Source of the DNA: Acidobacteriota bacterium
Lineage (GTDB): Bacteria > Acidobacteriota > Holophagae > Holophagales > Holophagaceae
Direction of reading: 5' to 3'
Assembly: GCA_016192145.1 (NCBI GenBank)
Contig: JACPUT010000017.1
Span: forward strand, 62,001 to 126,000
Length of the DNA stretch: 64,000 nt
The notes below the pieces were generated by a model. That model saw nothing but the letters and a program-made list of their open reading frames with translations, searched no databases and was not told the DNA's origin. Of this stretch, positions 1 to 64,000 are shown in pieces; the stretch's first letter is position 1, and each line of letters starts with the position of its first letter. The translations under genes were made by a program, and so were the position numbers.

Positions 1-194
1 GAACAGCCGATGCCGGAGTACTTGCCGACCTTGTGGGCCTCGATGTTCATTTCCCAGGCGGCGTTGATCAGCTGCGCGGTGATGGAATCGTGGCCGCAGC
101 CGGCGCACAGGGTGGACTTGCCACCCACGTACTCCTGCTTGGTGAGGCCGATCTTGTTGATGGGAGCGGTAGGGGCGGGGGTCGCGGTCGTCAT
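1..194 (-). CDS. korB: 2-oxoacid:ferredoxin oxidoreductase beta subunit (partial, N-terminal part only)
   Basis: Reverse-strand gene running off the left edge; about the first 64 residues are visible. It starts at ATG 194, 14 nt after the stop of the alpha-subunit gene, the usual korA-korB order. The visible part contains TLCAGCGHDSIT and ends in KYSGIGCS, both characteristic of the thiamine-pyrophosphate-binding beta subunit of KorAB/PorAB-type enzymes. With the alpha subunit it should interconvert a 2-oxoacid and an acyl-CoA with ferredoxin as electron carrier. The substrate (2-oxoglutarate or pyruvate) cannot be fixed from this fragment. Confidence 0.88.
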   Translation of the reverse strand, partial: MTTATPAPTAPINKIGLTKQEYVGGKSTLCAGCGHDSITAQLINAAWEMNIEAHKVGKYSGIGC

Positions 195-208
195 CTCAAA
201 CTCCTCGC

Positions 209-2011
209 TTACTTGCCAGACTTTTCGAAGGCGTTGATCTGATCCACCACGGTCTTGGCATCGAGGGCCAAGCCGTCGTAGTGGAGGACGGATTTGAACT
301 TGGTGGCGGCTTCGGGGTAGAACTCCTTCAGCAGCGCGGCCATCTGGGCGTCGCGGTTCTGCTCCACCACGTAGATGACCTTTTTCTCCTGGATGAAGGT
401 GTCCACTTCGGCGGTGAAGGGCAGGGCGCGCAGGCGCAGGTAATCGGTCTTCAGGCCGGCCTGGGCCAAAAGGTCCTGGGCTTCGATCACCGCGGGATCG
501 CTGGAGCCGAAGGCGAGGACGCCCTTGTCGGAACCGAGGTTCCGGGAGAGGGGCTTGGGCACGTAGGACTTGGCGACCTCGTACTTCTTGCGGAGGCGAT
601 CCACGAGGGCGACATAATCCTCGGGCTTCTCGGAGTACTGGGCGTAGCCGTTGTGGCCGGAGCCGCGGGTAAAGTAGGCGCCCTTGCCACCGGGGGTGCC
701 GGGCAGGGTACGGAAGGGGATGCCGTCGCCGTCCACGTCCTTGTAGCGGCCCCAATCCTTGACCTCGTTCAGTTCCTTCTCGCCCAGCACCTTGCCGCGG
801 TCGTAGGGCTTGGTGGGGTAGGGGAAGGGATCGCTGGCCCAGTTCTGCATGCCCAGATCGAGGTCGGTGACGACGAAGATCGGGGTCTGGAAGCGCTCGG
901 CCAGGTTGAAGGCCTCGGAGGAGAACTCGAAGCACTCCTGCATAGTGCCGGGGTAGAGGTTGATGTGGAGGGTGTCACCGTGGCTGCACTTGGCGCAGAT
1001 CTCGATGTCGCCCTGCATGGTGCGGGTGGGCAGGCCGGTGGAGGGGCCCGTGCGCGCCACGTTGAAGAACACGCCGGGGATCTCGGTGAAGTAGCCGAGG
1101 CCGATGAACTCGCTCATGAGGGAGATGCCGGGGCCCGAGGTGGTGGTCATGGAGCGGGCACCGGCCCAGCCCGCGCCGAACACGGCGCCGGCGGAGGCGA
1201 GCTCGTCTTCCATCTGGACGACGGCGTAGGTGGCCTTGCCGTCCTTGTCGTGCCGGTACTCCTCAAGGTAGTCGATGAGGGTCTCGGAGAGGCTGGAGGC
1301 GGGGGTGATGGGGTACCAGGCCAGCACTTCGACCCCGGCGAACAGGGCGCCCAGGGCGCAGGCCGCGTTGCCATCGAGGATGATCTTCCCGGCGGTCTTG
1401 TTGTCACGGGCGACTTTGATCCCCGTCTGGTTGAGGCCGCTCTCCTTCGCCCAGGCGTGGCCGGCTTCGACGGCGCCCTGGTTGATCTCGATGGCCTTCT
1501 GCTTGCCCTTGAGCTGCTTGGTGATGGACTTCTTGGTCTCTTCGAGATCGATGTCGAGCATGAACGCGGCGACGCCCACGTAGATCATGTTCTTCACGAG
1601 CTTGTGGAGCTTGGGCTCGGGGCAGCAGGCCGTGACGATCTTCTGGAAGGGCACGGGGATGAAGGTGAGGTCGCTGCGCAGGGCATCGAGCTTCAAGGGC
1701 TCGTCATAGATCACGAGGCAGCCGGCGTCGGCCTTGGCGATGTCTTCCTTCGCCGTCTCGGGATTCATGAGGATCAACAGCTCGTTGCCGGCCTTTCGGG
1801 CCACGTAGCCGTCCTTGTTGGCGCGGATGGTGAACCACGTGGGCAAACCCGCGATGTTGGAGGGGAAGAGGTTCTTGCCACTCACGGGAACGCCCATCTG
1901 GAAGATGGAACGCATGAGGACGGTGTTGGCCGTCTGCGACCCGGAACCATTTACGGTGGCCACCTGGATCGAGAAATCATTGATCTTCGTGGCCGCAAGC
2001 GCGGTGGACAT
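209..2011 (-). CDS. korA: 2-oxoacid:acceptor oxidoreductase subunit alpha (gamma-alpha fusion)
   Basis: A 600-residue protein of the KorA type, in which the gamma domain (about residues 1-190) is fused ahead of the alpha/pyrimidine-binding domain (about 225-600). The alpha part carries the YPITPASSLSE motif (family consensus YPITPSS) and the TSGPGISLMSEFIGLGYFTE region. I place the start at ATG 2011 because a good ribosome site (AAGGAG) precedes it; an in-frame ATG 45 nt upstream lacks one. KorAB couples 2-oxoacid oxidation, or the reverse carboxylation, to ferredoxin, as in anaerobic or reductive TCA metabolism. It forms a two-gene unit with korB. Whether it prefers 2-oxoglutarate or pyruvate is not decided here. 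Confidence 0.9.
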   Translation of the reverse strand: MSTALAATKINDFSIQVATVNGSGSQTANTVLMRSIFQMGVPVSGKNLFPSNIAGLPTWFTIRANKDGYVARKAGNELLILMNPETAKEDIAKADAGCLVIYDEPLKLDALRSDLTFIPVPFQKIVTACCPEPKLHKLVKNMIYVGVAAFMLDIDLEETKKSITKQLKGKQKAIEINQGAVEAGHAWAKESGLNQTGIKVARDNKTAGKIILDGNAACALGALFAGVEVLAWYPITPASSLSETLIDYLEEYRHDKDGKATYAVVQMEDELASAGAVFGAGWAGARSMTTTSGPGISLMSEFIGLGYFTEIPGVFFNVARTGPSTGLPTRTMQGDIEICAKCSHGDTLHINLYPGTMQECFEFSSEAFNLAERFQTPIFVVTDLDLGMQNWASDPFPYPTKPYDRGKVLGEKELNEVKDWGRYKDVDGDGIPFRTLPGTPGGKGAYFTRGSGHNGYAQYSEKPEDYVALVDRLRKKYEVAKSYVPKPLSRNLGSDKGVLAFGSSDPAVIEAQDLLAQAGLKTDYLRLRALPFTAEVDTFIQEKKVIYVVEQNRDAQMAALLKEFYPEAATKFKSVLHYDGLALDAKTVVDQINAFEKSGK

Positions 2012-2180
2012 GGGGCTCCTTCCCTTCTCAAGCGGCGGAACGGGAAATCCCGCCACACATGGACATGGCCACCCAGTATGCCAGAGCGAATCCGGAGCGG
2101 CCGAACCCTAATTTCGGACTAAGCAGGACAAGTGTTGATCTTGGTTACAAGCCGGGCGAAAAAAAGCGTAAAAAAAGGGA

Positions 2181-2209
2181 TTGACGCATGCCTGGGCGAA
2201 TCGTAGCTT
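2181..2209 (+). promoter_or_regulatory. Candidate sigma70 promoter of lexA, apparently giving a leaderless mRNA
   Basis: TTGACG (2181-2186), a 17-nt spacer and TAGCTT (2204-2209) make a good vegetative promoter. Transcription would begin at about 2216-2217, exactly at the lexA ATG, and no Shine-Dalgarno sequence precedes that ATG. A short inverted pair CAAG-N7-CTTG (2129-2143) lies further upstream and could be part of an operator, but I cannot recognise a LexA box with confidence. Confidence 0.45.
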
Positions 2210-2216
2210 TGAGCCC

Positions 2217-2876
2217 ATGAAAGCCCATGACCTGACCAAACGCCAGAAGGCGGTGATCGCCTTCATCGCTGATTTCCTGGAGGCGGAGGGGCGCAGCCCC
2301 ACCCTCACGGAAGTGGCCAAGGGCGTGGGGTCCAGCGCCGTGAGTACGATCCACAAGCACGTGCAGCACCTCATCGAGAAGGGATTGCTCGAGCGGAGCC
2401 ATGGCAAGGGCAACAACCTCGTGGTGGCCAAGGCCTGGGCCACGACCGGCGGCCAGGCCGCCGCGCCCAAGGCGGAACCCCCCGCCCAAGCTGGGGCCCG
2501 CCTGATCCCCTTCTGCGGCGATGTGGCCGCGGGCGCGCCGCTGATCCCCGAGACCCGGGCCCTGCCCATCGAAGTGCCCAACAGCATCCACCGCAACCGC
2601 GACGAGATCTTCGTCCTGCGTGTCCGAGGTGAATCCATGGTGGAGGACGCCATCCTGGATGGTGACCTGGTGGTGCTGCAGCGCCGCGGTGAATACCGCA
2701 ACGGGGACCGCATCGTGGCCCTCATCGATGGTGAGGAGGCCACTCTCAAGGAGTACCGGAAGGACCCCAAAGGCGTCTGGCTCGTGCCCCACAATCCGGA
2801 GCTGAAGCCGTTGCTCTACTCCGCGGACCGGATCCAGATCCAGGGGCTCGTCATCGGCATCATGCGCAGCTGCTGA
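2217..2876 (+). CDS. lexA: LexA repressor, SOS regulator and self-cleaving serine protease
   Basis: A 219-residue LexA. The N-terminal winged helix (about 1-65) contains SPTLTEVAKGVG and HKHVQHLIEKGLL. After an Ala/Pro-rich linker comes the cleavage site Ala105-Gly106 (VAAGAP), then catalytic Ser140 (VRGESMVED) and Lys178 (EATLKEY). The Ser-to-Lys spacing matches the family. It should repress DNA-repair genes and autocleave on RecA filaments. The linker is longer than in E. coli LexA. ATG 2217 is chosen because the conserved N-terminus begins there; an upstream TTG at 2181 is the promoter -35 element. It stands alone between two reverse-strand genes. Confidence 0.93.
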   Translation: MKAHDLTKRQKAVIAFIADFLEAEGRSPTLTEVAKGVGSSAVSTIHKHVQHLIEKGLLERSHGKGNNLVVAKAWATTGGQAAAPKAEPPAQAGARLIPFCGDVAAGAPLIPETRALPIEVPNSIHRNRDEIFVLRVRGESMVEDAILDGDLVVLQRRGEYRNGDRIVALIDGEEATLKEYRKDPKGVWLVPHNPELKPLLYSADRIQIQGLVIGIMRSC

Positions 2877-2882
2877 TCCGCA

Positions 2883-2904
2883 GCCGGCCTCAGGTGAGGT
2901 CGGC
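2883..2904. terminator. 22-bp palindrome between convergent lexA and dehydrogenase gene
   Basis: GCCGGCCTCA and TGAGGTCGGC form arms matching at 9 of 10 positions around a 2-nt centre, overlapping the stop codon of the reverse-strand gene. The location between convergent genes suits a bidirectional terminator, but there is no T-run, so the role is inferred. Confidence 0.35.
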
Positions 2905-3930
2905 CCTGATCGCGGCGCCCATCTCCTGGGTGGATAGGTTGCCGCCGAGGTCGCGCGTGGCTGCGCCACCTTGGAGGGCCTTGGCCACGGCCTGATCAAC
3001 CCGCTCTGCTTCTGCCGACCAGCCCAGGTGCCCGAATAGGAGACCGAGGGAGAGGATCGCGCCGGTGGGATTGGCCTGATCCCTGCCGACGAGGTCGGGC
3101 GCGGAGCCATGCACGGGCTCGGCGAGGGCGTGGCAGCGGAAGGGGCGATGGGGGGCGTAGCTGAGGCTGGGGGCCATTCCCATGCCGCCCATGAAGGCTG
3201 CCGTGAGGTCGCTGATCAGATCGCCCAGGTAATTGTCGGCGGCGATGACGCCGAAGGGGGTGGGGTCTTGAACGAGGGCGCAGAGCAGGGCATCGGCATG
3301 CATCCCGCGGGCTGCGACCTCCGGGTGCTTCGCCTTCAAAACCTCAAAGCGCGCCACCCAAAGGCCATGGCCGAACTTCAGCACGTTGGCTTTATGGGCG
3401 AGGGTGAGGGGGGCACCGAGCGTCTCGGCCCGCCGGAACGCTTCGTTGAGCAACCGGTCCACGGCGGCCTCGGTGTGGATGGCGAGGTCCACGGCGTGGC
3501 CTCCTTCCCGTGTGCCCTGCAGGCAATAGAGGCCTTCCGTGTTCTCCCGGAACACCTCCAGCCGCTGGGCCTCCACGGATCGATCCCGCAAGGGGCTGTG
3601 GGAAGCAAGGAAGGGGGTGCAGGGGCGCCAGTTCACGGCCAGCTGCAGGTCCTGCCGGAGCCTGAGGAGGATGCCCTCCGCATGCCGGCCATCGGGGATC
3701 CGGGGATCGCCGACGGCGCCGAAGATCACCGCGTCGAAGCCATCCCGAAGACGGGAAAAGGTGGCATCCGAGAGTGTCTCGCCCGTTGCGAGATAATGAT
3801 CGGCCCCTTGGGGGAAGTGCTCCCATGCCAGCTTCCGGCCCCGATTCCGGGCCCACTCCAGCAGCGGGAGGGCTTCCGCCAGTACCTCCGGCCCCACCCC
3901 ATCCCCGGGGATCACCGCCAAGCGGGTCAT
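2890..3930 (-). CDS. Isocitrate/isopropylmalate dehydrogenase family protein
   Basis: A 346-residue NAD(P)-dependent decarboxylating dehydrogenase. The N-terminus LAVIPGDGVGPEV is the family signature. Also present are RLRQDLQLAVNWRP (substrate arginine loop), VFRENTEGLY, the Lys region AHKANVLKFGHG, the metal-binding DNYLGDLISDL segment, EPVHGSAPDLVG and the C-terminal TRDLGG. The substrate could be 3-isopropylmalate, isocitrate, tartrate or a related malate; the motifs do not separate these and no leucine genes lie nearby. Start at ATG 3930 gives the family-typical N-terminus; in-frame ATGs at 3954 and 3972 are alternatives with equally weak ribosome sites. Confidence 0.8.
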   Translation of the reverse strand: MTRLAVIPGDGVGPEVLAEALPLLEWARNRGRKLAWEHFPQGADHYLATGETLSDATFSRLRDGFDAVIFGAVGDPRIPDGRHAEGILLRLRQDLQLAVNWRPCTPFLASHSPLRDRSVEAQRLEVFRENTEGLYCLQGTREGGHAVDLAIHTEAAVDRLLNEAFRRAETLGAPLTLAHKANVLKFGHGLWVARFEVLKAKHPEVAARGMHADALLCALVQDPTPFGVIAADNYLGDLISDLTAAFMGGMGMAPSLSYAPHRPFRCHALAEPVHGSAPDLVGRDQANPTGAILSLGLLFGHLGWSAEAERVDQAVAKALQGGAATRDLGGNLSTQEMGAAIRADLT

Positions 3931-3996
3931 GTCCACGATACCTGGTGCACTCATGAGGTCCGACTCTGACATACTCGCCCCGAATCGAGGTGTGAC

Positions 3997-4506
3997 ATGA
4001 GGAAGGGAGTCGCAGTCATGGGGATCCTGAGCTTGCTGGGTCTGAACGCATCCGCCAGCGATCTGACCGTGGGGACCAAGGCGCCGGCCTTCGAGGCCCA
4101 GGATCAGAACGGCAAGACGGTGAAGCTCTCCGATTTCGCAGGGAAGCAGAACGTCGTCCTCTATTTCTATCCCAAGGACGATACCCCGGGCTGCACCAAG
4201 GAGGCCTGCAGTCTGAGGGATGGTCACGGCGCGATCCTGGCCACGGGTTCCGTGGTGCTCGGGGTCAGCGGAGACGACGTGAAGAGCAAGAAGGCCTTCG
4301 CGGAGAAGTACCACCTTCCCTTCAGCATCCTTGCGGATCCGGAAAAGAAGATCTTGGAGGCCTATGGCGTGAAGATGGCCCTCATCGGTCTCGCACGCAG
4401 GGTCACCTTCATCATCGACAAGACGGGTACCATCCGTCACATCGTGACCGAGGTGAACACCGCCGCCGCGGACAAGCAGGTGCTGGAACTGCTGAAGTCG
4501 CTCTAG
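3997..4506 (+). CDS. Exported peroxiredoxin, PrxQ/Bcp type
   Basis: A 169-residue thiol peroxidase. YPKDDTPGCTKEACSLRD carries the peroxidatic Cys66, with Cys71 five residues later as resolving cysteine, the classic PrxQ/Bcp arrangement. Unlike cytosolic Bcp it begins with a hydrophobic signal-like stretch (about residues 1-20, ending ASASD), so it probably works in the periplasm reducing hydroperoxides. A GAGGTG ribosome site precedes ATG 3997. It is divergent from the dehydrogenase gene with at most 66 bp between the starts, so its promoter must be compact. No dedicated reductase is adjacent. Confidence 0.88.
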   Translation: MRKGVAVMGILSLLGLNASASDLTVGTKAPAFEAQDQNGKTVKLSDFAGKQNVVLYFYPKDDTPGCTKEACSLRDGHGAILATGSVVLGVSGDDVKSKKAFAEKYHLPFSILADPEKKILEAYGVKMALIGLARRVTFIIDKTGTIRHIVTEVNTAAADKQVLELLKSL

Positions 4507-4590
4507 GAACGCCTCCAAGTAACCCATGGGGTTCCCCTTCCTTGCGGGGTGGGACCCTGGCTAGACTGGAAGCCCTCCCGAGGTCCAGGA

Positions 4591-5874
4591 ATGGTGTTTT
4601 TTAACCACGCCACGCGTCAGATGACAGCCAAGATCGTTTACTACGGTCCGGGCCTGTGTGGGAAAACGACCAACCTCAACACCATCTATGGGAAGACCTC
4701 CAAGCAGGCCCGCGGTGAGATGGTGAGCCTCAACACCGAGACGGACCGCACCCTGTTCTTCGACCTGCTGCCCATGGACGTGGGCACCGTGGGTGGTTTC
4801 AAGACGAAGCTCCAGCTCTATACGGTGCCCGGCCAGGTCTTCTACAACAGCACCCGCAAGCTCGTGCTCAAGGGCGTGGATGGCATCGTGTTCGTGGTGG
4901 ATAGCCAGACGGCCATGTCGGACGCCTGCAAGGACAGCTTCCTCAACCTCCAGGAGAACCTGAAGGAGCTTGGGCTGGAGCTGAAGGACATTCCCATCGT
5001 CTTCCAGTGGAACAAGCGCGATCTCAAGAACGTCGTGCCCGTCGAGGAACTCGAAGCCCACTTCAATTCGATGAACCTTCCCAGCTTCCAGTCGGTGGCC
5101 TCGGATGGCGCGGGGGTCTTCGAGACCCTGAGGGGCATCACGCGACTCGTGCTCGGGCACATCAAGACCCACGTGCTCGGCGAAGGCGCCGCGCCCGCGG
5201 CCAAGCCGGCTCCCGTTGCCGCCGCCGCTTCCGGTGCCGAAGCGTTGAACCTCTCGGATCTTCCCGCGGTTTCCGATCTGCTGGAGCTGAACACGAGCGT
5301 GGTGGAAGCCGCCATGGAAGCGGCCCCCGATGAACTCACCGACACGGGCCTGAACATCGAAGCGCCGGAATTGCCCGAGCACCCCTCCGCGCTCGGCTCG
5401 GAACCCCTTCCTGATACGGAGGATGCCGATTCCCTCTTGGGGGAGGCGCCCGTGTTCGATGAGCCTGCCCAGGCAACCCCGGAGTTCGACGAATCCCTCG
5501 TGGAAGCTCCCGCCTTCGATGCGCCGGCTGCGCCCGAGCTCGAGCCCGAGCCCGTGCAGGTGCAGGCCCCTCCCGCGGTGGAACCGCCCCACCCACCCGT
5601 GCCGACCATGATCATCCCCAAGGCCACGGCGAAGCCCAAGATCCCCACCATGGACAAGGGCGCCATCGACAGCCTGATGGGGGAACTCACGCAGGTGGGC
5701 CGACTCGGAGCCCCTTCGGTGCTGCGGCTGGATGTGCCCGATATCGAGGGGGATGTGGAAGTCGTGGTGCAGGTGATGAAGGCCGGCCAAGTCATCGCCG
5801 AGCAGCGCCAGGTGCGCCCCGCGCCGCGAAAGGGCATCACCTCGAAGCTCTCGGTGGAGCTCAAGCGCAGCTGA
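4591..5874 (+). CDS. MglA-like Ras-family GTPase with a long C-terminal extension
   Basis: A 427-residue protein. Residues 1-195 are an MglA-type small GTPase: P-loop GPGLCGKTTN (19-28), switch-II TVPGQ (78-82, lacking the usual Asp as in MglA), YNSTRKLVLKGVDGIVFVVD, and the guanine-specificity motif NKRD (141-144). MglA directs polarity of motility and of polar machinery. Typical MglA ends near residue 195; here about 230 residues follow, an acidic Pro/Ala/Glu-rich linker (about 200-345) and a compact C-terminal segment (about 350-427, LRLDVPDIEGDVEVVVQV) that reads as beta-rich. No MglB roadblock partner is adjacent. Its stop overlaps the start of the next gene by 1 nt. ATG 4591 is used because the conserved N-terminus MVFFNHATRQ begins there. 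Confidence 0.87.
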   Translation: MVFFNHATRQMTAKIVYYGPGLCGKTTNLNTIYGKTSKQARGEMVSLNTETDRTLFFDLLPMDVGTVGGFKTKLQLYTVPGQVFYNSTRKLVLKGVDGIVFVVDSQTAMSDACKDSFLNLQENLKELGLELKDIPIVFQWNKRDLKNVVPVEELEAHFNSMNLPSFQSVASDGAGVFETLRGITRLVLGHIKTHVLGEGAAPAAKPAPVAAAASGAEALNLSDLPAVSDLLELNTSVVEAAMEAAPDELTDTGLNIEAPELPEHPSALGSEPLPDTEDADSLLGEAPVFDEPAQATPEFDESLVEAPAFDAPAAPELEPEPVQVQAPPAVEPPHPPVPTMIIPKATAKPKIPTMDKGAIDSLMGELTQVGRLGAPSVLRLDVPDIEGDVEVVVQVMKAGQVIAEQRQVRPAPRKGITSKLSVELKRS

Positions 5875-6455
5875 TGCTCCGGCCCTCGCAGTGCTTCCTC
5901 ACCGTGCTCCTGGGCGTGGGCGCCCTGTCCGCGCAAGCTCCGGCCTGGTGGACCCGGCTGCAGGCCCGGCCCAGCCTGGAGGCCGCTTTCGCGCAGGAGG
6001 GGGAGAGCGCCGTCTTCGGGAAGGTGAGCCGCGAAGGCACCCTGCGTCTCGCACCGGGGGGCCGACTCCGGGTGGCCTACACCCGCGGCCTGCTCATCCT
6101 CTGCGATGGCAAGCGGCTCATCCAGTTCGACCCCGACACCCGCAGCGCCCAGCGCCTGGATCTGAAACGGGCCCTCGCGGAAGTTCCCCTGCTGACCGTC
6201 CTGATGGATCCCCGGGAGGTGGAGCGGCATTTCCGCATCGCCTTCCAGGGGGAGCGGGTGACCCTGACCCCCAAGGAACCCGGAATGCCCACCCTGGAAG
6301 CGGAGGGCAGGGGGGGCTGGCCCGAGCGCTTCCAGTGGACGGATGCCACGGGAGCCCGTCAGGTCCTGCGCCTCAAGGCCCCGCGCGCTTCCAAGGAGGA
6401 TGCCGCGAGCTTCACGTTCGTCCCGCCCCCGGGCACCCGGTGGGCCGAGAACTGA
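5874..6455 (+). CDS. LolA-like outer-membrane lipoprotein carrier protein
   Basis: A 193-residue protein with a signal peptide (about 1-20, cleavage after LSAQA). The order of motifs fits the LolA fold: GTLRLAPGGRLRVAYTRGLLILCDGKRLIQFDPDT, then LLTVLMDP and a C-terminal Phe-rich FTFVPPPGTRW. LolA shuttles lipoproteins through the periplasm from LolCDE to the outer membrane. It overlaps the MglA-like gene by 1 nt, so the two are translationally coupled, an unusual pairing. A DUF2092 or other LolA-superfamily carrier is possible; sequence similarity to canonical LolA is modest. Confidence 0.7.
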   Translation: MLRPSQCFLTVLLGVGALSAQAPAWWTRLQARPSLEAAFAQEGESAVFGKVSREGTLRLAPGGRLRVAYTRGLLILCDGKRLIQFDPDTRSAQRLDLKRALAEVPLLTVLMDPREVERHFRIAFQGERVTLTPKEPGMPTLEAEGRGGWPERFQWTDATGARQVLRLKAPRASKEDAASFTFVPPPGTRWAEN

Positions 6456-6465
6456 TAGGCAGGCT

Positions 6466-6590
6466 GTAGGCTGGAGACTTCAGACTGGAGGCTTGAAATC
6501 GCGGTGCGACGTAGCTCCGCGATGGGTCCGACTCCGGCCGCAAGAAACGCTTTGGCCGTCACCTCCTCTGGCCTCCAGCCTCCGGCCTAC
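6466..6590. repeat. Nested inverted-repeat island between convergent genes (GGCTGGA word family)
   Basis: Outer arms GTAGGCTGGAG...GACTGGAGGC (6466-6492) and the complementary GCCTCCAGCCTCCGGCCTAC (6571-6590) enclose a perfect 7-bp inner pair ATCGCGG (6498-6504) / CCGCGAT (6517-6523). The outer arms are made of the 7-nt word GGCTGGA/GACTGGA, the same word as in the island at 44045-44234. The right arm overlaps the stop codon of the small mutase gene. Confidence 0.7.
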
Positions 6591-6994
6591 GCTCTGCCCT
6601 TCGCCGCCGCCTTGCGGATGAACTCCACCACATCATCGGTGCTGGTGCCGGGCTGGAAGATCTCCTGGATGCCGGCGGCCTTGAGGCCAGGGATGTCGGC
6701 GTCGGGGATGATGCCGCCCGCGAACACCGGCACGTCATCCGCGCCCTGTTCCTTCAGGAGGCGGAGGATTTCGGGAAAGATCTGATTGTGGGCGCCACTG
6801 AGGATGGAGAGCCCGAGCACGTCCGCGTCCTCCTGCACCACGGCCGCCACGATCTGGGCGGGCGTCTGGCGGAGGCCGGTGTAGATCACCTCCATTCCGG
6901 CATCACGCAGGGCCCGGGCGATCACCTTCGCCCCCCGGTCGTGCCCATCGAGGCCGGGCTTGGCGATGACCACGCGGATGGGGGCTTGGGACAT
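6587..6994 (-). CDS. Methylmalonyl-CoA mutase small (cobalamin-binding) subunit
   Basis: A 135-residue B12-binding domain. [15 protein letters not shown] contains the DxHxxG motif whose His is the lower axial cobalt ligand; LSILSGAH and FAGGIIPD are the conserved Ser-x-Leu and Gly-Gly loops contacting the nucleotide tail. It corresponds to the C-terminal domain of methylmalonyl-CoA mutase as a separate polypeptide. The catalytic subunit that would complete it is at 41168-42823 on the other strand. The enzyme interconverts succinyl-CoA and R-methylmalonyl-CoA in propionate metabolism. A different acyl-CoA mutase (isobutyryl type) could also use it. Confidence 0.88.
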
Positions 6995-7024
6995 GGGAAC
7001 TCTCCAACAACCTTCTAGTTTGCC

Positions 7025-7711
7025 TCAATTGCCGAAGGGCCGCTTCTCGAAGACGTCGCTGATGCGCTGGCCATCCCAGCGGTAGCAGAGGAAGCGCACA
7101 TGGCGGCAGTGGCTCAGGCCCTTGGGAGACCAGGCCGCGAGGCACTCGCCCCCGGCCAGGCGCACGCTGTCATAGGCCACCCCCCTCACGCCTTCACCCC
7201 TCAGGCGGGCGGCGAGGGTCTGGGACGCGGCGTAAGAATCCGGATCGTAGACCTGCGGCAGCTTTTGTCCGCGGAGATCCTGGTAGGTCCCCTTGGCCCG
7301 CAGGGAGAGCACCCGCAGGTCCAGGTCCAGGGGCTCCAGGCCGCCGTTCCGGCAGAAGGCCTCCTGGTGGAAGCGGGTCTCGGCGATGGCGACGTCCATC
7401 GTGCGGCCCGCGTAGAGGGCGCCGAAGGCGGCGGTGGAGAAGCGGCCGGGCCGGGGGTGGGTGAAGGGGGCCATGAGAAAAGAGGCCCCGGGGCCGTGCA
7501 CCCGATCTTCGATCCGAACCTGGGCCAGATCCCCCACTTCGTCGAGGAACCGTGGATTGGTCAGGGCCTCCAGGGCCGCGAGGGCCTCCCAATCCGCGGG
7601 GTCCGCCAGCTCCTCGAAGAGGTTCACGGCGGGGAAGCGGGTTGAGATGATGCGCCAGGCCTGCCACTTGAGGTCTAGAAGCGTGTCCAAGTGACTCAAC
7701 GTGGCCCCCAT
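7025..7711 (-). CDS. RES-domain toxin (NAD+-degrading type) of a RES/Xre toxin-antitoxin pair
   Basis: A RES-domain protein of about 228 residues. WRIISTRFPAVN supplies the conserved Arg, AIAETRFHQEAF the Glu, and VAYDSVR the Ser of the family's R-E-S signature. Characterised members (e.g. MbcT) destroy NAD+. It lies immediately downstream of the antitoxin gene. The start is uncertain: ATG 7711, an in-frame GTG 15 nt upstream just after AGGAGC, and a TTG downstream are all possible, and all fall in or beside a perfect 12-bp inverted repeat (7680-7729). Confidence 0.82.
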   Translation of the reverse strand: MGATLSHLDTLLDLKWQAWRIISTRFPAVNLFEELADPADWEALAALEALTNPRFLDEVGDLAQVRIEDRVHGPGASFLMAPFTHPRPGRFSTAAFGALYAGRTMDVAIAETRFHQEAFCRNGGLEPLDLDLRVLSLRAKGTYQDLRGQKLPQVYDPDSYAASQTLAARLRGEGVRGVAYDSVRLAGGECLAAWSPKGLSHCRHVRFLCYRWDGQRISDVFEKRPFGN

Positions 7712-7729
7712 GGGTTGCTTGGACACGCT
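7680..7729. promoter_or_regulatory. Perfect 12-bp inverted repeat straddling the toxin start codon
   Basis: AGCGTGTCCAAG arms (7680-7691 and 7718-7729) flank a 26-nt loop that contains the ATG of the RES toxin. In the mRNA this would put the start codon in the loop of a stable hairpin whose first arm adjoins the AGGAG ribosome site. It could limit toxin translation, or as DNA be an internal operator for the antitoxin. The role is inferred; the repeat itself is directly visible. Confidence 0.6.
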
Positions 7730-7748
7730 CCTAAAGCGGGCGGGCCGC

Positions 7749-8144
7749 TCACCAGATTCCCCGGGCCGCATCCAGGTGGCGGCGCACATCGGCCAGATCC
7801 ACCATGCGGCCCTGGAGCAGGCGCTCCAGGGGGGGGCGGCCGCCGAACAACGGATCCCCATTGGGTTTCTGAACCCAGGCCAGGGCCTGCCGCGCCTCGG
7901 GGATGAGGATCTTGAGGGCTTTCCAGATGCCCAGCAGGTAGCTCAAGCGTTCCAGGGTGTCCCGGGAGAGCCCCGTGGGCGGCGCTTTCCGCCAGCGGTG
8001 CAAGGTGGCTCTCGAAGGGCTACCCAGGAGGATCCGCTGCTCCTCGAAGCCCAGCCCCCAGAGTTCGGCCATCCGGAAGAAGGCCCGCAGGCCCACGCCG
8101 GCCAGCTCGTGGGAGGGGCGGGGCTCGGCGAGGGGTGAGGGCAT
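7749..8144 (-). CDS. Xre/MbcA/ParS-type antitoxin
   Basis: A 131-residue protein. A helix-turn-helix-like part (about 20-75: GFEEQRILLGSPSRATLHRW and LSRDTLERLSYLLGIWKAL) is followed by the DUF2384/MbcA toxin-binding segment (LAWVQKPNGDPLFGGRPPLERLL), typical of antitoxins paired with RES toxins. It begins at ATG 8144 after a GGAG site. The stop is 37 nt before the most likely toxin start. It should neutralise the toxin by direct binding and repress the pair through the inverted repeat upstream (8172-8204). Confidence 0.85.
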   Translation of the reverse strand: MPSPLAEPRPSHELAGVGLRAFFRMAELWGLGFEEQRILLGSPSRATLHRWRKAPPTGLSRDTLERLSYLLGIWKALKILIPEARQALAWVQKPNGDPLFGGRPPLERLLQGRMVDLADVRRHLDAARGIW

Positions 8145-8171
8145 GGGAGGCTCCAGGCCCAGGATGGTCCA

Positions 8172-8204
8172 ATTTGAGACAAATTCAATAAATTCATCTC
8201 AAAT
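8172..8204. promoter_or_regulatory. Operator/promoter region of the RES/Xre pair
   Basis: ATTTGAGA (8172-8179) and TCTCAAAT (8197-8204) are a perfect 8-bp inverted repeat around an AT-rich 17-nt centre. This is the only strongly AT-rich stretch nearby and lies directly upstream of the antitoxin start. TTGAGA on the reverse strand could be a -35 element. It is well placed for autoregulation by the antitoxin. Confidence 0.55.
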
Positions 8205-8209
8205 GAGAG

Positions 8210-8668
8210 TCACCAGCCTTTGGTCTGCCGAAGGGCCTCGTAGAGCCCGATGGCCGCGGCCTGGGCCACGTTCAGGCTGCGGTGGAATTCGCCCACCATG
8301 GGGATCTTCACCAGATCTTCCGGATGGTCCTTGATCAGGTCGTCCGGCAGGCCCCGGGTCTCCCGGCCGAAGACGAGGCCATCGCCATCGGCCCAGGCCA
8401 CTTGGGTGTGGGTGCGTTGGGCCTTGGTGCTGAAGAGCCGCAGGGGCATGCCGGGATTGCGGGCGCGGAAATCGGCCCAGTCGTCGTAGTGGGTAGGGGC
8501 CAGGCGTTCCCAATAATCCAGCCCCGCCCGGCGCAGGTAGTAATCGCTCACCTCGAATCCAAGGGGGTGAATGAGGTGCAGTTTGGCGTCGTTGCTCACG
8601 CAGAGCCGGCCGATGCTTCCGGTGTTCTGCGGGATCTCGGGTTCGTGCAAGATGATGTGGAAGCTCAA
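8210..8668 (-). CDS. trmL: tRNA (cytidine(34)-2'-O)-methyltransferase, TrmL
   Basis: A 152-residue SPOUT methyltransferase. The N-terminus IILHEPEIPQNTGSIGR, the central LVFGRETRGLPDDL and the C-terminal IPMVGEFHRSLNVAQAAAI are the three SPOUT motifs forming the AdoMet-binding trefoil knot. TrmL methylates the wobble ribose of tRNA-Leu. The start is TTG 8668: no ATG or GTG precedes the conserved motif at a suitable distance. It is head-to-head with the HIT gene, only 9 nt separating the two start codons. Confidence 0.87.
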   Translation of the reverse strand: MSFHIILHEPEIPQNTGSIGRLCVSNDAKLHLIHPLGFEVSDYYLRRAGLDYWERLAPTHYDDWADFRARNPGMPLRLFSTKAQRTHTQVAWADGDGLVFGRETRGLPDDLIKDHPEDLVKIPMVGEFHRSLNVAQAAAIGLYEALRQTKGW

Positions 8669-8677
8669 GGGGATCCC

Positions 8678-9025
8678 ATGTCGGAGTGCATCTTCTGCAA
8701 GATCGTCCAGAAGGAGGTGCCTGCCTCCATCGTCTACGAGGACGAGCTGCTTGTCGCCTTCAAGGACATCTTCCCCCAGGCGCCCGTACACCTGCTGATT
8801 GTGCCGAAGGCGCACTGCGAGAGCCTATCCCGCATGACCACCGAGGCGGAAATGGCCACTTCCCGCGTGCCCTTCCTGGCCGCCAAGCTGGCCGCAGACC
8901 ACGGCCTCGTGGGGGGCGGTTGGCGCCTCATCGCCAACACGGGCGCGGATGCCGGGCAAACCGTATTCCATCTGCATTTCCACTTGCTGGGCGGCAAACC
9001 CCTGGGCGGGAAACTATGCCAGTAG
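8678..9025 (+). CDS. HIT family protein (HINT-type nucleotide hydrolase)
   Basis: A 115-residue histidine-triad protein. CIFCKIVQKEVPASIVYEDE is the HINT N-terminus with two zinc-type cysteines, and HLHFHLLGG is the catalytic triad motif. It probably hydrolyses adenosine phosphoramidates or aminoacyl-adenylates. The ATG at 8678 has AAGGGG upstream, which also lies at the start of the opposite trmL gene. The gene ends 6 nt before the stop of the convergent histidine kinase. Confidence 0.88.
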   Translation: MSECIFCKIVQKEVPASIVYEDELLVAFKDIFPQAPVHLLIVPKAHCESLSRMTTEAEMATSRVPFLAAKLAADHGLVGGGWRLIANTGADAGQTVFHLHFHLLGGKPLGGKLCQ

Positions 9026-9031
9026 GCGGAA

Positions 9032-10165
9032 TCAGGAAAGCGGCAGCCTCAAGGTGAAGGCGGCGCCTTTGCCGAACTCGCTCTCCACGGTCACCTCCCC
9101 ATCCATGAGCCGGGCCAGATGCTTGACGATGCTCAGCCCCAGGCCCGTCCCGGGGATGCCGCGCATGCGCTCGCTGCGCCAGAACCGTTCGAAGATGCGG
9201 CCCTGCTCGTTGAGGGCGATGCCGGGACCTTCGTCCTTCACCGTCCAGGCCAGCCAGGCCCCTTCCCGCATCAGGGATAGCTTCACGGCGCTCCCCTCGG
9301 GGCTGAACTTCAAGGCGTTGGAGATGAGGTTGTCCAGGAGCTGATGAAGCCGGAGGGGGTCAGCCTTCACCTTCAGTCCCGCCACGTCATGCCCCATCTC
9401 CACCTCCAGCTTCATCCGCCGGGATCGGGCGGGCAGGGCGAAGTCGGAGATCACCTGGCGGGCGAAGCCCTCCACTTCGATCTCCAGCACCTCCAACTTC
9501 AGCGCGCCCGTTTCGATGCGGCTCAATTCGGCCACATCCTGCAGCAGCAGGCTCATACGTTCGGAGGCGCGGAGGATCGAGCCGAGGCTCTGCTCCCCTT
9601 CCTCGCTGACCAGCTTTCCGAGCTGGAGGTTTTCCGCCGCCAGGCGGATGCCCGCCACCGGAGTCTTCAACTCATGGCTCACGTTGGAGATGAACTTCTG
9701 GCGAGTGGTCTCCAAGGTCTCCTGACGGGTGACGTCATGCACCGTCAGCAATGCGCCGGGCGCCTGTCCAGGGAAGGTGAAGGGGAACCCCCGCAGCCGC
9801 AGGATGCGTGGCGGGCGGTTCAGTAGCCACTCCGATTCCTCACCGGCGTAGATGAGATCGATGGCGGCCAGCGTCTCCGGCTCCCGGAAGAGGTAGAGCA
9901 GGGTGCTCCCTTCGGCGACCCGGCTGCCGGTGCCCAGGAGGCGCACCGCCGTGGCGTTGTGGCGGCGGACCACCCGATCGGAATCCAGCAGCACCACGCC
10001 TTCGGCCAGGCCTTCCAGCAGGGCCTCGTGCAGCGCTTCATTCCGGGAGGCGGATTCCCGGAGCCGCTCCAACTCGCGCTCCGCCTTGGCCAGGCGGTAG
10101 CGCAGCTCCTCGTCTTCCCGGCCCAGCAGGCGGGCCAGCAGAGAGGGGGATGAGGACTCCTCCAT
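9032..10165 (-). CDS. Soluble PAS-domain sensor histidine kinase, PhoR-like
   Basis: A 377-residue kinase without membrane segments. A charged coiled coil (about 15-45) leads to a PAS domain (about 48-150), HisKA with FISNVSHELKTPVAG (phospho-acceptor His164), and an HATPase_c domain with LDNLISNALKFSP (N box), VKDEGPGI (G1) and GTGLGLSIVKHL (G2). The H-box and overall plan resemble PhoR, but the usual N-terminal membrane anchor is missing. No response regulator gene lies beside it, so its partner is unknown. Confidence 0.88.
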   Translation of the reverse strand: MEESSSPSLLARLLGREDEELRYRLAKAERELERLRESASRNEALHEALLEGLAEGVVLLDSDRVVRRHNATAVRLLGTGSRVAEGSTLLYLFREPETLAAIDLIYAGEESEWLLNRPPRILRLRGFPFTFPGQAPGALLTVHDVTRQETLETTRQKFISNVSHELKTPVAGIRLAAENLQLGKLVSEEGEQSLGSILRASERMSLLLQDVAELSRIETGALKLEVLEIEVEGFARQVISDFALPARSRRMKLEVEMGHDVAGLKVKADPLRLHQLLDNLISNALKFSPEGSAVKLSLMREGAWLAWTVKDEGPGIALNEQGRIFERFWRSERMRGIPGTGLGLSIVKHLARLMDGEVTVESEFGKGAAFTLRLPLS

Positions 10166-10299
10166 CGAGGCTCCAGGGGTCGGGTTTCAGGGGCGGTGCG
10201 GGAACACCTGGGGCCAGGATACGCGCCCGGCGTGGGGGGTCGGGGTGACCCTTTCGTAAATTTCCGCCTGAATCCAGGCACTTTCGCTTTTCTTCTGGC

Positions 10300-10327
10300 T
10301 TGTGGGCTATGGAGGGGTTCTTAGACT
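10300..10327 (+). promoter_or_regulatory. Candidate promoter of the dcw cluster
   Basis: TTGTGG (10300-10305), a 16-nt spacer and TAGACT (10322-10327) put the transcription start at about 10334, inside the first MraZ box. The -35 is imperfect, so the call rests partly on its position directly before the operator. Confidence 0.35.
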
Positions 10328-10331
10328 CGGA

Positions 10332-10376
10332 AGTGGCCCTCAGTGGACAAAAGTGGAATGAAATGGATCTCAGTGG
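10332..10376 (+). promoter_or_regulatory. MraZ operator: five AGTGG-type boxes at exact 10-bp spacing
   Basis: AGTGG occurs at 10332, 10342, 10352 and 10372, with the variant AATGG at 10362, each separated by 5 nt. MraZ is known to bind tandem GTGG(G)-type boxes spaced by 5 nt upstream of its own gene, so this is a strong autoregulatory site for the dcw cluster. Five boxes is more than the three or four usual in described operators. Confidence 0.88.
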
Positions 10377-10429
10377 TTCATTCTCTCACCCCCCTCCGTT
10401 CCTGCGGGTTGCATTGAAAGGACGGTCCA

Positions 10430-10894
10430 GTGCTGCGACTGCGCGGCAATTCCCCGGCCACGGTGGACGAGAAGGGACGCCTCAAGCTCCCCTCCTCCTT
10501 CAAGGCCGAGTTGGAGACCTTCGCCACGGGCGAGGGCCAGGGAGCGTCCGCCCACTACCTCACGTCCATGGACGGGCGGTCCGCCCGGTTGTACCCCCTG
10601 CCTGTCTGGGAGGCCATCGAGGCCCGGCTGGCCACGCTCCCGTCCACCAATCCCGCCAAGCGCAAATTCCTGGAAGTGACGGCCTACTACGGCAGCGTGG
10701 TGGAGCCCGACGCCCAGGGCCGCTTCGTGATCCCGCCCACCCTGCGCGAGGCCGCGCAGCTGGTGGGCGAGGTGGCGGTGCTCGGCCAGATGGATCACAT
10801 CGCCCTGTGGAACAAGGCTTCCTTCGAGCGTCGGCTCGCCGCGGAACCCCTCAGCCAGGACGATCTGTCCCAGCTGGCGGACCTGGGGATCTGA
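10430..10894 (+). CDS. mraZ: Transcriptional regulator MraZ
   Basis: A 154-residue protein with two SpoVT/AbrB-like halves: GNSPATVDEKGRLKLPSSFK near the N-terminus and VEPDAQGRFVIPPTLRE in the middle, each holding the D-x-x-G-R core. MraZ forms rings that bind the repeated boxes upstream of the dcw cluster. It starts at GTG 10430 after AAAGGACGG. It is first in the mraZ-rsmH-ftsL-ftsI-murE order, 2 nt ahead of rsmH. Confidence 0.93.
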   Translation: MLRLRGNSPATVDEKGRLKLPSSFKAELETFATGEGQGASAHYLTSMDGRSARLYPLPVWEAIEARLATLPSTNPAKRKFLEVTAYYGSVVEPDAQGRFVIPPTLREAAQLVGEVAVLGQMDHIALWNKASFERRLAAEPLSQDDLSQLADLGI

Positions 10895-10896
10895 CC

Positions 10897-11850
10897 ATGA
10901 ACCAGATCCAGCACGTTCCCGTTCTCCTCCAGGAAGTCCTCGACACCCTCCAGCCCTCCGGGGATGCCCGCATCCTCGACCTCACCCTGGGGCTGGGTGG
11001 CCACGCTGAGGCCCTGCTGGCCCAGTGCGGCCCCGGCGCCTGCTACCTGGGCGTGGACCGCGATCCCGAGGCCCGGGCCCGCGCCCAGGCCCGTCTGGGT
11101 CACGATCCCCGACTCACCATCCTGGCCAGCGCCCACGAGGACGCCTTCGACCACCCCGGCTACCAGGCCTGGAAGGCCGAGCACGCCCCCGAAGGGTTCG
11201 ACGCCATCCTCGCGGACCTCGGCGTCTCCACCCTCCAGCTGCGCACCGCCGACCGCGGGTTCTCCTTCGCCAACCCCGGTCCCCTGGACATGCGGATGGA
11301 CACGGAGCACGGACCCACGGCCCTGGAGTGGATCGCGGAACAGGACGACCAGACCCTCGCCGATGCCCTCTACCAGTTCGGCGAGGAGCGGGCTTCCCGC
11401 CCCATCGCCCGGGCCATCCTGCGCCGCCTCGCGGCCGGCACCCTCCAGACCACGGCGGACCTGGCCTCTGCCATCTACGAGGTGCTCCCCAAGGAGATCG
11501 CCAAGCGCAAGAAGCAGGTCGACCCCGCCACCCGGAGCTTCCAAGCCATCCGCATCGCCGTGAACGGCGAGCTGGCCCGGCTCGGCGCCACGGTGGAGCG
11601 GGCCGTCACCCAGCTCAAGCCCGGCGGCCGCCTCGGCGTCATCAGCTTCCACAGCCTCGAGGATCGCATCGTCAAACAGACCCTGCGCCGCCTGGCGGGT
11701 ACCTACGACGGCCCCGGCCGCGTGGCCCCCGTGGAACTGCCCAAGGTCGTGAAGCTCATCCATCCCGGGGGCCTGGCTCCCACTCCCGAAGAATCCCAAT
11801 CGAATCCCCCTTCAAGATCGGCGCGCCTTCGCGTCGCTGAACACCTTTAA
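10897..11850 (+). CDS. rsmH: 16S rRNA (cytosine(1402)-N4)-methyltransferase RsmH
   Basis: A 317-residue enzyme with the AdoMet motif LDLTLGLGGHAEALL, the DLGVST motif, and the C-terminal VISFHSLEDRIVKQ characteristic of RsmH/MraW. It methylates N4 of C1402 in the ribosomal P site. The start at ATG 10897, 2 nt after mraZ, is supported by the conserved HVPVLLQEVLDTL N-terminus. Confidence 0.94.
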   Translation: MNQIQHVPVLLQEVLDTLQPSGDARILDLTLGLGGHAEALLAQCGPGACYLGVDRDPEARARAQARLGHDPRLTILASAHEDAFDHPGYQAWKAEHAPEGFDAILADLGVSTLQLRTADRGFSFANPGPLDMRMDTEHGPTALEWIAEQDDQTLADALYQFGEERASRPIARAILRRLAAGTLQTTADLASAIYEVLPKEIAKRKKQVDPATRSFQAIRIAVNGELARLGATVERAVTQLKPGGRLGVISFHSLEDRIVKQTLRRLAGTYDGPGRVAPVELPKVVKLIHPGGLAPTPEESQSNPPSRSARLRVAEHL

Positions 11851-11860
11851 CGGAGCTCCC

Positions 11861-12223
11861 ATGCTCGAGCGCCAGCCCCTCCAGAACCGCCAGATCGAGA
11901 GCGAGGGCATCCTCCGGATGCTGCTCCTCGCCCTTGCGCTCGCCATGCCCCTGGGCAGCTTGATCTACCTCCAGGCCCAGAAAAGCAAGCTCGGCTACGA
12001 GATGAGCGAGCTGCGCGACCGGCTTCACAAGGAGGAGGAACTCCAACGGAAGCTCCTCCTGGAGCGCAGCCGCTTCCAGCGGGATGAGGAAATCCACGAC
12101 TACGCCACCCGGAGCGGCCTGCAGCCCCGGAAACAGGGGCACGTCATCAACCGGGCCTTCACCACCGAGGATCAAAAGGTGGCCCGCTTCCGCGCGGTCT
12201 CCAGCGAAGAAGTCCTGCGCTGA
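11861..12223 (+). CDS. ftsL: FtsL-like cell division protein
   Basis: A 120-residue bitopic membrane protein. A short cytoplasmic N-terminus and one transmembrane helix (about 18-38, LLLALALAMPLGSLIYLQ) are followed by a charged coiled coil (about 40-80, leucine heptads). Size, topology and position between rsmH and ftsI identify it as FtsL, which links FtsB/FtsQ to activation of FtsWI. Sequence identity within this family is always low, so position is the main argument. Confidence 0.82.
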   Translation: MLERQPLQNRQIESEGILRMLLLALALAMPLGSLIYLQAQKSKLGYEMSELRDRLHKEEELQRKLLLERSRFQRDEEIHDYATRSGLQPRKQGHVINRAFTTEDQKVARFRAVSSEEVLR

Positions 12224-12239
12224 ACTGAATCCAGTCCCA

Positions 12240-12288
12240 GGCCGTCAGCCGTCAGAGTGGGGAAAGCCCCACCTGGCGGCTGATGGCC
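12240..12288. repeat. Nested hairpin between ftsL and ftsI (CCGTCAG word)
   Basis: Outer arms GGCCGTCAGCCGTCAG (12240-12255; two copies of CCGTCAG) and CTGGCGGCTGATGGCC (12273-12288) pair at 14 of 16 positions. Inside is a perfect GTGGGG (12257-12262) / CCCCAC (12267-12272) hairpin with a 4-nt loop. There is no T-run, so a simple intrinsic terminator is unlikely inside this operon. The plan matches the other nested islands in the window. Confidence 0.65.
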
Positions 12289-12334
12289 GCCCGCCGAGGC
12301 CCCGATTTCCGCGATACTGGTAGCCGATCCGCCC

Positions 12335-14512
12335 ATGGCCCTCACCCCGACCTCCAGCTCCCCTCGACGCCTCCTGGGCCGCCCCGAAGCCCGGGATCTG
12401 GCCACTTCACGGCTGCCGTGGCTGATGGGCGTCATCCTGCTCTGGGGCGCGGCCATCTTCACGCGCCTGATCTGGCTTCAGGTGGTGCAGCACCGCAAGT
12501 ACCAGGTTCAGTCGGAGCAGCAGCACACCATCACCGTGCCCGTGCCGCCGATCCGCGGGGAGATCCGGGATCGCCGAGGCGAGGCCCTGGCCATTTCCCT
12601 GAAGGCTGAGAGCCTGTTCGCCACCCCCCGATTCTTCTATCCCGACTTCCGAAAGGACAAGGGCGAGCGCGCCTGGGGGAATCCCAACAAGAAGCTGGCC
12701 CAGGACGTGGCCTCCCAATTGGCTCCGATCCTGGAACTGCCCAAGGGCGTGGTGGCCGACCGGCTTCTGAAGAAATCTCCCTTCGTCTACCTGGAGCGGC
12801 AACTGCCCGCCTCCAAGGTGGCGGCCATCAAGGAGCTCATTTCCAAGGCTGAGGAAGAGGAGGAGGAGGACAAGCCCAACGGCTTCAAGGCCCTCGCCTT
12901 CCTGGATGAAAGCCGACGCGTCTATCCCCGCGGCAGCCTGGCCAGCCAGATCATCGGCTTCGTGAACGTGGACGGACAGGGGCAGCTGGGCATCGAACAG
13001 ACCTCCGAGCAGCTCCTGGCGGGCCGCAAGGGGGAGTTCGTGGCGGCCAAGGATGCCCGCAATCGGCTTCGCCTTCTGCGGGAGCAGTACACCCAGGTAC
13101 CCGTCAATGGGAGCACCCTGCAACTCACCATCGACAGCACCATCCAGCACATCGTGGAAGAATCCCTGGAAGAAGCCGTCCGCCTCTCCCGCCCCGCCAC
13201 GGCCTATGCGGTGGTGGTGGATCCGAACACGGGGGAGATCCTCGCCATGGCGGGTACGCCGCGCTTCGACCCGAACCAGCTCCTGCCCCGGAAGTTCCGG
13301 TACCGGGGTGAGGGCGACCTGAGCCCCGCCGAGCGGGACGAGCTCAGGCGGGAACTGGATCGCCAACGGGCCGCGCGCAAGGTGCATCCCGTGGAGGATG
13401 CCTACGAGCCGGGCTCCACCATGAAGATCTTCACGGCGGCCATCGCCCTGGAAGAGCGAAAGGTCCACCTCGGCGAACGGATCGACTGCATGGGCGGGCG
13501 CTGGGTTTACAACGCCAAGCAGAACGCCATCACCGATACTCACCACCACGGGGTACTCACCTTCGAGGAAATCCTCTGGCAGAGCTCGAACGTGGGCGCC
13601 GCCAAGATGGGCATCCGCCTCGACCCCGCCACCCACTTCCAGTACCTCCACAAGTTCGGTTTCGGGGAACCCACGGGCCTCAACTTCCCCGGCGAGACCC
13701 AGGGCCGCCTGCCCATTCCCGCCGAGTGGAGCGTGCCCACCCAGTACACGCTCAGCTATGGCTACGGCCTCAACGCCTCGCCCCTGCAGGTGCTCATGGC
13801 CGGGTGCGCCATCGCCAACGGCGGCAAGTTGATGAGGCCCATCCTCGTGAGCCGGATCTACAACGACAAGGGTTCGCTCCTCAAGGAAGCGAAGCCCGAA
13901 GTGCGTTTCACGGTCATGAGCGAGGAGACCAGCGCCCTCATGCGCGAATCCCTCAAGGGCGTCGTGAGCCAGGGCACGGCGAAGAAGGCGAAGCTCGATG
14001 GCGGGGTGGAGGCCTTTGGCAAGACGGGCACGAGCCGGAAGATCATCAACGGGAAATACGACCCCAAGCGCCACTTCGCGTCCTTCATGGGATTCTTCCC
14101 GGCGGAAGCGCCCCAGTACGCCATCCTCGTGATGCTGGATGATCCCGCGGGTGACGCCGATGGCGGCAGCGTGGCCGCTCCGGTCTTCAAGCGCATCGGC
14201 GACGCCATCCTGCGATATCGCCAGGGCGGCGGCGATGCCGAGCGTGGCGCGGATCTGAAGCTCTCCCTGCGGGACTGGCCCGTGGGCGAGACCGATGAGG
14301 CCGTGGTCCACATCCAGGAGGGGCGCGTGCCCTCGCTCCGGGGGCTCAGCCTCAAGGCGGCCATCCAGCGCATCGTGATGGCCGGCGGGGTGCCCAGGGT
14401 GGAGGGCCATCCCGAGGGCCTCGGCGCCGCCCAGGTGAAGGCGCAATCGCCCGAGCCGGAGGCGGATCTGAAGCCCGGCGGTGTGGTCATCATCAGAATG
14501 GGGGCCCCGTGA
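12335..14512 (+). CDS. ftsI: Peptidoglycan transpeptidase FtsI/PBP3 with C-terminal PASTA domain
   Basis: A 725-residue class B penicillin-binding protein. One membrane helix (about 27-48) precedes the PBP dimer domain (IRGEIRDRRGEALAI). The transpeptidase has the active Ser361 in EPGSTMKIF, SSN in WQSSNVGAAKM and KTGT in FGKTGTSRK. Residues about 660-725 (VPSLRGLSLKAAIQRI...PGGVVII) form a PASTA domain, uncommon in Gram-negative FtsI. It cross-links septal peptidoglycan with FtsW (at 42933). A 725-residue length is long for FtsI and includes an insertion with a Glu-rich run near residue 170. The stop overlaps murE by 4 nt (GTGA). Confidence 0.92.
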   Translation: MALTPTSSSPRRLLGRPEARDLATSRLPWLMGVILLWGAAIFTRLIWLQVVQHRKYQVQSEQQHTITVPVPPIRGEIRDRRGEALAISLKAESLFATPRFFYPDFRKDKGERAWGNPNKKLAQDVASQLAPILELPKGVVADRLLKKSPFVYLERQLPASKVAAIKELISKAEEEEEEDKPNGFKALAFLDESRRVYPRGSLASQIIGFVNVDGQGQLGIEQTSEQLLAGRKGEFVAAKDARNRLRLLREQYTQVPVNGSTLQLTIDSTIQHIVEESLEEAVRLSRPATAYAVVVDPNTGEILAMAGTPRFDPNQLLPRKFRYRGEGDLSPAERDELRRELDRQRAARKVHPVEDAYEPGSTMKIFTAAIALEERKVHLGERIDCMGGRWVYNAKQNAITDTHHHGVLTFEEILWQSSNVGAAKMGIRLDPATHFQYLHKFGFGEPTGLNFPGETQGRLPIPAEWSVPTQYTLSYGYGLNASPLQVLMAGCAIANGGKLMRPILVSRIYNDKGSLLKEAKPEVRFTVMSEETSALMRESLKGVVSQGTAKKAKLDGGVEAFGKTGTSRKIINGKYDPKRHFASFMGFFPAEAPQYAILVMLDDPAGDADGGSVAAPVFKRIGDAILRYRQGGGDAERGADLKLSLRDWPVGETDEAVVHIQEGRVPSLRGLSLKAAIQRIVMAGGVPRVEGHPEGLGAAQVKAQSPEPEADLKPGGVVIIRMGAP

Positions 14513-15969
14513 GGTTCGGAGATTTGCTGGCGGGTCAGGGTGCGGTGACGATCCAGGGCGCCGATGCCGAAGTCGTGGATCTCACCTGCGATAGCCGGGA
14601 GGTTCAGCCCGGCTGGGTCTTCGTGGCACTCAAGGGTGAGAAGTCCCATGGCGCCGACTTCATCCCCGCGGTGATCGCCAAGGGGGCCGCCGCCGTGATC
14701 CTGGATGACCCCGCCCGGCCCTTGCCGGGAGGCGTGGCCGCCGCGCTGATGCCCGGAGCCCGCGCCGGGATGGGCCTCCTGGCCAAACGCCTGCACGGCG
14801 CCCCGGATGAACGGCTCACCCTCATCGGCGTGACGGGCACCAATGGAAAAACCACCACCACCACGCTGATCCGCCAGCTGCTGCGGGCCTCGGGCATCGG
14901 CTGCGGATTGGTGGGCACGGTGGTCAATGCCGCGGGGGACCGCGAAGAGGAAGCCGTCCGCACCACGCCGGAGAGCCCCAGCTTCTACCGATGGCTCCAT
15001 CGCAGCTTGGAGGCGGGTGACCCGGCTTCCGCCGTCGAGGTGAGCAGCATCGGCCTGGAGTTGGGCCGCGTGGCGGGAGCCCGCTTCAAGGTCGGTGTCT
15101 TCACGAACCTCACGCAGGACCACCTGGACTTCCACGGCGACATGGAGACTTACTTCCAGGCGAAACTCCGCCTCATCGACAGGTGCGATCGATTCCTCGT
15201 GAACGCGGATGACCCCTACGGCCAACGGCTCCTCGCCGAAGGGCGGCACCGGAGCTATGGGCTCGAGCATTCGGCGGACTATCGGATCACCGATCTCGAG
15301 GAATCCGCCACGGGCACCCGCTTCACCCTGGTGACTCCCGGGAGCTCCCATGCCGTGGCGAGCCCGCTGCTGGGGCGCTTCAACGTCTACAACCTGCTGG
15401 CCGCCCTGGCGGCCGTGGCGGAAGCGGGCTTCGACCTCGCGGAGCTCCTGCCTGGCGTGCCTAAGCTCACGGGGGCGCCGGGTCGCCTGGAGCGCGTGGA
15501 CTGCGGGCAGGCCTTCGGCGTGATGGTGGACTACGCCCACACCCCCGATGCGCTCCAGAAGCTGCTGGCGGCGGGCAAGGCCCTGCTGCCCGCCGGAGGC
15601 CGCCTCCACGTGCTCTTCGGGTGCGGGGGCGAGCGCGATCGCACCAAGCGTCCCCTCATGGCCGCCGCCGTGGCCGCGGGGGCCGACGTCATCTGGCACA
15701 GCACGGACAACCCCCGGAACGAGGCCATCGAGCAGATCCTGGACGACGCCATGCCGGGCATCCCCGAGCCGATCCGAACCGACCCCGCCCGGTACCACCG
15801 CATCGCCGATCGCGCCGTGGCCGTGCGCGAGGCCCTGGCCGATTGCCGGCCCGGGGATCTGCTCCTGCTGGCGGGCAAGGGCCATGAGCCCTATCAGGAG
15901 ATCGCCGGCGTGAAGCACCCCTACAGCGATCGCGGCGCCGTGGAAGCCGCCCTGGGGAGCGCCCGATGA
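14509..15969 (+). CDS. murE: UDP-MurNAc-tripeptide synthetase MurE
   Basis: A 486-residue Mur ligase: GVTGTNGKTTTTTLI (ATP loop), the YAHTPDALQ segment and WHSTDNPRNEAIEQI. The DNPR motif is the signature of enzymes adding meso-diaminopimelate, so the wall should be of the meso-DAP type. It starts at GTG 14509, overlapping ftsI by 4 nt, and its stop overlaps the next gene by 4 nt (ATGA), so it is tightly coupled on both sides. Confidence 0.93.
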   Translation: MRFGDLLAGQGAVTIQGADAEVVDLTCDSREVQPGWVFVALKGEKSHGADFIPAVIAKGAAAVILDDPARPLPGGVAAALMPGARAGMGLLAKRLHGAPDERLTLIGVTGTNGKTTTTTLIRQLLRASGIGCGLVGTVVNAAGDREEEAVRTTPESPSFYRWLHRSLEAGDPASAVEVSSIGLELGRVAGARFKVGVFTNLTQDHLDFHGDMETYFQAKLRLIDRCDRFLVNADDPYGQRLLAEGRHRSYGLEHSADYRITDLEESATGTRFTLVTPGSSHAVASPLLGRFNVYNLLAALAAVAEAGFDLAELLPGVPKLTGAPGRLERVDCGQAFGVMVDYAHTPDALQKLLAAGKALLPAGGRLHVLFGCGGERDRTKRPLMAAAVAAGADVIWHSTDNPRNEAIEQILDDAMPGIPEPIRTDPARYHRIADRAVAVREALADCRPGDLLLLAGKGHEPYQEIAGVKHPYSDRGAVEAALGSAR

Positions 15970-16457
15970 TCGCCGCCCTGCGCCCCGTCCTCCGCCGCGA
16001 CCTCGACACGCTCGAGCGGGAGCTCGCCCTCTATCCCGACGACGCCAGCCTGTGGGTGGCGGTGCCCGGTCAACCCACCGCCGGCGGCAACCTCGCCCTC
16101 CACTTGGCCGGCAACCTCCGCCACTTCATCGGCGCCACCCTGGGAGGCACCGGCTACGAGCGGCAGCGGGAACTGGAGTTCAACACCACGGGCCTGAGCC
16201 GGGAGGCCGTGATCGCGGAGGTGCGCCGGGCCGCCGCGGAGGTGGAAGCCACGCTGGCCGGCCTGGATCCGGCGCGGCTCACCGCGACCTACCCGCTCGA
16301 AATCCAGGGCCTCCGGCTGGGCACCGAGGTCGTGCTGCTGCACCTGGCCACCCACCTCGCCTTCCACCTTGGCCAGGTGGACTACCACCGCCGGGCCGTC
16401 ACCGGCGATCGCACCTCGGCGGGACCGCTGGCCCTGGCACCCTTGGAGTCCCGATGA
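15966..16457 (+). CDS. DinB-like / DUF1572-type four-helix protein inside the dcw cluster
   Basis: A 163-residue alpha-helical protein. ALHLAGNLRHFIGATLGGTGYERQRE and HLATHLAFHLGQVDYHRR carry histidines arranged as in the metal site of the DinB/YfiT superfamily. Members are thiol-dependent transferases or of unknown role. What makes it notable is location: it overlaps murE by ATGA at its start and murF by ATGA at its end, so it is produced in step with two peptidoglycan ligases. I see nothing in it that links it directly to the cell wall. Confidence 0.75.
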   Translation: MIAALRPVLRRDLDTLERELALYPDDASLWVAVPGQPTAGGNLALHLAGNLRHFIGATLGGTGYERQRELEFNTTGLSREAVIAEVRRAAAEVEATLAGLDPARLTATYPLEIQGLRLGTEVVLLHLATHLAFHLGQVDYHRRAVTGDRTSAGPLALAPLESR

Positions 16458-17812
16458 GCGGCGGCTTCACCTTGGCCGAAGCGGCCGCGCGCATCGGCGC
16501 GAAGCTCAGGGGCGAGGGCGGCCACGTGCCTTCGGCCCTCTCCATCGACACCCGCACGATCCAGCCCGGGGAGTGCTTCGTGGCCCTGCGCGCCGAGCGG
16601 GACGGGCATGACTTCGCCGCCCAGGCCGTGGCCAAGGGTGCCACCTCGTTGCTGGTGGATCACTTCCTCGATCTGCCCGTGCCGCAGCTCGTGGTGGGGG
16701 ATACCCTCGCGGCCATGCAGGCCTGGGGCCAGGCCCGCCTGGAGGCCGTGCGGCCCCGGGCCGTCTTCGGCATCACGGGCAGCGTCGGCAAGACGAGCAC
16801 CAAGGAACTGCTGGCCAGCGCCGTCTCCGGCTGGAAGACGCCCGGCAATCGCAACAACACGATCGGCCTGCCCCAGGCCCTCGCCACCTTGCCGGCGGGG
16901 CAGGGCGCCGCGGTGCTGGAGATGGGCATGAGCACGCCCGGGGAGATCCGCCGCCTCACGGAGATCGCGCCCCTGGATTTCGGCCTCATCACCCTGGTCG
17001 GCACCTCGCACATGGAGAACTTCACGGAAGGCCAGGAGGGCATCGCCAGGGCCAAGGGCGAGCTGGTGGCGGGGCTCCGTCCCGGAGGGGCCTGGGCGCA
17101 CCTGAGCACGGATGCGTGGTGTGCCTGGATCGCGAACCAACCGTGGGCCGCCCACGCCCTGTCCGTGCCCGTTGGGCCCGGCTCCGACTTCGGTTGGGAA
17201 GCCTGGCGGTCCCTCGGCCCCCGGGGCGAGGCCTTCACGCTGCGCACGCCGGAGCACCGGGCCCCCGTGGCGATCCAGTTGCGGGGCGAGCATCAGGTCC
17301 GTAACGCCGCGTTGGCCGCCACGGTGGCCCTGCTGGCGGGCTGGAAGCTGGATGAGGTGGTCGCCGGGCTGGGCAAGGCCGAGCCCGAGTGGGGGCGCGG
17401 CCGGCTCACGGCCCTGAGGGGCGGCGGCTTGATCCTCGATGAAAGCTACAACGCCAGCCCCGATAGCATCCTGGCCTGCGGCGCGAGCCTGATGGAGCTG
17501 CCGGGCGGCGAGCCCGTGGCGGTGCTGGGGGGCATGCGGGAGCTGGGGAGCACCGCGGCGGAAGCCCACCGGCGCGTGGGCGCGGGGCTCAGGGCCCTCG
17601 GGATCCGGCGCCTCCTCGCCTTTGGGGAACATGCCCCGGCCTATGCCGAGGCCTTCGGGCCGGGCGGCCGGGCTTTTCCGGATTTCGAATCCCTGCGCGA
17701 TGATGAAGCAGGTCTCCCGACCCTTTCCCCGGATGCCCGCGTCCTCGTGAAAGGCAGCCGTTTCTATCGCACCGAACGGGCGGTGGAGTGGCTCCAATCC
17801 CAACTCGCCTGA
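16454..17812 (+). CDS. murF: UDP-MurNAc-tripeptide--D-Ala-D-Ala ligase MurF
   Basis: A 452-residue Mur ligase. ITGSVGKTSTKELLA is the ATP loop, GNRNNTIGLP is the conserved post-loop segment, EMGMSTPGEI and the later LDESYNASPDS motif are typical MurF. It adds D-Ala-D-Ala to UDP-MurNAc-tripeptide. The start at ATG 16454 overlaps the DinB-like gene by 4 nt. Confidence 0.93.
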   Translation: MSGGFTLAEAAARIGAKLRGEGGHVPSALSIDTRTIQPGECFVALRAERDGHDFAAQAVAKGATSLLVDHFLDLPVPQLVVGDTLAAMQAWGQARLEAVRPRAVFGITGSVGKTSTKELLASAVSGWKTPGNRNNTIGLPQALATLPAGQGAAVLEMGMSTPGEIRRLTEIAPLDFGLITLVGTSHMENFTEGQEGIARAKGELVAGLRPGGAWAHLSTDAWCAWIANQPWAAHALSVPVGPGSDFGWEAWRSLGPRGEAFTLRTPEHRAPVAIQLRGEHQVRNAALAATVALLAGWKLDEVVAGLGKAEPEWGRGRLTALRGGGLILDESYNASPDSILACGASLMELPGGEPVAVLGGMRELGSTAAEAHRRVGAGLRALGIRRLLAFGEHAPAYAEAFGPGGRAFPDFESLRDDEAGLPTLSPDARVLVKGSRFYRTERAVEWLQSQLA

Positions 17813-17838
17813 CCCCTGACTTCTGAATTTGGACTCCC

Positions 17839-18927
17839 ATGCTGCTCTGGCTCTTCCTTCACTTTCGCGACTCCCTGAAGGGCCTCTCGGTCCTCCGCTA
17901 CATCACCCTCCGGGCCGCCATGGCCGCGGCCACGGCGATGGTGCTGAGCCTGATCCTGGGCCCCTGGCTCATCCGCACCCTGCGGCGCCTCAAGATGGGC
18001 CAGCACATCCGGCAGGAGGGCCCCCAACATCATCAGGGCAAGTCGGGAACGCCCACCATGGGCGGCCTGCTCATCCTCGTGGTCATCGCCCTCAGCACCC
18101 TCATCTGGGGTGACCTGAGGAGCGGGGCCATCTGGATGTGCCTACTTGCGCTCCTGGGCTTCGGCACCGTGGGGGCCTTCGACGACGCCAAGAAGCTCAT
18201 GAAGAAGCAGAACCTCGGCCTCACCTCCTGGCAGAAGATGGGGCTGCTCACGGTCATCTCGGTGACGGTGGCCTGGGTGATCCTCCACTTCGACATCCGC
18301 GGCGCGAACACGAGCCAGCTTTCGGTGCCCTTTTTCAAGAACTTCAAGCCGGACGTGGGTTACCTCCTCATCCCCTGGATCTGGCTCGTGATGGTGGGCA
18401 CCAGCAACGCCGTGAACCTCACGGACGGCTTGGATGGCCTCGCCGCCGGCGGCGTCCTCATCGTCACCGTCACCTTCGCGATCCTCTGCTACGTGGGCGG
18501 CCACATCAAGATGGCCCAGTACCTCCTCGTGCCCCACGTGCCGGGCGCCGCCGAGGTCACCGTGTTCCTGGGCGCCATGGCGGGGGCCTGCCTGGGCTTC
18601 CTCTGGTACAACGCCCACCCCGCCGAGGTGTTCATGGGCGACACGGGCTCCCTGGGCCTGGGTGGCGCGCTGGGCACGGTGGCCGTCATCACGAAGCAGG
18701 AACTGCTCCTCGTCATCGCCGGTGGCCTCTTCGTGCTGGAGGCCTTCAGCGTGATCCTGCAGGTGGGCAGCTACAAGCTGCGCGGCGGCAAGCGCATCTT
18801 CCGCATGGCCCCCTTCCACCACCACATGGAGCTGGGCGGCCTCGCGGAGACGAAGGTGGTGATCCGGCTCTGGATCACGGCCATCGTCTGCTGCATCCTC
18901 GCGCTCAGTTCGTTGAAGCTGAGGTAG
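17839..18927 (+). CDS. mraY: Phospho-MurNAc-pentapeptide transferase MraY
   Basis: A 362-residue integral membrane enzyme with about ten helices. It shows GTPTMGGL, FDDAKKL, the NAVNLTDGLDGLAAG active-site loop and the C-terminal FRMAPFHHHMELGG motif. It transfers phospho-MurNAc-pentapeptide to undecaprenyl phosphate, making lipid I. It is the last forward gene of the first dcw block before the reverse-strand EAL gene. Confidence 0.95.
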   Translation: MLLWLFLHFRDSLKGLSVLRYITLRAAMAAATAMVLSLILGPWLIRTLRRLKMGQHIRQEGPQHHQGKSGTPTMGGLLILVVIALSTLIWGDLRSGAIWMCLLALLGFGTVGAFDDAKKLMKKQNLGLTSWQKMGLLTVISVTVAWVILHFDIRGANTSQLSVPFFKNFKPDVGYLLIPWIWLVMVGTSNAVNLTDGLDGLAAGGVLIVTVTFAILCYVGGHIKMAQYLLVPHVPGAAEVTVFLGAMAGACLGFLWYNAHPAEVFMGDTGSLGLGGALGTVAVITKQELLLVIAGGLFVLEAFSVILQVGSYKLRGGKRIFRMAPFHHHMELGGLAETKVVIRLWITAIVCCILALSSLKLR

Positions 18928-18937
18928 GTGCCGGCAT

Positions 18938-18969
18938 CCGAATGGCGCAGTTCCCTTCTACCCATTCGG
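18938..18969 (+). terminator. Hairpin after mraY
   Basis: CCGAATGG (18938-18945) and CCATTCGG (18962-18969) form a perfect 8-bp stem just after the mraY stop, extendable outwards through GCCGG/CCGG. No T-run follows, so termination is inferred from location between convergent genes. Confidence 0.4.
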
Positions 18970-18997
18970 TCCGGTGCCTTGGCAACTCTCGATGCTA

Positions 18998-19051
18998 GGT
19001 GATGAACGGTGATAAAAGCTGGAACACCGGGCTCCATCACCGTTCATCACC
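18998..19051. repeat. Perfect 16-bp inverted repeat (ATCACCGTTC word)
   Basis: GGTGATGAACGGTGAT (18998-19013) is perfectly complementary to 19036-19051, with a 22-nt loop. The arm is built on the 10-nt word ATCACCGTTC, nearly identical to the ATCACTGTTC word tandemly repeated at 27163-27192. It sits between the convergent mraY and EAL genes. Confidence 0.7.
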
Positions 19052-19074
19052 GGCTTTCTAGTGTCCTTTTCGGC

Positions 19075-19845
19075 CTAGAGGCTTGCCGGCGTTCCGGGCC
19101 ACAGCGGCGCCACCTTCAGCGGCTGCGGCTGGCCGAAGACGTAGCCCTGGCCCCAGGGCACGTCCGCGTCGATGACAGCCTGGAGCTCCTCGGCGGTCTC
19201 GATGCCCTCGGCGATGAAGCCGATGCACATACGCTGCGCGAACACGGAAAGGGCGTTCAGCAGCGCGGCTTGGTAGGGGCGGCGGTGGGCCTGCTCCACG
19301 AGGGAGCGGTCGGCCTTGATGAAGTCGGGGGCCAGTCGGGCCATGTGGGTGAGGCTGGCCACGCCGGCGCCCAGGTCATCCACCGCCAGTTGGAGGCCGT
19401 GGCTGCGCAGGCTCTTGGCGCAGTTCTGGAGGAGATTCAGGTCGTGGATGCCGTGGCTCTCGGTGAACTCCACCACCACGTTCAACGGGGGGATCTGAAG
19501 GTCGCTGAGCCAACCCTGGAGCCTGCCCCAGAAGCGCGGGCTCTCCAGGGTCATGGGCTCCACGTTGATGAAGTGGAGGCGGCTGGAGGGGGGCTGGTCG
19601 CGCAGGGCCCTGAAGGTGGATTCGAGGCAGACCAGATCCACGTCCAGGCGCGTGGCGTCGTCGAGGTTCACGAAGTCCAGATCCGCGAGGGTGAGGAGCC
19701 GGCCCCTGGGGTCCACGAAGCGGGTCAGGTACTCCTGGGCCACCGGCTCCAGGGTCCGGAGGCCGAGCACCGGCTGGGCGTGGGCCTGCAGGGCCTGCTT
19801 GCCTTCCAGGATCGCCCTCAGCAGGGGCGCATTGCGAGACGTCAT
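19075..19845 (-). CDS. EAL-domain protein (cyclic-di-GMP phosphodiesterase-like)
   Basis: A 256-residue stand-alone EAL domain. The usual EAL triplet reads EYL (AQEYLTR), but the other catalytic residues are present: the metal Asn in FINVEP, Glu in VVEFTES, DDLGAG for the paired Asp, the Lys in DFIKADRS, Glu in FIAEGIET and the Gln in GQGYVFGQP. It could therefore hydrolyse cyclic-di-GMP. No GGDEF, PAS or receiver domain is attached. It lies on the reverse strand between mraY and murD, splitting the dcw cluster. Confidence 0.83.
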   Translation of the reverse strand: MTSRNAPLLRAILEGKQALQAHAQPVLGLRTLEPVAQEYLTRFVDPRGRLLTLADLDFVNLDDATRLDVDLVCLESTFRALRDQPPSSRLHFINVEPMTLESPRFWGRLQGWLSDLQIPPLNVVVEFTESHGIHDLNLLQNCAKSLRSHGLQLAVDDLGAGVASLTHMARLAPDFIKADRSLVEQAHRRPYQAALLNALSVFAQRMCIGFIAEGIETAEELQAVIDADVPWGQGYVFGQPQPLKVAPLWPGTPASL

Positions 19846-19907
19846 GACCTTCGAGTGTACTCCGGGCGATGGGGCGCGTCGCGGGTTACGCTGGGAGTGG
19901 AGGAACC

Positions 19908-21263
19908 ATGGCCAGGACCTTGGTGGTGGGTGCGGGACGATCGGGGTTGGCTGCGGTGCGTCACCTTCGAAACCGGGGGCGCGAGGTCGTGCTCACCGAC
20001 CGCATGGCCGAACCCGGGGAACACCTCGAGCGGGAGCTGACCACTTTGGGGGTGGCGGGCGTGTGGGGTGATCACCCTCTGAGCCTCCTCGAGAATTGCG
20101 GAGAGGTCATCCTGAGCCCGGGGATTCCTCGCAGCGTTCCCTTCATCCTTGAAGCCCTGGCACGTGGAATTTCCGTCATCGGTGAAATCGAGCTGGGGCA
20201 CCGCGCCCTGCGGGCCCGGAACGATGGCGGCCGGGTGCTGGCCATCACGGGCACCAATGGCAAGAGCACCACCACGGATCTCTTGGCCCACCTGTTGCGC
20301 GGCGCCGACCTTCCCGCCGCGGCCTGTGGCAACCTGGGCACGCCCTTCGTGGAGGCCGTGGATTCGGCTGCGCCGGGGACCCGCTTCGCCCTGGAACTGA
20401 GCAGCTACCAGCTGGAGAGCCTCTGTACCTTCCACGCGGAAGGCGCGGCCTTCCTCAATCTCACGCCGGATCATCTGGCGCGGTACGGCACGTTGGAGCC
20501 GTACCGGCAGGCCAAGCTGCGCATCTTCGAGCGGCAGACGGAGGCGGATCTGCGCGTGGTGCCCGCCGCCGCGCCCGAGCTCTGGAGGGACGCCCCGGGT
20601 AGGGCTGCCACGGCCACCTTCGGATGGGGGGAGCCCGAGGGCCCCGGCGCCTTCTGCGATGCAGCGGGCCTCCTCAAAGTGAATGACAGGGATGGATCCG
20701 TGACGGCCCTGCTGCACCGCTCCGAGCTCCGCATCCCCGGGGATCACAACGTGGAGAATGCGCTCGCGGCGCTGCTCCTGGCCTGGCACGGCGGCGCCGC
20801 GCTGCCCGTGATCGTGGAGGGTCTCAGGACCTATGGGGGCCTCGCCCACCGCATCGCCCTCTGCGGGGAACGGGGAGGCGTGAAGGTCTACAACGACTCC
20901 AAGGGCACCAATGTGGACGCGACGTTGATCGCCCTGCGCGCGTTGCCAGGCCCCCTCGTCCTGCTCCTGGGAGGCGAGGACAAGGGCGCGAGCTACGCGC
21001 CATTGCGTGCCGCCATGGAGGGCAAGCTCCGCCGGATCATCTTCCTGGGAGACGCCATCCCGCAGCTGAAGCGGGATCTCGGGGACCTTCCCCACGACGA
21101 GGTGTGGGATTTCGATGTGGCCGTGGCGCGAGCCCTGGGCTTGGCCCAGCCCGGGGATCAGGTGCTGCTGAGCCCCGCCTGCGCCAGCTTCGACCAGTTC
21201 AAGAATTTCGAGGAACGAGGAGAGCGCTTCGAGGCGCTCGTCCGGGGTTGGGCGAAGGTCTAA
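19908..21263 (+). CDS. murD: UDP-MurNAc-L-alanine--D-glutamate ligase MurD
   Basis: A 451-residue ligase. The Rossmann-like N-terminus VVGAGRSGLAAVRHL, ITGTNGKSTTTDLLAHL (ATP loop), ELSSYQLESL, NDSKGTN and the C-terminal SPACASFDQFKNFEERGERF are all MurD hallmarks. It starts at ATG 19908 after GGAGGAA. It has its own upstream region shared with the divergent EAL gene (62 bp), so it is probably transcribed separately from the mraZ-mraY block. Confidence 0.94.
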   Translation: MARTLVVGAGRSGLAAVRHLRNRGREVVLTDRMAEPGEHLERELTTLGVAGVWGDHPLSLLENCGEVILSPGIPRSVPFILEALARGISVIGEIELGHRALRARNDGGRVLAITGTNGKSTTTDLLAHLLRGADLPAAACGNLGTPFVEAVDSAAPGTRFALELSSYQLESLCTFHAEGAAFLNLTPDHLARYGTLEPYRQAKLRIFERQTEADLRVVPAAAPELWRDAPGRAATATFGWGEPEGPGAFCDAAGLLKVNDRDGSVTALLHRSELRIPGDHNVENALAALLLAWHGGAALPVIVEGLRTYGGLAHRIALCGERGGVKVYNDSKGTNVDATLIALRALPGPLVLLLGGEDKGASYAPLRAAMEGKLRRIIFLGDAIPQLKRDLGDLPHDEVWDFDVAVARALGLAQPGDQVLLSPACASFDQFKNFEERGERFEALVRGWAKV

Positions 21264-21278
21264 GGGCTGATCCCGCGC

Positions 21279-22178
21279 TCAGCGCTCCGGCAGGGGTTCC
21301 GCTTCCGTGCGCTCCACGGCGAGCAGCACCACCGCCACGAGAATGAGCCCGGCGCCCAGGGCTTGCAGGGGCGTGGGGATTTCGTGCAGCAGCAGCGCAC
21401 CGAAACACGCGGCGGAGATGGGCTCTGTGGTGCTGACCATGGCCGCCTTGGGGGCGCCGATGCGGGCGAGGCCCGCCAGGTGGAGGGGAATGGGGAGAAC
21501 GGTGCAGAGCAGGGCGATGCCCACCAAGGGCTTCCACGCTTGCAGGGCGAGCGCGGGCTGCCAGGCGTGGGAAATCAGCGCCCATCCCAGGAACCCGAAG
21601 CCGGCGGTGGTGATGACGCAAGCGGCTACGACAAGCGTGGGCAGGCCCCGTTGCACCCGCTCGCCTAGGAGCAGGTAGATGGTGTAACCCACGGCGGTGG
21701 CAAGGCCCATGAGCACGCCCAGGGTATCGGTGGCCCCACCCAGCCGACCCACGGCCAGCGCGGTGCCACCAAGGGAGAGCGCGAGGGCGAGCCCATCCCG
21801 GCCCGTGAAAGGGTGGCGCCCCCGAAGCCAGGCGGCGACGGCCACGAGGGCGGGGTAGAGGTAAAGCAGCACCGCCGTGAGAGCCACGGGAATGCGCCGG
21901 GCGCTGAGGAAGTAGAGCCCAGCTTCCACCACGTAGAGGCCGCCCATAGCCATGAGGCCCAGGGTGGTTTTCAGAGGCAACCGCACGGGGGTTCCCCGCG
22001 CCAGGAGCCACGTCCAGAGCACGGCCGCGGCCAGGAGGAAGCGGAAGGCCAGCAGCGTGGGCACGCCCAGGCCCAAGGCCGCGGCCTGGCGATTGAAGAT
22101 GGAGAGCAGGCCGAAGGCCAGACCCGATGCGGCGACGAGGAGGATCCCCGTGAATTTGCGTCTGGCTTCAGACACCAA
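21279..22178 (-). CDS. EamA/DMT-family transporter
   Basis: A 299-residue protein of about ten hydrophobic helices with the two-fold EamA repeat. GLYFLSARRIPVALTAVLLYLYPAL in the first half and KAAMVSTTEPISAACFGALLL in the second are the conserved helix-4/5 and helix-9 segments. DMT proteins export amino acids or other metabolites. It overlaps the pterin dehydratase gene by 11 nt, which suggests co-expression with the phenylalanine-hydroxylation genes and possibly export of an aromatic product; this substrate idea is inference. Confidence 0.83.
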   Translation of the reverse strand: MVSEARRKFTGILLVAASGLAFGLLSIFNRQAAALGLGVPTLLAFRFLLAAAVLWTWLLARGTPVRLPLKTTLGLMAMGGLYVVEAGLYFLSARRIPVALTAVLLYLYPALVAVAAWLRGRHPFTGRDGLALALSLGGTALAVGRLGGATDTLGVLMGLATAVGYTIYLLLGERVQRGLPTLVVAACVITTAGFGFLGWALISHAWQPALALQAWKPLVGIALLCTVLPIPLHLAGLARIGAPKAAMVSTTEPISAACFGALLLHEIPTPLQALGAGLILVAVVLLAVERTEAEPLPER

Positions 22179-22413
22179 AGGGCTTCAGCGCTTCGTCGAC
22201 CTTCAATGCCATGGCGCGATCCTGGGCGGTCACTCCTCCGGCATCGTGGGTGGTGAGCTTGATGCGGACGTAGCCCCAGCCGAAGGCGAGGTCCGGGTGG
22301 TGATTGGCGGCCTCGGCGGGTCCCACGAGGGCGGAAACCATCTTGTAGGCGGTCATGAAGTCGGGGGTCCGGATATCCCGGTGCAGGGCGTTGTCGCGTT
22401 CGATCCAGCTCAT
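22168..22413 (-). CDS. 4a-hydroxytetrahydrobiopterin dehydratase (PCD)
   Basis: An 81-residue protein with the PCD signature: NHHPDLAFGWGYVRIKLTTH followed by DAGGVTAQDRAMA. It dehydrates the 4a-carbinolamine formed by aromatic amino acid hydroxylase, recycling the pterin cofactor. The hydroxylase gene is 1.3 kb upstream on the same strand (23717-25294), so the two form a functional pair. About 15-20 residues shorter than many PCDs at the N-terminus. Confidence 0.88.
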   Translation of the reverse strand: MSWIERDNALHRDIRTPDFMTAYKMVSALVGPAEAANHHPDLAFGWGYVRIKLTTHDAGGVTAQDRAMALKVDEALKPFGV

Positions 22414-22511
22414 GGCTTACTCCAGGCTCCCAGGCTAGCGCGGATGGATGGCCTGGATGCAGGGCGAGGACCCTGGTTCAAGGCCGTTGCCTGGATTCGC
22501 CATCCGCTGTT

Positions 22512-22578
22512 ATCCCCTTCATCCCCTCCATCCAGGCCCAAAGTTTTTTTTGGCCAGGATGGAGGGGATGAAGAGGAT
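22512..22578. repeat. Long inverted repeat with a T-run loop (9-nt word ATCCCCTTC)
   Basis: 27-nt arms (22512-22538 and 22552-22578) are complementary at 25 of 27 positions. The loop contains eight consecutive T. The left arm is a tandem of ATCCCCTTC/ATCCCCTCC. It lies between the PCD and persulfide dioxygenase genes, both reverse-strand. Read on the reverse strand the run is A, so it is not a canonical terminator for that transcript. Confidence 0.75.
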
Positions 22579-22632
22579 GAAAAGGGATGAAAAGCGGGTG
22601 GAGATGAACCCAATCTCAAGCTCCATCCAGGT

Positions 22633-23691
22633 TCAGCCCTTCGCGGCGGGGAGTTCGAGCTGGTTCCAGCGCCCCATTCCCCCCGCGAGGGATCGCGCAT
22701 CGGCGAATCCAGCTTCCTGAAGGATCGTCGCCGCTTGGTTGGAGCGGCCTCCGGCCTTGCAGATGGTGATGATGGGCTGATCGCGGAAGGCCTCCAGTTC
22801 GCCCAGGCGCCGGGGCAGCTCCGGCAGGGGGATGAGGCGCGCGCCCTCGATGTGGCCGAGCGGCCCGATGAACTCATCTGGGTTGCGCACATCCAGGAGC
22901 ACCAACGGTTCCTGGGCGCTCATCAAGGCTTCGCAGGTCATCTGGGGCACGCCAGAGCATCCGGCGCCCACTTCGCATACGGCACCGCCCAAGGGGATTT
23001 CGATGCCCTTGTTGTTACGGGTGCAGGCGAGGTTGGCCATCACCACGGCCTTCATCCAGTCGGCCGCGGGCAGCTGGAGGCCCTGCAGCCAGGCCACGTA
23101 GGCCCCCCGGGAGCGGGGCTGCAGGCGGGGATTGCGCTTCCGTTCCTCACCCAGGGTGGAGTGCGTGTTGCCGCGGTAGTCATGGCCCGGGAAGACCAGC
23201 AGGGCATCCTCCAGGGGCTGGAGTTTCTGGAGGGCATCCCAGTGCATGCCGGGGTCGCCGCCGGGCAGATCCGTCCGGCCCGCGCCGCCTTCGCCCAGGA
23301 AGAGGAAATCGCCTGTGAGCAGGCGATCCGGCAGGCGGAGGCTCATGCTGTCGGAGGTGTGTCCAGGGGTGTGGAGCACGTCCATGGGGATGGCGCCCAC
23401 CTTGATGCGGCGGCCCTCCTCCACCCGGAGGCTGCCCTCGGCAACGCGGGACTGTTCATGGACGACATGCTCGGCCCGGGTCCGATCCCGCAGGAGGGCG
23501 CAGGCGGAGAGGTGGTCCGCATGGACGTGGGTGTCGAGCACCATGCGCAGCGAAAGGCCCCGGTCCCTGAGCACGCCGAGGTAGTGATCCTCGCGGCCCA
23601 GGAGGGGATCCACCAGGGCAGCCTCGTGCGTGTCCGGGGAGGCGATGAGATAGGTCCGGCAATTCCCATCGTTCAACTGTTCGAAAATCAT
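22633..23691 (-). CDS. Persulfide dioxygenase (ETHE1-like)-rhodanese fusion
   Basis: A 352-residue two-domain protein. Residues 1-235 are a metallo-beta-lactamase fold with THVHADHLSA, LHTPGHTSDS and FPGHDYRGN, matching the single-iron ETHE1/persulfide dioxygenase type. Residues about 255-352 are a rhodanese domain with active Cys in ICKAGGRSNQAA. The fusion should oxidise glutathione or protein persulfides to sulfite and exchange sulfane sulfur. It begins 25 nt after the phenylalanine hydroxylase stop, so the two are probably cotranscribed, although no metabolic link is obvious. Confidence 0.87.
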   Translation of the reverse strand: MIFEQLNDGNCRTYLIASPDTHEAALVDPLLGREDHYLGVLRDRGLSLRMVLDTHVHADHLSACALLRDRTRAEHVVHEQSRVAEGSLRVEEGRRIKVGAIPMDVLHTPGHTSDSMSLRLPDRLLTGDFLFLGEGGAGRTDLPGGDPGMHWDALQKLQPLEDALLVFPGHDYRGNTHSTLGEERKRNPRLQPRSRGAYVAWLQGLQLPAADWMKAVVMANLACTRNNKGIEIPLGGAVCEVGAGCSGVPQMTCEALMSAQEPLVLLDVRNPDEFIGPLGHIEGARLIPLPELPRRLGELEAFRDQPIITICKAGGRSNQAATILQEAGFADARSLAGGMGRWNQLELPAAKG

Positions 23692-23716
23692 GGGGGCTCC
23701 CGGGAGGCTCCCCAGG

Positions 23717-25294
23717 CTACACCGAAGCGGGTTCTCCGAGCAGTTCGGCGATTTCGGCTTTCAGGAGCCACTCTTCGGGGAAGCCTGCGGCCGCGGTTTG
23801 GAGGGCTGCGAGGCGATCGGTCTTGCCAGCGCCGGAAGCACGCAGCTCGCGCACCTCGCGGTAGAGACCGGCCAACACGGCGGGCAGGGATTCGGCCTTG
23901 GCCTGCTGCGCCTTGACCTCGCCCTCACCGGCGGAAAAGGCGTTCATCTCGCCGAACCAGCGATCCCAGGTGGCGGGATCCGCGGGCCCACCGGCCACGG
24001 AGGGCAGGGTGGGGGAGACGAAGAGGTAGGTCCAGGAAGGCAGGTCCAGGGGGCGTCCGCTGAGGTGGCCGCGCAGGTTCACCACCTCACCGCCCCCCAC
24101 GGCGAAGCCCGTGAGGAAGAGGCCGCTCTTCAACTCGAAGCTGAAGGCACCCCGCTCGGGCAGGGTGGCTTCCCCGAATACGATGAGGGCCTGGCCGGGC
24201 CAGGGGTTTCCGAGGGCCTTGCCGTCGCGGCTGGCCATGACGGGGCCTTCCAGGCGGGCCACGGCGGTGGCGAGGCCGGGGGCGATCTCCGCTTCGCAGG
24301 CCACGCGTTCCACCACCTTGCCGGTGAGTTCGAGGCCATCGCCCAGCACGAGGTGGTTCACGGTGCGGGCGCGCAGGGCCTCCTCCAGGCCGAAGTCGCC
24401 GCCGCGCTTCCAGGCCAGGGTCTGCTCGAACTCGGCGAGGACTTCGAAGAGGTGCTCGAAATCCCGGGCCACGAAGAGCTGGGGCTGCATGCGGGTGATG
24501 TCGTACTCGGTCTCGGTGCAGATGAGGCCGTGGGGCACCCTCTTCACGGCGTCCGTGAGGCAGTGCTTGGCCTCCCCCAGGGAACTGAGGATGCCGGCGC
24601 CGTAAATCTTGGGATCCTCGCAGGTGCCCACGAGGCCGTATTCGGCGGTCCACCAGTAGAGGCGCGAGGCCTTGGTGTTCTCGCTCACGTAGCGGCGGCT
24701 GGCGGCGGTGGCGTGGAGGCGCTCTTCGGCGTGGGCAATGTCCTCGTGCGTGGCGGTGGGATCCTCCTTCACCACGGAGAGGTTGCGGATGGCCTCGAAC
24801 ATGGCCTCGTCCTCCACGGAGGCGATGGCCTTGAAGCCGACCAGTCCACACGCCTTCAGGTACTCCGCGTAACGGGCGTTGGCAAGGATGGGGGCGTGGC
24901 CGGCGCTCTCGTGGATGATGTCCGGCGCGGGCGTGTAGGCGATGTGCTCGTGGGTGCGGATGTCGCAGGCGATGGCGAGGACGCCCAGGGTCTGCAGCTC
25001 CGTGAACACAGCCGGGGGGATGAAGCCCCGCACGGCCACGGCGGACCAGCCCAGCTTGGCCAGCTTCTCGTTCATCTCATCCAGGCTGGGGATGGCTTCG
25101 CTGCCGATGCCCGTGGCCTCCAGGCCCTCCAAGTAGACGCTGTGGGCCTTGTCGCCCAGATGGGCCTTGAGGCGGTGCAGGATGTGCCGCCACACGGCCT
25201 GATCCCGGGAGGTGTAGGCGTCGTAATCCTGGGTCACCACGTAGCGCCGAAGGTGGGCGGGCAATTTCTGGATGGCGGCTTCGGTGGGGCGCAT
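23717..25294 (-). CDS. phhA: Aromatic amino acid (phenylalanine) hydroxylase, long bacterial form
   Basis: A 525-residue protein. The catalytic domain (about 1-290) holds the iron ligands in DIIHESAGHAPIL (His-x4-His) and the Glu in WWTAEYGLVG. It uses tetrahydropterin and O2 to make tyrosine from phenylalanine. Typical proteobacterial PhhA is about 265-300 residues; here a C-terminal part of about 230 residues is added (VMASRDGKALGNPWPGQALIVFG and later charged helices), as in long acidobacterial/Bacteroidetes-type versions. The pterin-recycling PCD is downstream. Upstream (25316-25336) two GTTAA half-sites, 14 nt apart, may be a regulator site, perhaps for the adjacent LysR protein. ATG 25294 follows GAGGATC. 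Confidence 0.88.
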   Translation of the reverse strand: MRPTEAAIQKLPAHLRRYVVTQDYDAYTSRDQAVWRHILHRLKAHLGDKAHSVYLEGLEATGIGSEAIPSLDEMNEKLAKLGWSAVAVRGFIPPAVFTELQTLGVLAIACDIRTHEHIAYTPAPDIIHESAGHAPILANARYAEYLKACGLVGFKAIASVEDEAMFEAIRNLSVVKEDPTATHEDIAHAEERLHATAASRRYVSENTKASRLYWWTAEYGLVGTCEDPKIYGAGILSSLGEAKHCLTDAVKRVPHGLICTETEYDITRMQPQLFVARDFEHLFEVLAEFEQTLAWKRGGDFGLEEALRARTVNHLVLGDGLELTGKVVERVACEAEIAPGLATAVARLEGPVMASRDGKALGNPWPGQALIVFGEATLPERGAFSFELKSGLFLTGFAVGGGEVVNLRGHLSGRPLDLPSWTYLFVSPTLPSVAGGPADPATWDRWFGEMNAFSAGEGEVKAQQAKAESLPAVLAGLYREVRELRASGAGKTDRLAALQTAAAGFPEEWLLKAEIAELLGEPASV

Positions 25295-25371
25295 GGAGAT
25301 CCTCGGACCCTTTAAAGTTAAGGTGTCGAGGTTAAATCGGAAATTCAGAAAATACCGAAGAGTTCGTCGCT

Positions 25372-26292
25372 TTACCGACGATTTGATTTGAGACGCTTCC
25401 GAAGGGGCGCGAGGATCGTTTCGGCTTCGGGGCTCCAGCCGCCTTCGGGCCCCAGAGCCACCACCTCCACGGCCTGGGGGTTGGCTTCCCGCAGGGGCCA
25501 GGCCTTGAGATCGGCGGGGATGGGGGCCATGCGGCGGAGGTCCGGGGCGATGGCGGCAGCGCCGTAGGCCCGGAGCAGATCGAAGAGGTGGAGGAAGCTT
25601 TCGGCGCGCCCCATCTCCTTCACGGCCACCCCGGCGTTCTCGAAGCGGGCGCGGTTGGCGCCGCCGTAGGGGTCATCCCGCAGCCAATCCACGAAGACCT
25701 GATCCTGGAGATCCGCGACCTTCAGGGAAGCGGCGGTGGCCTTGGCCTTAGCAAAGGCTGATTTCGCGGGCGCCAGCACCACGAAGGGCAGGCTGAGCAG
25801 GCTCTGGGTGCGCACGCCTTCGTGCGGAGGCAGGGGCGTGAAACCCAGGGCCAGATCCAGCTGGCGGGTCTGCACCTGTCGCACCAGCTCGTGGGCACCG
25901 CCGAAGGAGGCCTCCACCTTCACGCCATGGCCAGCGGCGGCCTGGGCGATCTCGGGCAGGAGGAGGGTGCTGAGGGTGGGGTTGAGACCCACGCGGAGGT
26001 GGGCCTCCAGGCCCGCCTGGTCCTTGAGCCGTTTCAGATCCAGGGCGTGAAGGGGCCCCTGGGCCGCGGCGTAGAGGCGCTCGCCTCGGGCCGTGAGGCG
26101 CAGCTTCCGGCCGGGGCCCCGCTCCAGGAGGGGCGCACCCTCCGTGAGGCCCTGCTCCAGGGCCTTGAGGTGCTCGCTCACCACGGAGCGGGCCACGGCC
26201 AGGTGCTGGGCGGCACCTTCCAGGGAACCGGTCTCGACGGCGGCCACGAAGGCCTCCAGCCAGGTGAGGTGTCGGGGGAGCTTTCGGGTCAT
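25372..26292 (-). CDS. LysR-family transcriptional regulator
   Basis: A 306-residue regulator. The N-terminal helix-turn-helix (about 10-65: VETGSLEGAAQHLAVARSVV followed by SEHLKALEQGL) is followed by a LysR substrate-binding domain (about 90-290). The gene lies directly upstream of phhA on the same strand, 77 bp apart, so phhA and the pterin/persulfide genes are plausible targets. The co-inducer is unknown. Confidence 0.85.
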   Translation of the reverse strand: MTRKLPRHLTWLEAFVAAVETGSLEGAAQHLAVARSVVSEHLKALEQGLTEGAPLLERGPGRKLRLTARGERLYAAAQGPLHALDLKRLKDQAGLEAHLRVGLNPTLSTLLLPEIAQAAAGHGVKVEASFGGAHELVRQVQTRQLDLALGFTPLPPHEGVRTQSLLSLPFVVLAPAKSAFAKAKATAASLKVADLQDQVFVDWLRDDPYGGANRARFENAGVAVKEMGRAESFLHLFDLLRAYGAAAIAPDLRRMAPIPADLKAWPLREANPQAVEVVALGPEGGWSPEAETILAPLRKRLKSNRR

Positions 26293-26327
26293 GGGGCGAG
26301 TATGGCCTGAGAGGGCATCATGGAGCC

Positions 26328-27104
26328 ATGTCCGATGCCGATCTCCGCGCCCTCTTCGCCGACCTGCGCTTCGGGGGCACGCGCCTGGATCCCTTCGGCG
26401 CGGCGTGCTTCGTGGCGGAGGGCCGGATTCTCGTGGAGGATCTGCTGAGCTGGGGCCGCGCGGGGCGCATGGAAGTGGTGGCGGTGCTCGCCGAGGAGAG
26501 CCAGGCGGAAGCGGCGCGGAGCCTGCTGCCCCAGGGCACGGAGCTGCTGACGTCCACGAAGCCCGAACTGGAAGCGCTCACGGGCTTCCCCTTCCATCGG
26601 GGGCTGCTGGCGGCGGCGCGGGTGCCTGAGGCTCGAGCCCTGGAATCGCTCGACTCGGCGCGCCGGATCCTGGTGCTGCCTTCCACCGCCGATGCGGAGA
26701 ACCTGGGGCAGCTGCTCCGCACGGCCGCCGCCCTGGGGCTGGATGGCGCCCTGCTGGGGCCCGGGCCCGATCCCTTCAGCCGCCGCGCCGTGCGGGTTTC
26801 AATGGGGGCCAGCTGGAAGCTGCCGCTGTGGCGGGTGGAGGATCCCTGGGGCCCGCTGGAGCGGTGGAAGCAGGGGGGCGGAGAAATCGTGGCGGCGGCC
26901 CTGCCGGGATCCGTGCCGGCCTGGGAGTGGGAGGCGCCGGCGCGCTGCGCCCTGGTGCTGGGGGCTGAAGGGCCGGGCCTCTCCGACGCGGAACTGGCAC
27001 GTTGCGATCGCACGGTCCGCATCCCCATGGCCGAAGGCGTGGACAGCCTCAACGTGGCGGCCGCCGGCGCAATCCTCATGGCCAAGCTGGCCGGCGCCAT
27101 TTGA
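26328..27104 (+). CDS. TrmH/SpoU-family RNA 2'-O-methyltransferase
   Basis: A 258-residue SPOUT methyltransferase. An N-terminal substrate-binding part (about 1-100) precedes the SpoU catalytic motifs: ADAENLGQLLRTAAALG (motif 1, with N-x-G-x-x-x-R), ALVLGAEGPGLSDAE (motif 2) and IPMAEGVDSLNVAAAGAI (motif 3). It methylates a ribose of rRNA or tRNA; the target cannot be told. It is divergent from lysR with 35 bp between starts. Confidence 0.87.
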   Translation: MSDADLRALFADLRFGGTRLDPFGAACFVAEGRILVEDLLSWGRAGRMEVVAVLAEESQAEAARSLLPQGTELLTSTKPELEALTGFPFHRGLLAAARVPEARALESLDSARRILVLPSTADAENLGQLLRTAAALGLDGALLGPGPDPFSRRAVRVSMGASWKLPLWRVEDPWGPLERWKQGGGEIVAAALPGSVPAWEWEAPARCALVLGAEGPGLSDAELARCDRTVRIPMAEGVDSLNVAAAGAILMAKLAGAI

Positions 27105-27136
27105 GCCGGAGACCGACCGGGGGAAATGAAAAAGAA

Positions 27137-27202
27137 AACCGGAGATGGACCGTTCCAATGCCATCACTGTTCATCATTTTTCATCACTGTTCATCTCCGG
27201 TT
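27137..27202. repeat. Inverted repeat with tandem 10-nt word ATCACTGTTC
   Basis: AACCGGAGATG (27137-27147) is perfectly complementary to CATCTCCGGTT (27192-27202). Next to the right arm are three 10-nt units, ATCACTGTTC, ATCATTTTTC, ATCACTGTTC (27163-27192). The word is a near match to that in the repeat at 18998-19051. It fills most of the 105-bp gap between the convergent SpoU and DUF2721 genes. Confidence 0.65.
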
Positions 27203-27209
27203 GGTTTAT

Positions 27210-27704
27210 TTAGTTCTCCGGTCCAACGTCGGCCGATGGCCCTCTCCGGCCCAGCACCTGTTCCAGCACCGCCATCTCCTGCAGCGTGCTGCTGACGGCG
27301 GAGCGCGCCTCGCGGATGAGCAGGAAGCTGGCATGGAGCAGGGCTCCGGCGCCGAGGATGCCCAGGCCCACGGGGAGCCATGGCGGCACCCCGCGCAGGA
27401 TGCCGCCCAGGCCGATGGTGAAGCTGCAGCCCACCAATAGGCCGATGGCGCAGTAGAGCACCGTCATGGACGTGCGCAGCATCAGGGCCCGCTGATGGAG
27501 CCGGGGCAGTTGATCCGCCAGGAGCCGGGCCCGCCGCGGATCATGGGCTTGGCCTTCGGCTTCACGGGCGAGGGTACGCACGCGATCCACCACGCGGCTC
27601 AGGCGGTTGGAAGTGGAGAGCACGAGGGTGCCCGAAGCGGAGATGAGCACCGCGGGGGTGATCATGGCGCCGAGGACTTCGTTGGCGGAGGCGGGCATGG
27701 CCAA
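27210..27704 (-). CDS. DUF2721 family membrane protein
   Basis: A 164-residue protein. The N-terminal ITPAVLISASGTLVLSTSNR followed by LSRVVDRVR is the DUF2721 signature, a hydrophobic helix leading into a basic segment. A charged helical region (about 45-80) and two further membrane helices (about 85-110 and 115-135) follow. Function is unknown; the pattern suggests a small inner-membrane protein with a cytosolic coiled domain. Confidence 0.78.
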   Translation of the reverse strand: MAMPASANEVLGAMITPAVLISASGTLVLSTSNRLSRVVDRVRTLAREAEGQAHDPRRARLLADQLPRLHQRALMLRTSMTVLYCAIGLLVGCSFTIGLGGILRGVPPWLPVGLGILGAGALLHASFLLIREARSAVSSTLQEMAVLEQVLGRRGPSADVGPEN

Positions 27705-27723
27705 AAGGTATCAGGATCAGGCC

Positions 27724-28527
27724 TCAGGCGGAGTAACCGCCATCGAGCACCAGCTCCACGCCCGTGGCGAAACGGCCCGCGTCGCTCACGAGGTAGAGGA
27801 TTCCTTCGGCGATCTCCTCGGGCGCTGCGAACCGCTTCTGGCCGGGACCGGGGGATTGGGCTTCCATGGCTCTCCAGGCCCCTTCGAGGCTGCCTTCGGA
27901 TTTCACGAGGTCCTGGAAGAAGGGCATGGATTCCCACATGGCCGTCCGCACCCCGCCGGGGAGCACTGCGTTCACCCGGATGTGGTGCTCGGCCAACTCC
28001 AAGGCCGCGCTGCGGGCCAGCATAGAGACGCCGGCCTTGCTGACGGCATAGGCGGCGGCGCCGGGCGTGGACTTGCGCCCCGACGCGGAGGAGACGAGCA
28101 CGATGCGCCCTTCGCATTCCGCCGTGGCCTGGCCCTTCATGACGCGAGCCACGGCGCGAAGGCCGAGGAAACAGCCATCGAGGTTCACGGCCATGATGCG
28201 GCGCCAATCCTCCCAAGCGGTGTCGGTGACGGGGGCACCGTGGGAGATGCCCGCGGCGAGCACGGCGATGTCCACCCGGCCCCAGGCATCGAGAACGTCG
28301 GCCATGGCCGCCTCCCACTGGGCTTCGGAGGTGACGTCCAGCAGGAGGGCCAGGGCCTCTCCGCCGGTGTCGCGGATGTGGGCGGCGGTGGATTCGGCGC
28401 CGACGAGATCGCGGTCGGCCAGCGCCACCTTCGCGCCCCGGGACGCCAGCAGGAGGGCCGTGGCGCGCCCGATGCCCGAAGCGGCGCCGGAGATGAGGGC
28501 GGTTTGGGAGGAGAATGGGTGGCTCAG
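27724..28527 (-). CDS. Short-chain dehydrogenase/reductase with a non-canonical start
   Basis: A 267-residue classical SDR. ALISGAASGIGRATALLL is the nucleotide-binding G-x-x-x-G-x-G loop, VAGVxxG-like segment reads VLAAGISHG, the catalytic Ser is in LVSSASG and the Y-x-x-x-K in YAVSKAG; the C-terminus FATGVELVLDGGYSA is typical. The substrate is unknown. No ATG, GTG or TTG exists between an upstream in-frame stop (TAG, near 28555) and the nucleotide-binding loop. CTG at 28527, 5 nt after GGAG, gives a normal SDR N-terminus, and ATT 18 nt further upstream is the other option. A frameshift or sequencing error is a less likely alternative. Confidence 0.82.
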   Translation of the reverse strand: MSHPFSSQTALISGAASGIGRATALLLASRGAKVALADRDLVGAESTAAHIRDTGGEALALLLDVTSEAQWEAAMADVLDAWGRVDIAVLAAGISHGAPVTDTAWEDWRRIMAVNLDGCFLGLRAVARVMKGQATAECEGRIVLVSSASGRKSTPGAAAYAVSKAGVSMLARSAALELAEHHIRVNAVLPGGVRTAMWESMPFFQDLVKSEGSLEGAWRAMEAQSPGPGQKRFAAPEEIAEGILYLVSDAGRFATGVELVLDGGYSA

Positions 28528-28564
28528 GGGCGCTCCCGTGGGAATGGCCCCAGCCTACCGCCGC

Positions 28565-28872
28565 TCAGGGACGGCGGAGGAAGGGGATGACGTTGGGATG
28601 GGGCTCGCCATCCGCGTCCTCGGAGGGGGCCACGGGGTCGGCCCGTTCCAGATCCTCCTCGCGGTAGGTGTTCTCAGCGCCGTTGTCCCAGCGGACGTAG
28701 TAGGGACGTGGCGCGGCGCCGGGTTTGTGGGGGCGCTCCCCGGCGAAGAGCACCGTGCCTGGGCCGCCGCCGCCCTGGGCCTCGGGCACCCAGTGGGGCC
28801 AGGCCCCCCCGTACATGGCGACGCCCGCGCGGGTCAGGCGGACCCGGTCGCCGGCGGTGAATTCCAGCTCGT

Positions 28873-28882
<10 letters not shown>
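28565..28882 (-). CDS. Small SH3-like protein resembling the MIB/HERC2 domain
   Basis: A 105-residue protein I do not assign to a known bacterial family. It reads as a compact beta-barrel: GDRVRLTRAGVA, then GTVLFAG and YYVRWDNGAENTYREEDLERA. The WDNG-x-x-NTYR pattern recalls the MIB/HERC2 SH3-like domain, best known from eukaryotic ubiquitin ligases and occasionally seen in bacteria. It ends in a Pro/acidic tail. The start overlaps the pyrC stop by 10 nt, so the two are coupled. Function unknown. Confidence 0.65.
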
Positions 28883-30165
<1,283 letters not shown>

Positions 30166-30211
30166 GGCGGGGCTCCGAACAGTCCATTTCACCATGATCC
30201 AGGGGCTTGGC

Positions 30212-30871
30212 TCAGCGGGAAGATGGCAGGTCCAAGGCCTCCATGCGGTGCTCGATGAGCATCCACTGGGCTACGGCCAGGGTGATGAGCACCGGGAAGG
30301 CTTCTAGGAATCCCACGGAGATCCAGAGGAACAGGTCGGCCCTTTCCCAGCTGCTGACAAGCATGACGGCCCGGAATCCATGGAAGGCCCCGTGCACCCC
30401 CAGCGTCGCCACCACGAAATGGCCCGTCCGGGCGATGGGAATGGATAGGTTGCGATTGAGGGCCCAGGCCCCGTGGAGCAGGAAGGGGACCAGCGCTGCT
30501 GAAAAGGCCAAGGGCCTGCCTTGGAGGTGGGCGGAGAGCGGAGCCAGAATCGCCAGGTAGAGCAGGGCTGGGATCAGGGCCAGAGCGGAAGGCACGGAGC
30601 GGCCCCCAAACCGGAGGCAGCCGACCCACTGAAGTCCCGCGCTCACCATCAGCAGGGAATTCCTCAAGGCGGTGAGGTAGAGGTCCCCCGATTCCGTTGG
30701 GGCATGGACGAGGTAGAGTCCGATGCCCGTGGCGGCCCACCAGTAGCTGGCCACCCAGACGCCCACTTCGGGGCGGTAGAGCCACCTCCGCAGAATCCAG
30801 GTGATCCAGATCGCCACTCCAAAGATGGCGATGGCCAAGGCCGCGCCCAGGGTGTCGTAGATGAAATTCAC
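30212..30871 (-). CDS. Seven-helix membrane protein of unknown function
   Basis: A 219-residue protein with about seven hydrophobic helices and short loops, ending in a polar tail. I do not recognise the family. It resembles the membrane-embedded N-terminal half of some GGDEF sensor proteins but has no signalling domain. It is flanked by guaB upstream and pyrC downstream on the same strand, with gaps of 72 and 46 nt. Confidence 0.6.
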   Translation of the reverse strand: MNFIYDTLGAALAIAIFGVAIWITWILRRWLYRPEVGVWVASYWWAATGIGLYLVHAPTESGDLYLTALRNSLLMVSAGLQWVGCLRFGGRSVPSALALIPALLYLAILAPLSAHLQGRPLAFSAALVPFLLHGAWALNRNLSIPIARTGHFVVATLGVHGAFHGFRAVMLVSSWERADLFLWISVGFLEAFPVLITLAVAQWMLIEHRMEALDLPSSR

Positions 30872-30943
30872 GGGAACTCCACCAGGAAGTTATAACCTCA
30901 TTTCGCGAGGCTAAGGGCTGCTTCCTTGAGCGCGGGGGAAGGC

Positions 30944-32404
30944 CTACTCCATGCGGTAGTTCGGCGCTTCCTTGGTGATCATCACGTCATGGGCGTGGCT
31001 TTCACGGAGGCCGCTGGTGCTGATCTCCACGAACACGGCCTTCTTCTGGAAGTCGGGGATGCTCTTGCCGCCACTGAGGCCCATGCCGGCCCGCAGGCCA
31101 CCCATGAGCTGCGTGACGAGCTGGCTCATGCGGCCCTTGTAGGGAACCTGGCCCTCGATGCCCTCGGGGACGAGCTTGGTGTCGTCCTTGCCTTCCTGGA
31201 AGTAGCGGTCCTTGCTTCCCTGCTTCATGGCGCCGAGGCTGCCCATGCCGCGGTAGGACTTGAAGGTGCGGCCCTGGTAGAAGATGGTCTCGCCGGGGGC
31301 CTCGTCGGTGCCCGCGAAGAGGCTCCCGATCATCACCACGTCCGCGCCGGCGGCCACGGCCTTGGCGATGTCGCCGGAGAACTTGATGCCACCGTCCCCG
31401 ATGCAGGGCACGCCCGCTTCGCGGCAGGCCCGGGAAGCTTCCGCGATGGCGGTGATCTGGGGCATGCCCGCCCCGGTGACGATGCGGGTGGTGCAGATGG
31501 AGCCGGGCCCGATGCCCACCTTCACGCAGTCGGCGCCCGCGGCGATGAGATCCCGGGCACCCGCGTAGGTGGCCACGTTGCCCGCGATGACGGGCGTATC
31601 TGGGAAGGCCTTTTTGAGGTCCCGCACGGCGTCCAGCACGCCCTGGCTGTGGCCATGGCTGCTGTCGAGGCAGAGCACGTCCACGTGGGCGTTCACGAGG
31701 GCCCGGGCACGGTCCAGCAGGTCCTTGCCCACGCCCACGGCGGCGCCCACGCGCAGGCGGCCCATGGCGTCCTTGGCGGCGTTGGGGTACTCGATGCTCT
31801 TCTCGATGTCCTTGACGGTGATGAGGCCCTTGAGGGCGCCGGCCTCATCGACCACGAGGAGCTTCTCGATGCGGTGCTTCTGGAGCGTGACCTTGGCCTG
31901 TTCCAGGGTGGTGCCCACGGGCACGGTGACCAGGTCCTTCTTCGTCATGGCCTCGGAGACGGGGATGTCCCAGCGGGTCTCGAAGCGGAGGTCGCGGTTC
32001 GTGAGGATGCCCACGAGCTTCCCATCCTTCACCACGGGCACGCCGCTGATGCGGAATTTGGCCATCAGGGCCTCGGCATCGCGGATGGGCTGCTCGGGGG
32101 TGATGGTGATGGGGTTGGTGATCATGCCGCTCTCGGAGCGCTTGACCCGATCCACTTCCTCCGCCTGCTGCTCGATGGGGAGGTTCTTGTGGATGATGCC
32201 CAGGCCGCCCAGCTGGGCGATGGCGATGGCCATGCGGGCTTCGGTGACCGTATCCATGGCCGCGCTGATGAGCGGGATGTTGAGGAAGAGATCCTTCGCG
32301 AGCCGCGTCTTCAGGTCGACGGCGTTCGGGTGGACCTCCGAGTGACCGGGGGTCAGCAGCACGTCATCGAACGTGAGGGCCTTCATCAAGGGCAAGGTGA
32401 GCAT
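30944..32404 (-). CDS. guaB: Inosine-5'-monophosphate dehydrogenase
   Basis: A 486-residue enzyme. The N-terminus [16 protein letters not shown], two CBS domains (about 95-205), [12 protein letters not shown] and the catalytic loop [17 protein letters not shown] (active Cys) identify it. The flap includes [10 protein letters not shown]. It oxidises IMP to XMP, the committed step of GMP synthesis. ATG 32404 gives the standard length; an alternative ATG lies 18 nt downstream. No guaA is visible. Confidence 0.94.
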
Positions 32405-32721
32405 AAGGAGCCTTCCGAACAGAACCGCTTGCCCAGGATCAAGAGCAGCAGGACCTTGCAAGTCATGTTCTCACGGCAGAGGGCTTTAATCCAGCGGGGT
32501 TCCCGAAAGGGACCTCCTCGGGCGAAAAATAAGATCCGAATTGGGACTGAAACCAGTTCGCACAGGCTTCCCAGATTCAGTCTTTGCGATCTGGAGGTGG
32601 AGAAAGGCGTTTTCCGCCGGTTGACGCCCCGGGAACCAAGCCTAGGCTTTGGACACCGTAATCACAGCCAAGGACCTCCGTAAAAGGGCCCTTGGAATTC
32701 TCTTTTCCAACAGGAGGCACG
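32405..32721. other. Divergent intergenic region between guaB and the DUF465 gene
   Basis: This 317-bp gap holds the guaB leader on the left and the DUF465 promoter on the right. In the guaB leader a stable hairpin, GGTTCCC-GAAA-GGGACC on the forward strand (32498-32514), could influence guaB mRNA. I do not recognise a purine riboswitch in it. No open frame here looks coding. Confidence 0.4.
32621..32648 (+). promoter_or_regulatory. Candidate sigma70 promoter of the DUF465 gene
   Basis: TTGACG (32621-32626), a 16-nt spacer and TAGGCT (32643-32648). The -35 is identical to the one before lexA and the -10 is closely similar, which supports both calls. Confidence 0.45.
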
Positions 32722-32952
32722 ATGGAATTTCTGCGACCTGAACTCCAGGACCGCCTGATGAGGGAGCATTTCGAGTTCAAGAAGCTGATGGAGGAGCATC
32801 GAAGCGCGGATGAGCGGCTCCGGAATCTCCAGAACAAGGCCAGGCTCAGCGCCCAGGAAAGCATGGAGGAGGTTGAGCTGAAGAAGCAGAAGCTGCGCGC
32901 GAAGGAACGGATCTACCAAATTGTCCAGGAACACAACGGCACGGAACACTGA
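32722..32952 (+). CDS. DUF465 (YdcH-like) small coiled-coil protein
   Basis: A 76-residue, highly charged, all-helical protein. FEFKKLMEEHRSADERLRNL and the C-terminal ELKKQKLRAKERIYQIVQEH match the two-helix antiparallel coiled coil of the DUF465/YdcH family. Function is unknown. ATG 32722 follows an ideal AGGAGG site. It has its own promoter and terminator and so is monocistronic. Confidence 0.75.
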   Translation: MEFLRPELQDRLMREHFEFKKLMEEHRSADERLRNLQNKARLSAQESMEEVELKKQKLRAKERIYQIVQEHNGTEH

Positions 32953-32960
32953 GCCGGTTC

Positions 32961-33008
32961 GGCTTCCATGGAGATGGGCCCGCGGCGCGGGCCCTTCTTC
33001 ATGGAAGC
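32961..33008 (+). terminator. Nested hairpin terminator after the DUF465 gene
   Basis: Inner stem GGGCCCGC (32976-32983) / GCGGGCCC (32987-32994) with a 3-nt loop and TTCTTC tail, inside an outer perfect GCTTCCATG / CATGGAAGC pair. Position and stability fit an intrinsic terminator. Confidence 0.65.
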
Positions 33009-33126
33009 GGGAAGCCGACAGCAATCCGATTGGACGCAGGCCGGGTTGTCGCGGCTGGGCTTTCTGAGCTTGGTCCGGCGCTCGGGGAATGCCCAAGCCA
33101 CTCCAACGGTCTCGGAGTCTCCCCGA

Positions 33127-33957
33127 TCAGCGGCAACCTCGCAGTTTGCGGGTGACGCTGGGCTGGCCAGCCACCGTGATGGTGATGGTGCTGCAGGGGA
33201 GGCTGAAGGCGACCTCCGCGGACTGGCTTCCTTGTGCCAGGTGCAGAATGCCGGAAGTGGGGCGGCAGCAACCCACGGTCCAAGTGAGCGGCCTCGCCAT
33301 GTCCACGGTGCCTGCCACGGCCGGTTCGGCGTTGGCCTGGGCGGTGAAGCCGCCCCAGAGCTTGTAGGTGCCCGGGGTGGCCCAGTCCGTGTGATAGGCG
33401 GCGTCGTAGGTGAAGGTCCGATTTTCCCCGGGCTCCGAGGCCTCGGTATGGGCCAGCCTGAATTGGGAGAGGGTCACCGTGCCCGTGGAGGTGGCGGTGT
33501 CGATCACCACGTGCCGGGTGCCGTCGAGGGTGGTGGTCTCCGCGCCGCCATCCTCGGTCAGGACGAGGTGGTTGAAGGTGATGGTGTAGTCCCCGGCTTT
33601 CCAGGTGAGATCGATGTTGCCATCCAGGGACTCGTCGCCAGAGGTGCAGTGCACGAAGGTCCAGGTCTGGTGGGTGAAGCCCTGGGCATCGGGGCCGGTT
33701 GTGGTCACGGAAGCGCAGGAGGGGAGGGAGGGCAGGTGCAGGCCCAGCGCCGCCTGGGGCGTCCCCTCGCCCACTGGGGACCAGAAGGGTAGGGCCGAGG
33801 AAGAGGCCTGGGCGGTGGACTCGCTGCCCACCACGCTGGAGGTCACCGCCATGACCCGGGCCGGGGTGAGGCCGCTGCCGGTGTCGGAGTGTGGGGACCC
33901 GCCCCCGCAGGCCACGAGGGCGAGGGTGGCGAGGGGGAGGGCTGGACGCAGTCGCAT
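33127..33957 (-). CDS. Secreted lipoprotein of unknown function
   Basis: A 276-residue protein with a lipoprotein signal: a short basic start, a hydrophobic stretch and the lipobox LALVAC followed by GGG. The mature part is Thr/Ser-rich with repeated beta-strand patterns (DYTITFNHLVLTEDGG, RHVVIDTATSTGTVTLSQFR) and a C-terminal domain with several cysteines (PSCASV, FVHCTSG, VGCCRP, LPCST, LRGCR). The fold is likely a beta-sandwich. I do not recognise the family, and no neighbour suggests a role. Confidence 0.7.
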   Translation of the reverse strand: MRLRPALPLATLALVACGGGSPHSDTGSGLTPARVMAVTSSVVGSESTAQASSSALPFWSPVGEGTPQAALGLHLPSLPSCASVTTTGPDAQGFTHQTWTFVHCTSGDESLDGNIDLTWKAGDYTITFNHLVLTEDGGAETTTLDGTRHVVIDTATSTGTVTLSQFRLAHTEASEPGENRTFTYDAAYHTDWATPGTYKLWGGFTAQANAEPAVAGTVDMARPLTWTVGCCRPTSGILHLAQGSQSAEVAFSLPCSTITITVAGQPSVTRKLRGCR

Positions 33958-34165
33958 AAGGACCTCCTGGAGGCAACGGCCCAGGATGGTGCCGAACCCG
34001 GGGCCCTACAAGGCGCCGGTCGAGAAATAGGGAAAGGCCGCCTGGGGTGGCGACGTTGAAGGGACGGCAACTCCAGAAGGCCATGGTCGCCCCACGTGGC
34101 GGGGGTTTGGGGGTACTGCCGTGCCCCCATGGAAGTGCACCGGCAGCTGCTCCCGGCGGGTGGCG

Positions 34166-35368
34166 CTAATTGAGGGTCCTGGGGCGGAAGGTTCCGCCCA
34201 CCCAATACACCCACTCCAGGGGATCCTTCACATCCCAGAGCAACACCGTGGCTTCGGCCCCGGGGTGGAGGTGGCCCAGATCCGGGCGCCCCAAGCTTTG
34301 CGCCGCATGGAGCGTCATGGCGGTGTAGGCCTCCTCGAAGGTCATGCGCAGCTGAAGGCAGCCCAATCGGAGCACGAGGAGGGGATCCAGGCAGGGGCTG
34401 GAGCCGGGGTTGAAATCGGAGGCGAGGGCGACCCGGCAGCCCGACTCGATCATCTTCCGGGCCGGCGCCCAATCCCGCATGCCCAGGAACAGCGTGGTGG
34501 TGGGCAGCAGGATGGGCGTGACGCCCGATGCCGCCATGGCCTTCATACCGGCTTCGCTGCAGAACATGAGGTGGTCCGCGGAGGCGCCGCCCAGCTCGGC
34601 GGCCAGCTCGGCACCGCCCGTCCAGCTCAGCTCGTCGGCATGCACGCGCGCTTGCAACCCCAGGGCCTTGCCCGCCTGGAAGATGCGGCGGCCCTGCTCG
34701 ACGGTGAAGACGCCCGTCTCGATGAACACGTCGCAGTAGCGGGCGAGGCCCGGGAAGCGGTGCACCAGCTCCGGCAGCCACTGCTCGGCGACGAGCCGGC
34801 TGTAGCCCTCGGGATCCCCGGCGAATTCCGTGGGGATGTCGTGGGCGGGCAGCAGCGTCACATCCAGGCTCCAGCCCTTCGCCTTCAGCTCCAGGTAGGC
34901 CTCGCAAAGGCGGCTCTCCGCTTCCAGCTCCAGCCCGTAGCCCGTCTTGGCCTCGATGTGGACGACGCCGCGATCGCGCATCTCACGCAGCCGGGCTTCT
35001 CCCGCGGCCACCAGCTCGGCGACGGTGGCCGTGCGGGTGGCCCGCACGGTTTCCCGGATGCCTCCGCCCTCCGCTGCGATCTGCGTGTAGGGCACGCCGT
35101 GGAGGCGCCGGTTGAACTCCTGGGAGCGGTCGCCCCCGAAGAGCAGGTGAGTGTGCGGATCCACGAAGCCGGGCGTGACCCAGGCGTCGCCGCCATCCAC
35201 CACGGGCGCATCGGCCCAAGCCGCTGGCAGATGGGCCTCGGTCCCGATCCAGGCCACGCGACCATCTTCCACCGCCACGGCGGCGCCGGGAATGCGGTCC
35301 ACGACCCAGGCCTTGCGGGGATCGGGGGTGAGGAGGCCACGGAGGTTCTTGAGGACGGAACGGCGCAT
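34166..35368 (-). CDS. hutI: Imidazolonepropionase
   Basis: A 400-residue metal-dependent amidohydrolase. DPHTHLLFGGDRSQEFNRRL, AAEGGGIRETVRATR, HIEAKTGYGL, LLPAHDIP, VHADELSW and LASDFNPGSSPC are in HutI order. It opens the imidazolone ring to N-formimino-glutamate in histidine breakdown. No hutH, hutU or hutF is in the window, so it stands alone here. It is divergent from the GIY-YIG gene with 16 nt between start codons. Confidence 0.92.
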   Translation of the reverse strand: MRRSVLKNLRGLLTPDPRKAWVVDRIPGAAVAVEDGRVAWIGTEAHLPAAWADAPVVDGGDAWVTPGFVDPHTHLLFGGDRSQEFNRRLHGVPYTQIAAEGGGIRETVRATRTATVAELVAAGEARLREMRDRGVVHIEAKTGYGLELEAESRLCEAYLELKAKGWSLDVTLLPAHDIPTEFAGDPEGYSRLVAEQWLPELVHRFPGLARYCDVFIETGVFTVEQGRRIFQAGKALGLQARVHADELSWTGGAELAAELGGASADHLMFCSEAGMKAMAASGVTPILLPTTTLFLGMRDWAPARKMIESGCRVALASDFNPGSSPCLDPLLVLRLGCLQLRMTFEEAYTAMTLHAAQSLGRPDLGHLHPGAEATVLLWDVKDPLEWVYWVGGTFRPRTLN

Positions 35369-35384
35369 GCAACCATGATGACCG

Positions 35385-35642
35385 ATGCAGACCTGGCACC
35401 TCTACCTCCTCCGCTGTGGCGACGGAACCCTCTACTGCGGCATCGCCGTGGATGTGGCGGCGCGGCTGAAGCAGCACGAGGCGGGGAAGGGGGCCAAGTA
35501 CACGCGGGGGCGCGGGCCCCTGGAGCTGGTCTATGAAGAGGCCTGTGGAGGCCGGAGCGAAGCCTTGATGCGGGAACGGTTCGTGAAGGGCCTGACCAGG
35601 GATGCAAAGCTGCGGATGATTCAAGGTCCGCATGGCCGATGA
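35385..35642 (+). CDS. GIY-YIG nuclease-like protein (UPF0213 type)
   Basis: An 85-residue single-domain GIY-YIG protein. HLYLLRCGDGTLYCGIAVDV holds the two short motifs (YLL and YCG in place of GIY and YIG), then ARLKQHEAGKGAKYTRGRGP with the conserved Arg/His, and LVYEEACGGRSEALMRE with the metal Glu. It is probably a small structure-specific DNA nuclease; its biological role is not known. Confidence 0.85.
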   Translation: MQTWHLYLLRCGDGTLYCGIAVDVAARLKQHEAGKGAKYTRGRGPLELVYEEACGGRSEALMRERFVKGLTRDAKLRMIQGPHGR

Positions 35643-35756
35643 CGGAGCGGGCCGGTGGGAAGAGATGATTCCCCTCCCCGGCCCTCCCTATCCTCGCCGG
35701 CTTCGTTCAGTCCTGGGCCCCTGGCCCTTCGAGAGCCCCCCGTGGCACCATGCGCC

Positions 35757-36341
35757 ATGCGCCCCCTTCTTCTCTCCCTCACCTTGCTCGGCCTGACCTC
35801 GGCCTGCAACCACGCGATCGTCGTGCACCCGCCCGCGGATCGCACCGCCCGGGAGGCCCGGGCCTTGGAGGCGGTCCAGCGCTTGGGGCAGCCGGGCGAT
35901 TGGCTGGTGATCCGGGGCTACCACGCCACGGACAACCTCGTGAGCGCGGCCACCAACGCGCCCTTCAGCCACGTCGCGGTGCTGGATCCCGACAAGGGCC
36001 AGGTCATCGAGGCGGAAGGAAAGGGGCTTCATACGACCCCGCTCCCTGAATTCATGAAGAAGGCGCACCGCCTCATCCTCATGCGCCCCCAGTGGGCGAC
36101 GGGGCCGGACCGCCAGCTGGCCGCCGTGGAGAAGGCCCGGGGCTACGTGGGCCGTGGCTACGACTTCTCGGGCCTCGTGGGCATCAACGTGCCGGATCGC
36201 TTCTACTGCAGCGAGCTGGCCGTGGCCATCTACGCGCCCCACGCCACGCGGAAGGACCACCTTCCGCCCGTATTGCCGCCCGCCGACATGCATTTCTGGG
36301 CGACGATCCTGTGGGACAGCGGGCCGGTGACCATCCCCTGA
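35757..36341 (+). CDS. YiiX/YebB-like permuted papain-fold lipoprotein amidase
   Basis: A 194-residue protein with a lipoprotein signal (LLGLTSAC, lipid Cys17). The catalytic plan of the permuted NlpC/P60 family is visible: GDWLVIRGYHATDNLVSAAT, then the His in FSHVAVLDPDKGQVIEAEGKG, and the Cys in DRFYCSELAVAIY. Such proteins are thought to cleave amide bonds in cell wall peptides or lipids. It probably sits in a membrane facing the periplasm. The start is the second of two ATGCGCC repeats (35750, 35757). Confidence 0.8.
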   Translation: MRPLLLSLTLLGLTSACNHAIVVHPPADRTAREARALEAVQRLGQPGDWLVIRGYHATDNLVSAATNAPFSHVAVLDPDKGQVIEAEGKGLHTTPLPEFMKKAHRLILMRPQWATGPDRQLAAVEKARGYVGRGYDFSGLVGINVPDRFYCSELAVAIYAPHATRKDHLPPVLPPADMHFWATILWDSGPVTIP

Positions 36342-36345
36342 GGAC

Positions 36346-36368
36346 GCGGGCCTCGTAGCCGCGCCCGC
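36346..36368. terminator. Short hairpin between convergent genes
   Basis: GCGGGC (36346-36351) and GCCCGC (36363-36368) form a 6-bp GC stem with an 11-nt loop, squeezed between the stops of two convergent genes; possibly a bidirectional terminator. Confidence 0.35.
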
Positions 36369-37157
36369 TTAAAGAGTGATGGCGATGGCGAGGGAGATCC
36401 CCGGGTGGCGACGGCTGTAGAGGTAGTACCCATCCAGGGTGAAGTCGATGTAGAGATCATCGTCGAGGTACCAGGTGTCGAGCCAGAACTCCGGCCAGGG
36501 ATCGACGATGAGGATCCAGAAACCGTGGTGCCGGAACCGCGGGTAGCCCCCGTAAATCACGGGGCGAGTCCGAAGCTGGATGGGGTTGCTCCCTCCGAAA
36601 TACCGGCGGAACTGAGGCTCGGGAATGCAGTAACCACCATAGCCTCCCCGCTGCGTCCAACTGCGGTGTTCCGCTTCCCACCGGGAAGCCCGGTGCTCCC
36701 GCCACGTGGGATGGGGCGCCCAGGCATTCCGCCGCCACCCACCTTCCCGTTGCCAATGCTCAGCCTCCTGGCGCGAGCGTTGCGGCGGGCGGTCGGCCGG
36801 AAGGGGATCCCGCTGGAGCGGCGCCGGAGAGGTCATCCGCGCCCGGGGCGGCCCTTCCTGGGGTTGCTCTCGACGCGCATCCGGCCTCCGACCGGAGGGG
36901 GCGCCGGGGAGCCGATCCTCCCTCGAGTCCATTCGCGGGGCGCGGTCCCGCCCGCGATGGGGGGATCGGTGTTCGGGCCGGGATTCCTGCGGAGGGTCCA
37001 TCGGGGGCCGGGCCCGGCTTCCAGGCGCCCTACGGGTTTCGGAGGCCCGCCCGTGGCCCCGTTCGGGGCGGGCGCCCTCGCGCCCCTGCTGGGCGGCGAG
37101 GGGGAGCGCGAAGGACAGCAGCACTTGAAGGGCCAATGAGGTTCGGAGGGTGGGCAT
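36369..37157 (-). CDS. Secreted Arg/Pro-rich protein of unknown function
   Basis: A 262-residue protein. A signal peptide (about 1-24, LALQVLLSFALPLAAQQ) is followed by a very basic, low-complexity Arg/Pro/Gly/Glu region (about 25-180) and a distinct aromatic C-terminus (about 190-262; FRHHGFWILIVDPWPEFWLD, then YLDDDLYIDFTLDGYYLYSR) that probably folds as a beta structure. ATG 37157 follows GGGAGG. The long open frames on the other strand here are side effects of the biased composition. I do not recognise a function. Confidence 0.65.
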   Translation of the reverse strand: MPTLRTSLALQVLLSFALPLAAQQGREGARPERGHGRASETRRAPGSRARPPMDPPQESRPEHRSPHRGRDRAPRMDSREDRLPGAPSGRRPDARREQPQEGPPRARMTSPAPLQRDPLPADRPPQRSRQEAEHWQREGGWRRNAWAPHPTWREHRASRWEAEHRSWTQRGGYGGYCIPEPQFRRYFGGSNPIQLRTRPVIYGGYPRFRHHGFWILIVDPWPEFWLDTWYLDDDLYIDFTLDGYYLYSRRHPGISLAIAITL

Positions 37158-37325
37158 GGGAACCTCCCGGACTGGGCCATCGGTGGGTCCAACCCAAAAG
37201 TGCTCCCCGGGGGTGGCCGGTTCCACTTCCAGCCCCTGTTTTCCCCCATTTGGGCGGCTGAACGCTCCGGAAAACCCCGGGAAGAGGTGATTCAGACCCG
37301 CGGGGTGCCGGGCCTCAACCCCTGT

Positions 37326-38012
37326 TCAGCCCTGCCGCCCCTTCGCCATCTCCGCCTGCAGGCCCTTCACCGCCGCCACGGGATCCGCGGCCTTGAACAC
37401 GGCATTGCCAGCCACGAGGCAATCGGCGCCCGCGCGGACGAGGTCGGCGGCGTTGCCGGTGCTGACACCGCCATCCACCTGGATCATGAAGGGCGTCTGG
37501 CGCTCGGTGCGGAGGGTGTCGAGTCGCCGCACCTTGTCGAGAATGCGGGGGATGAACTTCTGACCGCCGAAGCCGGGGTTCACGCTCATGAGCAGGACGA
37601 AGTCGAAGTCGCCGACGAGATCCACGAGGGTCTCCACGGGCGTGCCGGGATTCAGCACGATCCCGGCCATGGCACCCGCCTCGCGGATGGCGGCGAGGGT
37701 GCGGTGGGCGTGGGGATCGGCTTCCTGGTGGATGCTCACCCAGGAGGCGCCGGCCTTCACGAAGTCCACGGCGTAGCGCAGGGGTTCCACGATCATGAGG
37801 TGGCAATCCAAGGGCAGGCTCGTCTTGGCGCGCATGGCCTCCACGACGGGCATGCCGAGGGTGATGTTGGGGACGAAGCGGCCATCCATCACGTCCACGT
37901 GGGCCACCTCGGCACCGGCCGTTTCCAGCAGGGCGAGGGCATCGGCCAGGTGGGTGAAATCGGCGGAGAGGATGGAGGGGGCGAGAAGGGGCTTGGCGGG
38001 GCGCAGGTTCAT
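37326..38012 (-). CDS. rpe: Ribulose-phosphate 3-epimerase
   Basis: A 228-residue TIM barrel. LAPSILSADFTHLAD, HVDVMDGRFVPNITLG, LDCHLMIVEP, LLMSVNPGFGGQKFIP and IQVDGGVSTGNA are the diagnostic Rpe motifs with the metal Asp and His ligands. It interconverts ribulose-5-phosphate and xylulose-5-phosphate. It lies 28 nt downstream of the GGDEF gene on the same strand. ATG 38012 fits the family length. Confidence 0.94.
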   Translation of the reverse strand: MNLRPAKPLLAPSILSADFTHLADALALLETAGAEVAHVDVMDGRFVPNITLGMPVVEAMRAKTSLPLDCHLMIVEPLRYAVDFVKAGASWVSIHQEADPHAHRTLAAIREAGAMAGIVLNPGTPVETLVDLVGDFDFVLLMSVNPGFGGQKFIPRILDKVRRLDTLRTERQTPFMIQVDGGVSTGNAADLVRAGADCLVAGNAVFKAADPVAAVKGLQAEMAKGRQG

Positions 38013-38040
38013 GCCCCCAGGATACCCGGCGGGCGAGGGG

Positions 38041-39306
38041 CTATTCGATGACGAGGAGGTGGGCCCCCGAGTCCAGGCTGACGAGCTTTTCCGAATAACC
38101 GAGCTTCCGGAGGGCTTCGCCATGGGCCTCGGGCCCGGGGAGCGAGATGCGGACGGTGTTGCGGCCGGCCTGCTTGGCCCGGTAGAGGGCGGCATCGGCG
38201 AGATTGAGGGTGGCTTCCCAGCTGAGGCCGGCAGGCTCCGCGGGGCTGAAGGGGAAGGGGGCGCCCCCGATGGAGCAGGTGGCCCTGAATCGATGGCCGT
38301 CGGGCAGGATGAATTCGAAGGACTCCACCTCAGCGCGGATGCGCTCGGCCAGGGCCTTGGGATTGTCGCGCTCCACGTCCTGGGCGATGAGGAGGAACTC
38401 CTCGCCACCCCAGCGCGCCACCAGGTCGGGGCGGCGGGAGGCCAGGCCGAGGACCATGCCGAGCTGGGCGAGCACCGCGTCCCCCGCGGCGTGCCCGTGC
38501 GTGTCGTTCACGGCCTTGAAGTGGTCGATATCGAGGATGTAGAGCCCCAGGCTGCGGGCGTTGGCATCCCCACGCGCCCACTCGCGAAGGATCAGGCTGG
38601 AGGTGGAATCCATGATCTCGTCCACGAAGCGGCGGTTGTGGAGCCCCGTGAGGCCGTCGCGCAGGGCCGCGTCCCGGAGACGCAGGGCGGTGAGGGCCTG
38701 GGCCTTCATGGAGGCGTGGACCTGATGGGCCATGAGGAGGGTCACGGAAGTGAAGGCGCCCATGAAGAGGAGGAACACCTGGGGAATGCCGGGGATGGGA
38801 TGGATCCAGAGGCTGAGGATCAGCACCACGGCATTGGGAATGAGGTAGAGGGCGTAGGCCAGGAAGCTGGAGCCCATGCTCACCAGGGCCAGGGACGTGA
38901 GCCCCACGTGGCACACGCAGTAAAGGGCCACTTCCAGCGGTGTCAAAACGTGGAAGGCGCGCATCGTGATCGCACCCAGCAGCCCGCCGGTGAGGAAGGA
39001 CCCCAGGGCGAAGATGGCGTGCCGCAGGTGCGGATCCTGCACCCGCTTGCATAGGCGGGGGTAGTACATCGACAGGAGCAGGCGGACGAAGATGAAGGCG
39101 GAGAGGATGAGGAAGAGGTTCCGGAGGCCGGGATCCGCCGTGAGCGGGCCGTCCAGCAGGTGGGTGAGCAGCAGGAGGAACACGGAGAGCCCCAGCAGGC
39201 CTGGGCGGGACCGCTCATAGAGGTCCCGGACCATTTCCCAGGCCAGGTCCTGTTGGTAGACCTGATCCTCCGGAGGGAGGAAGAAGTGGGCGAGGCTCAA
39301 TCCCAT
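38041..39306 (-). CDS. Membrane-bound diguanylate cyclase (GGDEF)
   Basis: A 421-residue protein: a hydrophobic N-terminal half with about six membrane helices (about 35-205), a short linker helix, and a GGDEF domain (about 235-390). RDGLTGLHNRRFVDE, ILDIDHFKAVNDTHGHAAGD, and the active-site RWGGEEFLLIA are intact, so it should make cyclic-di-GMP. I see no RxxD inhibitory site directly before GGEEF. The start may be ATG 39306, or ATG 39339, which overlaps the upstream amidohydrolase by 23 nt. Confidence 0.9.
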   Translation of the reverse strand: MGLSLAHFFLPPEDQVYQQDLAWEMVRDLYERSRPGLLGLSVFLLLLTHLLDGPLTADPGLRNLFLILSAFIFVRLLLSMYYPRLCKRVQDPHLRHAIFALGSFLTGGLLGAITMRAFHVLTPLEVALYCVCHVGLTSLALVSMGSSFLAYALYLIPNAVVLILSLWIHPIPGIPQVFLLFMGAFTSVTLLMAHQVHASMKAQALTALRLRDAALRDGLTGLHNRRFVDEIMDSTSSLILREWARGDANARSLGLYILDIDHFKAVNDTHGHAAGDAVLAQLGMVLGLASRRPDLVARWGGEEFLLIAQDVERDNPKALAERIRAEVESFEFILPDGHRFRATCSIGGAPFPFSPAEPAGLSWEATLNLADAALYRAKQAGRNTVRISLPGPEAHGEALRKLGYSEKLVSLDSGAHLLVIE

Positions 39307-39316
39307 GAGAGTCCGG

Positions 39317-40912
39317 TCATGGGGCGGTTTCCACGCCATTCACCCAGAGCCTGCCGGGCCGAAGCCCGCGGAGGATGGCGGCATCGGCAGTGGGCAGGGC
39401 GGCCTCCACCCAGAGGAGATCAGCCACGGCCCCGGTGCGGATCACACCGAGCTCGGCGTGCCCAAGCGCCCTGGCGTTCCATGCGGTGTAGGCCATGAGG
39501 GCCTCATCGGGCGAGAGGCGCTGATCCGGGAGGAATCCACCCGCGGGAGCTCCCTCCGGATCCTGCCGGGTCTGGGCGGCCGCCAAGCTCACGAAGGGGT
39601 TGGCCTCCTCGACGGGCGCATCGCTGCCGAAGGCCAGGAGGGCCTTCCCATCCAGGAAGCGGCGCCAGGGGAAGGCCTCCGAAGTCCGCTCCGGGCCGAG
39701 GCGGGTGGGGGTCCAGCTGTGATCCGAGGTGCAGTGGACGGGCTGCACGGAGGCCACCACTCCGAGCTGGCCGAAGCGCGCCGCATCCTCAGCGGTGACG
39801 ATCTGCGCGTGTTCGATGCGGGGCAACACGGGGTTCCGGGCCTTCTTGCGGGCCTGGCCGAGGAGGTCCAGGGCCGCGCGGTTGGCCGCGTCGCCGATGG
39901 CATGGATGGCGGGCTGATACCCGCTGCGCAGCGTGATGGCGGCATCCCGGGCCACGAGGGCGGGATCCGTCACCCAGAGGCCCTGGGTCTCGGGGGCATC
40001 GGCGTAGGGTGCCAGGAGGCGGGCGCCGCGGCTGCCCAAGGCGCCATCCATGTAAAACTTCACGCCCTGGATCTGGAACCAGCCTGCGGCCCGGGGGCGC
40101 GGGGCCTTGAGTTCCCTGAGCATCAGGTTCCGGTCGTGGCTCAGGTAGGCGAAGACGCGGATGGGGAGGGTGCCCGCGGTGGCCAAGTGGCGATAGGCGG
40201 CCAGCTCGGTGGCATCGATCCCCATATCGCAGACGGCCGTGAAGCCCTCGGCGCGGAGACTCCTCAGGCCATTGAGCAAGTTGGCTTCCACCTGGGCGTC
40301 GGTGGGAGCGGGGAGGGCCTTCTCCATCAGACCCATGGCGTTGTCCACGAGGATGCCGGTGGGAATGCCCGCGCCATCGCGGAGTATCCTGCCGCCATCG
40401 GGATCTGGAGTGTCCTTGCCGATGCCGGCCAGGGCCAGGGCGGCCGAGTTGGCCCAGAGGGCATGGCCATCCACGCGGAAAAGCACGGCAGGCCGGGTGC
40501 CGGTGAGGCGATCCAGATCGGCTTTGGCGGGAAAAGTCTTGGAAGGCCACCGGTTCTGGTCCCAGCCGCGGCCCACCACCCAGCCTTCGGGTTGGGCGGC
40601 GGACCAGTTCCGAACGCGGCCCAGGGCCTCGGGGAGATCCTGGCAACCCACGAGATCCACCTGGGCCTTGAGCTTGCCGATGCCGGCGACGTGGGCGTGG
40701 CCCTCGATGAGGCCGGGTAGCAGGGTGCCGCCCTTGAGCTCGACGACCCGGGCCTTGGCGTGCCCCTTGAGCACGGCGGCCTCGGGGCCCACGGCGATGA
40801 TCTTGTTCCCCTTCACCACGACGGCCTGGCCCGTGCGGAGGGCTTCGCCCGTCCAGACGTCGGCCCCTTTGAGGAGCAGATAGACCGGGGGCGGAGGCGG
40901 AGGGGTCTGCAT
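39317..40912 (-). CDS. Amidohydrolase, YtcJ/NfdA-like
   Basis: A 531-residue metal-dependent hydrolase. [16 protein letters not shown] carries the first metal histidines, [13 protein letters not shown] is characteristic of the YtcJ-type group, and [21 protein letters not shown] and [12 protein letters not shown] complete the metal site. Substrates in this group are unsettled (formamides, N-acyl amides). No signal peptide is evident. It heads the amidohydrolase-GGDEF-rpe strand group. Confidence 0.86.
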
Positions 40913-40951
40913 GGGGTGTCCTGGGGTGGGCCTCTTCAGTTTAGTCTTGAG

Positions 40952-41125
40952 CCAGGCTGTCCCGATACCCCCGCGTGCCGCGACGTCCCTCCGGGCTGGG
41001 GCGGCGGGCGGCACCCCGCTGCGTCACGCTCGAATCGCATAGAACCACCATGCTCATCTCGCCTTCCTTGCGAGGTGCCGCCCGGCGCTCCCAGCGCGGC
41101 ACGCGGGGGTGTCGGGACAGCCTGG
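40952..41125. repeat. 174-bp palindromic element with 31-bp terminal inverted repeats
   Basis: The 31-nt ends (40952-40982 and 41095-41125) are complementary at 30 of 31 positions. A second, inner pair of about 20 nt (40996-41015 and 41074-41094) lies directly inside the right arm, leaving a 58-nt loop. Complementarity stops exactly at the outer ends. It sits between the divergent amidohydrolase and mutase genes. I see no obvious target-site duplication and no open frame. Confidence 0.8.
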
Positions 41126-41167
41126 CCGCCGGGACGTTACATTGAAAGGTTGCCGGAGGCCCCGCTC

Positions 41168-42822
<1,655 letters not shown>

Positions 42823-42823
<1 letters not shown>

Positions 42824-42925
42824 GGGCTCTGGGCTATGGGCTCTGGGCTTTGGCTGGGCTCGACCCATTTGGCGGGTACGGATGGGTCGGGGGCAGCTAG
42901 AGCCCAGAGCCCAGAGCCGATAGCC
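42823..42925. repeat. Nested inverted-repeat island with tandem 7-nt word GGGCTCT
   Basis: The left arm starts at the mutase stop codon and is a run of 7-nt words (GGGCTCT, GGGCTAT, GGGCTCT, GGGCTTT; 42825-42852). The right arm (42897-42925) is its complement. Inside is a perfect CGACCCAT (42861-42868) / ATGGGTCG (42882-42889) stem. The right arm ends 7 nt before the ftsW start codon, so the ftsW ribosome site lies in or beside it. Confidence 0.75.
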
Positions 42926-42932
42926 TGTACCC

Positions 42933-44048
42933 ATGCCCCTCCGCCGTCCCGTCGATCGCTGGCTCCTGTTCTTCGCCGTCATGCTCATGGCGATCGGCAT
43001 GGTGTGGGTTTATTCGGCGTCGTGGGTGCGGGGAGCTTCCGGCGGGGGCGGGGCGGCCACGGCCTTCCTGGTGCGCCAGCTGATCGCCGGCATGCTGGGA
43101 TTGGTGCTGATGCTCCTGCTCACGCAGCTGGATGTGGCGGCCCTCCAGGAGAACATCCGGCCCCTGCAGATCGCCTATGGCGGGTTGATGGTGCTGCTGA
43201 TCGCGGTGCTGATCATCGGCCCCAAGGTGAACGGTGCCCATCGCTGGATTCGGTTGGGGCCCTTCGGAAGCATCCAGCCGTCGGAGATCTTCAAACCCCT
43301 GGCGGTGCTGATGGCGGCCGCGTGGATGGTGCGGAACCGGGAGGCCTGGAACGATGGCTTCGGGAGCCTGCCCAAGCTCGTTCAGCTCTTCCTCATCTTC
43401 ATCCCGCCCATGGGCCTCATTCTGCTGCAACCTGACCTGGGCACGGCGTTTCTGATCATCTTCGTGGTGATGCTCATCGTCTTCCTGGGGGGCGCGCCGC
43501 GCTGGATCTTCGCGGTGACCATGCCCATCCTCGGCCTCGTGGGCTTCCTCTTCATCTGGATGACGCCCTGGCGTTGGGCCCGCATCATCGCCTTCCTGGA
43601 CCCCTGGGCCGATCCCCAGGGCAAGGGGCACCAGGCCATCCAGAGCCTCCTGGCCGTGGGCAGCGGCGGCCTGTTGGGTGTGGGGCCCGGCCAGGGACAG
43701 CAGAAGTACTTCTATCTGCCGGAGGCCCACACGGATTTCATCTACGCCGTGATCGGGGAAGAGGCGGGCCTTGTCGGCACGGTGACGGTGCTGGCCCTCT
43801 TCATGGGGATCCTCTGGCGGGGCTACCGCATCGCCCGCCGCAGCACGGATAGCTACCTGCGGCTCGTGGCCATGGGGCTCACGCTGCTGCTGGTGGTGCA
43901 GGCGCTCATGAACATGAGCGTGGTGCTGAGCCTCGCGCCCAACAAGGGCATTCCGCTGCCCTTCATCAGCTTTGGTCCCAACAGCCTCATCACGAGCCTG
44001 ATATGCCTGGGGTTGTTGATGAGCATCAGCAAGGACGCATCCGCCTAG
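42933..44048 (+). CDS. ftsW: SEDS-family lipid II polymerase FtsW
   Basis: A 371-residue membrane protein of about ten helices. YSASW in helix 1, GPKVNGAHRWIRLGPFGSIQ, PDLGTAFL, YLPEAHTDFIYAVIGEEAGL and GIPLPFISFGPNSLI are SEDS motifs. The HTDFIYAVIGEEAG loop and SFGPNSL end favour FtsW over RodA. It should polymerise septal glycan with FtsI (12335-14512). In most genomes ftsW is next to murD and murG; here it is displaced by about 22 kb. RodA remains a possible alternative. Confidence 0.83.
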   Translation: MPLRRPVDRWLLFFAVMLMAIGMVWVYSASWVRGASGGGGAATAFLVRQLIAGMLGLVLMLLLTQLDVAALQENIRPLQIAYGGLMVLLIAVLIIGPKVNGAHRWIRLGPFGSIQPSEIFKPLAVLMAAAWMVRNREAWNDGFGSLPKLVQLFLIFIPPMGLILLQPDLGTAFLIIFVVMLIVFLGGAPRWIFAVTMPILGLVGFLFIWMTPWRWARIIAFLDPWADPQGKGHQAIQSLLAVGSGGLLGVGPGQGQQKYFYLPEAHTDFIYAVIGEEAGLVGTVTVLALFMGILWRGYRIARRSTDSYLRLVAMGLTLLLVVQALMNMSVVLSLAPNKGIPLPFISFGPNSLITSLICLGLLMSISKDASA

Positions 44049-44234
44049 GCTGGAGACGGGAGGCTGGAGGCTGGAGGTTGGATTCGGTGGCGGCCTCCGG
44101 CCGCACTTATATCAAGTGCGGGCCGGAGGCCCGCCTCAAATTCCAGTCTCCAGTCTCCAGTCTCCAGTCTCCAGTCTCCAGTCTCCAGTCTCCAGTCTCC
44201 AGTCTCCAGTCTCCAGTCTCCAGCCTCCAGCCTT
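44045..44234. repeat. Nested inverted-repeat island between ftsW and a DUF2344 gene
   Basis: The left arm (44045-44082) is a string of GGCTGGA/GGAGGCT words. An inner stem GCCTCCGGCCGCACTT (44093-44108) pairs with 44114-44130 across a 5-nt loop, with one bulged base. The right arm is the expanded CAGTCTC tract followed by CAGCCTC and CAGCCTT. It fills nearly the whole gap between the convergent genes. The same words form the island at 6466-6590. Confidence 0.8.
44144..44220. repeat. Heptanucleotide tandem repeat (CAGTCTC)x11
   Basis: Eleven uninterrupted perfect copies of CAGTCTC, 77 bp, followed by two degenerate copies (44221-44234). It forms the right outer arm of the surrounding nested palindrome, and the left arm has only about five related words. 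Perfect copies imply recent slippage, so copy number may vary between strains. It is outside coding sequence. Confidence 0.95.
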
Positions 44235-44239
44235 CCGCC

Positions 44240-45325
44240 TCACCCCAACTGCAACGGCTCGTCGTCGTCCTCATCCACCAACGTGATGTTTCCGCCGGAG
44301 GTGAGCAGGGTGGCGTCCTCGTAAAAGTTCTTGAGCTTGGTCTCGAAGCGCTCGGCCTTGGCGAGGCGCGGGTCCTCTTCGAAGGTGATGTCCTCCCGGA
44401 CCAGGCCTTGGAGGGAGGTCGCCTCCACTCCCAGCACGCCGCCCAGGAGCTTCAGGGGGTTCAGGGCCACGCCGGATCGCAGGGCCATGGTGAAGCGCAG
44501 GGTGCCGCGATCCAGGTGCATTTCGGTGATGTGGGGGCGGAGATCCACGAGCTTGTCCGCCTTCTGTCCTTCGACCTTTCCGGCTTTGCCGAGCGGAAAG
44601 TCGTCGGACGCGAGGAAGGTCTCCACCTTGGCGCGCACTGCTTCGGGGGGGAGGGCGCAGGGCCAGGCGTAGTGGGCCTCCCGGGCGAGCCCGACGGAGG
44701 CGCTGGCCCAGGTGGGGAGTTCCACCCAGGAGACGAGGGCGAGGCCCTCGGGCAGGCGATCATTGACGCGGTGGACGACTTGATCGACCTCCTCGCGCAC
44801 GGGCTCGAAAAGTTCGCATTCCGCACACTCGCGCAAACCTTCGACTCCCACGCTGAGGGGAGGTGCGATCTGGAACAGGGGCTTGGGATTCCGGCTCAGC
44901 TCCAGGGCAGGGCGGAGGCCCTCCAGGCGCAGGGCTTCCACGAGCAGGGTCTGGAGTTCCGGCGTGCCCAGGGCGGCGAGCGCGGCGCCGCGGGAGAAGC
45001 GCAGCCGGATGCGAACCCGCTTGGCATCCAATTGCCAGTTGGCGGATCGGCGCTTGCGGGCTTGTTCGGCCAAGGGATCCATCTCCAGCTTGAGAGCCTG
45101 CAGCGAGGGTGCCTGCCGCACGGATTCCCGGAGGCGCTCGTGAGCTTCTTCAAGCAGGCCCTTGCCTTGGAGCTCGTCGAATAGCGAACGCGCGGCGCTG
45201 ATATCCCTGCGTCGGATGGTCTCGCGGAACGCCAGCAATGCTGCGGGTTCCCGGCTGGGGGCGAACTGCGCCATGTGGGAGATCAAGGATTCCAGGGTAG
45301 GGGGGGCGGAAGTGGGGGAGCTCAC
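44240..45325 (-). CDS. DUF2344 (radical SAM-linked, TIGR03936-type) protein
   Basis: A 361-residue protein. After a helical N-terminal region (about 1-100) comes a DUF2344 domain (about 105-300): KRVRIRLRFSRGAALAALG, RPALELSRNPKPLFQIAPPLSVGVEGLREC and LPEGLALVSWVELP. This domain is normally fused to or adjacent to a radical-SAM protein of unknown function; here none is nearby. The C-terminus (about 300-361) is acidic. I choose GTG 45325 because GGAGAA precedes it; ATG 45358 is an alternative. Confidence 0.72.
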   Translation of the reverse strand: MSSPTSAPPTLESLISHMAQFAPSREPAALLAFRETIRRRDISAARSLFDELQGKGLLEEAHERLRESVRQAPSLQALKLEMDPLAEQARKRRSANWQLDAKRVRIRLRFSRGAALAALGTPELQTLLVEALRLEGLRPALELSRNPKPLFQIAPPLSVGVEGLRECAECELFEPVREEVDQVVHRVNDRLPEGLALVSWVELPTWASASVGLAREAHYAWPCALPPEAVRAKVETFLASDDFPLGKAGKVEGQKADKLVDLRPHITEMHLDRGTLRFTMALRSGVALNPLKLLGGVLGVEATSLQGLVREDITFEEDPRLAKAERFETKLKNFYEDATLLTSGGNITLVDEDDDEPLQLG

Positions 45326-45502
45326 TTCTCCAGCATACGTGGCTGCCCGCGATCCCATCGCTTCATGCGAACGATTTGAGACTTGCGTCTTCGGAATGAT
45401 TTCCACAGGACCCCACGGAGAACCCCGGGCTGTCAGGCGGTCTTGCCATGAATCACAAGGCGGGGTGTGAGGTGCATCGGAGATGAGGCAGGCGCGGGGT
45501 GC

Positions 45503-46390
45503 CTATTGCTTTGCCGGAGGGGTCTGGGTAATCGTCCCTCCTCCACCCAACCGGCCCGGTTGATTGATCTCCTCGGCGAACTCGAGGAAGGCGGGCGTGA
45601 AGTAGGTCCAGTCGTGGCCTCCCGTCCTCAAACGCAGGCGAACCACGCGGCCGGGCCGTTGGCAGGCCTCCGCCAGCTTCTCCGTGGCCTTCCCAAGGCC
45701 GTACTTGTCCTGCAGCCCGCTGCCGAGGAGCAGTTCCGCTTCGCCCCCCCTGTGCTTCCAAGGATTCCAGGGTGCGAACCCAGCCTTGTCCGAAGGGAAG
45801 GCCCTGCGGATGCCAGGGCGAAGGAAGAACCCGACCTTCTTGAAGGGGGGCTCGAGCAGGGCGGGACTGATGGCGGCGCATCGCCCGAAGAGGTGCGTGC
45901 CCGCTGCGAGGTTCAGTGCCGCGAGGCCGCCCATGCTGAGCCCCGCGACCGTTCGCGCCTCGGCCCTGCCACCGAACTCCGGGAACCGTCGCTCGAGTTC
46001 CGGCAGCAACTCCTCCAACAGGAAGCGCCGGTAGGGGAAGGAGCCATCCAGGGCATCCATGTACCAGGCCCGGTAATGGGTCACCGCCACCCAGAGGGCG
46101 GGGGCCACCGTGCCTTTGGCCTCCCGCTGGCGCAGCTCCTCGAAGATGCCCTGGCGGATGAGATCCTCGGGTCCGTCGAAATACCCGGGAAGGAAGAGCA
46201 CGAACCGCAGCCGATCTCCGGGGTGGGCCTTTTTCCAGGCTTCAACGGCCGTTCGTTCCGGCTGATGGATGGCGATGGGGACTTGCCGAGCGAGCAGGTT
46301 GGAGGGGAATCCTTCAAGGGGGACTTGGCCCCAGAGGCTGGAACAGGCGAAGCTGGTGAGGAAACCCATGGTCCAATCCCGAACGCCCAT
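45503..46390 (-). CDS. Secreted alpha/beta-hydrolase, esterase D / Fes-like family
   Basis: A 295-residue esterase. A signal peptide (about 1-22, ending SSLWGQ) leads into an alpha/beta-hydrolase core with the nucleophile elbow TVAGLSMGGLAAL (Ser), LFLPGYFDGPEDL upstream, a loop LLLGSGLQDKYGL for the acid residue, and the catalytic His in RTGGHDWTYF. It probably acts in the periplasm or outside on esters such as acylated sugars or siderophores. GGGAGG precedes ATG 46390; a second ATG lies 21 nt further in. Confidence 0.83.
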   Translation of the reverse strand: MGVRDWTMGFLTSFACSSLWGQVPLEGFPSNLLARQVPIAIHQPERTAVEAWKKAHPGDRLRFVLFLPGYFDGPEDLIRQGIFEELRQREAKGTVAPALWVAVTHYRAWYMDALDGSFPYRRFLLEELLPELERRFPEFGGRAEARTVAGLSMGGLAALNLAAGTHLFGRCAAISPALLEPPFKKVGFFLRPGIRRAFPSDKAGFAPWNPWKHRGGEAELLLGSGLQDKYGLGKATEKLAEACQRPGRVVRLRLRTGGHDWTYFTPAFLEFAEEINQPGRLGGGGTITQTPPAKQ

Positions 46391-46460
46391 CCCGAATCCT
46401 CCCGCATCGTGGCCCTTCGAGGCTCGCATGGGAATGCCCGGCGTGGAACGGAGGGAGGGG

Positions 46461-47066
46461 ATGGAGATCCCGGGCTTCGGCGCCGGATGGACCCTCGAAG
46501 CCTCCGGGGGAACCGTCCTGGAGGGGGTGCTGGAACCCCTGGGGGGGGCTTTCGGAAGGGGGGGCGTGGCTCGCCTCGGCGACACCGTGCTGAGGCCCTA
46601 CCGGCGGGGTGGCCTCGTGCGGCACCTCAATGAGCGCACCTACCCGAACCCCTCCCGGTTCCAACAGGAGCTGGCCGTGCATCGGGCCCTCTGGGCGGCG
46701 GGCCTGCCCACGGTGGAACCGCTGGGTTGTGCCTGGCGCCGCCACGGCTGGGGTGTGGAAGGGCTCTACCTCACCCGCTGGGAGGCGGGCGGAGCCTGGC
46801 CTCGCCAGTGGAACGCCGCCGCCTGGCCTGAGGTCGCCCGGATCATCCGGGCCCTTTCCCGATGGGGCTGTTGGGTGCCCGATCTCAATGCCACGAATGT
46901 ATTCATCGACGCCGGGGGGAAGGTCCGGGTATTGGATTTCGATCGGGCCTCCTTCATCTCCGGCGGAGATCTGGAACGTAGGTACCTCCGGCGCCTGGGC
47001 CGCAGCCTTGCGAAGCTGGATGCGCCCATGGGGCTCCAGGCTCAAGTGGCCGGGGGGATGCCATGA
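46461..47066 (+). CDS. LPS core kinase, Kdo kinase (KdkA)-like
   Basis: A 201-residue small kinase of the WaaP/KdkA group. [37 protein letters not shown], then the catalytic loop [12 protein letters not shown] and metal loop [11 protein letters not shown] define a lipopolysaccharide kinase. It would phosphorylate Kdo in the LPS core at the inner membrane, evidence that this organism has LPS. Its TGA overlaps the start of the large histidine kinase by 4 nt (ATGA). The start could also be one of two ATGs about 30 nt upstream. Confidence 0.8.
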
Positions 47067-50029
47067 AGGCCCTCCGGCCGATATTGCTCCACCTGGGGGT
47101 GGCCGCCGCCTACCTGGCCTGCGCGAAGCTGGGACTTGCCCTCGGCGGCGTCACGCTTCCGGGATCGCCATTCTGGATTCCCAAGGCCCTGGGGCTCGCG
47201 GCCATCCTGCTGCTCGGCGAAGGGCTGTGGCCGGGCATTCTGCTGGGTTCCATCGTCACGGGGCTTCTCATCTCGCCCCAGCTGACCTGGGCGCAGCAGG
47301 CGGGGCTCGGCATTTCCAACGCGCTGGAAGCGTGGTTGGGCGGGGTACTGCTGATGCGCGCGCGGTTCGGATTCCGGTTGGATCACTTCCGCGATGTGAT
47401 GCTCCTGGTTCTGATCGGTGGCGTGGCCACGTCCATCCTGGGCGCGATCCTTCGGAGCCTGGTGATGGGGGCGGGCGTGCCATGGCTCCATCACCAGTTC
47501 TGGGGGCATTGGTGGGCGGGGGATGCCGTTGCCGCCATCCTGTTCACACCTGCCTTCCTCCTGGCCCAGGAATTCGTAGAAGGGCTCTCGGGACGTCGTG
47601 CCCTGGAGTTCCTGGGCGTCTTCCTGTTCGCCGGGTTGGGCCTTTGGATCGCCTTCGGAGATGCCTTCGGACCGGGGCGCCACCTGCCCTTGGCGTTCCT
47701 CCTCCTCCCCTTCCTGGGGTGGGGCGCGTTCCGTTTCGGCCCCCCGGGAGCATCCCTTCTGCTGGCCATCACGGCGATCGGCGTCACCCGGCTCACGGCG
47801 ACGGGGCACGGCCCCTTCCTGGGCCATGGCCTTCCCCAGGGGGAATACCTGCTGCGCAGCTACCTCGCCTTGGCTGGAGTGACCACGCTCTCGCTGGCGG
47901 CATTGACCCGCGAGCGGGATCGGGCCTCCGAACGGGCGGGCAAGAGCGAGGAGGGATTGCTGATCCTCGTGGAGACCTTGGGCACCCCGATCATGATCCT
48001 CAATCGGAGCGGTCGCATCCGCTACGCCAATGAGGCCTTCCACGAATTGCTGGGGCTGCGGCCGGGAGAAGCCGAAGGCAGGGATTCAGAGACCTACTAC
48101 ATGGATCCCGAGCAGCGGCGCAAGCTGCGGGATCGGCTCGACGCCCAAGGGCGCATGGAAAATGTGGAAGTCGAGTTGAAGGACGTGCAGGGACGGCCGC
48201 GCCCCGGGTTGATCTCAGCCAGCCACCTGGATTTCCGGGGCGAGGCCACCACCCTGGTGGTGTTCCAAGATATCCGGGAGCTGCTCCGTCAACGCCAGGA
48301 GGTCCAGGAGAGTGAAGCCAGGTATCGGGTGCTGGCCTCCACCACGGAAGAGGGCGTGATGATCCTCGAGAATGGCGTGGTGGTGGACGTGAACCAGGCT
48401 GCCGCCCGCATGTACGGAGGGGATCTGGCCGACTTGATCGGCCGGCCCGTGCTGGAGTTCCTCCACCCCTCCAGCGTCCCGAAGGCGCTGGAGGTGATGC
48501 GGAATGAATCCGAGTATCCCTACGAGGTGCGTGGCCTTCGCAAGGATGGCAGTGATTACCCGATGGAAGTCCGCCCCAAGGGGGTCATGCGCCATGGCCT
48601 ACCCGCCCGGGCGGTGGTGATCCGGGATCTGACCGCCTGGCATGCCGCGGCCGAAGCGCTGCGCGATAGCGAGGAGCGCTATGCCCTGGTCGTGCGCGGT
48701 GCCCAGGTGGGCATCTGGGACTTCAATCTGCAGACGGGTGAACTTTATTGGAGTCCCCGCCTCAAGGAACAGTCGGGGCTCGCGGAAGATGAGGCCACGC
48801 CCACCCTCCAAGGATGGCGCGAGGCCATCCACGAGGAGGATCGGGAGCGCGTGGATCGGGCGCTCAAGGATCACCTGCGTTTGCGCACCCCCTATTCGGT
48901 GGACTATCGGATGCATGTGCCCGGCCTGGGCTGGCGCTGGTTCCACAGCCGGGGTCAGGCGCTTTGGGATGCGGACGGGCACGCGTTGAGGGTGGCTGGC
49001 AGCATCACGGATGTCACCGATCGAAAGGCCGCCGAGGCGGAGCTCCTTCGCGCAAAAGAGGCCGCTGAAGAGGCATCCCGAGTGAAGAGCGAGTTCCTCG
49101 CCATGATGAGCCATGAGATCCGGACACCCATGAACGCGATCATCGGAATGAATTACCTGCTGCAGCGCACGGAGCTGAACCTGGATCAGCGCGAGCTGGC
49201 GGATACGGTGGGCCGCGCGGCCAAGGGCCTGCTCACGGTGCTCAACGACATCCTCGATTTCAGCAAGATCGAGGCGGGACAGATGGATATGGAACGGACG
49301 CGGTACGATCCCTATCCCGTGGTGAAGGACGTGCTGGACCTCCTCCAGGCGCAGGCCCAGGAGAAGGGGTTGGAGCTCGGCCCGGAACTGGGGACGGACC
49401 TGGAGCTGGAGTTGGAGGGGGATCCCGGGCGGTTCCGGCAGATCCTCGTGAACCTGGTGGGCAATGCCATCAAGTTCACGGAACGAGGCTCGGTCCTCGT
49501 GCGCACCCGCCTTGAGGCTCCCTGGATGGTCGTTCAGGTCATCGATACGGGGGTCGGCATTCCCGCCCACGTGCTCCCCCTCCTCTTCGAGAAGTTCACT
49601 CAGGGCGATGCGAGCATCACCCGCCGATTCGGAGGCACGGGCCTGGGCCTGGCCATCAGCCGGCAGCTGGCCCACCTCATGGGGGGTACGCTCACGGTGG
49701 CTAGTGAGGAAGGGAAGGGAAGCACTTTTGAACTCCGCCTGCCCCTGCCCGATGAAAATTCGGGGGAAGTGGATTTCCGGAGGGCTTCAGTGCTGCTCGT
49801 CCACGCTCCGGGTCTGGAACCCCAGCGGATGGTGGGCTGGCTGGAGCGGTGGAACATGAAAGTGGAAGTGAGGTCGCTGGAAGCGGGCCTGCCCGTGATC
49901 CCGCCGAAGGGGGGCGTGGTCCTGGCCCTGGGTTTGCCGCTCCCCGACGGGATGCGGGGGATCAGCTTTCCGGCGGAGCCCGAGGATCCGTTCACGCTGC
50001 TGGATGCGCTGATGGCGGTGATGCGTTAG
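47063..50029 (+). CDS. MASE1-PAS(x3) sensor histidine kinase with a degenerate receiver tail
   Basis: A 988-residue kinase. Order: MASE1 membrane sensor (about 1-290, eight helices, with [18 protein letters not shown] and [17 protein letters not shown]), PAS1 (about 305-410), PAS2 (about 415-530), PAS3/PAC (about 540-660), HisKA ([14 protein letters not shown], His about 684), HATPase ([31 protein letters not shown]). The last 75 residues have receiver-like strands ([32 protein letters not shown]) but no phospho-acceptor Asp. It is coupled to the Kdo kinase by a 4-nt overlap. The signal sensed is unknown. Confidence 0.9.
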
Positions 50030-50065
50030 AGAAAAGGTTCGCGGCTCGTTGGCACGAGTGGGAGG

Positions 50066-50665
50066 TCACTTCTTCTTCTGCGGGGCCTTCGCCTTCACTT
50101 CAGTGGCGTCGACGATGACCACCGGCTTCACGGGCACGTCGCGCATGCCATCGCGGGTGGTGGTCTTGCCGTTGCGGATCTTATCCACCACGTCCATGCC
50201 GGCGACCACGCGTCCGAACACGCAATAGCCGTAGCCATCCGGCGCGGGGGGGTCGAGCCTGGCGCGGTTGTCCACCACGTTGATGAAGAACTGGCCCTTG
50301 GCGCTATCGGGGATCCAGGTACGGGCCATGGCCAGGGTGCCGCGGGTGTTCTTGAGGCCCTTGGCCAGGGCCTGCTTTGCCTCGTTCACCACGGAGGCGC
50401 CGGCCTGCTTCTCGTGCATATCGGCGGTGAAGCCACCGCCCTGCACCATGAAATCCTTCATGACGCGATGGAAGATGGTGCCCTTGTAGAAGCCCTTGTT
50501 CACATAGCCGAGGAAGTTTTCCACCGTTTTGGGCGCTGCTTCCGGCTCCAGTTCCAGGGTGAAGGAACCCACGGTCGTCTTGATCACCACCCTCGGTTTG
50601 GGACCGGCCAGCGCGGGGAGCGCGGCGAGAAGCAGGGTCAGGGCAAGGCGGAGGATGGAGGACAT
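50066..50665 (-). CDS. Secreted cyclophilin-type peptidyl-prolyl isomerase
   Basis: A 199-residue protein: signal peptide (about 1-20, LLLAALPALA), then cyclophilin with TIFHRVMKDFMVQGG (catalytic Arg), GTLAMAR, SAKGQFFINVVDN and GYCVFGRVVAGMDVVDKI. It should assist folding in the periplasm. The C-terminus is a Lys-rich tail. ATG 50665 is the only start giving a signal peptide. Confidence 0.9.
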   Translation of the reverse strand: MSSILRLALTLLLAALPALAGPKPRVVIKTTVGSFTLELEPEAAPKTVENFLGYVNKGFYKGTIFHRVMKDFMVQGGGFTADMHEKQAGASVVNEAKQALAKGLKNTRGTLAMARTWIPDSAKGQFFINVVDNRARLDPPAPDGYGYCVFGRVVAGMDVVDKIRNGKTTTRDGMRDVPVKPVVIVDATEVKAKAPQKKK

Positions 50666-50679
50666 GGGAAGACTATAGA

Positions 50680-52461
50680 TCAGATCCCCAGGGCCTTTTC
50701 CAGGGCATCCCGTTGTCCCCTGAATCCATCCACGCCCTTGGCGGAGAGGAGGGTGGCCTTCGCGGCGTCCTTCTGGCCGAGCCGGAGCTGGGCCTGGGCA
50801 CGCATGAGGCTCACCCAGCCAAGCTGGGAGGGACTGGGTTTGGTGGGGTAGAGGGCCAGGGCCCCGCGGTAGTCGCCGGTCTGGGCATGGAGATCCGCCA
50901 CGCGGATGAGGAGGGGTTCCTTGGCGTCGGCCTTCTCGGAGAGGCGGCCGAGCCAGCCTTGGGCCTCCTGCCGGCGCTGGGCAGGAGTCTCGCCCTTGGC
51001 GAGGGGTCGTTGGAGGAGGGTGGTGATGGCGCGGATCCGTTCGGGCCCGGGTTGGGCCCGGGGCGCGGTGGCACGTGCGCCCTTCCAATCCTGGAGGGTC
51101 ACCTGGGCTCGGAGGCGGGTGAGCTCCTGGGCGGGAGTGGCCTTGGCGGGGAGCAGGGACAGCACGGCCTTGGGTTGGGCCTCGGGTTCCACCTTGGCCA
51201 GGGCGGCGAGGGCGAGGGGATTCCGTTCGGGCCCGGGGGCTTCCCGGATCAGCCGGGGAAGCTCCGCCGCGAGCCCCTGCTTGGCGAGCAGCTCGATCAC
51301 GCCCAGTCGCTGCTTGGGCCCGAGGGCGGCGAAGGCGCCGGCTCGCATTCGCTCGAGCATCACGCCGGCGAAGCCCTTTTCAAGGCGGGAATCCACCCAG
51401 AGGCCCCAGGCGTCCTTCCAGAGGCGGCGCACTTCAGCCACCTGGGTGGCGACGCCCTTCTCGGCGTATTCGGCCATCCAGGTATCGGCCTGCTTGAGAA
51501 GCTCCTCCCAGAGCTCCTTGCGGTAGAGGATCCGCAGCTCCACGACCCCCGCGAGGGCATCGTCGCCGGGATTCCCGGCCTTGCGGAGCTCGGCCAGCAG
51601 GCTTTCGGCGTCGGGCATACCTTTGAGATCCTTGCCCTTCAGGGAGCCATCTGTGAGCAGCGTGGCCAGGGCCAAGCGGGCCTCATCGGCCTCCGGCGCC
51701 TTGGGATAGTCGGTGATGAGCTTGCGAAAGGACTGGGCGCTGGCGCGGGGTTCGTTCATGCGGCCGAGCATCTGGGACCAGGCGAGATCCACCTGGGGAG
51801 TGTGGGGTCCCTTCTCATAGAGGTTGTGGAAGGAGCGCCGATTCGCATCCGCCTCGTCCTTGCGCTTGGCTTCGCAAAGGATGATCACCATCGCGGCCAG
51901 GCCCTGTTCGGAGGGCTCGGCCTCCTTCTCCAGGGGGCGCAGGGTATCCAGGATGGGCAGGCCCTCAAGGGGCCGCCCGGTCTCCACCAGGAGCCACAGG
52001 AGCAGTTCCTGGGAGCGCCGCTTGCGCTCGCCGGGGATGTCGGAGTCGAGGCTGGCGCGGAGGCGGGTTTCGCATTCCTTCATCCGCTTTCGGAGGAGGG
52101 CCTCTTCCGCGAGCGGCAGCTGGGCTTCGCCCAGGAAGGGAGACTTTGGGAAGGTGGTCTCGAGCTTTTTGAGGGGCTCGGCGGCATCCTCCAGGCGGCC
52201 CGCCTTCCACAGGGCCATCCCCTGGGCGAAGAGCACCACCTCCCGCTGGGGCGCCTTGCTGCTCTTGAAGACATGGCCTTTGAGGCGTTTCAGGCCTTCG
52301 GCCAGGGCCTTGGGATCCTCGGTGCGGAGCATGCCCTCCGCCACTTCCGAAGCCTGCGCATCCGTCATGCGCCCGGTGGCTTGGGGGGCGGCCACGAGGG
52401 TGGGAACCGCGAGGAGGACCGCGAGGGCAGGGTGGATGGCCACGGTCCGGGGGCGCCTCAC
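50680..52461 (-). CDS. Secreted helical-repeat (TPR-like) protein of unknown function
   Basis: A 593-residue, mostly alpha-helical protein with a hydrophobic N-terminus (about 8-27, ALAVLLAVPTLVAA) and many short amphipathic helix pairs (ALWKAGRLEDAAEPLKKLET, SFRKLITDYPKAPEADEARL, RVADLHAQTGDYRGALALYP) of tetratricopeptide type. It is probably periplasmic and a scaffold for protein contacts. It starts at GTG 52461, whose ribosome-binding region is a duplicated copy of the end of the response regulator gene (see repeat 52454-52593). The cyclophilin gene follows 14 nt after its stop. Confidence 0.7.
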   Translation of the reverse strand: MRRPRTVAIHPALAVLLAVPTLVAAPQATGRMTDAQASEVAEGMLRTEDPKALAEGLKRLKGHVFKSSKAPQREVVLFAQGMALWKAGRLEDAAEPLKKLETTFPKSPFLGEAQLPLAEEALLRKRMKECETRLRASLDSDIPGERKRRSQELLLWLLVETGRPLEGLPILDTLRPLEKEAEPSEQGLAAMVIILCEAKRKDEADANRRSFHNLYEKGPHTPQVDLAWSQMLGRMNEPRASAQSFRKLITDYPKAPEADEARLALATLLTDGSLKGKDLKGMPDAESLLAELRKAGNPGDDALAGVVELRILYRKELWEELLKQADTWMAEYAEKGVATQVAEVRRLWKDAWGLWVDSRLEKGFAGVMLERMRAGAFAALGPKQRLGVIELLAKQGLAAELPRLIREAPGPERNPLALAALAKVEPEAQPKAVLSLLPAKATPAQELTRLRAQVTLQDWKGARATAPRAQPGPERIRAITTLLQRPLAKGETPAQRRQEAQGWLGRLSEKADAKEPLLIRVADLHAQTGDYRGALALYPTKPSPSQLGWVSLMRAQAQLRLGQKDAAKATLLSAKGVDGFRGQRDALEKALGI

Positions 52462-52593
52462 GGCAGCCACCTCGCCAGCAAGCTCCTTTGCTCGGTATCC
52501 CCTGCGGGGATACGCGAGACCCCGGTGGATTCGGTTCTGCCCATGGCTAGGGTAAGTCGCCTCATGGCAGCCATCTCGCCAGCAAGCTCCTTT
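52454..52593. repeat. Duplicated gene junction: 36-nt direct repeats flanking a 68-nt hairpin insert
   Basis: Copies at 52454-52489 and 52558-52593 match at 34 of 36 positions. The right copy holds the last codons and TGA stop of the response regulator, with an ATG overlapping that stop (ATGA). The left copy holds the ribosome site and GTG start of the helical-repeat gene. Between them (52490-52557) is a unique sequence with a perfect GTATCCCC-TGC-GGGGATAC stem (52495-52513). The layout suggests an ancestral overlapping gene pair split by an insertion that duplicated the junction. Confidence 0.8.
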
Positions 52594-53209
52594 TTGCGGC
52601 GTCGAACTCCTCTTCGGAGAGCAGGCCCCGGCTGCGGAGCGAGGCCAGGCGCTCGAGATCACCGAGCTGGCTGCCGCCCTCCACCGGGCCGGCGGGAGTG
52701 ATGCGGGTGGCCAGCATCTCCATGCGGCCCAGGGTGGCGTCCTTCTGTTCCAGCTTGCCCTCCAGCTCCTTCACCCGCAGGCGCAGGGCATCCCGTTCCC
52801 GGGTGAGCTGCTGGTGCTCCATCAACCGGCGCAGGGTGTTGCGGAAGGGGTCGATCTGCATGGGTTTGGTGATGAAGTCGAAGGCGCCCAGCTCCATGGC
52901 CTCAGTGGCCTCGCGAACGCTGCCGAAGCCGGTGAGCATCAGGACCGTGCAACTTCGGTTGACCTCCAGGGCCGTGCGGAGCACCTCCATGCCACCCTTG
53001 CCCGGCATCACCAGATCCGTGATCACCAGTTCGAAGGGGGGTTGGGCGCGCAGGAGCTTGATCTCGGCCTCTTCGCCGCTGGCCGCCTCGGTCACGACGA
53101 AGCCCTCCTGCTGAAGCAGGGAACTGAGGGTTTCCCGGAGTACGGGATCGTCATCCACGAGGAGGATTCGCGGCGCCGGGAGGTGATGGGGAACGATGGG
53201 GCGGGTCAA
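52562..53209 (-). CDS. Response regulator with receiver, coiled coil and SHOCT-like tail
   Basis: A 215-residue protein. The receiver domain (about 12-130) has LLVDDDPVLRE (acidic pocket), the phospho-acceptor Asp65 in LVITDLVMPGKGG, Thr in VLMLTGFG and Lys in FITKPMQ. A coiled coil (about 135-165, ERDALRLRVKELEGKLEQKD) follows, and the end (about 182-215, LERLASLRSRGLLSEEEFDA) matches the short SHOCT domain. There is no DNA-binding domain, so it likely acts by protein contact or oligomerisation. The start is TTG 53209 after GGTGAG; no ATG or GTG is available. It follows flhB on the same strand. Confidence 0.82.
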   Translation of the reverse strand: MTRPIVPHHLPAPRILLVDDDPVLRETLSSLLQQEGFVVTEAASGEEAEIKLLRAQPPFELVITDLVMPGKGGMEVLRTALEVNRSCTVLMLTGFGSVREATEAMELGAFDFITKPMQIDPFRNTLRRLMEHQQLTRERDALRLRVKELEGKLEQKDATLGRMEMLATRITPAGPVEGGSQLGDLERLASLRSRGLLSEEEFDAAKRSLLARWLP

Positions 53210-53315
53210 GGGCTCACCGGGATGGATAGTCCATCGGCACGAGGGGCGGGTGGCTGGAGAGGGGCCCCGTAGCCTAGCACCTCGAGGGTCCCTGCTGGAA
53301 GGCGGAAGGACCGGT

Positions 53316-54368
53316 TCACGCCGCCCCCTTGAGGCGGTAGACGAAGGCGATGACCTGGGCCACGGCGTGGTAGAGCTCACCGGGAATGGGCTGACCCACC
53401 TCCACCTGGCGATAGAGGGCCCGGGCGAGCTCCGGGCGCTCGAGGATGGTGACGCCGCTCTCCTTGGCCTTCTCGCGGATCTTGAGGGCCAGGTGGTCGA
53501 GCCCCTTGGCCAGGCAGATGGGGGCCGCCGAGTTCTCGTCGTACTGGAGGGCGATGGCCACATGGGTGGGGTTCGTGATCACCACGGTGGCCTTGGGGAC
53601 GGAAGCCAGCATCCTGCGGCGGGCGGCCGTCATCATGAGGCCCCGCTGCTGGCGCTTGATCTCGGGGTTGCCATCCGCATCCTTCGCCTCGTCCTTCACC
53701 TCCTGCTTGGTCATCTTGATGGATTCCTCGAAGGAATGGCGCTGGTACATGAAGTCGGCCACGGCGAGGAGGAACATGGCGATGAGCATGTTCCGGTAGA
53801 GCACGAACAGCGTGCCCTCCAGCAGGCTCATGGCCTGGGGAAGCCCCATGTTGGAGGTCTGGAGCAGCCCCGGGATGTGGGGCGCGACCGTACGCCAGGC
53901 CACGAACACCAGGAGCAGGAGCTTCAGGAGGCTCTTGAGCAGCTCCACCGCGGAGCGGGAGGAGAAGAGCTTCTTGAATCCCTGGGCGGGGTTCAGGCGG
54001 TCGAACTTGGGGGTGAGGGGTTTCATGTTCGGCGAGAACCCCCGTTGGAGGAACCCCCCCAGCACCGCGATGAGGAGGTTCGTGGCGAGGAAGGGGCCCA
54101 GGGTCTTGGCCAGGATCCGCATGATTTCCAGCAGCACATGCCCCTGCCGGGCTTCGGCGAGGGCGCCGGGCCGCGCGAGGTTCAGGAAATGGGCCATCTC
54201 CTGCCCCAGGGCGGCCACGGTGGCCCCCCCCAGGCCGATGAACAGGAAGAGGTTCCCCCAGAGCAGCAGGGCCGCATCGAAATCCGCCGAACGGGGGACT
54301 GAGCCTTCATCCCGAGCCTGTTGGCGTCGTTTGGGAGTCGCTTTCTCGGTGCGTCCGGGTTCAGCCAT
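53316..54368 (-). CDS. flhB: Flagellar export protein FlhB
   Basis: A 350-residue protein. Four membrane helices (about 32-205) and a cytoplasmic domain with the autocleavage motif NPTH (266-269) identify FlhB, the substrate-specificity switch of the flagellar export gate. The N-terminus EKATPKRRQQARDEG is typical. It is the last flagellar gene of the fliO-P-Q-R-flhB series here; flhA is not in the window. Confidence 0.95.
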   Translation of the reverse strand: MAEPGRTEKATPKRRQQARDEGSVPRSADFDAALLLWGNLFLFIGLGGATVAALGQEMAHFLNLARPGALAEARQGHVLLEIMRILAKTLGPFLATNLLIAVLGGFLQRGFSPNMKPLTPKFDRLNPAQGFKKLFSSRSAVELLKSLLKLLLLVFVAWRTVAPHIPGLLQTSNMGLPQAMSLLEGTLFVLYRNMLIAMFLLAVADFMYQRHSFEESIKMTKQEVKDEAKDADGNPEIKRQQRGLMMTAARRRMLASVPKATVVITNPTHVAIALQYDENSAAPICLAKGLDHLALKIREKAKESGVTILERPELARALYRQVEVGQPIPGELYHAVAQVIAFVYRLKGAA

Positions 54369-54375
54369 ACAAGCC

Positions 54376-55191
54376 CTAGCCCCCGATCATGCGGGGCAGG
54401 AGCCGTGCCACCTGCTCCATGAGCGGCCGCAACCAGGTGGGCAGCTCCCGGAGGATGAAGCCCAGCAGGAGGAGGCCCAGGGAAATCTTCAGGGGGAAAC
54501 TCAGCTGGAGCAGTTGGAGCTGGGGCATGAACTTGCCCGCCACGCCCATGGCGAGGTCGAGCATGAAGAGCAGGGCGAGTACCGGGAAGGCCAACATGAA
54601 TCCCCGCCCGATGATCTGCCCGAGGAAAACCACCATCCCCAGCGCATCCACGGCGGGAAGGTGGCCCGGTGGCACCACCCGCCAGCTGTCGTGCAGGGCC
54701 TGGATGGCCACGTGGTGGAGCCCGGTGATGAAGAAGAGCAGCAGGGCCACCTGGCCCAGCAGGGAGCCCGCGACGGAGGTTGGGTTGGCACTCACGGGAT
54801 CCAGGAACTGCACGAAGGAGAACCCCATCTGCGTATCCATGAGGTTGCCGGCGAACGCCACGGCTTCGATGATCCAAGCCACGAGGGTGCCCAGCAGGAG
54901 ACCCACCGCGAGCTCCCCGGCCAGGGCGAAAACCATGTCGGGCAGGCCCCAATTCTTGGCGCCGGCCGGCATGGCGAGCGAGGGGGCCATGAGGGTGGCC
55001 AGACTCACGCCCAGCACCACCCGGAACTGGTTGGGCATGCGCTCAGCCCCGAATCCGGGCATGGCGCCCAGGAGGCCGCTCACCCGGGTCAGCGCCAGCA
55101 TCCAGATCAGAACGCGCTCCTGGGTGAGGGCCCAGGTTGCGGCGTTGGTGAGGGTGGGTGGCAACGTGGGCTGGAGCAGGGGTTGGAGCAT
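54376..55191 (-). CDS. fliR: Flagellar export protein FliR
   Basis: A 271-residue membrane protein with about six helices, in the order fliQ-fliR-flhB. RVSGLLGAMPGFG, VALAGELAVGLLLG, and MGFSFVQFLDP are conserved FliR segments. It forms the helical core of the export gate with FliP and FliQ. Confidence 0.93.
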   Translation of the reverse strand: MLQPLLQPTLPPTLTNAATWALTQERVLIWMLALTRVSGLLGAMPGFGAERMPNQFRVVLGVSLATLMAPSLAMPAGAKNWGLPDMVFALAGELAVGLLLGTLVAWIIEAVAFAGNLMDTQMGFSFVQFLDPVSANPTSVAGSLLGQVALLLFFITGLHHVAIQALHDSWRVVPPGHLPAVDALGMVVFLGQIIGRGFMLAFPVLALLFMLDLAMGVAGKFMPQLQLLQLSFPLKISLGLLLLGFILRELPTWLRPLMEQVARLLPRMIGG

Positions 55192-55201
55192 GGCCGGGCT
55201 C

Positions 55202-55480
55202 CTATCCCAATCCGCGGGTGACCGGGCCCCAATCCGTGAACATCCGGATGGCGAAAGCGCCCATCACCCGAATCATCCAGGGGAAGGTGGCCACCACCAC
55301 GACCATCACCACCACCATCTTGGGCACGAAGGCGATGGTCTGATCCTGCAGGCTGGTGACCACCTGGAAGATGGACACCATGAGGCCGACGATCAGGGAG
55401 ACCAGGAGGGCCGGGCCCGCGACCATGAGCGAGGTCTTCAGGGCGTCCTGGGCCAGCTTGGCGATGACGAGCTCGTTCAT
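55202..55480 (-). CDS. fliQ: Flagellar export protein FliQ
   Basis: A 92-residue protein with two membrane helices: ALLVSLIVGLMVSIFQVVTSLQDQTIAFVPK split around the conserved QDQT motif, then a second helix. It is part of the FliPQR export gate. Its start and ribosome site lie in a duplicated copy of the fliP 3' end, and the stop is 10 nt before fliR. Confidence 0.95.
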   Translation of the reverse strand: MNELVIAKLAQDALKTSLMVAGPALLVSLIVGLMVSIFQVVTSLQDQTIAFVPKMVVVMVVVVATFPWMIRVMGAFAIRMFTDWGPVTRGLG

Positions 55481-55665
55481 CCCGTGTACCCCCGGACGAG
55501 GCTGCTCACGATGAGGTACCAGCCGTCGACCTCCCGCACTCCGCGAGCGGTGGCGAGCGGGAGCACCGTGCGAGGCACGGTGCGATAGAAGGGAGAGATG
55601 GTCGAATGGATCATCCCGTATACCCCCGAACGAGGCTGCTCACGATGAGGTACCAGCCGTCGACC
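55477..55665. repeat. Duplicated fliP/fliQ junction: 55-nt direct repeats flanking a 79-nt hairpin insert
   Basis: Copies at 55477-55531 and 55611-55665 match at 53 of 55 positions. The right copy is the real end of fliP, including the stop. The left copy still encodes the fliP tail in frame up to a TGA that overlaps the fliQ ATG (ATGA). Between them (55532-55610) is unique sequence with a perfect 9-bp stem GCACCGTGC / GCACGGTGC (55563-55571, 55575-55583) and a second stem CTCCCGC / GCGGGAG. The plan is the same as at 52454-52593. Confidence 0.88.
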
Positions 55666-56354
55666 ATCACGAAGAGGAGCACCTTGAAGGGAAGGGATAT
55701 GACCACGGGCGGCAGCATCATCATGCCCATGCTCAGGAGGACGCTGGCCACCACCATGTCCACCACGAGGAAGGGCAGGAAGATCATGAAGCCGATCTCG
55801 AAGGCGGTCTTCAGCTCGCTGATCATGAAGGCGGGCAGGAGGGCGGCCATGGGGACGTCGGCCTTGGTCTGGGGGGCGGGGGCCTTGGCCAGCCGGAGGA
55901 AGAGGCTCAGATCCTTCTTGCGGGTGTGCCGGAGCATGAACACCTTGAGCGGCGCGCCGGTGCGCTCGAAGGCCTGATCCACCGTCAGCTCATTGCGGTT
56001 CAGCGGCTGGATCACCTGCGTGTTGATCTCGTTGATGGTGGGGCCCATCACGAAGAAGGTGAGGACCAGGGAGAGGCTGATGAGCACCTGGTTGCTGGGG
56101 GTCTGCTGAGTGCCCAGGCCCTGCCGGAGGAAGTGCATGACCACCACCATGCGGGTGAAGGAGGTCATGGTCATCAGGATGGTGGGGGCCAGGGTGAGGA
56201 TGGTGAGCACCATGGCCGCCTGCAGGGCCGTGCTCAGCCCGGGACCAGTGGGGCTCTTGCCGAAGTTCACGCTCACGGAGGGAAGGGGGGCGGCGCTGGC
56301 CGCCGTGCAGGCGAGCAGGATCAGGGCGGGGAGGATCAGGCGCCGGAGCTTCAC
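55611..56354 (-). CDS. fliP: Flagellar export protein FliP
   Basis: A 247-residue protein with a signal peptide (about 1-21) and four membrane helices. LTLAPTILMTMTSFTRMVVV, the QPLNR region, and the C-terminal MGMMMLPPVVISLPFKVLLF are FliP hallmarks. It starts at GTG 56354, overlapping fliO by 4 nt. Its last 18 codons are duplicated between it and fliQ. Confidence 0.95.
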   Translation of the reverse strand: MKLRRLILPALILLACTAASAAPLPSVSVNFGKSPTGPGLSTALQAAMVLTILTLAPTILMTMTSFTRMVVVMHFLRQGLGTQQTPSNQVLISLSLVLTFFVMGPTINEINTQVIQPLNRNELTVDQAFERTGAPLKVFMLRHTRKKDLSLFLRLAKAPAPQTKADVPMAALLPAFMISELKTAFEIGFMIFLPFLVVDMVVASVLLSMGMMMLPPVVISLPFKVLLFVMVDGWYLIVSSLVRGYTG

Positions 56355-56857
56355 TGGCCCTCCTCCTGCTTCAGCCGGGCTTCCATCTCCTTCACGGGGA
56401 CGGGGTGGGTCATTTCCACGGCTGCGGCCACCTGATCCCGGAACGCCCCTGGGGCGGCGTTCTCAAGGCCATCCAGGCGGGCCAGCATGGAAATGCCCTG
56501 GGGGTGGAGGGCGATGAGGAAGCGCTCCCCCTCGGCCTCAAGGATGCTCACATAGCGGCGATCGCCCAGGGCCAAGGTCTCGGCCACCTTGAGCCTGCCG
56601 CCGCCGGAGCCGGGCAGGTGCTTGCGGCCGTATTTCTTCAGGGCCCAGAGGCTCGCCCCGGCGAGGCCGAGCACCACGAGCAGGGAGCCGAAGGCCTGGA
56701 AGCCGCTGGGGCCCGCCTCGGGTTGGGCAGTGGGTGTCGTCTTTCCGTCCTCCAGCTGGATCGGCTGGGCCAACTCCTTTTGGGCAGGGGTCGGCGCAGG
56801 CTGCGCCCCCAGGGCGGAACCCAGCAGGCACAAGCAGATGAGGGTGTTACGCAGCAC
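56351..56857 (-). CDS. fliO: Flagellar assembly protein FliO
   Basis: A 168-residue protein: signal-like N-terminus, one membrane helix (about 53-70, LLVVLGLAGASLWALK), then the FliO cytosolic motif LKVAETLALGDRRYVSILEAEG. FliO helps assemble the FliP ring. It starts at GTG 56857 after GGGAG and is first of the fliO-P-Q-R-flhB group. Confidence 0.87.
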   Translation of the reverse strand: MLRNTLICLCLLGSALGAQPAPTPAQKELAQPIQLEDGKTTPTAQPEAGPSGFQAFGSLLVVLGLAGASLWALKKYGRKHLPGSGGGRLKVAETLALGDRRYVSILEAEGERFLIALHPQGISMLARLDGLENAAPGAFRDQVAAAVEMTHPVPVKEMEARLKQEEGQ

Positions 56858-56875
56858 GACGGACTCCCGACAGGG

Positions 56876-56903
56876 GATCCTTACAGCGCGAGGGGGATGC
56901 CAA
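56876..56903 (-). promoter_or_regulatory. Possible sigma54-type promoter of the fliO operon
   Basis: On the reverse strand TTGGCATCCCCCTCGC has GG and GC dinucleotides exactly 10 nt apart, as sigma54 requires, about 30 nt before the fliO start. The -24 element is good (TTGGCAT); the -12 element (TCGC instead of TTGC) is not. Flagellar operons are often sigma54-dependent, which raises the likelihood modestly. Confidence 0.3.
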
Positions 56904-56934
56904 GGCCGGGGGGTTACGGCTCCGGGGGCAGAAA

Positions 56935-57110
56935 GGAGCTGAACGCGGAGGGCGCGAAGGGGCGCGGAGAACGCGGAGAAAGACTAGGGACTGGAGGGCC
57001 AACGCCTGGACGGAGGCCCCAGTGCCTCGTCTGTTTAGCGCCTGTTTTTTCATTTCCTCTGCTTTTCTCCGCGCCCTCCGCGTCCCTCCGCGCCCTCAGC
57101 GTCCAGCCCC
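56935..57110. repeat. Nested inverted-repeat island with 48-nt arms (CTCCGCG words)
   Basis: Arms at 56935-56982 and 57063-57110 are complementary at 40 of 48 positions. They consist of 9-nt words of the form CTCCGCGTC/CTCCGCGCC. A weaker inner pairing (ACTGG/CCAGT and GGGCC/GGCCC) lies within the loop. It occupies most of the 327-bp gap between the divergent fliO and molybdenum-hydroxylase genes. Repeats built on this CTCCGCG word are seen in diverse bacteria. Confidence 0.75.
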
Positions 57111-57184
57111 ATTTTAGATTTACCCCCCACCTTTCCTGGCGGAGTACGATGGATCCCTTCCGATCCTTCCATCCGAGGTGAGCC

Positions 57185-57646
57185 ATGCCGGTTTTCAACC
57201 TCTCCATCAACGGTCGATCCCGCGCGGTCGATGTCGAAGGCGATACTCCCCTCCTGTGGGTGCTCCGGGATCACTTGGGCCTCACGGGTACGAAATTCGG
57301 CTGCGGGCTGGGCGTCTGCGGTTCCTGCACGCTGCATGTGGATGGCGAGGCCCAGCGGGCCTGCCAGCTGCCCGTGAGCCAGGTGAAGGGCAAGATCACC
57401 ACCATCGAGGGTCTCAGCGCCAAGGGCGACCACCCGGTTCAGAAGGCTTGGATCGCCTGCGACGTGGCCCAGTGCGGGTACTGCCAGCCGGGCCAGATCA
57501 TGCAGGCCTGCGCCCTGCTGAAGCAGCACGCCCATCCCACGGATGCCCAGATCGACGCGGGCATGGCCGAGAACATCTGCCGCTGCGGCACCTATCTGAG
57601 GATTCGAGACGCCATCCATCTCGCTGCGAAGGGAGGTGTGAAATGA
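57185..57646 (+). CDS. 2Fe-2S subunit of a molybdenum hydroxylase (IorA/CoxS-like)
   Basis: A 153-residue iron-sulfur protein. The plant-type cluster is bound by Cys40, 45, 48 and 60 ([19 protein letters not shown]), the second by Cys97, 100, 132 and 134 ([19 protein letters not shown]). It passes electrons from the Mo site to an external acceptor. As in isoquinoline 1-oxidoreductase there is no FAD subunit gene. Stop and next start overlap (ATGA). Confidence 0.92.
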
Positions 57647-59796
57647 CCACCCGCCGCGAGTTCCTCCAGCACACGGGCTGCCTGGCCCTGGCCTTCAACG
57701 TGCCCATGACCCTGAAGGGCTTCGAGCCCCAGGCCAAGGCCCCCGCCAAAGCCGCGCCCTTGGAGCCCAATGGCTTCCTCCGCATCGATCCCGATGGAAG
57801 CGTCACCGTGTGGGCCACCCGCAGCGAGATGGGGCAGGGGGTCCGCACCAGCATGGCCATGGCCGTGGCTGAAGAGCTGGAGGCGGACTGGACGAAGGTG
57901 AAGGTGCAGCAGGCCACCACGGCTCCCCGTTTCGGCGATCTGGGCGTCACCGGTGGCAGCCAGACCACCCGCACCACCACGGAGGCCTTCCGCAAAGTGG
58001 GGGCCCAGGCCCGGGAGATGCTCCTCCAGGCCGCCGCCGACGAATGGAAGGTGGCCAAGTCCGACTGCCGGGCCGAGGGGGGCTTCGTGCTCGGGCCCGG
58101 GGGGAAGAAGGCGGGCTTCGGCACCCTGGTGGCCACGGCCGCCAAGCTCACGCCGCCCAAGGAACCCCCCCTCAAGGCGAAGAAGGACTTCAAGATCCTC
58201 GGCAAGGACACCCTCCGCCTGGATGGCCCCGCCATCGTCAGCGGTCGCGCCCACTTCGGCACGGACGTGAAACGCCCCGGCATGCTCGTGGCGAGTATCG
58301 AACGGTGCCCCGTCTTCGGCGGGAAGCTCAAATCCTTCGATGCCTCCGCCGCGCTGAAGCAGCCCGGAGTGAAGCAGGTGGTGGCCGTGCCCAGCGGGGT
58401 GGCGGTGATCGCCAGGGATACCTGGAGCGCCTTCTCCGGCCGGGAGTTCCTGAAGGTTCAATGGGAGGAGGGCCCCGCCGCGCAGGTGGACAGCGCCGCC
58501 CTCCGGAAGCAGTTCGAGGAGCGCCTGAAGACTCCCGGGAAGGTCGTCCGCACGGAAGGCGATGCCGCCAAAGGGATGGAGGGCGCCGCCAAGAAGCTGG
58601 AAGCCACCTACGACGCCCCCTTCCTCGCCCACGCCACCATGGAACCCATGGTCGCCGTGGCGGACGTGAAGAAGGACCGCTGCGATATCTGGGCACCCTC
58701 CCAAGCTCCGGGCTGGTCCATGGCGGCCGTGACGAAACTGACCGGGCTCAAGGCCGAGCAGATCGAGGTGCATGTCCCCCTGCTGGGGGGAGGCTTCGGT
58801 CGCCGCGCCATGCCCGACTTCCTGTTGGACGCGGTGGCCTGCTCCAAGGCCGCGGGGGCTCCCGTGAAGGTGCAGTGGACCCGGCAGGACGACATGCGCC
58901 ATGACGGCTACCGCCCCGCCACCCTCCATCACATCGAGGGCGGACTGGATGACAAGGGCGCCCTCACGGCCTGGCGGCACCGTTTCGCCGGCCCCTCCAT
59001 CGCGGTGGCCGCGGGCCTGCCCTGGCCCCCGGAGTCCACCGAGCTCAGTGGCGCCGCCGACCTGGCCTACGCGGTGCCCAACCTCGAGGTGCAGTGGGCC
59101 CAATCGGAAACGCCCGTGCCGCTCTGGTTCTGGCGCGCCGTGCCCGCCAGTTTCAATCCCTTCGTCACGGAGTGCTTCCTGGACGAGCTGGCCCATGCCG
59201 CGGGCAAGGATCCCCTGGCCTTCCGGCTGGAGTTGATGCACGCAGCCCCCCGCAAGGTCGGCAAGGACACCGTGGCGCCCGATCGGTTGAGGGGTGTGCT
59301 TGCGCTCGCCGCGGCCAAGGCCGACTGGGGAAAGCCCCTGCCCAAGGGCTGGGGCCGCGGCATCGCCGCCCACCCCTACCTGGACTGCGGCACCTATGTG
59401 GCCGAGGTGGCGGAAGTGGAAGTCAAGGGCGATGGCACCCTCCGCGTGCATCGCGTGGTCTGCGCCGTGGACTGCGGGCAGGTGCTCAATCCCCTCAACG
59501 TGAAGGCGCAGATGGAAGGCGCCGTGGCCTACGGCCTCTCCGCCGCGCTCCATGGCGAAATCACCCTCGAGAAGGGGCGGGTGCAGCAGCAATCCTTCAA
59601 GGACTACCCCGTGCTGCGCATCGCGGACATGCCCAAGGTGGAGGTTCATTTCGTCGAAAGCGACCTACCCCCCGGCGGCGTGGGCGAACCGGGCCTGCCA
59701 CCCGTGGCGCCGGCCGTGGCCAACGCGGTCTTCGCCGCCACGGGGAAGCGCCTGCGCAGCATGCCCTTCCTGCCCGAGAAAGTGCTCAAGGCTTGA
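57643..59796 (+). CDS. Molybdopterin-binding subunit of an aldehyde/isoquinoline oxidoreductase-type enzyme
   Basis: A 717-residue protein of the xanthine dehydrogenase family, IorB type. The Tat-like start ([16 protein letters not shown]) suggests export of the folded enzyme to the periplasm. Mo-pterin contacts are visible as [44 protein letters not shown], and the catalytic Glu region [18 protein letters not shown]. It hydroxylates an aldehyde or N-heterocycle; the substrate is unknown. It is cotranscribed with the 2Fe-2S subunit and two Mo-cofactor maturation genes. Confidence 0.9.
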
Positions 59797-60722
59797 AGGA
59801 GCTGCGGGACATCCACCGCCTCCTCCGAGAGGCCCAGGAGCCCCTCGCCCTAGCCACCCTCGTGGCGGCGGAGGGGGCCAGCTACCGCCGCCCGGGAGCC
59901 CACCTCCTCACGGATGGGCACCGGGTGATCCGGGGAAGCCTCAGCGGGGGATGCCTGGAGGGGGAAGTGATGGCCCGAGCCCGGGAGGTGTTGGCGGATG
60001 GGACGCCGCGGCTGCTCACCTATGATCTGCGGGGCGACGCCGATCTGGTTTGGGGCAGCGGCATGGGGTGCGAGGGCCTGCTCACGGTGCGGGTCTCCAA
60101 GGTGGAGCCGGGCAACCTCCCCGCCTGGATGGGTGAGGTGCAGGAGGCGTGGGCGCGCCGTGAAGGGGTTCACCTCCTCCTTCCCCGGGAGGCCGCGTCC
60201 GAGCTCCGGGTGGTTGGCGCCCCCGAGGCGGCCTCCATCTCCCTGCCACCACCCCTGGCCCTCTGGATCTGGGGTGGGGACGAGGATAGCCAGCTGCTGG
60301 CCCAGCTCGCCATGGCCCTGGGCTGGTTCGTGGGCGTGGCGGATCATCGCCCGGCCTTCGTGGCGAAGGGGAGGTTTCCCGGAGCGGACGATCTCAGGGC
60401 CGGGCACCCGGAGCAGATCATCCCCTCGCTGCCGCTGGATGCCCGGAGCGCAGTCGTTCTCCTCACCCATAACTACCTCAAGGACCTGGACTCGCTGAGG
60501 CTGTTGCTGAAGACTGGCGCCGGCTACCTGGGCCTCATGGGTTCCCGGGCCCGCTGCGCCCGGATCAGGGCGGAGCTGGATTGCCCGGATGCGCGGCTGC
60601 ATGCGCCGGTGGGGCTGGATCTGGGCTCCCGCGCGCCGGAAGCGGTGGCCCTGTCCATCCTGGCGGAGATCCAGGCCGCGCTCGAGGGCGGCACGGCCCG
60701 GCCCCTGTCGGAGGCTCGATGA
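59793..60722 (+). CDS. XdhC/CoxI-family molybdenum cofactor maturation protein
   Basis: A 309-residue protein. [20 protein letters not shown] and [17 protein letters not shown] are the XdhC N-terminal motifs; the C-terminal Rossmann part has [28 protein letters not shown] and [11 protein letters not shown]. It binds and sulfurates/inserts the molybdenum cofactor of the preceding enzyme. The start is TTG 59793, overlapping the previous stop (TTGA); no ATG or GTG fits. Confidence 0.87.
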
Positions 60723-61279
60723 TCGCCGCCATCGTGCTGGCGGCCGGTGCCTCCCGGCGATTGGGCCAGCCCAAGCAACTGGTGGCGGTGGCGGGCGAGG
60801 CGCTGCTGCGAAAGGCGGTGCGCATGGCGCTGGAGGCGGGCTGCAGCCCGGTGATCCCGGTCCTCCCCACTGAGCACGATCGCTTCCTGGCGGTGCTGCA
60901 GGGGCTGGAGGTGAGCCCCTGCATCAACCTCCAGGCGGACGAAGGCATGGGGGCTTCCATCCGCGCGGGTGCTTTCGCGCTGCCTGCCGGTGCGGAGGGC
61001 GCCCTCCTGATGGCCGTGGATCAGGTGGCCGTGGACACGGATCTGCTCCGTAGGCTCGTGGCCGCATGGCGCTTGGATCCGCGGCGACCGGCGGGCTGCG
61101 CCTACGAAGGCCGCATCGGCATCCCGGCGCTCTTTCCGAAAAGCCTGTTTCCGGGGCTTCAGGCCTGCAATGGGGAGAGCGGAGCCAAAGGGCTGTTGGG
61201 GGGAGCCCTTCACGTGGCGTTTCCCCGGGGTGGTGATGACCTCGACACCCCGGAGGATCTGGCGCGATTCATGCGGTGA
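60719..61279 (+). CDS. MobA/MocA-like molybdenum cofactor nucleotidyltransferase
   Basis: A 186-residue NTP-transferase. IVLAAGASRRLGQPKQLVAV is the nucleotide-binding loop; the PKQL form suggests CTP:molybdopterin cytidylyltransferase (MocA), matching xanthine-dehydrogenase-type enzymes. MAVDQV and DLDTPEDLA complete the fold. It overlaps the XdhC gene by 4 nt and ends 11 nt inside the convergent hxlR gene. Confidence 0.88.
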   Translation: MIAAIVLAAGASRRLGQPKQLVAVAGEALLRKAVRMALEAGCSPVIPVLPTEHDRFLAVLQGLEVSPCINLQADEGMGASIRAGAFALPAGAEGALLMAVDQVAVDTDLLRRLVAAWRLDPRRPAGCAYEGRIGIPALFPKSLFPGLQACNGESGAKGLLGGALHVAFPRGGDDLDTPEDLARFMR

Positions 61280-61676
61280 GCGACTCGGGGCCCTTTTTCC
61301 TCGCGTGGGCCTTGCGGGCCTTCTCCACTTCCGGCAGGTGCTGGATGGCCCACTGGGAGAGCCCGCTCAGGGGCTCCTTCAGGGACTCGCCGAGGGGCGT
61401 GAGGCAGTACTCGGTGCGGGGCGGCACCTCGGGATAGATGGTGCGCTTCACGAGGCCATCCTCCTCCAGCTTGCGCAGGGTCTGCGTGAGCATCTTCTGG
61501 CTGATGCCGCCGATCTCCCGCTGCAGCTCCCCGTAGCGCTTGGTGCCGCTCCCGAGCAGGTAGATGATCAGGGCCGTCCACTTATCCGCGATGAGGTCCA
61601 GGACCATGCGCGTGGGGCACGCGGCGTGGAGCAGGTTGGTGGGGCATACCTTGCCTTCGGGGCCTTTGCTTACCAT
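61269..61676 (-). CDS. HxlR-family winged-helix regulator
   Basis: A 135-residue MarR-like regulator. LDLIADKWTALIIYLLGSGT, then RYGELQREIGGISQKMLTQTLRKLEEDGLV and EYCLTPLGESL are HxlR motifs. Cys11 and Cys20 flank the start of the first helix, a position used for thiol redox sensing in HxlR proteins such as YodB and HypR. It is divergent from the thioredoxin operon, with matching repeated sequences between them. Confidence 0.88.
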   Translation of the reverse strand: MVSKGPEGKVCPTNLLHAACPTRMVLDLIADKWTALIIYLLGSGTKRYGELQREIGGISQKMLTQTLRKLEEDGLVKRTIYPEVPPRTEYCLTPLGESLKEPLSGLSQWAIQHLPEVEKARKAHARKKGPESLTA

Positions 61677-61679
61677 CGG

Positions 61680-61727
61680 GTGCCTACCTTCCTAAATAGT
61701 GCCTACTTTCCAAAAGAGAGTAAGCAC
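61680..61727. promoter_or_regulatory. Candidate HxlR operator: two direct and one inverted GTGCCTAC sites
   Basis: GTGCCTACCTTCC (61680-61692) and GTGCCTACTTTCC (61699-61711) are direct repeats 19 nt apart. GAGAGTAAGCAC (61716-61727) is the inverted form, matching at 10 of 12. They lie between hxlR and the thioredoxin gene, right for control of both. Confidence 0.6.
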
Positions 61728-61780
61728 CTAAAGTTTCCCTCACGGCCCATTCGAATGCAAGGGTCGAAAGGAGCAAGCTC

Positions 61781-62101
61781 ATGTCCGCCCTCGTTTCCTC
61801 CATCACCGACGCCGAGTTCCAGGCCACCGTGGCCGAGGGCGTCACCCTCGTCGATTTCTGGGCCCCTTGGTGTGGGCCCTGCAAGATGGTCGCACCGGTG
61901 CTCGATGAGTTGGCCGGCGAGCTGCAGGGCCGGGCCCGCATCGCCAAGGTCAACGTGGACGACAACCCCGAGGTGGCCGGGTCCTTCGGGATCATGTCCA
62001 TCCCCACCCTGCTGCTCTTCAAGGACGGGAAGCCCGTAGGCAAGCTCGTGGGCGCCCAGCCCAAGGCGAGCCTTCAAGCCTTCGTCGAACAGGCGCTATG
62101 A
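61781..62101 (+). CDS. trxA: Thioredoxin
   Basis: A 106-residue thioredoxin with active site WCGPCK (Cys31, Cys34) in VDFWAPWCGPCKMVAPVLDE, then the cis-Pro region MSIPTLLLFKDG. It is the first gene of an operon divergent from hxlR, which suggests thiol stress induction. The symbol follows family habit; it may not be the cell's main thioredoxin. It overlaps the next gene by 4 nt. Confidence 0.93.
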   Translation: MSALVSSITDAEFQATVAEGVTLVDFWAPWCGPCKMVAPVLDELAGELQGRARIAKVNVDDNPEVAGSFGIMSIPTLLLFKDGKPVGKLVGAQPKASLQAFVEQAL

Positions 62102-62853
62102 AGACGGGCTACGCCGTGTCGACGCCCCGCATCCTCCGCGTTCCGATCCTGCCCATGGGCCTGGTCAACGCCCACCTCATCCTTGGGGAACAGGGCTGCA
62201 TCGTGGTGGACACGGGGTTGCCCGGCTCCGAAGGGAAGATCGAGCGGGCCCTTCGCCGCGAGGGGAAGGCGCTCCGGGACATCACCCTCATCGTGGTGAC
62301 CCACGGCCACGTGGATCACGCGGGCAGTGCCGCGCGGCTCCGGGAGCATTCGAAGGCTCCCATCGTGGCCCACGTGGGGGATGTCCGGCACCTTCGCCGA
62401 GAATTGCCGATGACCTTTTGCCCCACGGGGTGGTTCGGTCGCGCCTTCCTTCACACGCGACTGATGGTCCAGCCCTATGTGGGGTTCACTCCCGACCTTT
62501 TGTTGGCTGAAGGGGAAGCGCTCGATCTCGCCCCCTACGGGTTCCAAGGCATGGTGCGATCCACCCCGGGGCACACGGCGGGTTCCATCTCCGTGGTGTT
62601 GACTTCCCGGGATGTCTTCGTAGGCGACCTGATCGCCTCCGGGCTGCTTCTGGGGGGCATCGCGCGGACAGGCCATGCGAAACGGCCCCCCTTTGAAGAT
62701 GATCCCGCCCGGGTGGCCCAAGAGCTGATGCGCTTGGTCGAAGCGGGTGCCCAGCGCTTTTACATGGGGCATGGCGGGCCTTTGCCGGCCGGTGAAGTGC
62801 GCCGCCACGCCCTCCATCTGAAATTCCTCAGTCCCATCAAGGAGCTCCCATGA
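62098..62853 (+). CDS. MBL-fold metallo-hydrolase
   Basis: A 251-residue metallo-beta-lactamase-fold enzyme: THGHVDHAGSA (HxHxDH), the next His in VAHVGD, STPGHTAGSISV, and Asp in DVFVGDLIASG. The substrate is unknown; small cytosolic MBL enzymes of this kind hydrolyse thioesters or lactones. Overlaps on both sides (ATGA) tie it to thioredoxin and the NmrA-like gene. Confidence 0.87.
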   Translation: MKTGYAVSTPRILRVPILPMGLVNAHLILGEQGCIVVDTGLPGSEGKIERALRREGKALRDITLIVVTHGHVDHAGSAARLREHSKAPIVAHVGDVRHLRRELPMTFCPTGWFGRAFLHTRLMVQPYVGFTPDLLLAEGEALDLAPYGFQGMVRSTPGHTAGSISVVLTSRDVFVGDLIASGLLLGGIARTGHAKRPPFEDDPARVAQELMRLVEAGAQRFYMGHGGPLPAGEVRRHALHLKFLSPIKELP

Positions 62854-63698
62854 TCCTCATCACCGGTCCCACGGGCAAAGTCGGCCAGGCCCTCATCGAT
62901 GCCCTCCTGGCCAAGGGCGCGGCCTTCAAGGCCCTCGCCCGCAGCGACGCCTCCGCGAAGGCTCTGGAAGCCAAGGGGGTGGCCGTCGTACGGGGCGAAC
63001 TCTCCGATCTGGCCTCCGCCCTCAAGGGCATCGACACCCTTTTCTTGCTCTCCTCCTCCGCGGATCCCTACGCGGCCGAGGCGCCCGCCGTCGCCGCCGC
63101 CCAAGCCGCCGACGTGAAGAAGGTGGTGAAGCTCTCCGCCTACGGCGCCCATGCGGATGCCGCCAACCCCTTCTTCCGGGGCCATGCCCGGGTGGAGCGC
63201 CTGCTGGAGGAGAGCGGCCTGGCCTGGACCTCCCTGCGCCCCAGCTTCTTCATGCAGAACTGGGTCATCTACAACGCCGCCGCCATCCAGGCCGGCCAGC
63301 CCGTCTACGCCAACGCCGGCACCGGCCGCATGGGCAGCATCGACGTGCGGGATATCGCCGACGTGGCCGTGGCCGCCCTCACCGAAGGGGGCCATGAGGG
63401 TCGCATCTACGACCTCAGCGGGCCCGAGTCCCTCTCGCAGGGCGAGGTGGCCGCCAAGCTCGCGAAGCTGCTGAGTCGCGACGTCGCCTACGTGCCGGTC
63501 CCCGACGAAGCCGCCTACCAGGCCATGCTCGGCATGGGCATGCCCGCCGACTACACGTGGGCCCTCGTCACGTTGAACCAGGCCGTGCGCCGGGGCCTCG
63601 CGGACTTCACCACCCAGAACGTGCAGCTGGTGACGGGCCACGCGCCCCGCGCCTTCGACACCTTCCTTTCCGAAAACCTGGCCGCCTTCCAGGCCTGA
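62850..63698 (+). CDS. NmrA-like / NAD(P)H-binding SDR-type protein
   Basis: A 282-residue Rossmann protein. ILITGPTGKVGQALIDALL binds NAD(P)H; VKLSAYGAHADAANPFFRGH, LAWTSLRPSFFMQNW and YDLSGPESLSQGEVA match the NmrA/azoreductase-like (QorB) branch. Such proteins reduce quinones or sense the redox state, consistent with the thioredoxin operon. It overlaps the MBL gene by 4 nt. Confidence 0.87.
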   Translation: MILITGPTGKVGQALIDALLAKGAAFKALARSDASAKALEAKGVAVVRGELSDLASALKGIDTLFLLSSSADPYAAEAPAVAAAQAADVKKVVKLSAYGAHADAANPFFRGHARVERLLEESGLAWTSLRPSFFMQNWVIYNAAAIQAGQPVYANAGTGRMGSIDVRDIADVAVAALTEGGHEGRIYDLSGPESLSQGEVAAKLAKLLSRDVAYVPVPDEAAYQAMLGMGMPADYTWALVTLNQAVRRGLADFTTQNVQLVTGHAPRAFDTFLSENLAAFQA

Positions 63699-63767
63699 TC
63701 CCCCCTCAACCCCCTCGGCCACCGGGATCCGCCCGGTCCGGCCTCGCCTGCTCAAAAAGGAGCCCCC

Positions 63768-64000
63768 ATGTCCCCCGCCACCCAGACCTCCGTTCCCACC
63801 GAAACGTTGCTGGACGCCCTCCACTGGCGCTATGCCACCAAGGTCTTCGACCCGGCCCGCGCCATCTCCGTGACCGACTGGCAGGCCCTGGAGGACTCCC
63901 TCGTCCTCACGCCCTCCAGCTACGGCCTGCAGCCCTACAAGTTCATCGTGGTCACCGACCCGGTGCTCAAGGCGCAGCTGCGCCCCGTGTCCTGGGGGCA
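63768..64000 (+). CDS. Nitroreductase family protein (partial, N-terminal part)
   Basis: Reading to the right edge, about 77 residues are visible. LDALHWRYATKVFDPARAIS is the N-terminal FMN-phosphate-binding R-x-A-x-K-x-F motif of NfsB-type nitroreductases, followed by LVLTPSSYGLQPYKFIVV. A strong AAGGAG site precedes ATG 63768. It is the last visible gene of the thioredoxin operon and is expected to reduce quinones or nitro compounds with NAD(P)H. Confidence 0.88.
   Translation, partial: MSPATQTSVPTETLLDALHWRYATKVFDPARAISVTDWQALEDSLVLTPSSYGLQPYKFIVVTDPVLKAQLRPVSWG

Follow-up and report, generated by a model that had tools for sequence, protein, structure and literature searches.

The window considered here, a 64,000-nucleotide stretch of an Acidobacteriota genome (assembly GCA_016192145.1, contig JACPUT010000017.1, positions 62,001 to 126,000 of the forward strand), contains a run of dcw genes in the order ftsI - murE - dinB - murF - mraY, in which the gene for a small DinB-like protein is set between two Mur ligase genes. 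The assignment of murE and murF follows from gene order and from matches in relatives, Pfam giving Mur ligase for both. Throughout, 'the family' denotes a set of 77 genomes (f1), with genera labelled g1 to g11, in which the window's genome is G000. The features at the locus are as follows:

12335..14512, + strand: ftsI-like penicillin-binding protein with a PASTA domain, upstream dcw gene (Pfam Transpeptidase, PBP_dimer, PASTA)
14509..15969, + strand: murE, Mur ligase (Pfam Mur_ligase_M/C; family-wide matches; 4-base overlap with ftsI)
15966..15969, + strand: ATGA overlap of dinB start and murE stop (sequence; 4-base overlap in 5/5 testable genomes)
15966..16457, + strand: dinB-like gene, 163 aa, putative DinB/STL-superfamily metalloprotein, probably bacillithiol-S-transferase-like (profile, alignment, model, structure comparison)
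16101..16103, + strand: His46 codon, predicted metal ligand (78/78 sequences; invariant in the 46-row alignment)
16353..16355, + strand: His130 codon, predicted metal ligand (78/78 sequences)
16365..16367, + strand: His134 codon, predicted metal ligand (77/78 sequences)
16454..16457, + strand: ATGA overlap of murF start and dinB stop (sequence; 4-base overlap in 3/6 genomes)
16454..17812, + strand: murF, Mur ligase (Pfam; family-wide matches)
17839..18927, + strand: mraY (Pfam Glycos_transf_4 and MraY_sig1)

The ATG of dinB lies within the ATGA that closes murE (murE TGA at 15967-15969), and its TGA (16455-16457) lies within the ATGA that opens murF at 16454, just as an earlier note on this DNA had described for an open reading frame overlapping both neighbours. 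Such stop/start overlaps are, by a rough count, not rare in the window: besides those of dinB, three occur among 28 same-strand neighbours, ftsI/murE included, in a crude gene call that missed dinB itself and is therefore a rough yardstick only. Two lines of evidence establish that dinB is a real gene: Firstly, relatives at 59-67% identity adjoin murE and/or murF in five other genomes, so that the possibility foreseen in the note, of a gene found in this genome only, gives way to six genomes of two sister genera. Secondly, three pairs of sequences show purifying selection much as in murE, with dN of 0.13-0.30 and dS of 0.74-1.14 for dinB, and dN/dS of about 0.17, 0.15 and 0.27 against 0.13, 0.16 and 0.21 for murE. 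The gene is maintained by selection.

Profile searches place the product in the DinB superfamily (DinB_2, 36.7 bits against a cut-off of 24.8), with the Pfam MST model (PF04978) also exceeded at 29.1 bits against 27. DUF1572 (PF07609) is matched by 44 of 46 aligned homologues at E<=0.01, whereas the window protein itself falls below the cut-off (21.5 bits against 23); DinB_2 is matched by all 46 at the same threshold, and TIGR03083, a mycothiol-dependent family, by seven. With the window protein as query, an NCBIfam search returned no match and a single-sequence search of the PDB no convincing one, the best PDB match by profile being 2ou6 (DUF664, E 0.004). In all, sequence searches gave little, and tied the dinB subfamily to no assayed enzyme.

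Ten positions (W30, G41, H46, G49, G56, R66, R68, E71, F72, H130) are invariant in 78 homologues and a further seven (R79, H134, G136, Q137, Y140, R142, R143) are present in 77 of the 78, part of this conservation being bias, since the named-genome homologues were retrieved by six short query peptide patterns, including WVAVPGQP and GQVDYHRR. The three putative histidine ligands fall outside all six patterns, and the sequences accord with a three-histidine metal site: H46 and H130 in 78/78 and H134 in 77/78.

The protein is predicted to fold as a four-helix bundle (mean pLDDT 93.7, pTM 0.89). Foldseek ranked the DinB/YfiT protein DR0053, the M. tuberculosis mycothiol S-transferase and two B. 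cereus proteins as its top four, at E-values of 1.8e-3 to 2.4e-3, of which even the best is only 1.8e-3. Alignment of the model with VIA-align gave 3cex at Z 15.8 (rmsd 2.5, 144 aligned), 8f5v at Z 15.7 (rmsd 2.3, 142 aligned), YjoA at Z 14.9 (rmsd 2.5, 138 aligned), YizA at Z 14.6 (rmsd 2.8, 152 aligned) and S. aureus BstA at Z 12.7 (rmsd 3.4, 141 aligned); helical bundles below about Z 13 may share only a common arrangement, so the BstA match alone is not telling. Among solved structures, the closest matches are thus DinB/YfiT proteins, YjoA and YizA of B. subtilis, and the mycothiol S-transferase of M. tuberculosis, the last with mycothiol and zinc. The DinB_2 score, the confident model and these structural matches uphold the superfamily identity first proposed for the protein, which, on sequence and modelled fold, is probably bacillithiol-S-transferase-like.

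As described in the part of PMC5815605 drawn on here, BstA-BstH of B. subtilis and BstA of S. aureus share with dinB a single DinB domain, a four-helix bundle, which for dinB is predicted, and three conserved histidines, and share with the window's genome the presence of bacillithiol genes and several divergent paralogues per genome. The same part of that source reports that each of the eight STL proteins of B. subtilis was active with bacillithiol but with neither cysteine nor CoA, that EDTA lowered their activity to the chemical rate, that the three histidines are their only fully conserved residues, and that BstF, BstG and BstH (YizA) had the lowest activity among these enzymes. It also reports an H67/H160/H164 site and metal dependence for the B. 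subtilis Bst enzymes, and the predicted histidine triad of dinB appears to resemble that site. The Bst systems differ, however, in that dinB has only 10-14% identity to YjoA, YizA and S. aureus BstA in structural alignments, carries further invariant residues (W30, G41, R66, R68, E71, F72, GQxxY, RR), sits inside a dcw operon and is a candidate enzyme. The M. tuberculosis mycothiol S-transferase (8f5v/8fx9; MST, PF04978) is like dinB in fold, at the Z-score given above, and in that the MST model exceeds its cut-off, but unlike it in sequence (14% identity) and in that it is bacillithiol genes that were found in the window's genome.

Those genes comprise BshA (505 bits) and BshB1 (218 bits), both over cut-off, and, directly before bshB1, a BshC-like gene that scored 66.5 bits against 27 over two partial stretches of the model. 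Across the family the BshC model is over cut-off in 72 of 77 genomes, mostly across about 50 of its 380 positions. At the level of genes, then, the window's organism would be expected to make bacillithiol, and, for Acidobacteria and Gemmatimonadetes, the part of PMC6282198 used here predicts from genes either bacillithiol or its methyl form. DinB_2 is over cut-off at 12 places in the genome, dinB included, two of these being less than 1 kb from another such place and perhaps belonging to a single gene. On one contig (C9), the bshC-like gene and bshB1 overlap by 4 bases (L163:984-2875), and the strongest DinB_2 match of the genome lies some 6 kb from the pair.

A DinB-fold protein that performs no thiol chemistry, for example one that is ClbS-like or a metal-dependent hydrolase, strikes us as a rather doubtful alternative: the fold hosts several activities, the structures of ClbS, EgtB, SenA and OvsA match the dinB model as well, and Arg66, Arg68, Glu71 and Phe72, invariant in the 46-row alignment, mark out the subfamily, yet thiol transferases are among the structures that rank highly, and the genes for the thiol are present in the genome.

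Whatever the chemistry, the position of dinB between murE and murF can be judged from what relatives carry there. Both genes lie on one contig in 61 of the 77 family genomes, the count leaving out 13 in which murE and/or murF are not on one contig and three with neither. The slot holds full-length Sua5 in 42 of the 61 and dinB in three; in 14 there is no gene, murE and murF being no more than 60 bases apart, and in two they are separated by a short spacer, of 118 and 288 bases, in which no gene was seen. Sua5 has a role in tRNA modification; it occupies the slot in g3, g4, g5 and the deeper-branching g11, and its two domains (Sua5_yciO_yrdC and Sua5_C) were confirmed by Pfam for one slot copy. 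In five of the 13 genomes left out, all of g3 (G042, G043, G044, G046, G048), Sua5 shares a contig with murE or with murF. The three slot copies of dinB are all in g1 and g6, and in three more genomes of g6 dinB has just one of its two junctions. Sixteen of the 61 genomes have neither sua5 nor dinB between murE and murF. In 14 of them the sole Sua5 homologue is a shorter and more distant one lying elsewhere, G014 adds to this a full-length copy on a separate contig, and G060 gave no Sua5 match; the three slot-dinB genomes likewise have only the shorter homologue. Read by eye from one tree, Sua5 is probably the older occupant, with several losses.

Other cargo is found in the same gap. Both g4 genomes carry an SDH_alpha-family gene between sua5 and murF (profile-tested in G052, by similarity in G051), and between murE and sua5 there is a nucleotidyltransferase gene in G051 (L148) and a nucleotidyltransferase and HEPN pair in G041 (L147), which are of toxin-antitoxin type. 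The first of these is located as follows:

L149:2594-3856 (G052), also in L148 (G051): SDH_alpha-family gene, serine-dehydratase-like (by eye like L-cysteine desulfidase)

Similar short peptides, by eye resembling dispersed repeat elements, recur in the DNA of several genomes, beside sua5 or in the murE-murF gap (L110-L114, L126-L128).

Outside the family, the comparison covers 41 of 354 genomes, among the matches listed for both genes, which are among the closest in sequence and not a random sample. In 40 of these 41 murE and murF are adjacent, the remaining genome (G174) having them on two contigs and being dropped, and none of the 40 has room for a gene between them (raw gaps of 29-178 bases). 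A core dcw gene would be conserved in position; dinB holds this position in 3 of 61 genomes of the family and 0 of 40 paired genomes beyond it.

Homologues of dinB occur in 50 of the 77 family genomes (E<=0.001). Six of these, namely the two g1 genomes (G000, G054) and G056, G057, G058 and G059 of g6, have the gene next to murE and/or murF; the fifth g6 genome (G055) has neither a DinB match nor a murE match. The other 44 are away from murE, 24 of them (L007-L030) having flanks of about 1.5 kb with neither murE nor murF, and 20 having murE, as judged from coordinates, at a distance of over 1 Mb or on a different contig. Nor was murE or murF seen in the flanks, some of them short, of 58 homologue loci from named genomes.

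A tree of MurE and MurF from 31 of the 77 family genomes and five others groups g1 and g6 in a single clade (support 0.96) with g3 as its sister, and in a DinB tree that included only 23 of the 50 family homologues (L084, L087 and L088 being dropped as too short) the six genes beside murE/murF likewise form one clade (support 0.94). A single entry of dinB into the slot would be the simplest reading of these trees. The g3 homologues have a conserved context of their own: in ten g3 genomes with longer flanks dinB lies near RlmF, DUF4199 and NUDIX homologues, in the order RlmF - dinB - DUF4199 - NUDIX - AhcY - RadC (names by eye). The window's genome has an RlmF homologue on contig C9, the other six reference proteins of the g3 locus being unmatched in the 14-kb stretch read. 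The nearest named-genome homologues are mostly Gemmatimonad by name (49 of 58). These suggested horizontal gain, but deep supports in the DinB tree are low (0.3-0.66) and fix neither donor nor direction. The neighbours of the Gemmatimonad homologues differ between subgroups, and some look by eye like peroxiredoxin, MsrA, Fpg or a second DinB.

The overlaps themselves can be compared between the two occupants of the slot, with the in-frame start nearest such an overlap chosen for sua5 and dinB alike and all start sites being putative. Of 14 sua5 genomes read, eight show an overlap of exactly 4 bases between the murE stop and a sua5 start, and six show one of 4 bases between the sua5 stop and a murF start; an unrelated gene is thus joined to murE just as dinB is. 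The 4-base overlap of dinB with murE is kept in all five genomes with both on one contig, while that with murF is present in three of six, the genes abutting in G054. In G058 and G059 murF is on another contig behind other genes, and dinB is still beside murE. The positional conservation that the note had proposed to survey therefore stands for the murE junction (5/5) and fails for the murF junction (3/6), and slot dinB is confined to one clade and 3/61 genomes. As a separate observation, the dcw cluster in G058 and G059 is broken right after dinB (L090, L092, L129, L130), and murF follows a TPR-like gene, identified by eye.

It is against this background that a role in wall synthesis must be weighed. 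Such a role, for example metal-dependent hydrolase or transferase activity towards a Mur intermediate, or partnership with MurE/MurF, is in our judgement very improbable. Its sole support here is the kept position, that is, the murE overlap in 5/5 genomes and its retention over two genera under purifying selection. Against it, dinB is absent from the slot in 58 of the 61 contiguous family genomes and from the gap in 40/40 paired outside genomes among the matches listed, 44 of the 50 homologues in the family stand apart from murE, the 58 named-genome loci have neither Mur gene in the flanks examined (some short), and Sua5 fills the slot in the same way. The claim that the product is locked to peptidoglycan precursor synthesis does not hold as a statement of function: the murF junction is not kept, the slot carries Sua5 in 42/61 genomes and no gene in 16/61, Sua5 shows the identical murE overlap in 8/14, and murE and murF are adjacent in 40/41 outside genomes among the matches listed. 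Literature searches for the DinB superfamily together with murE and murF, and for Geothrix together with dcw, found nothing. Since in close relatives this gap is empty or filled by unrelated genes, the murE-murF position most likely marks a slot for shared expression and does not point to a wall function.

The reading that we favour, and regard as fairly probable, is that dinB is a bacillithiol-S-transferase-like passenger in a permissive slot, which it entered once, and that it is probably co-expressed with murE. Its product would be a single-domain DinB/STL-superfamily metalloenzyme in which His46, His130 and His134 probably bind a divalent metal; the metal would activate a thiol of low molecular weight, for which bacillithiol is the likeliest candidate, and the activated thiol would be transferred to an electrophilic small molecule. 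Within the family the murE-murF junction would be permissive, its earlier occupant probably being sua5; in the ancestor of the two sister genera sua5 would have been lost from the slot, and dinB, already in the family or newly acquired, would have taken it. Joined to murE by the start/stop overlap, dinB is probably translated in the cell with the wall operon, which would give it steady, growth-linked expression. As dinB has kept the slot and its murE overlap under purifying selection, and has stayed with murE where the operon is broken, some positional benefit is likely.

Two further readings also concern the position; the readings weighed here overlap in part, and the degrees of confidence given to them do not sum to one. 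It is conceivable, and on balance unlikely, that the position was itself selected for growth-linked expression of a protective bacillithiol transferase acting against electrophiles or antibiotics and guarding the cytosol, perhaps the Mur enzymes among others. This account overlaps with the favoured one but gives the position a purpose, and it fits the presence of thiol pathway genes and the retained murE junction; it sits less well with a candidate enzyme that has no assigned substrate, and with homologues that are missing (27/77) or elsewhere (44/77) although nearly all family genomes match the BshC model. Distinctly improbable, in our estimate, is that the slot is a plug-in site at which genes from unrelated pathways (Sua5, DinB and, in some genomes, serine-dehydratase-like and nucleotidyltransferase/HEPN genes) have successively been coupled to murE, and that in g1 and g6 the transferase was adopted and ties thiol protection to how fast precursors are made; loss of dinB would then make wall synthesis fail under electrophile stress.

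Under the favoured reading, the locus offers a worked example of why function should not be assigned from a start/stop overlap alone, even in a famous operon: in related genera the same junction holds an unrelated gene that is joined in just that manner. If the idea of a slot is right, the states observed (no gene, sua5, dinB, others) would form a natural series for the entry of new genes into essential operons, and would bear on how such operons gain genes without breaking translation. Further along the same cluster, an EAL-domain gene (19075-19845, - strand; Pfam E 3.1e-43) lies on the opposite strand between mraY and murD, as it also does in G054, G065 and G066, a possible cyclic-di-GMP link inside the dcw cluster.

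Follow-up and report, generated by a model that had tools for sequence, protein, structure and literature searches.

A dispersed family of short hairpins in an Acidobacteriota genome is polymorphic for insertion among related genomes, lies at a short target motif, mostly between two copies of a gene terminus whose spacing obeys a length rule, and is bridged by mini-ORFs where the neighbouring genes overlap. Two junctions of the window, the whole 64,000-nucleotide stretch under analysis, are occupied in this way, one by a hairpin of family A and one by a hairpin of family B. Together with dozens of sister cases, they represent a repeated, apparently undescribed mode of insertion that damages no gene. 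In our judgement these are probably mobile repeats, short, palindromic and non-autonomous, that on insertion leave behind a long and length-constrained duplication of a gene terminus; the terminus would be spared and coupling probably maintained by the mini-ORF.

At the first junction, the end of a response-regulator gene, whose product has the Pfam domains Response_reg and SHOCT, is present in two copies. These form a direct repeat (52454-52489 and 52558-52593, 34 of 36 nt identical) around a 68-nt insert at 52490-52557, with a perfect hairpin of uninterrupted 8-bp stem. The features, in the order of transcription, are:

52558-52593, minus strand: copy 1 of the duplication, the functional 3' end of the response-regulator gene, with TGA at 52562-52564 (relatives compared)
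52521-52557, minus strand: spacer S of the family-A insert, with nothing related elsewhere in the genome
52491-52520, minus strand: family-A hairpin GTCTCGCGTATCCCCGCAGGGGATACCGAG, 57 bits to model R1
52454-52489, minus strand: copy 2 of the duplication, the regulator end again, with the GTG start (52459-52461) of the TPR protein gene
52458-52565, minus strand: bridging mini-ORF of 35 codons, with 4-nt overlaps with the regulator stop and the TPR-protein start; translation MRRLTLAMGRTESTGVSRIPAGDTEQRSLLARWLP, then stop
50680-52461, minus strand: downstream gene of a TPR-containing protein (Pfam)

The second junction, between fliP and fliQ, has the same layout. The fliP end occurs twice (55477-55531 and 55611-55665, 53 of 55 nt identical) and encloses a 79-nt insert at 55532-55610, with a perfect hairpin of uninterrupted 9-bp stem:

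55611-55665, minus strand: copy 1 of the duplication, the functional 3' end of fliP (Pfam), with TGA at 55611-55613
55584-55610, minus strand: spacer S of the family-B insert
55563-55583, minus strand: family-B hairpin GCACCGTGCCTCGCACGGTGC, with the 9-bp stem
55532-55562, minus strand: remainder of the family-B element, with a second GC-rich stem TCCCGC..GCGGGA (folding)
55477-55531, minus strand: copy 2 of the duplication, the fliP end again, with the fliQ ATG (55478-55480)
55477-55614, minus strand: bridging mini-ORF of 45 codons, with 4-nt overlaps with the fliP stop and the fliQ start; translation MIHSTISPFYRTVPRTVLPLATARGVREVDGWYLIVSSLVRGYTG, then stop
55202-55480, minus strand: intact fliQ (Bac_export_3)

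The regulator and TPR-protein genes are both intact despite the insert, and so is fliP upstream of the second one. The coordinates, repeat counts and insert lengths in the initial annotation of this DNA are exact, and the perfect stem-loop that it reported in each insert is confirmed. A perfect stem of at least 8 bp occurs in 1.7% of random 80-nt windows of this genome. On folding, the fliP/fliQ insert beats 200 of 200 shuffles (z -3.8), and the 52.5-kb insert is weakly better than its shuffles (z -1.6). At the setting used, the two direct-repeat pairs are the only ones of their kind in the 64-kb window, apart from a 7-nt tandem repeat (TCCAGTC, at 44142-44260).

Alignment with relatives reveals the empty sites. 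The fliP stop and fliQ start share an ATGA overlap without insert in seven relatives, and the regulator stop overlaps the next start without interruption in nine. As relatives keep the uninterrupted ATGA or GTGA overlap at both junctions, the layouts of the window are insertions, in agreement with the insertion with duplication first proposed. A FliP scan of named genomes returned no close relatives. In G016, which belongs to another genus, a family-A hairpin is inserted at the same regulator site with a spacing of 105, its GAATC/GATTC replacing GTATC/GATAC. Pairs of genomes from the same genus differ at a transporter gene: the insert is present in G004 and missing from G014, present in G000 and missing from G001. 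Since the layout is found also in the single-contig assemblies G004 and G010, an assembly artefact is unlikely.

The two inserts have no sequence in common, as had been noted, yet related copies of each hairpin exist at other places in the genome. Family A consists of dispersed palindromes of the form GTCTCGCGTATC-nnn-GATACCGAG with compensatory stem changes. In an alignment of 13 copies, whose hairpin foot is GTCTC/GAG, two stem pairs switch from C-G to G-C, and the covariation score is reached by none of 500 shuffles. The covariance model matches 11 of 19 genomes. Counting both strands, there are 14-30 matches in G000, G001, G004, G005 and G011; other genomes have fewer, and outside the family there are almost none. 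The sisters of the 55.5-kb hairpin, family B, are of the type TATC-GCA...TGC-TCCC. An Rfam search of four loci gave no credible match to a known structured RNA. We also observe a third hairpin type, TCCGCGGAGTCCACTGGACTCCGCGGA, between the copies of a 56-nt duplication with a spacing of 102 (G000:C1:233-390, L066).

We based the census on 1.26 of the 3.8 Mb of this genome, with additional pattern and model searches, and gathered 78 family-A hairpins from about ten related genomes. Copies of flanking sequence enclose 50 of the 78, against 3 of 86 random control anchors (Fisher p about 5e-18); the other 28 have no detectable duplication. For family B, duplications surround five of seven hairpins and six of 400 control positions. 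In an unbiased scan of the 1.26 Mb, coding and tandem repeats excluded, most long duplications surround a hairpin of 8 bp or more, with spacings of 104 and 106 (A), 134, 212, 250 and 188 (B), and 102 (another hairpin). The controls and the unbiased scan reject a chance origin. Many further cases were thus found in this genome and in related genera, and relatives do not all carry the duplicated layout; neither outcome that had been named as evidence against an active mechanism is observed. In a locus of its own (L332:18385-18646), a gene end is duplicated (46 nt, 91%) at a spacing of 216 around a 170-nt GC-rich insert. One viral contig shows the pattern as well.

The duplication obeys a length rule. 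Its downstream (second) copy starts at the hairpin foot, on an ANRATG-like site. For family A, 34 cases have a start-to-start distance of 101-110 bp and another 10 one of 145-169 bp; minus the hairpin, it is mostly 73-78, otherwise 115-141 bp. The recognisable part of the duplication varies from about 15 to more than 120 nt. Both 105 and 157 bp seem close to whole helical turns. Across 45 target sites, partly non-independent since several are copies at uppS or a biotin carrier, A occupies position 1 in 44, A position 4 in 39 and G position 6 in 43. The consensus ANRATG agrees with the AAGATGA seen after many hairpins. Several family-A hairpins without duplication (L083, L084, L138, L155, L166) stand within stretches of repeated CACCAAGACACC, apparently another dispersed repeat serving as target.

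The similarity of the copies usually stops at the gene boundary. Targets recognised by Pfam are uppS, a biotin carrier protein and nuoJ; those recognised by eye are nuoK, trxB, polA and an amino-acid transporter. Hairpins are oriented both sense and antisense to the gene. The idea that palindromic DNA repeatedly enters translationally coupled junctions stands as to the repetition, but the hairpins belong to dispersed families rather than being arbitrary palindromes, and the targets are gene ends and starts in general (uppS, trxB, polA and others). The gene uppS carries inserts in 8 of 16 family genomes. In several genera (L303-L311), one to three truncated uppS starts stand in tandem upstream of uppS, each followed by a family-A hairpin. 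In a biotin-carrier gene-end array (L113, G011:C124), the C-terminal end encoded by the middle copy clearly departs from that of the two others.

Spacer S is less regular. Its in-register identity with the opposite flank is 0.31 against 0.27; with a signal so weak overall, though clear in a few loci, we rejected the view of S as a plainly decayed copy of that flank. Several loci fit a fixed-length duplication: in L156 and L160 it is full-length and includes a non-coding terminator, in L112 spacer and opposite flank hold homologous terminators, and in L102, L129 and L122 the start codons of copy and original are in register. In L014, L142 and the window, the duplicated coding part is 94-100% identical while S bears no resemblance to the flank it corresponds to. 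A simple duplication of fixed length and a single age would not give this result.

In the window, each mini-ORF starts at the ATGA that holds the upstream stop codon and finishes on a TGA overlapping the downstream start. Similar ones occur at nuoJ/nuoK, the transporter and uppS in several genomes; in all, 33 of 78 family-A sites have a mini-ORF, against 15-21% of controls. The 4-nt overlap, initially described as broken, is indeed no longer direct, but its place is taken by a mini-ORF that shares 4 nt with the gene on either side. Judging from this arrangement, coupling is probably not destroyed: in both window cases, and at overlapping junctions generally, the mini-ORF would preserve it. For MIRUs, too, it has been proposed that a small ORF sharing 4 nt with the neighbouring start lets the insertion spare expression (PMC12548453).

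We propose the following course of events. The family-A unit would enter at the short ANRATG motif, with the hairpin foot abutting the target, and a target stretch of about 73-78 bp, less often about 115-141 bp, would end up on both sides; hairpin and duplicated stretch together would then measure about 105 or 157 bp. We infer that the duplication arises during insertion, and that the folded hairpin is recognised by an enzyme acting in trans. Since the gene end or start is included in the duplicated stretch, the neighbouring gene would keep a complete terminus and the insertion would be tolerated, even where genes overlap. The part beyond the reading frame would later lose similarity and become spacer S. 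At overlapping junctions a mini-ORF would run from the upstream stop to the downstream start, probably keeping the coupling. Repeats between copies would allow tandem expansion, and probably loss. It is conceivable, if doubtful, that we are dealing with a new class of mobile DNA of about 105 bp, moved by an enzyme, that duplicates or carries a terminus of about 75 bp in lengths resembling helical turns (about 105 and 157 bp) and is harmless in essential operons.

The differences between the two copies complicate this picture. A frame-free phase test puts 132 of 195 differences in the commonest codon phase (expected 97, s.d. 4); when protein motifs were used to fix the gene frames, synonymous codon changes outnumbered the others by 73 to 20. 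The four differences within the window are all synonymous, each with an AT-ending codon in the gene-attached copy and a GC-ending one in the other. By hand count, AT-ending codons are commoner in the gene-attached copy by 38 to 10, for example in L102, L129, L131 and the window. Decay would hit all positions, so copy 2 is unlike a freely decaying leftover. Three possibilities present themselves: renewal of copy 2 from native sequence, evolution of copy 1 in another place, or constraint on both copies.

This puzzle keeps alive an explanation that we nevertheless consider unlikely, in which a mobile unit of about 105 bp (terminus, spacer and hairpin), specialised on one gene, re-enters it at the terminus in different strains and swaps that terminus for its own copy, displacing the native one in the manner of prophage integrases at gene ends. 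It would account for units of fixed size whose homologous part varies and for the mostly synonymous differences, such as the 11 changed codons of the L102 transporter start, all synonymous. It also fits the resemblance of the relatives' native-like sequence to copy 2 at fliP and the regulator, the use of the same target genes by different genera (the eight uppS genomes) and the likeness of transporter-site spacers in two genera (z 6.2), each with an empty partner of the same genus. However, the two L102 copies share Q and I, amino acids not found there in the other genus, so that this copy came from its own lineage; many copies, as in L109, L156 and L160, are 97-100% identical including non-coding bases, which points to on-the-spot duplication; and no circular form or integrase is known.

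Tandem arrays of the family-A duplication unit at L110, L111, L137, L054 and L131 recall a replication error, and hairpins generally stimulate replication slippage. A template switch provoked by the hairpin, which would duplicate about 105 bp in tandem and template the hairpin without any transposition, is nonetheless improbable: the conserved foot at unrelated loci, the target motif, the narrow lengths and the dispersal across genera need a mobile source. We give still less credence to conserved attenuators or coupling devices held by selection, with no mobile DNA involved. Presence at uppS in eight genomes, mini-ORF enrichment and synonymous differences would suit such regulatory elements, but presence is patchy even within genera, two unrelated hairpin families share one layout, and sense and antisense orientations both occur.

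We also compared the inserts, which we read as mobile repeats that duplicate their target, with known machineries. The Y1 transposase (PF01797) is found in G007 and G011, and no match exists in G000, G001, G004, G005, G006, G008 or G010. REP/RAYT mobilisation was rejected, as the enzyme is missing from G000 and from the complete, element-rich G004; the REP/RAYT foot GTAG or CGTC is also absent from the family-A hairpin. Target-primed retro-insertion was rejected because G000 has no match to the reverse transcriptase domain PF00078. Genuine integron integrases were identified in G000, G004, G005, G007, G010 and G003. The hairpin shows neither attC-type boxes (GTTRRRY/RYYYAAC) nor kinship to the attC sites of these bacteria, as seen in G004. 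Integron cassettes were rejected in turn: the 142-nt attC repeats of G004 end in GGGTTAGGC and are unlike the hairpin, and no recognisable attC pair adjoins the two integrases of G000 (C6:186626 and C5:73499). In G004 a chromosomal integron array of 15-16 attC-type repeats, each about 142 nt long, adjoins an integrase (L334, G004:C1:572000-591999, positions 3-8649).

Such repeats could spread through gene-dense operons, as the insertion itself supplies a second gene terminus and a mini-ORF for coupling. Target duplications so long with nearly fixed spacing match no common bacterial transposition system that we considered, which gives good reason to look for the enzyme. For comparative work, a ready data set exists in the arrays at uppS and other essential genes.

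Integrative elements such as prophages and islands restore the end of the gene they enter, so that the terminus occurs twice, in copies with silent changes; here, by contrast, the insert is only 50-110 bp and without genes. MITEs are similarly small, non-autonomous and hairpin-forming, with a target duplication, but of 2-10 bp, not of tens of bp with nearly fixed spacing; no parent transposon came to light in the present searches. REPs and REPINs share the dispersed 20-40 bp palindromes near genes and the compensatory stem variation (PMC3733652, PMC3116915). They differ from our families, which have a low copy number, no GTAG/CGTC foot, no Y1 transposase of the RAYT (TnpA_REP) kind in this genome or in G004, and long duplications that find no mention in the REP paper compared. 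Enterobacterial RU-1/2/3 are repeats of about 100-170 bp carrying ORFs, in the portion of the source consulted, which does not mention a gene-end duplication like the present one (PMC2759123). There is also a likeness in arrangement to MIRU: short, apparently mobile junction repeats with a 4-nt-overlapping small ORF and tandem copies (PMC12548453). Family-A and family-B inserts may work like MIRU at overlapping genes; unlike MIRU, they are palindromic units, the neighbouring gene end is duplicated for a length of 15 nt up to more than 120 nt, and uncoupled gene starts and ends serve as sites as well.
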